IMG/VR virus record: IMGVR_UViG_3300020186_000063 | Coordinates: 1-32,853 of that record | Direction: 5' to 3' (one strand) | Source: a virus | Length of the DNA stretch: 32,853 nucleotides | Part shown: piece by piece, positions 1 through 32,853 of the stretch | Layout: each line of letters starts with the position of its first letter | How positions within the stretch are numbered: position 1 is the stretch's first letter | Made by a program: the position numbers and the translations under genes | The notes under the pieces: generated by a model | What the model saw: only the letters and a program-made list of their open reading frames with translations | What the model was told of the DNA's origin: nothing | Database searches by the model: none

Positions 1-3000
1 GTGTTGGTGGATCACTCGGACTCACACTGCAAGGACGAGAGGCCGCCATTCCTAAGGCCGGAATGCAACAGTTCTTATTCGGTAAACAGCCGGTAAAATC
101 ATTTCCTGCTCAAAAGAGAGACTATTCAACATTCTTACAGCAGAAGGCAGGCTTCTCGCCCCAGCAGGCAGATTTATCAGGATCTCTTGCACTGGCAGGT
201 GTCACAGCGCTGGATGTTTCCCCGTTGGGTTTTGGTAAAGGCAAGTCTCTTGTTGATCCGAGGCGCGTTGCGATGCTTCGCCGTGTTCTTCGACCTGAGG
301 ACATTCGCATTATTGGGAGATTTGCCGAACTCGTTGAATCAGGCAAGGACAGGAAAGCACTCGGAGAATTGGGAACGATAGTGCAGTCCCTAACTGAGAA
401 CGTCTTTGGTAGTAAAGCGCGAAACCTAACGAACAAACAGATCAAAAACATCTGGGATCTTCATTTAAGCGCAGTTGGTCAACAGCGCAACGGCGCAGGG
501 CTTGGTCTAGCTGTTAAGGATGTCAGGGACACGGCACTCGCCAAGCAAGCCGCGCTAGATAAATCAAATGTCGTCGCCCAAGCTACAGGAGGAGTAAAGC
601 CACTCCAACCCCTCGCCCAAGAAGCAAGGAAGTATAAGAGTGCGGAGGAGTTTGTGGATAGTAACATACCAGTATTTAGAGGTGGAGAAGCGGTAAGGGT
701 AACAGAAAGAGGAGATAGGGGATTACCAGTCTCAACTGATAGAAAAGTTGCGGAAACTTTTTTGAAAGCTAAACAAGATTTTAGAAAGAGTTTGCCATTT
801 TTAGAAAAACCGTCAGTTAGCTTAGAAGAAGGTTTTATTTCCAAATCAGCCAAAATAGCTACAAGAAAAGACATTCCAGATGACATCTATATTTCTTATA
901 GAGCTGCTGACCCGTTGTTAAAGCCAGATGTGGCAGAACCCATAATTGGTAAATGGGCAAAAGCAAATGGATTTGATGCTGTGGATTACAGAACGCTTGG
1001 AAAAACAAGCGCTAAAGAGGCAGAAATTAAAGTGCTGAACCCCGATGTTCTCAAAACCAAACAACAACTCACCGATATCTACACCCAAGCTACAGGAGGA
1101 GTAAAGGCAGTAGAAGAAGCTAGTGGAGTCTCTTTAAAAACTCCCATACTAGATAACAAACCTTTAACCATAAGCCAAGTAGCACCAGATAACCAAGGCC
1201 AATTACCAAATCCCCTAGATACAGAGGCCAGCCGTTCCACCATGAATCAGCCCATATCCAACTCATCTACAGAACAGTATATAAAAGAGCTAACACAAAA
1301 ACAACAGCAGGCGAGATCTACAGGAAATGTAGGTATAAAGCAAAAAGTAGGTAGCTTATTGGCTGATTTCAAGGCAAAGCTGGTTGATGAGACTTCTCCC
1401 ATTACTGACATACTTACTGTAGCTGAGAAGCAGAATAAATTTAAAACTCGTCCCTCTCAAGACATAAGACTTCAAATAGACAGAGTGCTTCGGAGCAAAA
1501 GTCTAGCAAGCCAATTTGCTGAAGATAATGGGTTGGTAGATGTGATCAAGAATGCTCCTGACATGGACGCACTCGATCAGTATATGATTGCAAAACAGGC
1601 AGCAAGCGTTGAGAAACAGGGAATAAAAACAGGTAGAGACCTAGTGCGGGATCAACAACTCGTAAATGATCTAGCTCCTCAATACGAAGCCCATGCTAAG
1701 GTTGTAAATGAATATAGTCGGAAATTGCTTAAGTATTCAGTAGAAACAGGGTTAATAGACGAGAACCTCGCCACGGAGCTTGTAAAAAAATACCCTGTCT
1801 ATGTACCACTTAATAGAATATTCAATCAGCTAGAAAAGTCAGTGAATCGTGGTACAGGGAAGGGTATTGCGTCCATATCCAAGCAAACGGTTGTACAGAG
1901 ACTAAAAGGCTCGGAAAGAGAGATTACAAGTCCAGTAGAGTCATTACTTCTAAAGACACAAGATGCCTTCTCCCAAGGTGAAAGAAATGTAGCAGCTAAA
2001 CAATTGGCAAGTTATAGAACATTACCAGGATTTGAAGGATTAATAAAAGAGGTCGATGCAGGGGGAAGAGCTCCTCATACTTTCTCGTTTATAGAAAATG
2101 GGGTAAAAAAAACATTTGCAACTACTCCAGAGATATCTGCTGCTGCTAAGTCTTTGAACATAGAGCAGATGGGATTACTCGGAAAGATACTCTCTACTCC
2201 AACGCGAATGCTACAGCTCGGCGCAACGGGACTTAATATACCTTTTGTAGTTACTAACATGTTGAAAGATGAGGTTTCAGGCTTCGTTAACTCAAGTCGT
2301 GCTGCAAAAACATCAATACTTAATCCAACTAACTTTGTTAAGGCGTTGTTTGCGGCAATAAAACACGATGAGCTATATAAGGATCTTGTCAGAAACGCAG
2401 GAGGGGGAACAAGTTTTGATATAGCCAGAGATGCTCCTAACCTCGCTATAGCAAGACTGAGAAACCCTGTTGGATTTACTGTCAGACATCCATTAGAGCT
2501 CTTGAGGGCTATTGAGAATGTGGTTGGTAGAAGTGAGGAATTAGGGAGAATTAAAAACTTTGAAGGCATGAGACAAGCTCTCCTTAAGGAGGGAAGGACT
2601 CTACAAGATGCTAACTTACTTGCAGCACAAGCAGCGAGGGAGAACACGGCTAACTTCGCGAGGCGAGGATCTTTTGGTAGGGTAATAAACTGGACAATTC
2701 CCTTCTTTAATGCAGGCATTCAGGGATCACGGCAATTAGTTAGAAGTTTTCAAAATGCTCCAGCGCAAACCTCAGCGAAGGTCGCGATAACTATTTTTAC
2801 TCCTATTGCAGTATCCACAGCGTGGAATCTGTCAGACCCTCAAAGGAAGCAGATTTATCAAGATATCCCTCAATACGAGAAAGAAAACAACATTATTCTC
2901 ATTCCTCCCGAACCTACACAGGATGCTAAGGGCAGATGGAATGTTATCAAGATTCCTCTCCCCCCTGGATTGTCTAACCTGGGAACTATCGTTAGAAGGC

Positions 3001-3698
3001 AGATGGAGTCCGCAGAAGGATTAGATCCTGTTAGGTTTAGTGAGTTAGCAACTAATTTAATAACCGCTGGAACCTCGGTGGATATAACTAGCGGTAATAA
3101 GCTAGCTTCTACATTCACTCCTCAAATTGCTAAACCGATTGTTGAGGCAACAACAAACACTAACCTCTTTACGGGTCGCAGAATTATTCCTGACTATATG
3201 AAAAACAAACTACCTGAGGCGCAGACTAGATCAGGCGTATCAGGTGTGGCAACAGGAATAGGTAAGATGCTAAATGTGTCTCCTCTCATGGTTGAAAACT
3301 TTGCCCAGACTCAATTGGGCGGTTTAGGTTCACAGCTTTTAGGCAAAGAAAACCCTGTGAGTAATTTGGAGAGAAGATTCGGAAAGGCATCTGGAGGCGT
3401 ACTGCTCGATAAAGTATATTCAGATTCAGCTCAGGTTCAAGCAGTGGAAAGTCAGGTCAGGGATCTTGCCGAGGCAGGAAGACGTGAGGATGCCATACAG
3501 TTAATTCGGCAAAATAAAGATCTATTGAGGCGAGCTAATACTATTAAAACAATTAAATCACAAGTAGATACATATCAGAAATATAAAAAGAGAGTCCGCG
3601 ATGATACAAGGCTTACTCAGGAGCAGAAGAATAAGGTACTAATTTTAATTGAAAATAAGCTCAACGGGCTTTCTAACGCATACAATGAGCAAAAATAG
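1..3698 (+). CDS. Large virion-associated (LPD38-like polyvalent) protein with ART-like module, 5' partial
   Basis: The frame is open from the first base of the window and no ribosome-binding site precedes the first ATG at 63, so the gene very probably starts upstream. Residues below count from that ATG (1,211 aa). The C-terminal half (about 730-1120) has the look of the LPD38 large polyvalent-protein-associated domain found in huge phage proteins thought to be packaged and injected with DNA. Residues about 190-335 resemble an ART-PolyVal ADP-ribosyltransferase fold: FRGG (R206), PVST (S224-T225), GFDAVDYR (303-310) and EAEIKVLNP (E319/E321), an R-S-E arrangement. This module is bracketed by in-frame direct repeats encoding QATGGVK (173-179 and 342-348). 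ART activity is inferred from motifs only. The gene is followed by a promoter/terminator leader. Confidence 0.75.
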   Translation, partial: VGGSLGLTLQGREAAIPKAGMQQFLFGKQPVKSFPAQKRDYSTFLQQKAGFSPQQADLSGSLALAGVTALDVSPLGFGKGKSLVDPRRVAMLRRVLRPEDIRIIGRFAELVESGKDRKALGELGTIVQSLTENVFGSKARNLTNKQIKNIWDLHLSAVGQQRNGAGLGLAVKDVRDTALAKQAALDKSNVVAQATGGVKPLQPLAQEARKYKSAEEFVDSNIPVFRGGEAVRVTERGDRGLPVSTDRKVAETFLKAKQDFRKSLPFLEKPSVSLEEGFISKSAKIATRKDIPDDIYISYRAADPLLKPDVAEPIIGKWAKANGFDAVDYRTLGKTSAKEAEIKVLNPDVLKTKQQLTDIYTQATGGVKAVEEASGVSLKTPILDNKPLTISQVAPDNQGQLPNPLDTEASRSTMNQPISNSSTEQYIKELTQKQQQARSTGNVGIKQKVGSLLADFKAKLVDETSPITDILTVAEKQNKFKTRPSQDIRLQIDRVLRSKSLASQFAEDNGLVDVIKNAPDMDALDQYMIAKQAASVEKQGIKTGRDLVRDQQLVNDLAPQYEAHAKVVNEYSRKLLKYSVETGLIDENLATELVKKYPVYVPLNRIFNQLEKSVNRGTGKGIASISKQTVVQRLKGSEREITSPVESLLLKTQDAFSQGERNVAAKQLASYRTLPGFEGLIKEVDAGGRAPHTFSFIENGVKKTFATTPEISAAAKSLNIEQMGLLGKILSTPTRMLQLGATGLNIPFVVTNMLKDEVSGFVNSSRAAKTSILNPTNFVKALFAAIKHDELYKDLVRNAGGGTSFDIARDAPNLAIARLRNPVGFTVRHPLELLRAIENVVGRSEELGRIKNFEGMRQALLKEGRTLQDANLLAAQAARENTANFARRGSFGRVINWTIPFFNAGIQGSRQLVRSFQNAPAQTSAKVAITIFTPIAVSTAWNLSDPQRKQIYQDIPQYEKENNIILIPPEPTQDAKGRWNVIKIPLPPGLSNLGTIVRRQMESAEGLDPVRFSELATNLITAGTSVDITSGNKLASTFTPQIAKPIVEATTNTNLFTGRRIIPDYMKNKLPEAQTRSGVSGVATGIGKMLNVSPLMVENFAQTQLGGLGSQLLGKENPVSNLERRFGKASGGVLLDKVYSDSAQVQAVESQVRDLAEAGRREDAIQLIRQNKDLLRRANTIKTIKSQVDTYQKYKKRVRDDTRLTQEQKNKVLILIENKLNGLSNAYNEQK
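577..599 (+). repeat. Direct repeat, left copy flanking ART-like module
   Basis: This 23-bp sequence, beginning CCCAAGCTAC and ending GGAGTAAAG, is identical to 1084-1106. The copies lie 507 bp apart, exactly 169 codons, so both encode QATGGVK in the same frame. They bracket the ADP-ribosyltransferase-like segment. Confidence 0.95.
1084..1106 (+). repeat. Direct repeat, right copy flanking ART-like module
   Basis: Exact 23-bp copy of 577-599, in the same reading frame. Its position immediately after the predicted last ART strand marks the right edge of the inserted or exchangeable module. Confidence 0.95.
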
Positions 3699-3699
3699 A

Positions 3700-3728
3700 T
3701 TGTAATTTAACAATTAGGGGATTATAAT
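3700..3728 (+). promoter_or_regulatory. Sigma70-like promoter, leader A
   Basis: TTGTAA (3700-3705), a 17-nt spacer and a perfect TATAAT (3723-3728) lie just after the large gene's stop. The predicted start (about 3735) is only some 20 nt ahead of a terminator hairpin. Bases 3729-3760 match the leader at 31265-31296 at 25 of 32 positions. Confidence 0.75.
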
Positions 3729-3754
3729 GTATCTAGTCAGATCTTACTGATCAC

Positions 3755-3778
3755 GGCACCAGGTAGGTGTCTTTTTTT
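3755..3778 (+). terminator. Intrinsic terminator abutting the next start codon, leader A
   Basis: GGCACC (3755-3760) pairs with GGTGTC (3766-3771, one G-U) around AGGTA and is followed by seven T. The ATG at 3779 follows the last T with no gap. The only Shine-Dalgarno-like bases (AGGTG) are in the 3' arm of the hairpin. Confidence 0.75.
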
Positions 3779-3898
3779 ATGGCTAGAAAAGCAAAAGCTC
3801 CAGTCAGAAAAATATTTAAGCTAAAATCCCTCTCAGTACGAAGGGGGGTAGTGAAGATTCCGCGTCTTCCACGAATAAAAAGCAAGCGGATAAAATGA
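3779..3898 (+). CDS. Small, extremely basic protein (39 aa)
   Basis: The ATG directly follows the terminator U-tract, and the gene ends in an ATGA overlap with the next gene at 3895. The product starts MARKAKAPVRK and has 16 Lys/Arg and no acidic residues in 39, with Pro and Val spaced through it. Such a composition suits nucleic-acid binding or a minor virion peptide, but no family is recognised. There is no free ribosome-binding site: AGGTG inside the hairpin could serve only if the hairpin opens. The tight overlap downstream and start placement matching the other leader elements support it being a real gene. Confidence 0.6.
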   Translation: MARKAKAPVRKIFKLKSLSVRRGVVKIPRLPRIKSKRIK

Positions 3899-4887
3899 AT
3901 ACATCGCTCGTTAGCAAATACTCATACCTCGTAAACTGGTTTGCCAATACTGAGATTGGAAAAGACTACCTCTCTCACAGAGGTATTATATTACCCAAAA
4001 AACAACTCATCATTCATTCAAACGGCTATACATCGCGCGAAGGAAAGGGTGAATATCGCCATGTAGCGTCGACTGACAGTCTTCATATGGAGAAGAAGCT
4101 ATTTCCAGCACTTAGAACAATAGATGCTGTCTCGATGCGTCTTAATGACTTCAATGAGGCAAAGGATATTTTTCTCTGGGGACTAGGATTACGCAACAAC
4201 TCATTTCTTCCTACACTCGTAAAGCAATTCCACTTTGCGCAATCAACTTTTACGCCTAATGCAAGTAACGTTGATGGCCGTGTAGGAAGGTCAGCGGGGA
4301 ATGAATCATGGGCTAATAAGCGAGGCAATGCGGGAGATATAGCGCAGACCGCTTCAGGTTCCGGTCCACAGATAAACGCAAGTACAGATGTAGGGAATCC
4401 GTGGGGTGAGTTATTCAGGAGACCTGAACCAGCCGACACCTCTGCTCTACCTGATACTGCAACCATTCAAAATACTTCGAAATTCCGTGTTTACGTCAAT
4501 ACAAAAACAACAACCCTTGCAAGTCAAAGCCTCGCCTTGGTTACAACAACTGGCCCTGCTAGCCTTACTGCGTTAGCTAATGGCGATTACGACGTGGCAG
4601 GTTGGGGTAGTACAAGGCAGGCTACCGACCTAACACTAGCAGGCATTACAACGAGCGCATTCAATGACTTTACCCTTAATAGTACAGGTGTTGGAAATAT
4701 CAGCAAAACAGGGGTAACGAGGTTGGGACTTCGGATAGCAGCGGATGCAGATAATGCAGAGCCTTCCTGGTCATCAGGTGTAATTGCAGGATTGACAGTT
4801 GATCCATATAACGGCACAAATCCCATGCAGTATGTTATCGACTATACACTTCCATCATCAGCAATAGGATCATTTACATTTCTATAA
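3895..4887 (+). CDS. Structural protein, probable tail/appendage component (330 aa)
   Basis: The N-terminal third (1-110) is a mixed globular region rich in aromatic and basic residues. Residues about 110-190 are Gly/Ser/Asn-rich linker. The C-terminal part (about 190-330) is Thr/Ser/Asn-rich with alternating hydrophobics, and carries a stretch around TRLGLRIAADADN and PSWSSG that resembles beta-sandwich carbohydrate-binding or receptor-binding domains of phage structural proteins. It overlaps the basic peptide gene by 4 nt and is followed at 2 nt by a holin/XhlA-like gene, placing it between virion and lysis genes. No catalytic motif is visible. A tail or appendage role is inferred from composition and context. 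Confidence 0.55.
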   Translation: MNTSLVSKYSYLVNWFANTEIGKDYLSHRGIILPKKQLIIHSNGYTSREGKGEYRHVASTDSLHMEKKLFPALRTIDAVSMRLNDFNEAKDIFLWGLGLRNNSFLPTLVKQFHFAQSTFTPNASNVDGRVGRSAGNESWANKRGNAGDIAQTASGSGPQINASTDVGNPWGELFRRPEPADTSALPDTATIQNTSKFRVYVNTKTTTLASQSLALVTTTGPASLTALANGDYDVAGWGSTRQATDLTLAGITTSAFNDFTLNSTGVGNISKTGVTRLGLRIAADADNAEPSWSSGVIAGLTVDPYNGTNPMQYVIDYTLPSSAIGSFTFL

Positions 4888-4889
4888 AT

Positions 4890-5189
4890 ATGAAAGAAAG
4901 ATATTCAGCAGCAGACGCTAATGAAATCACAGTCAAAGCAGCTATAGACTCAGCAACCAGTAACGCAAAGATGGGTGAACAAATAACATATCTTGTCAAA
5001 GGATTTGATATTTTGAATATGAAAGTCGATAGCTTCTCGAATGCGTATGTCTCGGTACGGGATTTTACGCAGATAGAGGATCGAGTAAAACAAGCTGAGA
5101 ATAAGGTTGAGACAATGCAGAAGTATCTTTGGCTAGGTGTGGGTGGACTTACTGTTATAACTTTTTTCCTAAAGTTTTTCGTAAAATGA
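4890..5189 (+). CDS. Coiled-coil protein with C-terminal membrane segment, XhlA/holin-like (99 aa)
   Basis: Residues about 20-75 are predominantly helical and heptad-like. Residues about 78-98 form a single hydrophobic segment (around WLGVGGLTVITFFLKFF) ending in Lys. This order matches the hemolysin XhlA family of phage lysis accessory proteins, in which a coiled coil precedes a C-terminal anchor. The gene overlaps the endolysin gene by ATGA at 5186-5189, so the two are probably translationally coupled. A role in holin-type membrane permeabilisation or endolysin release is inferred. It could instead be a spanin-like or membrane-anchored structural protein. Confidence 0.6.
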   Translation: MKERYSAADANEITVKAAIDSATSNAKMGEQITYLVKGFDILNMKVDSFSNAYVSVRDFTQIEDRVKQAENKVETMQKYLWLGVGGLTVITFFLKFFVK

Positions 5190-6049
5190 ACATACAATGG
5201 GTTCCAAGCCCAAACTTCGATAAGAATAGACTGCCTATTACGCACATCTTCATTCATTGGATTGTAGGAAATCTTGCTGCTGCTGATGCACAGTTCAAGA
5301 AAACTACCCCAGGAACCTCAGCCCATTATGGGATAGAGGATGACACAATACACCAATACGTTAAAGATGATGCAGTTGCTTATCATGCAGGGGTATATTC
5401 GTGGAATCAAAAAAGCATTGGCATTGAACATTCAGCAGCACCAGATAGATTAGCCTCTGAGAAGACCTACAAGACATCGGGACAGCTTATTGCCGAGATA
5501 TGTACCAAATACCACATTCCGTTAAATCGTGAGCATATCAAGGGTCATAAAGAGGTACGCAACACACAATGCCCCGGCACGATGGATATTGATAAGCTCA
5601 TTCGGGTAGCTAAGACGTTTATGGGAGTCGATCCGCAGATTGAGCTGGATAAACTTCGCACAGAGCGAGATCGTAATTGGACCTACTTTGCCGGACTTTG
5701 CGACATCATGCAAGTACAGCCTAACTACGATATTGCAGCGGGAGAGTTAAAGAAGCTTGTTAGCTTTCAGGATGTATTGTTTCATAAGGAATCGCAACTG
5801 AAAGATGCTGATAAGAAAATCTCAGATCTTCAGATAGACCTAGTGAAGATAACAAAGGAACACGATAAGACAGTAGCCGAGAATACAAGCCTTGTCGAAG
5901 AAGCTAGGAGACAGAGTGACCGTATCAGCAAGCAGGAAGGGCAGATCAACACAGTCTCAGAGCAGCTAGATCAGTTGAAAAAACAATGCAGTATGACTGT
6001 TCTGACAGGTTATAAGAAACTAATCTATGACCTGTTAATAAAGGGGTGA
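5186..6049 (+). CDS. N-acetylmuramoyl-L-alanine amidase endolysin (Amidase_2)
   Basis: The start at 5186 is chosen over an upstream in-frame ATG (5129) because it forms ATGA with the previous stop and removes 19 non-homologous residues, giving 287 aa. Residues about 17-140 are a T7-lysozyme/PGRP-type Amidase_2 domain that cleaves the MurNAc-L-Ala bond of peptidoglycan. The zinc ligands are visible as H24 (FIHWI), H121 (GHKE) and C129 (QCPG). SAHYGI (45-50), YHAG (66-69) and GIEH (79-82) are conserved landmarks. Residues about 205-270 form a long coiled coil, less usual for an endolysin, perhaps for oligomerisation or wall attachment. It sits in a lysis cassette. Confidence 0.92.
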   Translation: MNIQWVPSPNFDKNRLPITHIFIHWIVGNLAAADAQFKKTTPGTSAHYGIEDDTIHQYVKDDAVAYHAGVYSWNQKSIGIEHSAAPDRLASEKTYKTSGQLIAEICTKYHIPLNREHIKGHKEVRNTQCPGTMDIDKLIRVAKTFMGVDPQIELDKLRTERDRNWTYFAGLCDIMQVQPNYDIAAGELKKLVSFQDVLFHKESQLKDADKKISDLQIDLVKITKEHDKTVAENTSLVEEARRQSDRISKQEGQINTVSEQLDQLKKQCSMTVLTGYKKLIYDLLIKG

Positions 6050-6053
6050 TGCT

Positions 6054-6119
6054 ATGGGAATATTATTAACCATATTAGCGATACTTAGGAGTTATATAAA
6101 GGAGGTGAGTTATTTATGA
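6054..6119 (+). CDS. Hydrophobic micro-protein or coupling ORF (21 aa)
   Basis: AAGGGGTG lies 5 nt before the ATG. The peptide (MGILLTILAILRSYIKEVSYL) has one short hydrophobic helix, and its stop overlaps the next ATG (ATGA, 6116-6119). The ribosome-binding site for the next gene, AAGGAGGTGAG, is inside this frame. It may be a tiny membrane lysis peptide or simply a coupling leader for the gene that follows. Confidence 0.45.
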   Translation: MGILLTILAILRSYIKEVSYL

Positions 6120-6307
6120 GTCTTTCAAATACCATTATTAAGGTTATCGGTATTATTCTTGCGATTGTGGGACTTCTTCTTATTCTTTCAATTGTAGGAC
6201 TAGGGTTTGGAGTATCACTTCAGCCTTGGTTTCTCGCATTGATTGTAGGAGTCGTTTTCTTAGGAGCTGGAATATATATTATCCGAGGGGGAAATTTTAC
6301 CCTCTAA
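6116..6307 (+). CDS. Small two-TM membrane protein, holin candidate (63 aa)
   Basis: AAGGAGGTGAG precedes the start at good spacing. The protein is almost wholly hydrophobic: helix 1 about residues 6-31, a short turn (LQPW), and helix 2 about 38-57, ending in RGGNFTL. Small two-helix proteins next to an endolysin are typical holins or antiholins, but the sequence itself is not diagnostic. It could equally be a phage-encoded inner-membrane protein of unknown role. A second strong AAAGGAGGTGAG follows for the next gene. Confidence 0.6.
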   Translation: MSLSNTIIKVIGIILAIVGLLLILSIVGLGFGVSLQPWFLALIVGVVFLGAGIYIIRGGNFTL

Positions 6308-6320
6308 AGGAGGTGAGTAT

Positions 6321-6560
6321 ATGAGACCTAGTAAGTCAATGTCACTTAATCATACCGACTGGAAAAATATTCTTCGCGGTGGTGTTATCTTTGTTGCGCC
6401 TGTTATCTTAATTTATTTTGCACAAGTCACAGGAGCATTATCAGTTGAGGGTCATGCCTTCTCAGTGAGAGATTTTATTCCCTCTACTTTTACACAGGGA
6501 AGCATGGTGCTTTTCGTTCTAAATAGACTGACAGATATACTTCGTAAATTTGTTAGCTAA
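6321..6560 (+). CDS. Small membrane protein, holin-like (79 aa)
   Basis: AAAGGAGGTGAG stands 3 nt before the ATG. The protein begins polar and basic (MRPSKSMSLNHTDWKN) and has two hydrophobic helices (about 18-40 and 58-72) joined by a polar segment, with a basic end (LRKFVS). Length, topology and position just after the amidase suit a holin, so the cassette offers three membrane-protein candidates. It ends in TAATG with the following gene. The assignment is by topology and context only. Confidence 0.55.
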   Translation: MRPSKSMSLNHTDWKNILRGGVIFVAPVILIYFAQVTGALSVEGHAFSVRDFIPSTFTQGSMVLFVLNRLTDILRKFVS

Positions 6561-7030
6561 TGGCAGTCGAGAAATATATCCGTGGTAAAAAGGATGATTG
6601 CTCTCACCACGGCAGACGTTCAGAAGTAAGACGGCTGGCAGAGAGCAACAATCAATTAAAGGAATATATGAGTCACGAGCGATATACACCAGAGGATAGA
6701 ACTAGAGTGCCTTTCCGCAATGAGGAGTGGCATGCGTTGAGTGGTAGAGAGAATCGTATGCCTAACCAGTTCGGGCAACCAGACGCAGCAGTAGTGTTTG
6801 TTTATGGACTAGGAGAAGGATCTGGGGGCTTTAGGCATACAAACCATCATGGAGAGGCTTTCATCGTTCCTGGTGTGAACTGTGACGCTGAGGAGGCATC
6901 CCAATTAGCGGCAAGGGGGGCTGTTTTTCCTCTTGAGATAGCGCAACCAGTACCTGCTGCATCATTTGAAACCGAAGCACAATGGCTTAAACCTATCCAT
7001 AATCTCAGCGATGACAGGAAAAATACGTAA
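6560..7030 (+). CDS. Hypothetical protein (156 aa)
   Basis: The start codon overlaps the previous stop by one base (TAATG), implying translational coupling. The first 60 residues are strongly charged with many Arg/His and CSHHG at 14-18. The middle (about 85-110) contains FVYGLGEGSGGF and a His-rich turn (RHTNHHG), and the C-terminal third is Ala/Pro-rich. No family is recognised. It ends the late block: the next 150 bases hold only a promoter and two terminator-like hairpins. Confidence 0.6.
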   Translation: MAVEKYIRGKKDDCSHHGRRSEVRRLAESNNQLKEYMSHERYTPEDRTRVPFRNEEWHALSGRENRMPNQFGQPDAAVVFVYGLGEGSGGFRHTNHHGEAFIVPGVNCDAEEASQLAARGAVFPLEIAQPVPAASFETEAQWLKPIHNLSDDRKNT

Positions 7031-7047
7031 GTGCCACAAAGATGTAG

Positions 7048-7076
7048 TTGCTTCTTTATCATAGAGAATGTAATAT
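7048..7076 (+). promoter_or_regulatory. Candidate promoter, leader B
   Basis: TTGCTT (7048-7053), a 17-nt spacer and TAATAT (7071-7076). It is weaker than the other leaders but in the same architecture: a hairpin with a U-tract begins 9 nt after the -10 box. Confidence 0.45.
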
Positions 7077-7084
7077 GGATTTAG

Positions 7085-7111
7085 ATCAGTTTGTGGGAAC
7101 AGATTTTTTTT
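7085..7111 (+). terminator. Intrinsic terminator 1, leader B
   Basis: ATCAGTT (7085-7091) pairs with AACAGAT (7098-7104) with one A-A mismatch, followed by a run of eight T. It can terminate the upstream late operon, and also any transcript from the candidate promoter at 7048. Confidence 0.6.
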
Positions 7112-7129
7112 GTTGATTAATCAGAAAAT

Positions 7130-7166
7130 CCCCGATGTTTACCACAAGTAGGCGTCGGGGTTTTTT
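7130..7166 (+). terminator. Intrinsic terminator 2, leader B
   Basis: CCCCGATG (7130-7137) pairs with CGTCGGGG (7153-7160) over 8 bp, followed by six T and immediately by ATGG at 7167. That ATG opens a four-codon frame (MERR, stop at 7179) whose AGG AGG codons form the ribosome-binding site of the gene at 7183. Confidence 0.75.
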
Positions 7167-7182
7167 ATGGAAAGGAGGTAAT

Positions 7183-7422
7183 ATGTTGCCATTTGTAAGT
7201 GTTGCATTAAGAGTTATAGACGAATTGCATATCATGGACAAAAAAGGGTCGGGAATGATTATGCGATTTGCCAAATTATATTCTCCTGAGAAGATGGGAG
7301 AAATTATGAAAGAAGCAAAGAAGCTTTATTGGTGGGAGAATAATCCAGTCGCAGCGTTTATGGTTTCTATTAAGGCAGTAAATACCAAGGAGAAAGAGCA
7401 TGGACAATACTGGTTGGGTTAA
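7183..7422 (+). CDS. Hypothetical protein at the start of the replication block (79 aa)
   Basis: The start at 7183 is preferred because AAAGGAGGTAAT precedes it. The longer frame from 7135 would run through the terminator hairpin. The protein (MLPFVSVALRVIDEL...) is amphipathic and Lys-rich, with a WW pair near the middle and a probable helix-rich fold. It overlaps the replication-protein gene by 23 nt, whose ribosome-binding site AAGGAG lies inside this gene. No family is recognised. It is probably an early gene co-transcribed with replication functions. Confidence 0.6.
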   Translation: MLPFVSVALRVIDELHIMDKKGSGMIMRFAKLYSPEKMGEIMKEAKKLYWWENNPVAAFMVSIKAVNTKEKEHGQYWLG

Positions 7423-8125
7423 ATTACACCGCAAAATTCTTGACAATGGAATAATGAAAGATGCCACTGCTTGGCAGGTTTTTAGCTGGCTTCTTTTAAT
7501 GGTTGACAGAAAGACCGGAAAAGCAAATTTTGGTAGGTTTTGGGCTAGTAAGAGTTTAGGGCTTAACAGCAACACATTTTATAAAGCTCTCTTAAGATTA
7601 TCAAAAAAGTGGCAAATGGTAACACTAAGCAGTAACAACAAATTTACAGAATGTAGCCTCATAAATTGGGAAAAGTATCAATCTGGTAACAGCGATGGTA
7701 ACAACAAAGTAACAACAAGGGAACAACAAAGTAACACTATACAAGAAGTAGAGAATATAGAATTAAGAATATTATCTGCTGATAATACAGAAAAAGAAAA
7801 ACATCCCAATAAGCTCTTACTAAACAAATCCCAACAAATGATGTTCTTAAAAGAGTTTCCCGGACTTGCAACGTCAGAATTAGTTGAGCAAAAAGAGAAA
7901 TGTAATGCCTATATGACCATGTCATCGAAGAATTATACCAACCCCGGTCTATTCTTCCGAGGATGGTTAAGAACCCATATGAGCGAAAAGACAACCAAGA
8001 TATCCATTGACGTAGAAACTGCTAAGGTAATCGCTCCCTTGATTTCTCCTGAAGAAGAAGCGGCTGGTAAAAAGAAGCTGCAGGAGATTAGGGTGAGATT
8101 AAAAAATAAATTTTCCATAAATTAG
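7400..8125 (+). CDS. Phage replication initiator / replisome-organizer-like protein (241 aa)
   Basis: Residues 1-95 match the N-terminal winged-helix domain of phage replisome organizers and lambda O-type proteins: GWVKLHRKILDNG, then WQVFSWLLLMVD, a Gly-Arg turn, SLGLNSNTFYKALLRL and the strand/wing ending in INWEKYQ. Such proteins bind the origin and recruit the helicase. Residues about 95-130 are a Gln/Asn/Thr-rich linker. Residues 140-240 are helical and include LFFRGWLRTHM, as often seen in the C-terminal partner-binding region. AAGGAG precedes the ATG. No helicase is visible in the window, so the host helicase is probably recruited. Confidence 0.7.
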   Translation: MDNTGWVKLHRKILDNGIMKDATAWQVFSWLLLMVDRKTGKANFGRFWASKSLGLNSNTFYKALLRLSKKWQMVTLSSNNKFTECSLINWEKYQSGNSDGNNKVTTREQQSNTIQEVENIELRILSADNTEKEKHPNKLLLNKSQQMMFLKEFPGLATSELVEQKEKCNAYMTMSSKNYTNPGLFFRGWLRTHMSEKTTKISIDVETAKVIAPLISPEEEAAGKKKLQEIRVRLKNKFSIN

Positions 8126-8126
8126 T

Positions 8127-8348
8127 ATGAATAAGACTACCTTAGAACACTTACAGCACCTTCGGCAAGACATACAACAAATAGAAGATAGGCTGGCACT
8201 ACTTCGTGTGGCCTGGGTAAAGGCATCTCCCGGACAAAAGAGGTATATAGTATCTGTGGCGAAGGTTTCAAAAGAAGAGTTGGCTAGGTTGAAGGTAAAG
8301 CTGGATAAAAACGCTGCGCTTGACAAGCAACTAACAGTCCGTGTATAA
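8127..8348 (+). CDS. Small coiled-coil protein (73 aa)
   Basis: It starts 2 nt after the previous stop with no visible Shine-Dalgarno sequence, so it probably depends on translational coupling. Residues 1-28 and 48-68 are helical with heptad-like Leu/Ile spacing (LEHLQHLRQDIQQIEDRL). Its last codons overlap the -10 box of the next promoter. It resembles the small helical accessory proteins found beside phage replication genes. No function is assigned. Confidence 0.55.
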   Translation: MNKTTLEHLQHLRQDIQQIEDRLALLRVAWVKASPGQKRYIVSVAKVSKEELARLKVKLDKNAALDKQLTVRV

Positions 8349-8349
8349 T
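8320..8349 (+). promoter_or_regulatory. Consensus sigma70 promoter with leaderless start
   Basis: Perfect TTGACA (8320-8325), an 18-nt spacer and perfect TATAAT (8344-8349). The next ATG (8357) lies 8 nt past the -10 box, at the expected transcription start, so the mRNA should be leaderless or nearly so. Confidence 0.85.
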
Positions 8350-8356
8350 TATCTGT

Positions 8357-8494
8357 ATGGACTTCAAAGACCACAAGGAAATCTTCGCAGAGATGGGAAG
8401 AGTCTCCAGAAAGAAACGCTTAGAAGGAATGACCCCTAAGCAAATAAGCGATTACATGAAAAGGGTTAGAGCAGGTAAAAAGGAAGCTAAATAG
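8357..8494 (+). CDS. Small basic protein from leaderless promoter (45 aa)
   Basis: The ATG falls at the predicted transcription start of a perfect consensus promoter. The 45-residue product (MDFKDHKEIFAEMGRVS...) is rich in Lys and Arg, and its second half (about 24-40, GMTPKQISDYMKRVRAG) could form a small helix-turn-helix-like pair. No family is recognised. A strong, early promoter devoted to so short a gene suggests a host-takeover or regulatory peptide, but that is inference. Confidence 0.6.
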   Translation: MDFKDHKEIFAEMGRVSRKKRLEGMTPKQISDYMKRVRAGKKEAK

Positions 8495-8511
8495 CAAAAC
8501 TCTTACAGGAC

Positions 8512-8540
8512 TTGACAAGACAAACAGTTTGTGATACACT
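8512..8540 (+). promoter_or_regulatory. Sigma70 promoter with extended -10, leaderless start
   Basis: TTGACA (8512-8517), a 17-nt spacer and TACACT (8535-8540) preceded by TG, one base before the box (extended -10). The ATG at 8549 lies 9 nt downstream, again at the likely transcription start. The in-frame GTG at 8531 precedes the -10 and would not be transcribed. Confidence 0.75.
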
Positions 8541-8548
8541 ACCATCAC

Positions 8549-8794
8549 ATGAAGCTCACAGCATACGATCTATCGGAATTATTCATCGCATCGGCAGAAA
8601 GACACCTCAGCGTTGCAAAGATAGCTAATTCTCAAACGCATTTTTACTCTGAAAAAGTAGGCGCGGAAATACTCCAAGCTATGCAGGATAACTATGACTC
8701 GGAGAAAGAATATACCTCACAGATAGAGTGGCTGACATTAGCAGATCAAAGCAAAGAGATAGACCTAATCGAGTTACACGGAGGAACGATATGA
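8549..8794 (+). CDS. Hypothetical acidic protein (81 aa)
   Basis: The start is placed at 8549 because the promoter's -10 box (8535-8540) leaves an upstream GTG (8531) outside the transcript. The protein (MKLTAYDLSELFIASAERHL...) is helical and acidic, with no Cys and no membrane segment. It ends in ATGA overlap with the transglycosylase-like gene, whose ribosome-binding site CACGGAGG is inside this gene. No family is recognised. Confidence 0.6.
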   Translation: MKLTAYDLSELFIASAERHLSVAKIANSQTHFYSEKVGAEILQAMQDNYDSEKEYTSQIEWLTLADQSKEIDLIELHGGTI

Positions 8795-9318
8795 GAAGCA
8801 GATTAAACAGACAGGGTAGCAATCAATATCGAAACAAGAGGCGTTCATCGTGGAAGATCTACACTTTCGGATACATCATCGTTGTGCTTCTTTTCATCCT
8901 GACGGCTCAGTATTACAAGAATGAAGGTGCTGCCAAGGTTTACGCTGAGGAAGTTTATACAGCAGAAAACATCATCTCCCCACTCGCTGACGAGCCAAAG
9001 GTTAAAGAGGCCACTGATAAACAGTCGATATCAATAAGAAATAAAATCCGTGAGGTATTCGGAGATCATGCTGATAAAGCGTTCAAGGTCCTCTCTTGTG
9101 AGAATGCAGCACTTAATCCTAACGCAGTGAATACAGCAGGAAACGAGCCGGCAGGCAGTCGCGACATCGGAGTATTTCAAATCAACGAATATTGGCAGAA
9201 AACACAGGGAAAGTTCTTATTCGATCCTGAGGTAAATATCAAAATCGCTTACATCATCTTTAAAGATAACGGCTATTCATTTGATCGTTGGACATGTGGA
9301 AGAAAGTTTGGAATCTAA
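8791..9318 (+). CDS. Membrane-anchored lysozyme / lytic-transglycosylase-like protein (175 aa)
   Basis: GGAGG lies 6 nt before the ATG at 8791, and an upstream in-frame ATG (8728) is rejected as it lacks one. Residues 1-20 are basic, 22-41 form one membrane anchor, and about 80-170 are a lysozyme-like fold: CENAALNPNAV with the likely catalytic E104, then RDIGVFQIN (124-132) and KIAYIIFKDNG. This is the classic goose/Slt-type order (E-S-x-NP, G-x-FQIN). The protein should act on peptidoglycan outside the membrane. Its position among early replication genes, away from the lysis cassette, is unusual. A role in wall remodelling or superinfection exclusion is possible. Confidence 0.75.
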   Translation: MRSRLNRQGSNQYRNKRRSSWKIYTFGYIIVVLLFILTAQYYKNEGAAKVYAEEVYTAENIISPLADEPKVKEATDKQSISIRNKIREVFGDHADKAFKVLSCENAALNPNAVNTAGNEPAGSRDIGVFQINEYWQKTQGKFLFDPEVNIKIAYIIFKDNGYSFDRWTCGRKFGI

Positions 9319-9329
9319 GGAGGAAAATT

Positions 9330-9830
9330 ATGCCAGTTAATATACACGGAAAACAATACATCACAGTAGCAGAGAGACTTGCGGAAGCACGAGAGGATTT
9401 AGTCTCGATAAACACTGAGGTCATCCCTAATGGTGGATCAGTTGTTATCAAGGCAACAGTCGTGACAAAAAAAGGTACTTTCACAGGTATCTCAGCAGCG
9501 AACCCAAATAAGTCAATTGAGAAGCAATCCCCTTATGAAGTCGCTGAGACATCAGCAGTAGGTAGAGCCTTGGGGTTCGCAGGATACGGAGTAATCGACA
9601 GCATTGCATCAGCTGATGAAATCGTAAAGGCTCAGGCAGTTCAGGAAGAGGATGACGGATTAGTGAGGGAAGTATACGAGGACAGGGCAACAATTGATGC
9701 GAGGCATCAACCAAGGACATGCTCTGAGCATCAAGTAGAGATGGAGCGGAAGATATCAGTAAAGACAGATAAAGCCTACTGGTCACACAGAGAGAATGGG
9801 CAAATTTGTTTTGGGAAAGGACTTCAATGA
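9330..9830 (+). CDS. Erf/Rad52-like single-strand annealing protein with zinc-ribbon tail (166 aa)
   Basis: AAGGAGG precedes the ATG at 9330, so a longer frame from 9288 is rejected. Residues 8-90 carry the pattern of phage single-strand annealing proteins: YITVAERLAEAR, a beta region with VVIKATVVTKKG, and the hallmark ETSAVGRALGFAGYG (73-87). Residues 125-166 hold C131, H134, H153 and C160, a probable zinc-binding tail. Such proteins pair complementary single strands during phage recombination-dependent replication. The resolvase gene downstream (RusA) would complete the pathway. No partner exonuclease is visible in this window. Confidence 0.75.
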   Translation: MPVNIHGKQYITVAERLAEAREDLVSINTEVIPNGGSVVIKATVVTKKGTFTGISAANPNKSIEKQSPYEVAETSAVGRALGFAGYGVIDSIASADEIVKAQAVQEEDDGLVREVYEDRATIDARHQPRTCSEHQVEMERKISVKTDKAYWSHRENGQICFGKGLQ

Positions 9831-9959
9831 CTCTCATTGGTTGCAGCAATGTGGACGAGTGAGTAGTGGTGTGGTCTGAAAAGACAGGGATTTACGCTAG
9901 GGGAGATCCTCGAAATGGGCAGAAACATTTTTCTCCCCTAGCAAACATAGAGTTGGACT
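9831..9959 (+). ncRNA. Structured non-coding segment, possible RNA element or origin
   Basis: This 129-nt gap between two genes in a densely packed genome contains three hairpins: CATTG/CAATG (9835-9851), GTCT-GAAA-AGAC (9874-9885) and a perfect 11-bp pair GCTAGGGGAGA (9896-9906) with TCTCCCCTAGC (9932-9942). No U-tract follows, so it is not an intrinsic terminator. It does not fit a tRNA. An RNA regulator, an mRNA-processing site or a replication origin are all possible. Confidence 0.45.
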
Positions 9960-10280
9960 ATGAAAACACAACAAGATAAAGTTTTACAGTTACTAAAAGC
10001 ATCAGGATCTAGGGGTGTTAATTCCTACGACCTTACATATCTCCACGCAATTAAACAAGCACCGACTCGAATCTCCGAATTAAAAGAACAAAATCATCGG
10101 ATATTTTCACGCACAGAGAAGAATAGAAGCGTTACCTACATTTTACAAAGCAACTTTGTCCCCACCACCAAGAACAAAGAAACTGATGAAGAATATGTTT
10201 GGATATACGAAGAAAACTCTGCTCGTCGCGTTTCTAGATCTCAAATGAAGCCTACTCAATTAAACCTGAGTATGACTTGA
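9960..10280 (+). CDS. Winged helix-turn-helix protein, HTH_39-like (106 aa)
   Basis: Residues 1-62 match the small phage HTH_39-type domain: TQQDKVLQLLKASG, then GVNSYDLTYL, the recognition-helix region APTRISELKEQNHRIFS, and a wing (SVTYIL). It should bind DNA, perhaps as a local regulator of early or middle genes. The remaining 40 residues are charged and include YVWIYEEN. It is preceded by the structured non-coding segment and lacks a clear Shine-Dalgarno sequence. Confidence 0.65.
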   Translation: MKTQQDKVLQLLKASGSRGVNSYDLTYLHAIKQAPTRISELKEQNHRIFSRTEKNRSVTYILQSNFVPTTKNKETDEEYVWIYEENSARRVSRSQMKPTQLNLSMT

Positions 10281-10334
10281 GGGAGAGAGGGCGTGAGCCT
10301 TAGTTGATTGATACAGTAAATATTATTTAAGTAC

Positions 10335-10481
10335 ATGAATATTATCAATGATTTAAAAGAAAGATTAGAGAAGTTAAGGAAGAAATGGGTAGATCGTCCT
10401 GCAATGAGAAGTCTTACTGAGAAACGGGCGAAGATACTAAAAACCTTGTTGGAAAAGTATGAAGGAAAAGAAATTGCATAA
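10335..10481 (+). CDS. Small helical basic protein (48 aa)
   Basis: This short frame (MNIINDLKERLEKLRKKW...) is almost entirely charged helix with Leu/Ile at heptad-like spacing. It overlaps the next zinc-ribbon gene by 23 nt in a different frame. There is only a weak ribosome-binding site. Its place in an unbroken chain of overlapping small genes supports it. Function unknown. Confidence 0.5.
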   Translation: MNIINDLKERLEKLRKKWVDRPAMRSLTEKRAKILKTLLEKYEGKEIA

Positions 10482-10587
10482 GTGTTTTGATTGCAAAGCC
10501 CTAGTTCATATGAACGCGGATAGATGCAAGCCCTGCTCAGAAGACCATAGGGAGCAGAAAGCAAGAGAGTACTCAAAAAGTAAATGA
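10459..10587 (+). CDS. Zinc-ribbon micro-protein (42 aa)
   Basis: Two Cys pairs, C9-x2-C12 and C23-x2-C26, are separated by ten residues (CFDCKALVHMNADRCKPC), a compact zinc ribbon. The rest is basic and charged. The start overlaps the previous gene and the end forms ATGA with the RusA gene (10584-10587). Nucleic-acid binding or protein bridging is likely, but no partner is known. It may assist the resolvase with which it is translationally linked. Confidence 0.6.
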   Translation: MKEKKLHKCFDCKALVHMNADRCKPCSEDHREQKAREYSKSK

Positions 10588-10952
10588 AAAATTGTATTTT
10601 TATCATCCCTGGAGAATTAACTGATCTGAATACGTATATAAACGCTGAGAGAACAAATCGTTATAAGGCAGCGAGTATCAAGAAAGCTGAAACGCAGCGA
10701 GTTTGGGGAGAGTTAGAGAATCAGAAGGTAAAACCGATTAAGGGAATAGTTGAGATGATCTGTACATGGTATACCAAGGATCTCAAGAAGGATAGCGACA
10801 ATGTAGCATTTGCTCTCAAATACATATTAGATGGCATGGTGCTTGCGAAAGTGTTGCCGGACGATAGCAGGAAGTATACAGGCTCGATTGTGCATATATT
10901 CGATGTTGACGCTAAGAAACCAAGAGTTGAGATAGATATAACGCAGAGATAA
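10584..10952 (+). CDS. rusA: RusA-family Holliday junction resolvase (122 aa)
   Basis: RusA is a homodimeric metal-dependent endonuclease that resolves four-way junctions formed in phage recombination. The family signature is plain: KKDSDNVAFALKYILDG with D70 and D72, then LPDDSRKY with D93/D94 and a basic stretch, corresponding to the catalytic Asp trio of E. coli RusA (D70, D72, D91). The N-terminal PGELTDLNTYINAER also fits. The length of 122 aa is standard for the family. It lies downstream of the annealing protein, giving an anneal-then-resolve pathway. Confidence 0.9.
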   Translation: MKNCIFIIPGELTDLNTYINAERTNRYKAASIKKAETQRVWGELENQKVKPIKGIVEMICTWYTKDLKKDSDNVAFALKYILDGMVLAKVLPDDSRKYTGSIVHIFDVDAKKPRVEIDITQR

Positions 10953-10967
10953 TTTTCATACTGTCCT

Positions 10968-11087
10968 ATGAAAAACAATCGAACAGCAAAAGCTGTGTAC
11001 AGGGTACTTGAGTATCTTGCGAAAAGATATAACAGTCAGATGTGTAGAGATCTCTGCTATAGAATCTATTGGGAGTTTACAAAATGA
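10968..11087 (+). CDS. Small basic protein (39 aa)
   Basis: Short frame starting MKNNRTAKAVYRVLEYLAK with Tyr/Arg-rich helical content and two Cys (MCRDLCYR). It ends in ATGA with the next membrane-peptide gene and is the first member of a chain of four genes linked by 4-nt overlaps. No ribosome-binding site is evident. Function unknown. Confidence 0.5.
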   Translation: MKNNRTAKAVYRVLEYLAKRYNSQMCRDLCYRIYWEFTK

Positions 11088-11242
11088 ATTTAGATATAGT
11101 TAGTTACATGGCAGGACTTTTAACTTTTCCGGCAATACTCGTTGGGCTGAGTATCTTATTAGGAGCAATCAGTAGTGTTGAGGATAGGGAGCGAGAAGAA
11201 GAATTATTCGATTGGAAAAATTCGTATAAGGATAAGCTATGA
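11084..11242 (+). CDS. Single-pass membrane protein with acidic tail (52 aa)
   Basis: Residues 8-30 are a hydrophobic helix (around GLLTFPAILVGLSILLGA), followed by a highly charged cytoplasmic-type tail with EDREREEELFDW. It begins and ends in ATGA overlaps. Small membrane proteins of this form occur in phage accessory regions, where some act in superinfection exclusion or defence inhibition, but nothing in this sequence fixes the role. Confidence 0.55.
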   Translation: MNLDIVSYMAGLLTFPAILVGLSILLGAISSVEDREREEELFDWKNSYKDKL

Positions 11243-11313
11243 GGTGTATTTTAAATGTAATTATGTTTTTTGTTATTCTTTTTAGCTTGGCTGTAGTTTG
11301 GGTATTGTTATGA
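11239..11313 (+). CDS. Hydrophobic micro-protein (24 aa)
   Basis: The frame (MRCILNVIMFFVILFSLAVV...) is one continuous membrane helix with a basic N-terminus. It is linked to both neighbours by ATGA overlaps, which is the main support for translation. It could be a toxin-like or modulator peptide, or a coupling ORF. Confidence 0.45.
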   Translation: MRCILNVIMFFVILFSLAVVWVLL

Positions 11314-11831
11314 AAAAACTAACACTTAAATACTACTTCCATATTCACCATGGAATACTGGTAGAGGCATTGACTGAACCTTTAAAAAATAGGATTAAAT
11401 ACATTAAGGAGAATAAACCAAAGGATGAGATTGAGTTAAGGCTAAAACTTATCAAACCTGTCAAGGGTAAGTTACCTAGTGAGTTTATTGAAGCAGACCA
11501 AACATGGGATAAAGCATACCAAGCACGGGATAAAGCATACCAAGCAAGGGGTAAAGCACACCAAACATGGGATAAAGCATACCAAGCATGGGATAAAGCA
11601 TACCAAGCAAGGGGTAAAGCAAACCAAGCATTCATTAAAGCAGACCAAGCAAGGGGTAAAGCAAACCAAGCATGGGGTAAAGCAAACCAAGCAGCGGATA
11701 AAGCAGACCAAGCATGGGATAAAGCACGAGAAGATAACATGCCAGCTCTTGAGAAGTTACATAAAAAAGAATGTGGATGTGGGTGGAACGGAGAAACTAT
11801 CTTTACTGAAGAGAATGGGTTGGATAAATAA
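11310..11831 (+). CDS. Ala/Gln/Lys heptad-repeat protein with Cys pair (173 aa)
   Basis: The start at 11310 forms ATGA with the previous stop. Residues 1-60 are globular and basic (MKKLTLKYYFHIHHGIL...). Residues 62-138 are eleven consecutive heptads of the form A-x-Q-A-x-x-K (for example AYQARDK, ANQAWGK), predicting a long, soluble amphipathic helix or coiled coil. The C-terminus has CGCGWNGET, a possible metal site. The 21-nt units are nearly identical at DNA level, so the array is likely recombinogenic and length-variable. The neighbour at 11833 has related Ala/Trp/Tyr-rich helix. No function is assigned. Confidence 0.7.
   Translation: MKKLTLKYYFHIHHGILVEALTEPLKNRIKYIKENKPKDEIELRLKLIKPVKGKLPSEFIEADQTWDKAYQARDKAYQARGKAHQTWDKAYQAWDKAYQARGKANQAFIKADQARGKANQAWGKANQAADKADQAWDKAREDNMPALEKLHKKECGCGWNGETIFTEENGLDK
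11493..11723 (+). repeat. Tandem 21-nt repeat, eleven units
   Basis: Units of the type GATAAAGCATACCAAGCA plus a variable codon repeat eleven times in phase with the gene's codons. Because the unit is a multiple of three, the other frames are also free of stops and produce spurious ORFs on both strands. Confidence 0.92.
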
Positions 11832-11832
11832 T

Positions 11833-11988
11833 ATGAAAAAACTAACTAAAGAAGAACAAAGAGCCGAGGCATGGGAGGTCTGCAATGCAATAACAGAATT
11901 AGCATGGAAAGCCTACCTAGCAACACAAGACTTAGCATATGAAGCCTACAGTGTAAAACTCAGGGAGATATACAAGGAGAGTAAATAA
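11833..11988 (+). CDS. MKKLTKEEQ-start helical protein (51 aa)
   Basis: It starts one base after the previous stop. The first nine codons (MKKLTKEEQ) are nearly identical at DNA level to those of genes at 12882 and 16299, whose remaining sequences are unrelated. The body (AEAWEVCNAITELAWKAY, then AYEAYS) is Ala/Trp/Tyr-rich helix resembling a degenerate form of the upstream heptads. This frame stays open upstream through the repeat array to 11479, an effect of the repeat phase. Function unknown. Confidence 0.55.
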   Translation: MKKLTKEEQRAEAWEVCNAITELAWKAYLATQDLAYEAYSVKLREIYKESK

Positions 11989-11989
11989 T

Positions 11990-12253
11990 ATGAAAAATTA
12001 CTATAAAAAGGAAAAAATAAAATTTATGGCTACAATTGGATGGAATGGTGGAACTGTCGAGAAGGCTCTTAATGCAGTGATTACAGATCAAGGCTTTCTA
12101 AAAAAACGTAAAGGATATAAAACTTTTGGTGAGATGGTTGATGTACTTTGGAAAATAAATAAACAAAATAGAAAGATGGGATTTACTTCGGAATATACAG
12201 TTATTTTACCATTAAAGGGAACAAAACCAATTTATAAAAAGACACTTAACTAA
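11990..12253 (+). CDS. Hypothetical basic protein (87 aa)
   Basis: It starts one base after the previous stop; AAGGAGAGTAAATAAT upstream may serve as a ribosome-binding site. The protein begins MKNYYKKEKIKF and contains ATIGWNGGTVEKAL and EYTVILPLKGTKP, suggesting a small alpha/beta fold. Its stop codon is the first three bases of the 22-nt junction repeat. No family is recognised. Confidence 0.55.
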   Translation: MKNYYKKEKIKFMATIGWNGGTVEKALNAVITDQGFLKKRKGYKTFGEMVDVLWKINKQNRKMGFTSEYTVILPLKGTKPIYKKTLN

Positions 12254-12272
12254 ACCTTTACTTATATGAAAA
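12251..12272 (+). repeat. 22-nt junction repeat, copy 1 of 6
   Basis: Sequence TAAACCTTTACTTATATG followed by AAAA. Its first TAA is the stop of the upstream gene and its ATG (12266) starts the methyltransferase gene. It lacks any Shine-Dalgarno bases. Identical copies begin at 12867, 14382, 15901, 16284 and 16458. Confidence 0.95.
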
Positions 12273-12865
12273 CTGATTCAACCAAAATAATATTGGACTT
12301 ATGTGGTGGTACTGGCGCATGGTCAAAACCATATAAAGATGCTGGCTATGATGTGAGACTAATTACGTTACCGGATAATGACGTTAGAACTTATGAGCCA
12401 CCTGAAAATGTATACGGGATTTTAGCAGCTCCGCCTTGCACTATGTTTTCGTTAGCGAGAACAAGAGCTAAAAAGCCAAGAGATTTTAATGAGGGAATGG
12501 AAACTGTAGAAGTATGTTTACAGATTATATGGAAATGTAGAAAACAAAACAAGCTAGCCTTCTGGGCGTTAGAAAATCCAATGGGATATTTAAGACAATT
12601 TTTAGGTAAACCACCATTTCATTTTAACCCCTGGGAATTTGGAGATGCTTACACTAAAGGGACTGATATTTGGGGATACTTCAACTTCCCTATTAAAAAG
12701 TTTACAAATATCGACCAGGTAATGACTGAAGACCAAAAACTCAAGTGTTCAATCAATAATCGTAAACTTCCAAGTATCTCAATGATAACAGGAAGCAAGC
12801 AACAGACAGCTAGGGCAATTACCCCACAAGGTTTTGCACAAGCATTTTATAAAGCTAATACTTAA
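12266..12865 (+). CDS. C5-cytosine DNA methyltransferase-like protein (199 aa)
   Basis: The family transfers a methyl group from S-adenosylmethionine to cytosine C5. Motif I is LDLCGGTGAWS (residues 10-20). Motif IV is APPCTMFS with the catalytic-type C58. Motif VI is ALENPMG (ENP at 103-105). The end, TPQGFAQAFYKAN, resembles motif X. At 199 aa it is far shorter than typical Dcm-type enzymes and has little room for a target-recognition domain, as in many compact phage versions. It may protect phage DNA from restriction. It starts in the 22-nt junction repeat without a Shine-Dalgarno site. Confidence 0.8.
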   Translation: MKTDSTKIILDLCGGTGAWSKPYKDAGYDVRLITLPDNDVRTYEPPENVYGILAAPPCTMFSLARTRAKKPRDFNEGMETVEVCLQIIWKCRKQNKLAFWALENPMGYLRQFLGKPPFHFNPWEFGDAYTKGTDIWGYFNFPIKKFTNIDQVMTEDQKLKCSINNRKLPSISMITGSKQQTARAITPQGFAQAFYKANT

Positions 12866-12866
12866 C

Positions 12867-12888
12867 TAAACCTTTACTTATATGAAAA
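12867..12888 (+). repeat. 22-nt junction repeat, copy 2 of 6
   Basis: Exact copy whose ATG (12882) starts the next gene. Here the upstream stop (12863-12865) lies just outside the repeat, in an extended match CTTAAC shared with the copy at 16284. Confidence 0.95.
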
Positions 12889-13016
12889 AACTAACTAAAG
12901 AAGAACAAGCATTTGATGAACAGTTTGATCCTATGAAAGCAATAGAGCAATTGGTAGACGAAGCAAAGAGGCTTAAAGAGAAGTACTCAGACAAGGAGAA
13001 AGGACAAGATGAATAA
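12882..13016 (+). CDS. MKKLTKEEQ-start small acidic protein (44 aa)
   Basis: The start codon is that of junction repeat copy 2. The first nine residues are the shared MKKLTKEEQ leader. The rest is helical and charged (AFDEQFDPMKAIEQL...), ending in SDKEKGQDE. The last codons GAT GAA TAA overlap the ATG AAT AA of the next gene, a junction repeated elsewhere in this island. Function unknown. Confidence 0.5.
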   Translation: MKKLTKEEQAFDEQFDPMKAIEQLVDEAKRLKEKYSDKEKGQDE

Positions 13017-13122
13017 CAACGGAACACCATATACTGATGAAGAATGGAAAGCGTGGTACGCAAATGAAAGCAGTAGCGAAAGATTTGAAAGAGAACAAGA
13101 AAGAAAGGAGCAAGATGAATAA
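13009..13122 (+). CDS. Small charged protein (37 aa)
   Basis: It overlaps the previous gene by 8 nt at GATGAATAAC. The sequence MNNNGTPYTDEEWKAWYAN is followed by an Arg/Glu-rich helix ending QERKEQDE. It ends in the same overlapping junction with the next gene, whose ribosome-binding site AAAGGAG lies inside this frame. Function unknown. Confidence 0.45.
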   Translation: MNNNGTPYTDEEWKAWYANESSSERFEREQERKEQDE

Positions 13123-13288
13123 CTATATAAGAAAAACATATTCAGAGTTAGTAGCGTTACGTCGATTGAAAGAGATTGAGAAAAAAAATGGAGGCTTGAT
13201 CAATGGTAACTTTTCTTTTGTGGCACATGAAAATAAAATTAAAGTGAAGCGGTTACGTGAGCTTTACCAGGAGGAGAGTACGGCATGA
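13115..13288 (+). CDS. Small basic protein (57 aa)
   Basis: The start at 13115 is chosen for AAAGGAG at 4 nt spacing and the GATGAATAAC overlap; a longer frame from 13037 lacks support. The product (MNNYIRKTYSELVALRRL...) is basic with a central KKNGGLINGNFSFVAHENKIKV that may form a hairpin, then KRLRELYQEE. It ends in ATGA overlap with the next gene. No family is recognised. Confidence 0.5.
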   Translation: MNNYIRKTYSELVALRRLKEIEKKNGGLINGNFSFVAHENKIKVKRLRELYQEESTA

Positions 13289-13596
13289 ATAACTTAATAG
13301 CTGAGAGTATCAAGTGCTCAGTGAATTTTAGCAATAAGCCTATATGTAAAAGCAATTATCCTTGTGGTTGTCATTTTGGAGAGACTATTCACATGGATGG
13401 CTTTTGTGCTTGTGACGTTGATAAGTTTATCAAGCAAAAACTCCAAGCCATAGCAGAAAAAACGAGGGAGGATACAAAAAAGGAAATACTAAAAGATATA
13501 GCGACAGCATATCACGGTACAGATGATAGTTCTGAGGGTGCAACAGTGTTATTTATAAAGATTAGGGATAAGTTATCAGACAAGGAGAGTAAATGA
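13285..13596 (+). CDS. Cys-rich protein with MNNLIAESIK start, mosaic paralogue A (103 aa)
   Basis: Residues 11-45 hold seven cysteines and nearby His (CKSNYPCGCHFGETIH, then GFCACDVD), a probable zinc-binding module. Three blocks, MNNLIAESIK at the start, AIAEKTREDT in the middle and KLSDKESK at the end, are also found in the gene at 14082, while the segments between them differ. This is a paralogous pair with an exchanged N-terminal domain. The gene overlaps its neighbours by ATGA on both sides. Function unknown. Confidence 0.6.
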   Translation: MNNLIAESIKCSVNFSNKPICKSNYPCGCHFGETIHMDGFCACDVDKFIKQKLQAIAEKTREDTKKEILKDIATAYHGTDDSSEGATVLFIKIRDKLSDKESK

Positions 13597-13955
13597 TCCA
13601 CCAAACAACAATCAAATTTTATAAAGCACCCAAAATAGGGGATTACCTAGATATAATGCTTGTTAAGTGTGAACTGGGTAAGTCATTTAACGGATATTTA
13701 GAAAAAGGACACATTGTTTGGGAGGATATTAAAGAGGGTGCGGAGTGGAGAGACTACACGCCATTTATGGTTATTCCACGTATGTTCCCTATCCAAGAAC
13801 TTATTGATGCACTAACAGACAAAGCAGTTTTGCCAACCACTATACAGGTAGAAACAATCGCTGAACTTAGCGCCACCAAATACCATCTAGAAGATATGAG
13901 AAAGCTAGTATTTAGAGAGCAGGAATCATACGAGAAGAAAGGCCAAGATGAATAA
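13593..13955 (+). CDS. Hypothetical protein (120 aa)
   Basis: The start forms ATGA with the previous stop. The N-terminal 65 residues look like a beta-rich domain (IKFYKAPKIGDYLDIMLVKC, then EWRDYTPFMVIP). The remainder is helical and ends EKKGQDE, the same tail type as the genes at 12882 and 13009, overlapping the next start at GATGAATAAC. No family is recognised. Confidence 0.55.
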   Translation: MIHQTTIKFYKAPKIGDYLDIMLVKCELGKSFNGYLEKGHIVWEDIKEGAEWRDYTPFMVIPRMFPIQELIDALTDKAVLPTTIQVETIAELSATKYHLEDMRKLVFREQESYEKKGQDE

Positions 13956-14082
13956 CTTTATAAGCCCAGCAGAGGCAAAGAAAATGGGTATAAACATAAA
14001 GTTTAGGAGAATTAAAAGGCTTGGCAGACCAGCAAAAGTATATGGAAAAAGACAAAGAGGGTGGGTAGAAAGGCCATTGTGA
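13948..14082 (+). CDS. Small Arg/Lys-rich protein (44 aa)
   Basis: It opens in the GATGAATAAC overlap with AAAGG upstream. The peptide MNNFISPAEAKKMGINIKF continues with a dense basic stretch (RRIKRLGRPAKVYGKRQRG). SPAEAKKMGI reads like the start of a small DNA-binding helix pair. It joins the next gene by TGATG. It may be a nucleic-acid-binding micro-protein. Confidence 0.5.
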   Translation: MNNFISPAEAKKMGINIKFRRIKRLGRPAKVYGKRQRGWVERPL

Positions 14083-14384
14083 TGAATAACTTAATAGCTG
14101 AGAGTATCAAGGATCTTGAGTTCATCCTAACTGAGTGGGAGGGGGATACCAACGCTCTACTAGGTGCCGTAAGAGTAAACGCTAGATTGGACAGAATAAC
14201 CCCCATCCTCACAGCCATAGCAGAAAAGACGAGGGAGGACACGATTATTGAGGTGAGGAAAACAATAGCACGAAGTCTAGGGTATCTTGAGAACAGTGAT
14301 CTTGATCCAAGCCCAGAAAGAGTAATTACAGAGAGTGAGTTGTTTGAGATATTTTATAAGTTATCAGACAAGGAGAGTAAATAA
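14082..14384 (+). CDS. MNNLIAESIK-start protein, mosaic paralogue B (100 aa)
   Basis: It overlaps the previous stop by one base (TGATG). It shares MNNLIAESIK, AIAEKTREDT and KLSDKESK with the gene at 13285, but its residues 11-46 (DLEFILTEWEGDTNALL...) carry no cysteines. Everything is helical and acidic. Its TAA stop is the first triplet of junction repeat copy 3. Function unknown; the pair shows domain swapping around conserved ends. Confidence 0.55.
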   Translation: MNNLIAESIKDLEFILTEWEGDTNALLGAVRVNARLDRITPILTAIAEKTREDTIIEVRKTIARSLGYLENSDLDPSPERVITESELFEIFYKLSDKESK

Positions 14385-14403
14385 ACCTTTACTTATATGA
14401 AAA
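14382..14403 (+). repeat. 22-nt junction repeat, copy 3 of 6
   Basis: Exact copy. TAA at 14382 is the stop of the upstream gene and ATG at 14397 starts the YopX gene. Confidence 0.95.
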
Positions 14404-14837
14404 GAGAAATTAAATTCAGAGCGTGGGTAAAAAAAGAAAATAGTATGGTTGATATAACCTGTATTGATTGGACTAAACAAGAGAGTCAACCAAATGGGTG
14501 GTGTGCTTGTTCTTGGGAGGATGGATTTAATGAAAGTGTAGATACCCAAGAGAAAGATTGTGTTTTTCCTTTAGATCAAGTTGAACTTATGCAATTTACA
14601 GGCTTGCTTGATAAAGACGGAAAAGAGATTTACGAAAATGACTACTTGGAAATACCAGAAGTAAGTGATAATTCAAAAACTTGGTGTGTGTTCTGGGGTA
14701 GTGGTAAATATATCTTGCAAAATATCTCAACTGGTGATATACTTGATTGTAATGAAACAAACACAAACAAAAAAGAAGGCGGTGGCAACCGATACGAAAA
14801 TCCTAGAGAACACAAGGCGGTGGCGTCTGACTTATAA
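14397..14837 (+). CDS. YopX family protein with altered C-terminus (146 aa)
   Basis: REIKFRAWVKKENSM at the start and LMQFTGLLDKDGKEIYEND (residues 64-82) are the signature of the YopX family, widespread phage proteins of unknown function. Family members commonly end in a motif like IGNIYENPELL. Here the tail reads GGNRYENPRE (129-138) and then diverges. The ordinary ending is found instead at the end of the overlapping HNH gene (15269-15306). The 3' end (14752-14837) overlaps that gene in another frame. It starts in junction repeat copy 3. Confidence 0.8.
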   Translation: MKREIKFRAWVKKENSMVDITCIDWTKQESQPNGWCACSWEDGFNESVDTQEKDCVFPLDQVELMQFTGLLDKDGKEIYENDYLEIPEVSDNSKTWCVFWGSGKYILQNISTGDILDCNETNTNKKEGGGNRYENPREHKAVASDL

Positions 14838-15309
14838 AGGACTAACAGCAAATCTATATGCAAAGATACGAGAACGCTCAAAAAGAAATAATAGACAGAA
14901 CGATGAATTTACTCTTGCAGAATTTAGAGCTTTCCTCGAAGCCACTGATATACGTAGACTCTTTCGGAGATGGGAGAGGGGTAATTGGAGCAATAAGGGA
15001 AGACCATCCGTGGACAGAATTGATTGCTTACTGGGGTACACCTTTGACAATATGCAAGTTATTACAGCTCAAGAAAATCGCAAGAAGGGTGATGAAGAAA
15101 AAATTATTCTATGGGGTAAGCCTATACATCAGGTTTCTCTTTCAGGAAACGTGGTTGCGAAGTACCCTAACATTAAAAAAGCTATGGAAATGACAGGAAT
15201 AAATCGAAATAACATATCTTCAGTACTTCACGGTAAAAGAAAAACAGCGGGAGGATTTAAGTGGGAAGTCATTGGAAACATTTATGAAAATCCTGAGTTA
15301 TTAGCCTAG
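14752..15309 (+). CDS. HNH endonuclease with NUMOD-like domain and YopX-like tail (185 aa)
   Basis: The start at 14752 lies inside the YopX gene. An upstream in-frame start at 14665 is rejected as anti-sense-like sequence. Residues about 25-115 are a phage HNH domain: LTYKGLTANLYAKIRERSK, FTLAEFRAFL, then PSVDRIDCLLGYTFDNMQVI and TAQENRKKG. Residues about 126-171 resemble NUMOD1 (VSLSGNVVAKYPNIKKAM, NISSVLHGKRKTAGGFKW), a DNA-binding module of homing endonucleases. The last residues, EVIGNIYENPELLA, are a canonical YopX ending. This suggests an endonuclease gene that invaded the end of yopX and captured its tail. Confidence 0.78.
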   Translation: MKQTQTKKKAVATDTKILENTRRWRLTYKGLTANLYAKIRERSKRNNRQNDEFTLAEFRAFLEATDIRRLFRRWERGNWSNKGRPSVDRIDCLLGYTFDNMQVITAQENRKKGDEEKIILWGKPIHQVSLSGNVVAKYPNIKKAMEMTGINRNNISSVLHGKRKTAGGFKWEVIGNIYENPELLA

Positions 15310-15323
15310 GAGAAGTAACATAT

Positions 15324-15461
15324 ATGAAAAGAAAAGAATTTATTGAAATATTTGGAGAATTACCAGAGGATATGCTGGGAAATGATTGGGAGAATGATAT
15401 CCAGGAGTTAGAAGTATTGAAGGAAATAACCTATAAATTTAAAGAGAAGGCGAAGGAGTAA
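15324..15461 (+). CDS. Small acidic protein (45 aa)
   Basis: AGGAGAAG lies about 10 nt before the ATG. The product (MKRKEFIEIFGELPEDML...) is acidic and helical, ending in a Lys-rich helix. Its last codons AAG GAG form the ribosome-binding site of the next gene, 2 nt downstream. No family is recognised. Confidence 0.5.
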   Translation: MKRKEFIEIFGELPEDMLGNDWENDIQELEVLKEITYKFKEKAKE

Positions 15462-15463
15462 AT

Positions 15464-15655
15464 ATGAAAAAACAATACTTTATAACAAGCAGGTTAAATA
15501 AAAAGACAGGAATGTACGACTTCTTCTTTAATGGCAAGAATGTAACTTGCTTATGGATGGATTTCTTTAGCGGTCTGAGTATGGAGCAGGAACTAAGTTG
15601 TACCAAGTTATTTATTAAAAAGTATGGCAGAAAACTATATGAAAAAACTAACTAA
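15464..15655 (+). CDS. Small basic aromatic-rich protein (63 aa)
   Basis: AAGGAG precedes the ATG at 5 nt. The sequence MKKQYFITSRLNKKTGMYDF, with further FFF, W and KKYGRK elements, suggests a small beta/alpha fold. It has two Cys and no membrane helix. Its 3' end overlaps an ATGAAAAAACTAACTAAAG segment (15639) that could provide an alternative start for the Acb2-like gene. No family is recognised. Confidence 0.5.
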   Translation: MKKQYFITSRLNKKTGMYDFFFNGKNVTCLWMDFFSGLSMEQELSCTKLFIKKYGRKLYEKTN

Positions 15656-15674
15656 AGAAGGAGGTGAAATAAAT

Positions 15675-15863
15675 ATGGCAACTTTACACTATGTTGAACC
15701 AACAGACGAGCAAAAAGCAACAATGCAAACATTTAGAAATAAATATGAAGCATTATTTAATGAACTAAAAGCATTACCAGCTAGTCGGGGAATGTCTTTA
15801 GCTTTAACTAAACTAGAAGAAAGTGCAATGTGGCTTAACAAAGCTATAACTAAAAACGATTAG
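15675..15863 (+). CDS. acb2: Acb2-like cyclic-nucleotide sponge, candidate anti-CBASS/anti-Thoeris protein (62 aa)
   Basis: GGAGGTGAAATAAAT directly upstream fixes the start at 15675; in-frame ATGs at 15639 and 15624 would add 12 or 17 residues without a ribosome-binding site. The C-terminal half, SRGMSLALTKLEESAMW and then LNKAI (38-58), closely fits the Acb2/Tad1 hairpin-domain consensus as I recall it (SREKSLALTKLEE, then MWANKAI), and the N-terminal helix has the expected amphipathic pattern. Acb2 proteins assemble as hexamers and sequester cyclic di-/trinucleotides, and in some cases gcADPR, blocking CBASS and Thoeris signalling. Ligand binding here is inferred from family resemblance. 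Confidence 0.78.
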   Translation: MATLHYVEPTDEQKATMQTFRNKYEALFNELKALPASRGMSLALTKLEESAMWLNKAITKND

Positions 15864-15871
15864 TTGATTGC

Positions 15872-15891
15872 CACTTGCCTTCGGGTGAGTG
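15872..15891 (+). other. UUCG-loop hairpin after the Acb2-like gene
   Basis: CACTTGCC (15872-15879) and GGTGAGTG (15884-15891) pair over 8 bp with two G-U pairs around a TTCG tetraloop. No U-tract follows, so it is more likely an mRNA 3'-end protection or processing structure than a terminator. Confidence 0.6.
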
Positions 15892-15900
15892 AGAGTTAAT

Positions 15901-15922
15901 TAAACCTTTACTTATATGAAAA
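15901..15922 (+). repeat. 22-nt junction repeat, copy 4 of 6
   Basis: Exact copy; ATG at 15916 starts the next gene. This is the only copy preceded by a short non-coding spacer rather than directly by a stop codon. Confidence 0.95.
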
Positions 15923-16110
15923 CAAGATGGTTCAACAAAATACAAATTGACAATAAAAACTTACCTTATAGATGGCAAGAGAACCTTGTTTCAAATGGAA
16001 AGATTGGCGGAGTAATGCTTGTCTTTGTTGAAGGATTTACAGAGACAGAGATTAATGGCAAAGTTAAACAAATTAAAGATCTCTGTAAAATACTGAAAGG
16101 AGATAAATAA
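15916..16110 (+). CDS. Hypothetical protein (64 aa)
   Basis: It starts in junction repeat copy 4. The protein begins MKTRWFNKIQIDNKNLPYRW and shows two beta-like stretches (GGVMLVFVEGF) and a Lys-rich C-terminal helix (KQIKDLCKILKGDK). The last codons carry AAAGGAGAT, a ribosome-binding site for the next gene. No family is recognised. Confidence 0.55.
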   Translation: MKTRWFNKIQIDNKNLPYRWQENLVSNGKIGGVMLVFVEGFTETEINGKVKQIKDLCKILKGDK

Positions 16111-16112
16111 AA

Positions 16113-16286
16113 ATGTATATTAATAATCCAGTCAGTAATTGTTGTCAAGCACAGGTCAGGATTATTCCTGTTTATAAAGCTGATGGCACAATAGCAACCG
16201 ATATAGCTTTAGAAGAAGGAGAAAATCTTAATAGATGCGTTAAGTGTGGCGAGCCTTGCGATATTGTACAGCTAATACTTAACTAA
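16113..16286 (+). CDS. Zinc-ribbon protein (57 aa)
   Basis: Cysteine pairs at the two ends, NCCQAQV (C10-C11) and RCVKCGEPCD (C42, C45, C49), frame a short beta segment. This is the usual layout of small phage zinc ribbons. AAAGGAG upstream supports the start. The stop TAA is part of junction repeat copy 5. It probably binds nucleic acid or a host protein, but no target can be inferred. Confidence 0.6.
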   Translation: MYINNPVSNCCQAQVRIIPVYKADGTIATDIALEEGENLNRCVKCGEPCDIVQLILN

Positions 16287-16305
16287 ACCTTTACTTATAT
16301 GAAAA
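16284..16305 (+). repeat. 22-nt junction repeat, copy 5 of 6
   Basis: Exact copy; its TAA stops the zinc-ribbon gene and its ATG (16299) starts the next. The flanks match copy 2 on both sides, including the MKKLTKEEQ codons. Confidence 0.95.
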
Positions 16306-16460
16306 AACTAACTAAAGAAGAACAAAAAGAAAAGGCTAAATTAAAAGGAAAATGTACTAATTGTCTTAAGCCGATGGAAGATGAGAGTAATGAAAACTGG
16401 CAGATTTATTGTCCACGTAAAAAGTGCGTAGAGGCATTTATCAAATCCTTTTCAGACTAA
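16299..16460 (+). CDS. MKKLTKEEQ-start zinc-finger protein (53 aa)
   Basis: The first nine residues are the shared leader, followed by a Lys-rich stretch and then C19-x2-C22 and C38-x4-C43 (CTNCLKPM, YCPRKKC), a zinc-finger-like arrangement. The shared leader on unrelated bodies (also at 11833 and 12882) implies recombination within the first codons. The stop is in junction repeat copy 6. Function unknown. Confidence 0.55.
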   Translation: MKKLTKEEQKEKAKLKGKCTNCLKPMEDESNENWQIYCPRKKCVEAFIKSFSD

Positions 16461-16479
16461 ACCTTTACTTATATGAAAA
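16458..16479 (+). repeat. 22-nt junction repeat, copy 6 of 6
   Basis: Exact copy at the right edge of the island. Its ATG (16473) does not start the terminase gene but opens an 11-codon frame overlapping it. Confidence 0.95.
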
Positions 16480-16508
16480 CTACGAAGTACTATGACAAAG
16501 AAATATAA
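16473..16508 (+). CDS. Possible 11-residue leader peptide
   Basis: The ATG of junction repeat copy 6 opens MKTTKYYDKEI and stops at 16508, overlapping the terminase small subunit start (16492) in a different frame. It may only couple translation into terS, or be an accident of the repeat's insertion. Confidence 0.25.
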   Translation: MKTTKYYDKEI

Positions 16509-16884
16509 CTACATCAAAAAGACAGGAAGACCAACGAAATATATACCTGAGATTATATTTCCAAAGGTAGAAGAATACATAACCTCATGTGGTAGAGAAA
16601 ATACTGCACTTCCAACAGTTGAAGGACTTGCAATTTCGCTTGACGTAACAACTGAAACGATTTATCAATGGACGAAAGAACACCTTGAGTTTTCTGATAC
16701 TATTAAAAGAATAGCTAATAGACAGAAAGAGCAATTGATGAATGATGGGATGTACGGAGGCAAAGAAGTAAATGCGGCAATGGCTATATTCTTACTTAAG
16801 GCAAATCACGGGCTTAAAGATAATGAAGGACAGGTGAATATTCAGGTAAATGTAACACCGATTGTTGATCTTGAAGCGAAATGA
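16492..16884 (+). CDS. terS: Terminase small subunit, HTH DNA-recognition protein (130 aa)
   Basis: TerS recognises the packaging site and regulates the motor. GRPTKYIPEI (12-21) is a common opening of this family. LPTVEGLAISLDVTTETIYQWTKEH (from about residue 40) is the helix-turn-helix. MAIFLLKANHGLKDNEG is the typical oligomerisation/tail region. Length is normal. The start at 16492 has no clear Shine-Dalgarno site and lies inside the 11-codon frame set by junction repeat copy 6. It is followed by TerL with an ATGA overlap. Confidence 0.85.
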   Translation: MTKKYNYIKKTGRPTKYIPEIIFPKVEEYITSCGRENTALPTVEGLAISLDVTTETIYQWTKEHLEFSDTIKRIANRQKEQLMNDGMYGGKEVNAAMAIFLLKANHGLKDNEGQVNIQVNVTPIVDLEAK

Positions 16885-18077
16885 TCAAAACAACTGCCAC
16901 GAAGAAGATATTTGAACTGAGGAGGCGTATTAGAGTTATTTCCGGAGGATCTTCTGCTTCAAAAACAATATCCGTCCTGATTTGGTGTATCAAAAGAGCG
17001 CAGTTTCCTCCAGACAAGACCCCTGAGCTAATTTCAATCGTATCAGAGACGTTTCCACATCTAAGGCGGGGATCAATGAGGGATTTTCTTCTCATCATGG
17101 AGGAGCATAAAGTATTCAAAGACGCACAATGGAACAAGACTGATTGTATTTATACATTTGAATCAGGATCAAAGATTGAGTTCTTTTCGGCTGATCAACC
17201 TGGGAAAGTACGCGGTCCAAGGCGTGACATCTTGTTTATTAACGAGTGCAACAATATTTCCTATGAAACATATACCCAACTTGAAATCAGAACGAAGAAA
17301 ATTATCTGGATGGATTTTAATCCTGTTCAAGAGTTTTGGGTGTATACAGAGCTTATCCCAAATATGGATCATGACTTTTTAACGCTAACGTACAAGGACA
17401 ATGAGGCACTTGATCCGGCTATTGTTGAGGCTATTGAATCACGAAAGGGGAACAAGAACTGGTGGAAGGTTTACGGTTTAGGAGAGTTGGGGATGACTGA
17501 GGGCGTAGTGTATCCTCATTTTCTTCCACTTGATGATATTCCTCCCGATGCAAGGCTTGTAAGACGTGGAATGGATTTTGGATATACAGCTGATCCTACA
17601 GCAGTTCTTGATATTTATGAGTGGAACAATGCGTATGTTTGGGATGAGGTGCTCTATCGTAAGGGACTCAGCAACAGAGACATTGCGGATGTGCTTATGA
17701 ACTTACCAAAGGCATTAGTAGTTGCAGACTCAGCCGAGCCTAAATCAATTGATGAGATAAAGAATTACGGAATAAATATTATCCCCTCTCAGAAGGGGCC
17801 AGGGAGCGTGCTACAGGGCATACAGTATGTTCAGGATCAGAAGATATATGTTACCAAGGGAAGCACAAATATATGGCGTGAGCAGCGTAATTACTTATGG
17901 TTAATTGATAAAGACGGCAAGATCATTAATGAACCTTCTCCCTTCTTAAATCATTTGATGGACGCGGGGAGATATGGAATGGAAAGCTTGCGACCAATTG
18001 ATCAAAAGGATCTTGAGCTCTACGGTGATAACTATCAGAAAGTAAACGAAGGGCTAGCCAACAAGTGGAGACTATGA
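16881..18077 (+). CDS. terL: Terminase large subunit, PBSX-like (398 aa)
   Basis: TerL is the packaging ATPase and headful nuclease. The ATPase domain has a Walker A variant GGSSASKT (22-29), Walker B ILFINE ending at E122, and the coupling motif MDFNP (144-148). The RNase H-like nuclease domain has D232 (RGMDFGYT), D283 (VVADS) and D361 (NHLMDAGRY), the three metal-binding acids. At 398 aa it is on the short side but all motifs are present, so it looks complete and active. It is preceded and followed by ATGA overlaps. Confidence 0.95.
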   Translation: MIKTTATKKIFELRRRIRVISGGSSASKTISVLIWCIKRAQFPPDKTPELISIVSETFPHLRRGSMRDFLLIMEEHKVFKDAQWNKTDCIYTFESGSKIEFFSADQPGKVRGPRRDILFINECNNISYETYTQLEIRTKKIIWMDFNPVQEFWVYTELIPNMDHDFLTLTYKDNEALDPAIVEAIESRKGNKNWWKVYGLGELGMTEGVVYPHFLPLDDIPPDARLVRRGMDFGYTADPTAVLDIYEWNNAYVWDEVLYRKGLSNRDIADVLMNLPKALVVADSAEPKSIDEIKNYGINIIPSQKGPGSVLQGIQYVQDQKIYVTKGSTNIWREQRNYLWLIDKDGKIINEPSPFLNHLMDAGRYGMESLRPIDQKDLELYGDNYQKVNEGLANKWRL

Positions 18078-18397
18078 ACAAGTCACTGCCTACAATAGAG
18101 CAAGATCCATATAAGATCGAAAGGGAGAATAATGATAAGAAAGTCTCGGTTCTTTTTGCCTCACTCTTTCCTGAGACTGCTGTGCCTTATGAGTATATCT
18201 TTGATGTAGTGAGGCTTTTAGAAAGCACTAAGGTTAACGCCAGAATCCTTCCTGAGGTGATAAGGGGAATATACAATCTCAATAGTCATAATAGGAAAGG
18301 GCAGGTAATTGTTCATGTTTCACGTGAGCTTACAAATATTCAGATAAGGGAGAATAGTGAAACAATGAGTACCTTATCGGAAGATGAGGAAAAGTAA
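18074..18397 (+). CDS. Hypothetical protein between terminase and portal (107 aa)
   Basis: The start at 18074 forms ATGA with the TerL stop, so an in-frame GTG at 18065 is not needed. The protein starts MNKSLPTIEQDPYKIEREN and has a helical middle (YEYIFDVVRLLESTKVNARI, LPEVIRGIYNL) and an acidic end. It is probably packaging- or head-related by location only. Promoter leader D follows its stop. Confidence 0.55.
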   Translation: MNKSLPTIEQDPYKIERENNDKKVSVLFASLFPETAVPYEYIFDVVRLLESTKVNARILPEVIRGIYNLNSHNRKGQVIVHVSRELTNIQIRENSETMSTLSEDEEK

Positions 18398-18426
18398 TTG
18401 ATATTTAGATAAAAAGAGTATAAAAT
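18398..18426 (+). promoter_or_regulatory. Candidate promoter, leader D
   Basis: TTGATA (18398-18403), a 17-nt spacer and TAAAAT (18421-18426). An overlapping TATAAA at 15-nt spacing is an alternative. A GAAA-loop terminator starts about 25 nt downstream. Confidence 0.6.
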
Positions 18427-18452
18427 GTAGGAAATCGTCAAGATTGTATCTA

Positions 18453-18480
18453 AGACGGGTCGAAAGACTCGTCTTTTTTT
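18453..18480 (+). terminator. Strong GAAA-loop terminator, leader D
   Basis: AGACGGGTC (18453-18461) pairs with GACTCGTCT (18466-18474) over 9 bp (one G-U) around GAAA, followed by seven T. The portal ATG lies 9 nt further (18490) with no Shine-Dalgarno bases between. Bases upstream (GTC at 18438, AGAT/ATCT) can form a competing hairpin that borrows GAC from the terminator's left arm. Confidence 0.85.
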
Positions 18481-18489
18481 GTTGATAAA

Positions 18490-20550
18490 ATGGCAAAGAA
18501 GCAACCTATTGTTGGAAAAGGAACGCCTGATGAGGTTGAGGCGTTTACTGAGGTATCCACTCACTACGAACTCTCCCGACAGGACTTGGAGCAAAGAATC
18601 TATCGCAAGAATGGATTTGATGACGCGGACAAGATGTTTGCATCGCATATAGACGAGAACTCATGGCCGTATAGGTCACTGATGTTTGATCCCCGCCCTT
18701 ACACAGTAATCCTCGAGAAATCAGCACGACTCATCGGAAGTAAGCCTAAAGGCCGCCTTGTGCCGCGTGAGGGTGGAGACTCTCTCGGAGCGTACATCAA
18801 TAACGAGTTGCTTGATTATCAATGGGAAGACAATGTGAGGTTAGGCCAGTCAATGATATCAAAGTGGATCATGATGGATCAAAATGTACGAAAGTACGGA
18901 TCTTCATTTGCTTTAGATGATTGGCATTATGAATGTTACACGAAGGATGGAAAGAAGGAGGTATTTTATGATGGACCCAATATGAAGGTACTGAATAATA
19001 GACTTGTTTTCGCTAATCCATCATATGAGTATATTAACAAGTGGTTTGCATATGGGGAATTTTTGACCATAAAGGATCTGGAAACTGTGAATGATGCCGG
19101 TAGAACTAAACCTCAATACAAGAATCTTGATCTTCTACGGGATTCAGTTGATGACTCAACAAAGACAAATGGAGATACGCCAAACATTCAGAGTAAAAAT
19201 AAGCAAATGAAAGGCTTACAGGACTATATGGGGAGAGATGAATACAACAAACCTCTTCTGATTATTCATGAGAGAAGGCCAGATAGATGGATCTCGGTTG
19301 CCATAAAGCATGGTGTCGTGGTACGAGATATCCCCAATCCATACAAGGATCGTGATCTACACGTCAATCACTTGAAATACTATCCTCTCCCTGATGATTT
19401 GTACGGAGTAAATGAGCTGGAGCCTGTAGCGAAGCAAATCAGAGCCATAAATGCTCATTTGTCAGCCTACTCAGACACTATTGCCCTTGCGCTGCGCCCT
19501 CCTATTCACGTTAATCCGATGAACGTACGTCTTCATACCCTCTCATGGGACCCTGAGGCAAAGTGGTTGATGAATACACCTAACGTAGACGTTCAGTTGA
19601 TGAGAATTGACACATCAGTTACAGCTAACTTTCAATCTATCTATCAGGTACTCGTCGGAAGTCTTATGAATGCACTCGGAGAACAATCACAGCAGATGAG
19701 TAGTTCTAATCCCTTCCAACAGGCGGGGAATGTAACAGCAACAGAAATACGCGATACCGCCACGACGAGAAATGTACGCGACAACATGAATAAGGTCTTT
19801 CTTGCAGAGGCACTAAAAAAACAGATCATGTTGTGGCATTCAATGAATCAACAGTTTATGTTTACTGCTAAAACGGATAAGTTAAAGATTATAAGAATTG
19901 CAGGACGTGACGCAGTTGAGTTCTTCACGAGACAGGGATTGTCAGATATCAGACCAACGCAGGAGGATGCAGAGCAAATTGCTACGGGTCAAATGGATTC
20001 TGATTCGATTGCTCCTGGGCCACGCTTTGCAGTTAATGTGGGAGATGACGAAATGGGTATGCCTATGGAAGTACCGAAGTATATGCCTGATGAATCAGGT
20101 GGTGGCGGTAATCTCATTATAGAGCCTGGTGATCTTCAAGGTAACTATAACTATATCCCTGATATTGAGTCAATGGCTGCGCCTTCTGATCAGGACATCG
20201 AGCAGAAGCTTATGGCACTGCTAACAACAATGACAAATCCTGCAATTGTACAGGGGCTGATGCAGGAGGGAGTGAGGCCAAAGTATAAGGAATTACTCAC
20301 AAAAGCAATTGAAGCAACAAACGTAGTCAAAGACGCTGATGCGTACTTTGAAGACATCAAGAACACTCAAATGGGAGGAGGTATTAATGAAGGTCAAATT
20401 AACGGTGGAGGAGTCCCTGCGGCAGCAGGAGGGGTTTCGCCTCAAGGAGATGTGTCAATCGGAGGGATGGAGCCTAGTGCTGTTCCCGCTACTGGAATCG
20501 CAAATCAAATCAGCAGTGGTGGACCCGCGCAAGTTCCAGTCGGAGTCTGA
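18490..20550 (+). CDS. Portal protein (686 aa)
   Basis: The portal forms the dodecameric vertex through which DNA is packaged. Long helical/beta wing and clip regions are recognisable: RNVRDNMNKVFLAEALKKQI and TATEIRDTATT in the C-terminal stem/crown section, an N-terminal FDPRPYTVILEKSARLIG typical of large portals, and position between terminase and scaffold. The last 80 residues are Gly/Pro/Gln-rich and flexible. The final 164 nt overlap the next gene in another frame. The ATG follows leader D's terminator without a visible ribosome-binding site. Confidence 0.85.
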   Translation: MAKKQPIVGKGTPDEVEAFTEVSTHYELSRQDLEQRIYRKNGFDDADKMFASHIDENSWPYRSLMFDPRPYTVILEKSARLIGSKPKGRLVPREGGDSLGAYINNELLDYQWEDNVRLGQSMISKWIMMDQNVRKYGSSFALDDWHYECYTKDGKKEVFYDGPNMKVLNNRLVFANPSYEYINKWFAYGEFLTIKDLETVNDAGRTKPQYKNLDLLRDSVDDSTKTNGDTPNIQSKNKQMKGLQDYMGRDEYNKPLLIIHERRPDRWISVAIKHGVVVRDIPNPYKDRDLHVNHLKYYPLPDDLYGVNELEPVAKQIRAINAHLSAYSDTIALALRPPIHVNPMNVRLHTLSWDPEAKWLMNTPNVDVQLMRIDTSVTANFQSIYQVLVGSLMNALGEQSQQMSSSNPFQQAGNVTATEIRDTATTRNVRDNMNKVFLAEALKKQIMLWHSMNQQFMFTAKTDKLKIIRIAGRDAVEFFTRQGLSDIRPTQEDAEQIATGQMDSDSIAPGPRFAVNVGDDEMGMPMEVPKYMPDESGGGGNLIIEPGDLQGNYNYIPDIESMAAPSDQDIEQKLMALLTTMTNPAIVQGLMQEGVRPKYKELLTKAIEATNVVKDADAYFEDIKNTQMGGGINEGQINGGGVPAAAGGVSPQGDVSIGGMEPSAVPATGIANQISSGGPAQVPVGV

Positions 20551-20701
20551 GTATGTATTTGCAGCAAAGACTGCATGGGCTTACGGTCAGCATGGAAGCG
20601 ATGTCTTAGACATGATTGAAAACAAAGTCAAAGACGCTGAGTTCTTAACAGAAAAAGAACAAGGCAAGCATACGGACAAATTAGCTGAGGCTATGAGTTA
20701 A
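20387..20701 (+). CDS. Hypothetical protein overlapping the portal gene (104 aa)
   Basis: GGAGGAGG lies 6 nt before the ATG, inside the portal gene. The first 164 nt overlap the portal tail out of frame. The protein (MKVKLTVEESLRQQEGFRLK...) contains SEGWSLVLFPLLESQIK, an Ala-rich AAKTAWAYGQHG and an acidic helical end, resembling small proteins often found just after phage portals. The continuation 151 nt past the portal stop supports coding. The overlapping portal segment is low-complexity Gly-rich, as expected if this frame is under the stronger constraint. Confidence 0.7.
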   Translation: MKVKLTVEESLRQQEGFRLKEMCQSEGWSLVLFPLLESQIKSAVVDPRKFQSESEYVFAAKTAWAYGQHGSDVLDMIENKVKDAEFLTEKEQGKHTDKLAEAMS

Positions 20702-20714
20702 AGGAGGTGAGTAT

Positions 20715-20864
20715 ATGGGAGGATTTAGAAGTTTATTTAAAGTGCGCAAGCCTGGAAACGGTGATGCGTTTCAAAAGAAAGCAGAAAGTGCAGGGAGAGC
20801 AAAGCTTTCAATTACTAACAAAGCTAGTAAGGTTCCTAACGGAGGGAAAAAGACTTCTGCTTAA
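20715..20864 (+). CDS. Small basic structural-region protein (49 aa)
   Basis: AAAGGAGGTGAG at ideal spacing supports translation. The protein begins MGGFRSLFKVRKPGNGDAF and is Lys/Gly/Ser-rich and probably disordered. It ends ...GGKKTSA just before another AAGGAGGTGA. It may be a minor head protein or a DNA-contacting peptide. No family is recognised. Confidence 0.6.
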   Translation: MGGFRSLFKVRKPGNGDAFQKKAESAGRAKLSITNKASKVPNGGKKTSA

Positions 20865-20878
20865 GGAGGTGATTATTT

Positions 20879-21130
20879 ATGCCAATTCAAGTAGTTAATG
20901 TTGGAATGTTTGAACGTGATGCAAGTGGCGCAAGAACAACAAACATTACAAAGACAATATCTAACCAAGGAACAGTACGGGTTGTGTATCAGGGGATTGA
21001 ATACGTATTTGGACCAGGAGATTCAAAAAACTTTTCAGACGCCGGAATTGCCGCAGCAGTTGTTGCAGCAGACGCAAGGCTCAGAGTAGCAGACGCCAGA
21101 GATGGTTTAGCTTCAGGGGGTGCTAGTTAA
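20879..21130 (+). CDS. Small beta-rich head-associated protein (83 aa)
   Basis: AAGGAGGTGA precedes the ATG. Residues 1-55 alternate polar and hydrophobic (QVVNVGMFER, TVRVVYQGIEYVFGPGD), suggesting a beta-barrel or clip-like fold, and the last third is Ala-rich helix. Size, composition and position before the scaffold and capsid genes suit a decoration or head-joining protein, which is inference. It ends in TAATG with the next gene. Confidence 0.6.
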   Translation: MPIQVVNVGMFERDASGARTTNITKTISNQGTVRVVYQGIEYVFGPGDSKNFSDAGIAAAVVAADARLRVADARDGLASGGAS

Positions 21131-21366
21131 TGGAAAAGAAACAGTTGGACGAGCTGCCTCCCTCAGACGATGCAGAGTTTTGGGCAGAGGCAGACGTTCA
21201 TACAAACATACAACCGAAGAATCTTTTTGACCAGAAGCATACGCTACGAAGGATTGCGGGTCATCAAGCGCAGTGTACTCACTGTGATTGGGGGTTTCAG
21301 TTAGATCCTGGAGATAGGATAGTAAACGGTCATTTATACAACAAGAAGAATGAGGTAGTTATTTAA
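21130..21366 (+). CDS. Small protein with single zinc-knuckle-like motif (78 aa)
   Basis: It starts one base inside the previous stop (TAATG). Acidic N-terminal 30 residues (LPPSDDAEFWAEADVHT) lead to RRIAGHQAQCTHCDWGF with H45, C49 and C52, then RIVNGHLY with a second His. These could bind one zinc. Similar small CxxC proteins occur between portal and scaffold in other phages. No specific role can be assigned. Confidence 0.6.
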   Translation: MEKKQLDELPPSDDAEFWAEADVHTNIQPKNLFDQKHTLRRIAGHQAQCTHCDWGFQLDPGDRIVNGHLYNKKNEVVI

Positions 21367-21383
21367 GAAAGTGCTTAGGGAGT

Positions 21384-21482
21384 ATGAATGTACTTCGTAA
21401 GGACTTCCTTATAAGTTGTCCGAATGTTTTGACCATTCCGCTTCACCAGCGTTACCAGGTTGCAGAAATGGAGGTGATATGA
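21384..21482 (+). CDS. Possible micro-protein (32 aa)
   Basis: In the gap before the scaffold gene, ATG at 21384 opens MNVLRKDFLISCPNVLTIPL and stops at 21482, immediately before the scaffold ATG. AGGGAG upstream is spaced too closely to be convincing, and AATGGAGGTGATATG near its end is the scaffold ribosome-binding site. Confidence 0.3.
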   Translation: MNVLRKDFLISCPNVLTIPLHQRYQVAEMEVI

Positions 21483-22283
21483 ATGGATACAAATAACGTG
21501 GCTGAAGAAAACGTGGTAGAAACAGATACTACCCAAACCAGTTCGCCACAGGTTGAAAGCCCGATTACTGAGGGCAAAACGGTACAAGGGGAGACTGTAC
21601 AACCTCCTGTTGTAGAGGATGCTAAAGATCCTGCCATGAACGAGGAGCAGCGAAGGGCGTTCCAAGAGATGCGGCAGGAGAATAAACGGTTAAAAGAGAA
21701 AATGGAGGCTCGCCCAACAGGTGAGTCTGCGTTCAATCAGTTTAGGGTGACGACTCCTCCAGCGAGTCAAGCTCCTGTAGATGTGCAGCAATTTACTGAC
21801 CAACTTACAGGCGAGACTAACTGGTACGGGTACAATCAAGCCCAACAACAGAGAGAGCAGCAGATAATCCAGCAGGCGAAGTTCGAAGCACAGCAGACGA
21901 CGCAAGAACTTTTGGATGAGAATAACGCTCGCCAGAAGTTTCCGGCACTGTTTGCTGACCCAGAAGTAGAGCAGGATATAGCCGATAAGTGGCTAGCAGC
22001 AAAGCTAAGGGGGCAGAATGCTTCTATTACTCAAATTGCTGATGGTTTCGCAAGAAAGCTCAAGCAGACCGCTTCCAAAGCCGAAAAAGTAGGCGCGGAG
22101 AGAATCCTGAATGAGGTATCTGACAAGGAAAACGCAGGACTAACGGCACAAGGCCAATCGTCTCAAGGCGCAAAACTCGCAATCTCGCAAGAGGACAGCG
22201 ATAAATTACGTCTTAATACGAGACAAGGAAGCCTTGACGCAGTAACTGCAAGAATCTCACAGATCCCTTGGGCAAACAAGTAA
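21483..22283 (+). CDS. Scaffold-like head assembly protein (266 aa)
   Basis: GGAGGTGAT precedes the ATG. Residues 1-50 are acidic, Thr/Val/Pro-rich and disordered. Residues 55-75 (EEQRRAFQEMRQENKRLKEKM) are a coiled coil, 100-150 are Gln-rich, and the remainder is helical with a Lys-rich section. Position immediately before the major capsid gene, composition and length are characteristic of phage scaffolding proteins, which guide procapsid assembly and are then removed. Sequence-level homology for scaffolds is weak, so this rests on architecture. Confidence 0.7.
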   Translation: MDTNNVAEENVVETDTTQTSSPQVESPITEGKTVQGETVQPPVVEDAKDPAMNEEQRRAFQEMRQENKRLKEKMEARPTGESAFNQFRVTTPPASQAPVDVQQFTDQLTGETNWYGYNQAQQQREQQIIQQAKFEAQQTTQELLDENNARQKFPALFADPEVEQDIADKWLAAKLRGQNASITQIADGFARKLKQTASKAEKVGAERILNEVSDKENAGLTAQGQSSQGAKLAISQEDSDKLRLNTRQGSLDAVTARISQIPWANK

Positions 22284-22292
22284 CCTAGTCTA

Positions 22293-22330
22293 TTCCCCCG
22301 TGGGTAGATAGGGAAAAACTCACGGGGGAA
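22293..22330 (+). other. Perfect 10-bp hairpin upstream of capsid gene
   Basis: TTCCCCCGTG (22293-22302) and CACGGGGGAA (22321-22330) pair perfectly around an 18-nt loop. No U-tract follows: AGAAGAGGTG, the capsid ribosome-binding site, does. It probably protects or marks the 5' end of the capsid mRNA. Confidence 0.8.
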
Positions 22331-22348
22331 AGAAGAGGTGAATTTATT

Positions 22349-23251
22349 ATGTTAACTTCATTTTACGATACAAGTCGAAGAGAAGATCTTTTGGATATTG
22401 TTGCGGATTTGACTCCTGATGACACGCCTTTAGCGACGATGCTTAAAACGTCTACAGCTAAAGACACGATCCATCAGTGGCTCGAGGATTATGTTACTCC
22501 TCCATCATCTGTAACTTTTGCCGCTGAAGGTGCTGCTGCTACATATACAGCGCTCACACAGCCAAACAGAGTAACAAATATTACCGCTACTCTAACTGAA
22601 ACATTCCGTGTTTCAGGTACTGAAATGGCAGTCACGCCAGCAGGTGGAAATCCAATGGATTACCAATCGGGAAAAGCCCTTAGAGTTTGGAAAATGAAAC
22701 AGGAGTATGCCATCGTCAATGGTGCACTTACTTCTGGTGTTTCCGGAACTGCTGCAAGCATGGCTGGTTTGATTAACGTCATTACCACGCTTTACACTGC
22801 ACGCAATTCAGGCACATCACTTTCTGAGACTGAGTTCCAAGATATGCATCAGCATTCATGGGATAAGGGAGGCACAGATAATTCGTTTGATTTAGTCTTA
22901 GTACCGTTTGGTCTTAAGAGAAAAATCGACGGATTTACAGCAGGTGCGACAAAGTATGTTGACCAAAGCGACAAGAGATTGACGCAGCCAGTCGCCATAT
23001 ACGAAACATCAGCTGGTGTAGCCAGAATCATGCAGCACAGGTATGTTGCTAGTGCAGCAGCGAGTCCTGGTCCTCGATTCCTAGGTATCAAAGAGGACAA
23101 ATTCCGAATCGCTTACCTCCGTAAGCCATTTAAGGAAATGCTCGCCAAAGATGGAGATCGTGAGAACGGTCAAATCGTTGGGGAGTTTACTCTTGAATAT
23201 CTCGGTGAAAAGTCGAGTGTTAACCGAAGTGGTTACGCAGTAAACGGCTAA
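22349..23251 (+). CDS. Major capsid protein, SU10/DUF5309-like HK97 fold (300 aa)
   Basis: The protein starts MLTSFYDTSRREDLLDIVAD and shows the pattern of this capsid family: LTPDDTPLATMLKTSTAKDT, HQWLEDYVTPP, a beta-hinge region with RVTNITATLTETFRVSGTE, then the spine helix LRVWKMKQEYAIVNG, and a C-terminal strand pair (EFTLEYLGEKS). These correspond to E-loop, spine helix and A-domain of an HK97 fold. About 300 aa without a delta domain agrees with a separate scaffold upstream. AAGAGGTG is the ribosome-binding site. Both sides carry strong hairpins. Confidence 0.88.
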   Translation: MLTSFYDTSRREDLLDIVADLTPDDTPLATMLKTSTAKDTIHQWLEDYVTPPSSVTFAAEGAAATYTALTQPNRVTNITATLTETFRVSGTEMAVTPAGGNPMDYQSGKALRVWKMKQEYAIVNGALTSGVSGTAASMAGLINVITTLYTARNSGTSLSETEFQDMHQHSWDKGGTDNSFDLVLVPFGLKRKIDGFTAGATKYVDQSDKRLTQPVAIYETSAGVARIMQHRYVASAAASPGPRFLGIKEDKFRIAYLRKPFKEMLAKDGDRENGQIVGEFTLEYLGEKSSVNRSGYAVNG

Positions 23252-23264
23252 TAGTCGTTTGATA

Positions 23265-23290
23265 GTACCTACTGCCCTTTCAGTAGGTAC
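23265..23290 (+). other. Perfect 10-bp hairpin downstream of capsid gene
   Basis: GTACCTACTG (23265-23274) and CAGTAGGTAC (23281-23290) pair perfectly around CCCTTT, 13 nt past the capsid stop. No U-tract follows; the next gene begins 7 nt later. It fits a 3' stabilising or processing structure for capsid mRNA and may down-regulate the gene that follows. Confidence 0.8.
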
Positions 23291-23297
23291 GAATGAA

Positions 23298-23729
23298 ATG
23301 ACTAAACTAATCAAACCAGATCAATTTCTTGCGCACTATATTTACGAGAAGCAGACGAACCCTGATGCTCGTATTGTCATGCGCTCGTATCAGAAACGGG
23401 TTGTCAGTACGATTGATCACATCGTTGAGCTAGCACATGGGGATCGTGACGTTGTTTCCACTGAGAATGATTGGGGAATTGTTGAGGAGTTATTGAAGTT
23501 CTTTGCTAATCAATGGCCTCATGAGTTTAATGAGTTTAAGGCATCAATCCCTGATATACGAAGTACGAGAAATGATGGTGGGTATTCAAAGAGTAAAGAG
23601 ATTAAGTATGTTATGGCTGTTCCTCCACGCTTAGAGAGAATGATTAGGGTTATTTTTCCCATGCAGCAGTGGGACAAGAAATTTGTCAATAAATTTGTAA
23701 AGAGACTTCCTATGTTTAAGGTGGGATAA
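23298..23729 (+). CDS. Head completion / neck candidate (143 aa)
   Basis: The start at 23298 (MTKLIKPDQFLAHYIYEKQ...) is chosen because the longer TTG frame runs through the hairpin. No good Shine-Dalgarno site is visible. The protein is mostly helical and basic, with WGIVEELLKFFANQWPHEF in the middle and PRLERMIRVIFPMQQWDKKF near the end. Its position after the major capsid gene suggests a head-tail connector. No family is recognised. It ends the head operon: the following 180 bases hold a weak terminator and leader C. Confidence 0.55.
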   Translation: MTKLIKPDQFLAHYIYEKQTNPDARIVMRSYQKRVVSTIDHIVELAHGDRDVVSTENDWGIVEELLKFFANQWPHEFNEFKASIPDIRSTRNDGGYSKSKEIKYVMAVPPRLERMIRVIFPMQQWDKKFVNKFVKRLPMFKVG

Positions 23730-23736
23730 AGTATTG

Positions 23737-23758
23737 ACTTACAGTAATGAGTTTTTTT
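23737..23758 (+). terminator. Weak intrinsic terminator after head operon
   Basis: ACTTA (23737-23741) pairs with TGAGT (23748-23752, one G-U) and runs into seven T. The stem is short, so efficiency may be low. Confidence 0.4.
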
Positions 23759-23810
23759 ACTTTCCTATATTTATCCTCTCCCCATAAGATACTACCCTGA
23801 AAGTTTACAG

Positions 23811-23839
23811 TTGCAAGCGAAACAAATCCATGATATATT
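23811..23839 (+). promoter_or_regulatory. Candidate promoter, leader C
   Basis: TTGCAA (23811-23816), a 17-nt spacer and TATATT (23834-23839). Downstream, ACAG-ACTTA-CTGT (23853-23865) forms the same mini-hairpin type as leaders A and E, before a terminator. Confidence 0.6.
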
Positions 23840-23874
23840 GATTTAGTCTAGTACAGACTTACTGTCCTACGGCC

Positions 23875-23909
23875 AGACACCTTCAGCGATAGCTCGGGTG
23901 TCTTTTTTT
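23875..23909 (+). terminator. Intrinsic terminator abutting the next start codon, leader C
   Basis: AGACACC (23875-23881) pairs with GGTGTCT (23897-23903) over 7 bp, followed by seven T and directly by ATG at 23910. A small inner helix AGC/GCT can form in the loop. Confidence 0.8.
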
Positions 23910-25658
23910 ATGGCTAAAATTGCCGCTGGTTTAATAATAAAGAACGACTCAGAGCTGGAAATCCTCAAAAGAGCAGTAGGATCAATCATCAAAGACGTTG
24001 ATGCAATCTACATAACCTCTACTTCGACACCAAACTATAAAATAGAAAAGTTCTGTAAGGAAATAGGAGCTCAGTACTCTTTCTTTCCGTGGGTCAATGA
24101 CTTCTCAAAAGCGCGTAATTTCAATATGGCGCAGATCCCCGCTGAGTATGAGTGGTACTTCTGGATGGATACTGATGACGTTGTACAGGGTGCTGAGACC
24201 TTCAGGGATGCCATCACTATTGCTGAGGCTAATAACATCAAAGCAGTCTTCGCCCGTTATCTGTATCAGGTAGAACTTGATGGGAAGGGAAAGATCAAGA
24301 ATATTCTCATTGAACACCTCAGAGAGAGATTGATAAGAAATGATGGTACATATGAATGGGTAGCACCTATTCATGAGACACTCATTGAGAAAGTACCCGC
24401 AGGAAAAACTGACTTTCAAGGCTTCTGTGTTGTTCACTTGATGGCTGCTGATCAGATGGAAAAATCTATGTGGAGAAATATTGCCATTCTTGAGCAGAAC
24501 ATCATTGATAATCCTGCTGATCCCCGCCCTGTCTACTACCTAGCTAAAGCGTATTTTGATACACGGATTCCCGAGGTTTTAAGTGAGCCAATTGGAGAAG
24601 GACTGGATTCTTTGATGATTGAGCTGGTTAAGGTATACCTTGCTACATCAGGATGGGCTGAGGAGCGCGCGCAGGCGTGGGAGTATATGTCAATGGTATA
24701 TCGGGAGCGTCAGGACTTTAAGGAGGGCATTAACTGCCTCATGAATGCGCTCAAAGAAGATCCTAAATTTACCTCAGCATATATTCAACTCGCCCTCTGT
24801 TATGTTCTGATGAAGGATTGGGAGAAGGCAATGCATTGGGTCAAAATGGCTGGAAATGTTGATATTCCTAAAACTACGCTTGTTATTAATCCTAAAGACT
24901 ACAAGGTGATGATTCTTGAGGCGTTGTTCCACATCTACTTAAATACAGGGAAGTTAGACGAAGTAGTTAAGGTAGCAACAGACCTGAATGAGATGCTTCC
25001 TAACGATCTCAATGCAAATCGGGTGAAGGATGTCATAGATCTTAAGGGGAGAAACGATCTCGCGCATTATATTGTTAAGCTTGCTCATCATCTCAGCAAG
25101 ACAGGACAGGTCGAGCAATTGGAGAACTTAGTAGTCTCAATTCCACTTGAAATAGCTAACGAGCCGGCGATGGTTGATCTTAGAAATCAATTTACTAAGC
25201 CACGAATATGGGCAGATGATGAGATAGCAATCTTCTGCGGTCCTGGATTTGAACAATGGAGCTGGAAATCGGTAGCAAGGGGCATCGGCGGATCTGAGGA
25301 GGCTGTCATTTACATGAGCCATGAGTTAGCAAAGCTAGGGTGGAAAGTATACATCTATGCAGATCCACAGCAGGATGCAGGAGTACATGACGGCGTAGTG
25401 TGGATTCCTTACCATCAAATCAACTGGAGAGATCAATTTAATATTCTAATTGGCTGGAGGAATATTGGATTATTTGATGTTCCTACTCTGAAAGCGAAAA
25501 AATCGTACCTCTGGAATCATGACATCCAGAACGGATTAACGTATACCCCTGAGAGGGTGAATAAGATAACGAAGGCAATGTTTTTGAGCAAATGGCATCG
25601 GGAGAACGTACCGCAGCTAGATGAGATGAAGGTAATGTACACGGGTAATGGTATATGA
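23910..25658 (+). CDS. GT2 glycosyltransferase with TPR region and N-terminal half of a GT-B enzyme (582 aa)
   Basis: The ATG directly after leader C is chosen; a GTG at 23898 lies inside the hairpin. Residues 1-200 are a GT-A (GT2) domain: AAGLIIKNDSELE, FSKARN (65-70) and the metal-binding DxD, WMDTDD (85-90). Residues about 205-400 are TPR-like helices. Residues about 440-582 are the N-terminal Rossmann half of a GT-B (GT4) enzyme: IAIFCGP, GIGGSEEAVIYMSHELAKLG, ending FLSKWHRENVP and MYTGNGI. The chain stops exactly where a GT-B C-terminal half should follow. That half is found in the next gene. The product probably helps build a glycan decorating the virion, DNA or host surface. Confidence 0.82.
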   Translation: MAKIAAGLIIKNDSELEILKRAVGSIIKDVDAIYITSTSTPNYKIEKFCKEIGAQYSFFPWVNDFSKARNFNMAQIPAEYEWYFWMDTDDVVQGAETFRDAITIAEANNIKAVFARYLYQVELDGKGKIKNILIEHLRERLIRNDGTYEWVAPIHETLIEKVPAGKTDFQGFCVVHLMAADQMEKSMWRNIAILEQNIIDNPADPRPVYYLAKAYFDTRIPEVLSEPIGEGLDSLMIELVKVYLATSGWAEERAQAWEYMSMVYRERQDFKEGINCLMNALKEDPKFTSAYIQLALCYVLMKDWEKAMHWVKMAGNVDIPKTTLVINPKDYKVMILEALFHIYLNTGKLDEVVKVATDLNEMLPNDLNANRVKDVIDLKGRNDLAHYIVKLAHHLSKTGQVEQLENLVVSIPLEIANEPAMVDLRNQFTKPRIWADDEIAIFCGPGFEQWSWKSVARGIGGSEEAVIYMSHELAKLGWKVYIYADPQQDAGVHDGVVWIPYHQINWRDQFNILIGWRNIGLFDVPTLKAKKSYLWNHDIQNGLTYTPERVNKITKAMFLSKWHRENVPQLDEMKVMYTGNGI

Positions 25659-27979
25659 CAGCGGAAGAACTGTATAACAAAGTAAAAGAGGTAGACTTCA
25701 CGATTGACATGAAGCCGTTTTATAAATGTGCTGATGGTGCTGTACGCGATGTAGAGTCAAAAGATGGACGATCAGATTACTATCAGTGGCTACCTAAACT
25801 CATTAAACTCAATAAGCCAAAGCAGGTCATTGAACTCGGTGGCGCTATGGGAGTTGCGTGTATTGCCATGCTACAGACACTTCCTGAAAACTCAAAGCTC
25901 TACTCAATTACACTTGAGGAGCATGGGCTTGAGTTTGCGTACATGGATAAAGAATATTCAAACCTTGTCAAGATAGTAGGAGATGACCTTAATCTTGCTA
26001 ACTGGCCGAAAGATCTTGATCTCTCAAAAACTGATCTCTGGTTTATTGACTCTGAACACTCCTATGAACAAGTCAGGGCTGAAATTGATTTGTACAAGCC
26101 ATTTTTCAAAGAAGGAGCAATTATACTTTTTGATGATATACACATCAATGATGGGCTTGCTCGTGTATGGGAGGAGATTAAACAAGAAATTCATGGATCA
26201 AAATATGAGTCAGATCTTCACTATTCAGGCTACGGGATTGTTGTTGTCGGGAAGCAGGTAGAGGAAAAGCGCGATCCTCATTTAATTGTTTATGGATCTT
26301 CGTATGATCGTGGCCTTGAGCATCTTCTTAAGATGTGGCCTGAGATTAGGGAAGTAGTACCCGATGCCCGACTCAGAGTCTTCTATGGTTGGGATATGTT
26401 TGACCTAGGCTACCGTGACAATCCTGAGCGCATGGCGTGGAAAGAGAAAATAAATGCTTCGATGAAGCAAGACGGTATACAGCATCTGGGCAGGATATCT
26501 CATCGCGCAGTTGAGAAGGAGTTTGAGCTAGCTGGCGTGTGGGCGTTTCCAACGCACTTTGGAGAGATTTCGTGCATGACAGCTATGAAGGCACAGAGAT
26601 ATGGTGCTATCCCTGTTGTCGTTGACTACGCGGCCTTAAAAGAGACTGTACAGTATGGGGTTAAGGTAAAAGGGGATATCTACGACAAAGAAACGAAGGA
26701 TCTTTATAAAAGCGCACTAATAGCCCTCCTCAACGATGAGAAGCATCAAGAGGCTATCAGACCAGAGATGATGGAGTGGGCAAAGAGGTTTGCATGGGGA
26801 AACGTTGCGAAACAATGGGATCAAGAGTTTCGGCATGAGATCACAGCTGAGGAGAAAGCACTGCAACTAATCTACGCAGGAGAACCAGTACAAGCACTTA
26901 AACTACTTACGAATAATACTCCGATGCGGGAAAAGCTGGTTAAAAAGCTCGATCAACTATTTAGTCCTGCTAAGTACGATATACCGCAACTAATTGAGTG
27001 TGTGCTAGATCCTCAGACACTAATCAATGAGATGCTCACTACAGGGAAAGAATGTGAAATAACAACTCCTAAATTGGACGTAGCCTTGAATAAAAAGCTA
27101 TGGGAGGGAGAAGGAAGGATTGATCGGCTTCGAATTATTGATAGACAGAATCTTGAGATACTATTAGCGGGATGCAACGCCTCATTTACAGAGACAGCAA
27201 AAGATATAACAATAAAATTTAAGCGTAACCTCGATAAGATGGTAGTCGAGTTACTTGAGAATAATCAAACGCTACAGGCGTGGGATATTGTCAAGGATAC
27301 CGATTGGCCGAAGAAGGATAGGTTATGGCTTCGGGTCAAACACGCATTTGAACCTGAGGCGTATAAGAAGTACTACTCAGAGCAGCTTGTTGAGCATCCT
27401 GTGACTGAGGAGCAGGCACTGGATTGTACAATGCTTTACCCGAGATTCAAGTGGTTAGTTGCGAGCATCGAGAAGCAAAAGCCCTCTAGCGTGTTGGATC
27501 TCGGTTGTGCTGATGGGTATGTCTGTTTAACCTTAGCGAAGCGCGGATATGACTGTTTTGGTGTTAACCTCTATGAGCCATCAATTGTAATTGCTAAGGA
27601 AAGAGCGAAAAAACACAACGTACCCGCGAAGTTTGAAGTTGGGGATCTTATGGATCAGAAGCGTAAATATGACGCTGTAATCCTTTCTGAGGTTCTGGAA
27701 CACATGCCCAATCCCCAACTTGTTATTGATCATTGTATGAGCTTAGTTAATAAAGGCGGCAGCTTCTACATTACCACTCCATCGCCGGAGCATATAGGTA
27801 TCAAAGATCATAAGAAAGAAGCCGGAAGACTAAGCGGAGATTGGGATGACGGACTTCCAAGCGGCCATCTCCAGATATTCAGTGAAGAAGAACTACGGAG
27901 TTTATTGTCTAAGTATAAAGTTGAGCAATTCCTAATAGACGAACAAGGGTGTTTTATGAGTGAGGTGAGGCATAAATGA
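25655..27979 (+). CDS. Methyltransferase - GT-B C-terminal half - methyltransferase fusion (774 aa)
   Basis: It starts in ATGA overlap with the previous gene. Residues 55-200 are a class I SAM methyltransferase (VIELGGAMGVACIAML, LWFIDSEHSYEQV, IILFDDIH), like Methyltransf_24/CmcI. Residues 205-395 are a GT-B C-terminal half (HLIVYGSSYDRGLEHLL, FPTHFGEISCMTAMKAQ, then YGAIPVVV) that continues the GT-B half at the end of the previous protein. Residues 400-600 are helical. Residues 610-730 are a second methyltransferase (VLDLGCADGYVC, VILSEVLEHMPNPQLVI). The protein probably transfers sugars and O-methylates them. Confidence 0.82.
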   Translation: MTAEELYNKVKEVDFTIDMKPFYKCADGAVRDVESKDGRSDYYQWLPKLIKLNKPKQVIELGGAMGVACIAMLQTLPENSKLYSITLEEHGLEFAYMDKEYSNLVKIVGDDLNLANWPKDLDLSKTDLWFIDSEHSYEQVRAEIDLYKPFFKEGAIILFDDIHINDGLARVWEEIKQEIHGSKYESDLHYSGYGIVVVGKQVEEKRDPHLIVYGSSYDRGLEHLLKMWPEIREVVPDARLRVFYGWDMFDLGYRDNPERMAWKEKINASMKQDGIQHLGRISHRAVEKEFELAGVWAFPTHFGEISCMTAMKAQRYGAIPVVVDYAALKETVQYGVKVKGDIYDKETKDLYKSALIALLNDEKHQEAIRPEMMEWAKRFAWGNVAKQWDQEFRHEITAEEKALQLIYAGEPVQALKLLTNNTPMREKLVKKLDQLFSPAKYDIPQLIECVLDPQTLINEMLTTGKECEITTPKLDVALNKKLWEGEGRIDRLRIIDRQNLEILLAGCNASFTETAKDITIKFKRNLDKMVVELLENNQTLQAWDIVKDTDWPKKDRLWLRVKHAFEPEAYKKYYSEQLVEHPVTEEQALDCTMLYPRFKWLVASIEKQKPSSVLDLGCADGYVCLTLAKRGYDCFGVNLYEPSIVIAKERAKKHNVPAKFEVGDLMDQKRKYDAVILSEVLEHMPNPQLVIDHCMSLVNKGGSFYITTPSPEHIGIKDHKKEAGRLSGDWDDGLPSGHLQIFSEEELRSLLSKYKVEQFLIDEQGCFMSEVRHK

Positions 27980-28140
27980 GCGACGGAAAATATAAAAAGA
28001 AATGTGATCACTGCAAGGAGAATGACGTTTGGGTGTTTGCAATGGATCGCATGGGAAATCTCCCCAAAGCATATTGCGGCAAGGTCTGTGAAGCAAATGC
28101 AAAATATGACAAGAGATTTGACAAGAGATTTGAGAAATGA
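27976..28140 (+). CDS. Zinc-finger micro-protein (54 aa)
   Basis: ATGA overlaps at both ends tie it to the glycosyltransferase genes. C10-x2-C13 (KCDHCKEN) and C34-x3-C38 (YCGKVCEAN) form a probable treble-clef or ribbon site. The end holds a perfect 12-nt tandem duplication giving DKRFDKRFEK. It is an unexpected gene in a sugar-biosynthesis operon. Function unknown. Confidence 0.65.
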   Translation: MSDGKYKKKCDHCKENDVWVFAMDRMGNLPKAYCGKVCEANAKYDKRFDKRFEK

Positions 28141-28946
28141 ACATTGCTTTCTACTGGCCTTTTATTCATGCAAATAAAGTATTTGACAACTGGCGGGATG
28201 GACTTCGTGCTGCAATTGAGATCATTGCCAAAGAACACGAAGTGGACTGGATTATTGGGCAGGACAAGTTACCTGAGGCGGGAAAGTACGATGCGATCAT
28301 CTTCTGGGATGACAGCAACAGTGACTTTTTCAAACACTTTGGAGACTACAAAAAAGAGAAGATAGGGCTTTGCTTAACAACAAATCCGCAAAACTTTGAG
28401 AATCTCAACAAACTTGACGTTGTTTATGTTGAAAGTGGACCAGTATATGATCAGGTTCGATCTCATGGCATGTGGGCGCTTAAAGCGTTCGGAACAGATA
28501 CTAATTTCTATACTCCAAATAACACCAATAAAGACATAGAGAACTTCTACCCCGCAACATTTAGTCCGTGGAAAAGACAACGGGATCTTGCTGAACTTGG
28601 AGGGTCATTATATTGTGTCGGAACAATTCAGCCAGACGGTCAAGAAGACTATCAAGCAGTCTGTAACTCAGGAGCAACTGTTGAGGTTGGTTACTTTCCT
28701 CCTGAGCATATTAGAGACCTTTACAGAAGAGCGAATAATGTTGTAATCCCAGCAGTTCACGGCTCAGAGCGAACGGTACTCGAGGCTATGGCTTGTGGGA
28801 TTGAGCCTGATGTCAATCCGGATAATACTAGGGCGTACTCATATATCAAAGAACTTGAGGAGTCAGGACTATCACCGCGTGATTTCGTTGTACTTAATTA
28901 TTCATCTGAGAAGTATGCCAAGGCGTTATTAAGGGGAATCTTATGA
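28137..28946 (+). CDS. GT-B family glycosyltransferase (269 aa)
   Basis: An N-terminal Rossmann region (MNIAFYWPFIHANKVF, AAIEIIAKEHEVDWIIG, YDAIIFWDD) leads to a C-terminal donor-binding region with VVIPAVHGSERTVLEAMACGI, the E-x7-E-like loop of GT4 enzymes that binds the nucleotide sugar. At 269 aa it is shorter than typical GT4 proteins (350-400), with a reduced C-terminal domain, so either it is compact or uses a non-standard acceptor. It is joined to its neighbours by ATGA overlaps. Confidence 0.7.
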   Translation: MNIAFYWPFIHANKVFDNWRDGLRAAIEIIAKEHEVDWIIGQDKLPEAGKYDAIIFWDDSNSDFFKHFGDYKKEKIGLCLTTNPQNFENLNKLDVVYVESGPVYDQVRSHGMWALKAFGTDTNFYTPNNTNKDIENFYPATFSPWKRQRDLAELGGSLYCVGTIQPDGQEDYQAVCNSGATVEVGYFPPEHIRDLYRRANNVVIPAVHGSERTVLEAMACGIEPDVNPDNTRAYSYIKELEESGLSPRDFVVLNYSSEKYAKALLRGIL

Positions 28947-29797
28947 AGTGTTTAGTTACAGGTAATGGAGGATTTATAGGGAGTCATCTGACTGATTACC
29001 TTCTTGATCTTGGGCATGAAGTTATTGGTGTTGATAATTTTCTCACTGGAGACTTAAAAAACGTACAGGAGAGAGTCAATTTTTACTTTACTGATATTCG
29101 GTCTTTGGATACGATGAAGATTATCTTTAATCGTGAAAAGCCTGATTGGGTATTCCATCTCGCAGCAAATCCAAGAACATTTTTATCTGTTGAAGATCCT
29201 CTCCTTAATCATACGATTAACATTGATGGGACATTAAATGTTCTGTTAGCTGCAAGAGAGGCAAATGTAAAAAAGGTTATCTTTGCCTCAAGCTGTATCC
29301 TTTATTCTCCGAATACTCCCTATTATGTGAGCAAATTAACAGGAGAGGAATATATGAAGGTGTTTTCTAGTCTCTACGGAGTAAAGACAATCTCGCTTCG
29401 ATATTCAAATGTTTATGGATCTCTGAGGCAGTCGGAGAAAGGATCGCACATAAACGCCCTAGCATCGCTGCATAAAAGCAAACGTGCCATAGGAAGAATC
29501 TGGCTTACGGGAGATGGTAAGCAAACGAGGGACTGGACTCATGTAACGGATATCGCAAGAGCTAATTTATTGGCAGCAGAATCTACAGCAGAGGGGGTGT
29601 TTGATATATGTACGGGAGTACAGACAAGTATGAATACCATAGCCAAATATTTTGATTGTCCGATTGATTATATTGCAGATCAATTAGGGGATGCAAAACA
29701 TCTTAGTGTCTCACAAGATCCTATCCCAGCAAAAGATGCCTTCAAATACACCTACGAAATACCACTCAATGAGGAGAGTATTAAACCTTACCTATGA
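28943..29797 (+). CDS. NAD-dependent nucleotide-sugar epimerase/dehydratase (284 aa)
   Basis: This extended short-chain dehydrogenase has the NAD-binding TGNGGFIGSHL (6-16), the DNFLTGDLKNV loop, VFHLAANPR and the catalytic YYVSK (YxxxK) preceded by ASSCILYS with the active Ser. RYSNVYG and TRDWTHVTDIA match GalE-like and dTDP-glucose dehydratase-like members. It interconverts nucleotide sugars, providing donors for the surrounding transferases. Whether it is a 4-epimerase or a dehydratase cannot be decided by eye. It is joined by ATGA overlaps at both ends. Confidence 0.85.
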   Translation: MKCLVTGNGGFIGSHLTDYLLDLGHEVIGVDNFLTGDLKNVQERVNFYFTDIRSLDTMKIIFNREKPDWVFHLAANPRTFLSVEDPLLNHTINIDGTLNVLLAAREANVKKVIFASSCILYSPNTPYYVSKLTGEEYMKVFSSLYGVKTISLRYSNVYGSLRQSEKGSHINALASLHKSKRAIGRIWLTGDGKQTRDWTHVTDIARANLLAAESTAEGVFDICTGVQTSMNTIAKYFDCPIDYIADQLGDAKHLSVSQDPIPAKDAFKYTYEIPLNEESIKPYL

Positions 29798-30516
29798 TTG
29801 ATGTAGTGATGCTTGCGTTTAATTTCAATGAGGAGTTAGCACGACTTACGGAGTCTGCTATTCATTCAGTCAAACAGTCTCCAATGGGCAGATTGCTAAT
29901 TATTGACAATGCTTCTGAGATTAGGGCGGGGATGCTGCGGGATCTTGCTGACGTGTATGTGCGCAATAAAACAAATCTCGGATATCCCACAGCCGTCAAT
30001 CAAGGGGTATCACTTGCAAGAACTGAGTTTATCGCAATAGCAAACAACGACATCAGGGTGTCTCCTAATTGGGTTAATGTATCAAAGAGTATCTTTAATG
30101 AGCATCCAAAGGTGGGATCTGTGCATTTTCGAATGATTGGGTACGATCATCCAATTATTGAAGGATCTGATATCTGGATCACTGGTAAGGAGCGATGGTG
30201 TCATTCTTCTTTTTATGTAATACGAAAAGAGGCATTTCAAGTGTACGACGAGAATTACTCAAAGGGTGGCTTTGATGACTACGATCATCATTTTAGGCTC
30301 CGTAGTAAGGGTTGGAGGCAGGCATACACCAATAAGGTATCATTCCAGCATGTTGACTCGATTACCTATCGAACAATGGAGAGTAAGGAGGACAGGTCAA
30401 TAAGGGATCTTAAGAATAAAGAGTATTACAAAACTAAGTTTGGAGAATATCCTGATATCCAGTTCAACAAAGCGTTTCCTGAGCAGATTACCTTACCCTA
30501 TATTCCTTTTCCATGA
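29794..30516 (+). CDS. GT2 family glycosyltransferase (240 aa)
   Basis: The GT-A fold is recognisable: DVVMLAFNFNEELARL, then LLIIDNAS (nucleotide-binding strand), NKTNLGYPTAVNQGVSLA, and the metal-binding IANNDIRVSP, where NND replaces the common DxD. GGFDDYDHHFRLRSKGW is the acceptor-site region, and FQHVDS ends the core. The length fits a single-domain enzyme without a membrane anchor. It acts in a chain with the next transferase (ATGA overlap). Confidence 0.82.
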   Translation: MIDVVMLAFNFNEELARLTESAIHSVKQSPMGRLLIIDNASEIRAGMLRDLADVYVRNKTNLGYPTAVNQGVSLARTEFIAIANNDIRVSPNWVNVSKSIFNEHPKVGSVHFRMIGYDHPIIEGSDIWITGKERWCHSSFYVIRKEAFQVYDENYSKGGFDDYDHHFRLRSKGWRQAYTNKVSFQHVDSITYRTMESKEDRSIRDLKNKEYYKTKFGEYPDIQFNKAFPEQITLPYIPFP

Positions 30517-31253
30517 TTTCAGTTATTACTCCATCAGTAAGAGATGAGATGCTTCCGATTATTGAGAAGTGCCTAAAGCGTCAGGACTTTGATGATTTTG
30601 AGTGGATTATAACTAGTCCAATTGAAATTGCCTCGGTTATGCCTACGCTACTTCTCAAAGATCCTCCAAAGCTTCCTGGTGACTTCTATACACTGTGCAA
30701 AGGCTGGAATCAAGCATATGCTCATGCAAAGGGTGAATTAATTGTTAATATTCAGGATGGCATTTGGTTTCCTCCTGATATCCTATCGAAGTTTTGGTTT
30801 CACTATCAGAATAAGCCTCGGGCGTTGCTCTCAGCGATAGGTCATCAATACGATAGCTTTGATGATCTCGGTGTACCGACAAACAAAATGTGGCATGATC
30901 CAAGGTCTAAATCAGACATATCGTTTGAAGAAGTTGCACCAAGTGAAATAGAGATGGTTCTTTGCTCTATACCTAGACAAGCGCTTATTGAATGTGGAGG
31001 AATCGATGAGGAATATGATACTTGCGCTGCGGTTTGTGAAAAGGAGATGTGCTGGCGGTTGAATGAACTAGGCTGGGATTTCTACATTGATCACACGATT
31101 GAGTATAAAGCTATCCACCATCCGAGGCTCAATGATGACTGGGAGAGAGTGTATCGTGAGAAATCTACTCCGTTATTCATAAAACACATGAAAGAACGTT
31201 CAGCAGGCACAAGAACGCTTAATGTTGACAATTTGTTGAAATACATTGCATGA
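30513..31253 (+). CDS. GT2-like glycosyltransferase (246 aa)
   Basis: The N-terminal MISVITPSVRDEMLPII, then FEWIITSP, GWNQAYAHAKGELIVNIQDGIWFPP (with QDG in place of DxD) and CEKEMCWRLNELGWDF (the acceptor ED motif) are those of GT2 enzymes. The start forms ATGA with its neighbour. The last gene of the glycan island, it is followed by the clearest promoter in the series, leader E. The missing canonical DxD makes catalytic competence less certain. Confidence 0.75.
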   Translation: MISVITPSVRDEMLPIIEKCLKRQDFDDFEWIITSPIEIASVMPTLLLKDPPKLPGDFYTLCKGWNQAYAHAKGELIVNIQDGIWFPPDILSKFWFHYQNKPRALLSAIGHQYDSFDDLGVPTNKMWHDPRSKSDISFEEVAPSEIEMVLCSIPRQALIECGGIDEEYDTCAAVCEKEMCWRLNELGWDFYIDHTIEYKAIHHPRLNDDWERVYREKSTPLFIKHMKERSAGTRTLNVDNLLKYIA

Positions 31254-31264
31254 GAGTGTATAAT
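31236..31264 (+). promoter_or_regulatory. Sigma70-like promoter, leader E
   Basis: TTGAAA (31236-31241), a 17-nt spacer and perfect TATAAT (31259-31264), overlapping the end of the last glycosyltransferase gene. The following 32 nt match leader A closely and with compensatory hairpin changes. Confidence 0.8.
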
Positions 31265-31290
31265 GGTTTTAGTCAAATCTTATTGATCAT

Positions 31291-31313
31291 GGCGCCTTAG
31301 AGGGCGTTTTTTT
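31291..31313 (+). terminator. Intrinsic terminator next to start codon, leader E
   Basis: GGCGCC (31291-31296) pairs with GGCGTT (31303-31308, two G-U) around TTAGAG and runs into seven T; one C separates the T-run from ATG at 31315. Confidence 0.7.
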
Positions 31314-31314
31314 C

Positions 31315-31788
31315 ATGGAACTAACAATCATACCATCAGAAGAAACACCAAGGGAGAATATCAGCTTGGGGTCACTGAAAGACAAGCCAAAAGAAAAGAG
31401 GCCTGAAATTGTGGCTGAAAAACTTGAATTGTCAAAAAATATCCAAAAGTTCGATAATAAAAAACATACAGCTAGTCCTTATGATTACAATTCCATTTCA
31501 TTAGCGAAAAAAACGGAGTATACTCCAACAGCTGATGAGATGATTACTACTCCCATATATAATCATGTAGGCAAGTTTTTAGGAATAGATACCAGACATG
31601 AATGGAATCAACACTACGATAAAGTTAAAACATTAGTTGATTGGGCACAAAAGAAAAGCGGAGCTAAAGATTTAAACTCGGTTATGAACTTTTTGAATGG
31701 TGCATTAAACGCTGCTCCGAGTTTTGGAATGAATCACAAGAGGATAGATCAATTATATATGTACGCAAGATTAAATATGGCAGGATAA
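31315..31788 (+). CDS. Hypothetical structural-region protein (157 aa)
   Basis: It opens directly behind leader E. The first 70 residues are charged, low-complexity and probably disordered (KDKPKEKRPEIVAEKLE). Residues about 85-157 are a helical domain (MITTPIYNHVGKFLGID, then WNQHYDKVKTLVDWAQKKSG and NFLNGALNAAPSFGM). The shape, a disordered start with a compact helical end, suits a minor virion or assembly protein. No family is recognised. The next gene follows after one base. Confidence 0.55.
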   Translation: MELTIIPSEETPRENISLGSLKDKPKEKRPEIVAEKLELSKNIQKFDNKKHTASPYDYNSISLAKKTEYTPTADEMITTPIYNHVGKFLGIDTRHEWNQHYDKVKTLVDWAQKKSGAKDLNSVMNFLNGALNAAPSFGMNHKRIDQLYMYARLNMAG

Positions 31789-31789
31789 T

Positions 31790-32716
31790 ATGGGGAACTT
31801 AAATTTTCAGGATGTAATTAGAGACGTACATGATGCTAGCCTTCATTCACTTAAAACAACTGCATCGCTGAGCGCTTCGACTGTATATGTGGGAAACTCT
31901 ACGCTGTATGCAGTCGTCAATACTGGATCAGCAAGCGATTCAACTGTTAAGTTGGGATTTGTCACAGCCGCTATCTCAACTCCTACATTGTTTGCGGTTG
32001 TTAATACTGGTGAAGCTAATACCGGTAATAGTACAATTAATCCTGGCCCTAATCAGATAGGTTCGGTAACAGTATCTAATCCAATAACATTAAATAGTGT
32101 AGTAACGCTTTCCTCTTCTACTAATTACATTGGTCTTGCCTCAGTTAATATAGGTGGTACTCTTCCTGCACTGGTGGCAAGTACGGTTAATATTGGCTCA
32201 GTCTCAGTACTTGGTGGCGGTATTGCACTTAATGCAGGTGTTAATAACATCGGCTTTGCTACAATAGCCAACGCTGTTTCATGGCCTGACCCAAAAACTT
32301 TCATAGGGTTAGCAACTACAGTTAATGGAGCAGGAACTCAATTTATTGGACTAGTTACAGCTTGGACTAGAAACGCAGGAACTACTAAAACTTTAATTAA
32401 TCTTCCAGTTGGCTTCTCTGTGGCTTCTATAACTACAATCGCTGTTCCTACTAATGTAAATAGTGTGTATGTAACCAACTTATTGCTTAATTCAAATGCG
32501 ACAGTGAGAATAACTCTAAAGTCAGGAGTTACTTACTTAACTGGTAATGCTTCTATCGGAGTAACTCTTAATCCTGGGGGTGGGCTGGTAATGACAGGAT
32601 CTCCAGACTCTCCATCTTGGATAGGACTACCATCAGGAGCTTTAGTTGTAGAGAAGTTTGACTTAACAGCAACATCTGCTCAAATAGCAGGTAATATAGT
32701 TTATTATCAGGAGTGA
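31790..32716 (+). CDS. Beta-repeat structural protein, probable tail fibre or virion surface protein (308 aa)
   Basis: After a short helical start (MGNLNFQDVIRDVHDASLHS), the chain is made of short, repeated beta segments with small residues: STVYVGNSTLYAVVNTG and TLFAVVNTGEA, then recurring NIGSV, YIGLASV, NIGFATI and FIGLVT motifs. The last 90 residues form a globular beta domain. Such repeats are typical of extended fibres or surface spikes and may be the acceptor of the phage's own glycosylation, which is speculation. AGGA precedes the start. Confidence 0.6.
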   Translation: MGNLNFQDVIRDVHDASLHSLKTTASLSASTVYVGNSTLYAVVNTGSASDSTVKLGFVTAAISTPTLFAVVNTGEANTGNSTINPGPNQIGSVTVSNPITLNSVVTLSSSTNYIGLASVNIGGTLPALVASTVNIGSVSVLGGGIALNAGVNNIGFATIANAVSWPDPKTFIGLATTVNGAGTQFIGLVTAWTRNAGTTKTLINLPVGFSVASITTIAVPTNVNSVYVTNLLLNSNATVRITLKSGVTYLTGNASIGVTLNPGGGLVMTGSPDSPSWIGLPSGALVVEKFDLTATSAQIAGNIVYYQE

Positions 32717-32717
32717 T

Positions 32718-32777
32718 ATGGCAAACATAGCAATTTTCAAATCAGGACAATTTCCTCAATATCTACAAAGGAGGTGA
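32718..32777 (+). CDS. Micro-ORF (19 aa) ending in the next ribosome-binding site
   Basis: AGGAGTGAT precedes the ATG. The frame reads MANIAIFKSGQFPQYLQRR and stops at 32777. Its final codons AGG AGG TGA are the ribosome-binding site of the gene at 32781, so translation of the two is coupled. It may be a truncated remnant or a small virion peptide. Confidence 0.4.
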   Translation: MANIAIFKSGQFPQYLQRR

Positions 32778-32780
32778 ATT

Positions 32781-32853
32781 ATGCCAAACGAAATACGAAC
32801 AAAACCAATAACAAAAGCAAACTTCACAATTACTTTGGCGTCACTCGCTAACG
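32781..32853 (+). CDS. Structural protein, 3' partial
   Basis: An ideal AAGGAGGTGAATT precedes the ATG. The visible 24 residues start MPNEIRTKPITKANFTITL and end in ASLAN at the window edge. Similar openings are seen in small beta-sandwich virion proteins. The frame continues out of the window. Confidence 0.5.
   Translation, partial: MPNEIRTKPITKANFTITLASLAN

Follow-up and report, generated by a model that had tools for sequence, protein, structure and literature searches.

Every late module in a clade of uncultured phages appears, with a probability of roughly 55%, to open with a gate in which newly begun transcription meets a promoter-proximal terminator and has to be carried past it by antitermination. 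The clade is known from assembled metagenomic contigs and is represented here by virus record IMGVR_UViG_3300020186_000063, the whole of which (32,853 nt) is called the window. Its module boundaries carry recurring leaders composed of a promoter, a mini-hairpin (H1), an intrinsic terminator (hairpin H2 with a T-run) and a gene start. The anatomy of these leaders and their genome-wide use are seen directly, as are the conservation and covariation of H1 and a conserved sequence at the expected transcription start. Known cases of promoter-proximal termination coupled to antitermination concern single late promoters, as with lambda Q, or single early transcripts, as with put and N. If the reading is true, the gate governs how an entire phage genome is transcribed, and the leaders suggest a genome-wide switch that decides when late genes may be read. 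No description of this leader arrangement was found in open-licence papers.

An earlier note on this DNA had claimed five leaders, each with a sigma70-like promoter of 17-nt spacing, a hairpin and a T-run, and all five are present on the + strand of the window. Promoters were scored against a simple sigma70 consensus. Leader 1 has a sigma70-like promoter, TTGTAA-17-TATAAT (3700–3728), a putative +1 at A3735 (AGTC) that runs into H1 (GTCAG-ATCTTA-CTGAT, 3736–3751), and a terminator (3755–3778) whose H2 (GGCACC-AGGTA-GGTGTC, 3755–3771) is followed by T7 abutting the ATG at 3779. The promoter of leader 3, TTGATA-17-TAAAAT (18398–18426), lies upstream of the portal gene; its putative +1 is A18433 (AATC), its H1 region (18433–18451 with the +1) holds AGAT-TGT-ATCT at 18441–18451 or, alternatively, AATC/GATT, and its terminator (18452–18480; H2 hairpin 18452–18475, then a T-run) precedes the portal ATG at 18490. 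Leader 4 combines a TG-extended promoter, TTGCAA-17-TATATT (23811–23839), a putative +1 at A23845 (AGTC) with H1 (TAGTA-CAGACT-TACTG, alternatively AGTCT/AGACT; 23845–23864), and a terminator (23875–23909; H2 hairpin 23875–23903) with T7 abutting the ATG at 23910. Leader 5 consists of TTGAAA-17-TATAAT (31236–31264), a putative +1 at A31271 (AGTC) with H1 (GTCAA-ATCTTA-TTGAT; 31271–31287), and a terminator (31291–31313; H2 hairpin 31291–31308) whose T-run ends 1 nt before the ATG at 31315. The weakest is leader 2, with a weak promoter (TTGCTT-17-TAATAT, 7048–7076; 3/6 and 4/6 matches), no clear H1 and 53 nt between the -10 box and the hairpin; its terminator is strong (13 bp; 7130–7166, hairpin 7130–7160, with T6), a Shine-Dalgarno (SD) sequence and the ATG at 7183 follow, and it fits the gate model poorly. 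Across the leader set of the clade the distance from -10 to terminator is 22–30 or 34–37 nt, from which terminated RNAs of ~45–60 nt are predicted.

The + strand carries all module genes of the window, and the leaders sit at module borders. The leader at 3700 borders the lysis module (endolysin, about 5195–6049), that at 7048 the early region, which encodes a DnaD-like helicase loader, a RusA-like resolvase and a DNA methyltransferase, and that at 18398 the portal-capsid module, with a head-tail adaptor/portal-like gene (18490–20550) and the major capsid gene (22349–23251). The window also encodes the small (16492–16884) and large (16881–18077) terminase subunits. The leaders at 23811 and 31236 border a glycosyltransferase/tail region and a further structural unit, respectively, both named by inspection. 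Modules are provisionally called early or late on their gene content and one promoter. This promoter, TTGACA-18-TATAAT (8320–8349, + strand; TTGACA at 8320, TATAAT at 8344), lies in the early region, is the only 12/12 match in the window and has no terminator downstream; relative G005 has a similar 11/12 promoter. As a candidate ungated promoter, it fits an early promoter that would feed a later switch.

Taken singly, promoter-like and terminator-like sites in the window hardly exceed chance, with 29 promoter-like sites against 39.4 expected and 34 against 35.8, and 19 terminator-like sites against 11.2 and 12 against 10.6. Such counts would be expected by chance or from the usual promoters and terminators of a phage, and they are the reason why the combination of the two elements was tested; it is the combination that is significant. 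A strong sigma70-like promoter lies 14–75 nt upstream of 36 of 47 strong coding-strand intrinsic terminators in eight records, against 10.4% expected for random positions (binomial p = 2e-26), and upstream of none of six terminators on the opposite strand of the same records. The set comprises sister G001, relatives G003–G006 and G008, and the distant members G012 and G015; the last two were found by a DNA pattern and are not independent, because they were chosen for holding a leader, whereas the six records reached via the capsid gene alone give 29/35. Annotated capsid relatives, which largely lack the arrangement, give 4/23 in the same test, and terminase relatives from bacterial genome records 7/50. 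A terminator of this type follows most top coding-strand promoters, the 12/12 promoter at 8344 being among the exceptions. The pattern TATAAT-N20-50-T6ATG had 10 matches in 20 virus records, several of which were chosen because they carry it, against 0 for a backwards control. T-runs before ATG with hairpins also occur elsewhere in IMG/VR, a point on the side of chance: in a collection-wide scan, 10 of the matches listed for the TATAAT pattern yielded a hairpin and an open reading frame against 9 for a scrambled control, a comparison that cannot measure enrichment. For the clade, chance is refuted by the pairing in the eight records, and the covariation of H1 and the conservation of leaders at orthologous genes also speak against it, which leaves this explanation highly improbable.

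Conservation extends well beyond the window. Three extra leaders (719, 3938 and 4817) occur in G001, a near-identical 41.1-kb sister record, in sequence absent from the window, and records of the clade hold three to eight leaders each. Orthologous leaders precede the portal gene, a ~584-aa gene and a 105–157-aa gene in several relatives, and the more distant terminase relatives L012, L013, L014, L026, L041, L054 and L064 have a leader before the portal. The morphogenesis module is common to the window, G012 and G015, mostly at 20–40% identity, with 62% for the G012 terminase match. The promoter, mini-hairpin, terminator and start that the earlier note saw recurring at module boundaries are conserved, with covariation, across a phage clade.

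Ordinary operon-end terminators are almost absent from the fetched records, where leader terminators are nearly the only strong ones and must therefore also end the preceding unit. This observation, together with the overlap that compact genomes favour, lends some weight to a shared insulator, whose terminator would mainly end the upstream unit, with the next promoter happening to precede it and expression relying on incomplete termination, without dedicated antitermination. Nearly all cases, nevertheless, have the order promoter-terminator-gene and not terminator-promoter-gene; insulation would not require the degree of conservation seen in H1 and the +1 sequence, and late structural genes need high expression. 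A plain insulator is unlikely.

H1 is a conserved, covarying RNA structure, with a stem of 4–7 bp located 0–6 nt upstream of the terminator. In a MAFFT alignment made from sequence alone it was the best of all scanned 5-bp registers, with 18 double-sided changes against 6.3 in shuffles and a covariation of 0.486 against 0.179, somewhat inflated because the register was selected on the alignment later scored; none of 500 shuffles reached either value. A shift of the register by one column lowered the score to 0.222 or 0.112. Independently, the last 26 nt ahead of the terminator form stems superior to those of dinucleotide shuffles (z = 4.8, 42 leaders), with control values of z = 0.0 further upstream, z = -2.3 downstream of the T-run and z = 1.35 for terminators of other phages. 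Six paralogous leaders of G015 retain H1 with different pairs between similar flanks (TTC...GC). In single leaders H1 is mostly not significant on its own (p 0.02–1.0), RNAalifold predicted no structure on alignment A3, probably because the terminators do not align, and Rfam gave no match at gathering score within the window. The putative transcript start is also conserved: RRYY occurs 6–8 nt after the -10 box, at the expected +1, in 22 of 30 leaders (6.9 in shuffles), and its 5' nucleotides pair inside the leader beyond shuffles (z = 4.0).

This pairing of the 5' nucleotides, and the structure at both predicted RNA ends, would suit a short RNA as the product, either as abundant ~45-nt RNAs with hairpins at both ends or as two hairpins that protect the mRNA 5' end. 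The terminator is mostly tied to the start of a gene, however, a U-tract would be superfluous for a 5' stabiliser, and the differences in H1 sequence from leader to leader within a genome argue against a common antisense target. Such a product is improbable.

In the gate reading, a host-type sigma70 promoter would start the RNA at RRYY, and the 5' end would fold into H1, with the intrinsic terminator H2 (and U6–8) placed just before the first gene. Unaided polymerase should stop after ~45–60 nt, given the assumed efficiency of termination so near the promoter, and the H2 of each leader would also end transcription arriving from the upstream unit. Polymerase would be modified as it crosses the leader, most likely through recognition of H1, and would then pass H2 and transcribe the unit; early products would come beforehand from an early promoter that no terminator follows. 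Among cis elements, H1 is the strongest candidate for the antitermination determinant. No early protein common to the leader-bearing genomes was found at phmmer level, and N-like proteins diverge fast; the opener would accordingly be a host factor, a small protein that has diverged or, on the model of HK022 put, the RNA itself. The lack of a shared early protein is compatible with put-like antitermination without a dedicated protein and is not proof of it. A bolder version, in which a 5'-terminal H1, alone or with a host factor, represents a new class of cis-acting RNA antiterminator that lets locally initiated polymerase pass the adjoining terminator at every late unit while upstream polymerase stops, is rather unlikely. 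The six to eight leaders of a genome, with H1 hairpins that differ but are equivalent in structure, amount to a natural mutant series, which makes RNA-determined antitermination directly testable in vitro. The antitermination or attenuation regulon first suggested for these leaders remains their best explanation, backed by conservation in the clade and by covariation.

Several known systems offer partial parallels. The lambda N-nut site consists of boxA and boxB, with a small RNA hairpin early in the transcript. The leaders share such an early hairpin; boxA occurs in none of 30 leaders and, unlike boxB, H1 has no conserved loop and abuts the terminator. In lambdoid Q antitermination (pR'-tR'), a terminator right after the late promoter gates the late genes (PMC6606751), and the clade leaders likewise have a terminator shortly downstream of the late promoter. 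Unlike the lambdoid system with its one late promoter, the clade has several leaders per record, the terminator is placed at ~+16 to +31, next to the first gene, and an RNA hairpin is conserved. The parallel with lambda Q drawn in the earlier note holds for the logic but not for two hallmarks: a sigma-pause element (-10-like, in the initial transcribed region) is found in 6 of 30 leaders against 8.1 in shuffles, and no conserved spacer motif that could be a Q binding element appears between -35 and -10 over 31 promoters, where a degenerate site is possible. The window proteins scanned (all but a few short ORFs) gave no PHROGs or Pfam match to a Q-family protein, although Q families are diverse. 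AlpA overcomes an intrinsic terminator that closely follows its promoter (PMC9371919), and bypass of a terminator so located is the likeness to AlpA and GafZ (PMC9371919, PMC11150451); the difference is that their promoter-embedded binding element is not seen here and no homologue was identified. A phage protein of the Q/AlpA/GafZ type, which binds promoter DNA and loads on sigma-paused polymerase, would be consistent with the same layout of promoter, terminator and late genes, and would pass local polymerase while upstream-derived polymerase stops. Given the lack of a pause element, a spacer motif and a common early protein, and a mechanism that has no part for the conserved H1 RNA, it is doubtful.

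The put RNA of HK022 is ~70 nt long, both of its stems act as the antiterminator, and it works on distant terminators (PMC9378689). Similarly, in the leaders a phage promoter is immediately followed by two stem-loops that form the start of the RNA, with the RNA as the candidate determinant; in contrast to put, the second of these stems, with its U-tract, is a terminator, H1 is short, and the overall geometry differs. Further hallmarks of put are its own sequence and fold and a contact with the beta' zinc-binding domain. The SAS/ESAS elements of cluster K mycobacteriophages, of which ESAS is formed by 17-bp imperfect repeats with a variable spacer, are likewise associated with gene starts, contain inverted repeats and recur at many genes of one genome; unlike the leaders, ESAS is not known to include a U-tract terminator (PMC3203893). 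An attenuator or riboswitch with a mutually exclusive antiterminator was rejected, as pairing between the upstream segment and the 5' arm of the terminator gave z = -1.6 over 30 leaders.

Some expectations about translation had to be revised. A T-run ending 0–1 nt before ATGG is literally present at four of the five leaders, but only three of these ATGs open genes (3779, 23910 and 31315); the ATG at 7167 opens a 4-codon frame, and the true gene start is 7183. The proposal that no SD site can exist between hairpin and ATG is wrong at 7048, where AAAGGAGG lies between the T-run and ATG 7183, and an SD after the T-run also occurs in leaders of G003, G004 and G008. The idea that the 3' arm of H2 doubles as a sequestered ribosome-binding site finds no support either: in relatives, most leaders have an arm that does not resemble an SD (...CCGTC, ...GTGTCCC, ...GAACGC), and the SD-like arms at 3765 and 31300 are not a general leader feature. 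Two similar candidate leader peptides, MYLVRSY* (ATG 3727) and MVLVKSY* (31263), were dropped; each ATG falls within the -10 box, ahead of +1, and most leaders have no such ATG.

Other features were observed beside the leaders. In another phage group (L182, L231, L240, L263 and L365), a promoter is followed by a strong terminator (ending in GTCAGCGGT or similar) and T7 directly 5' of ATGCCGC or similar, with no obvious H1. The gene that follows the large terminase in the window and precedes the portal leader encodes a ~108-aa protein (18071–18397) with no family match, of which G003–G006 keep a homologue (32–68% identity); its place directly 5' of a late leader recalls Q. A 21-bp tandem repeat (11449–11768) encodes a 7-residue repeat (DKAYQAR/GKANQAW) inside the ORF at 11310–11831 and is overlapped by a second long frame. 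The same 30-nt gene start (MNNLIAESIK) at 13285–13314 and 14082–14111 suggests gene duplication. Finally, AACCTTTACTTATATGAAAA is present in six exact copies within 12247–16490 (at 12253, 12869, 14384, 15903, 16286 and 16460; 0.02 expected), each leading directly, without an SD, into an ATG that in most cases begins a short early gene, and these copies resemble the start-associated sequences of cluster K mycobacteriophages.
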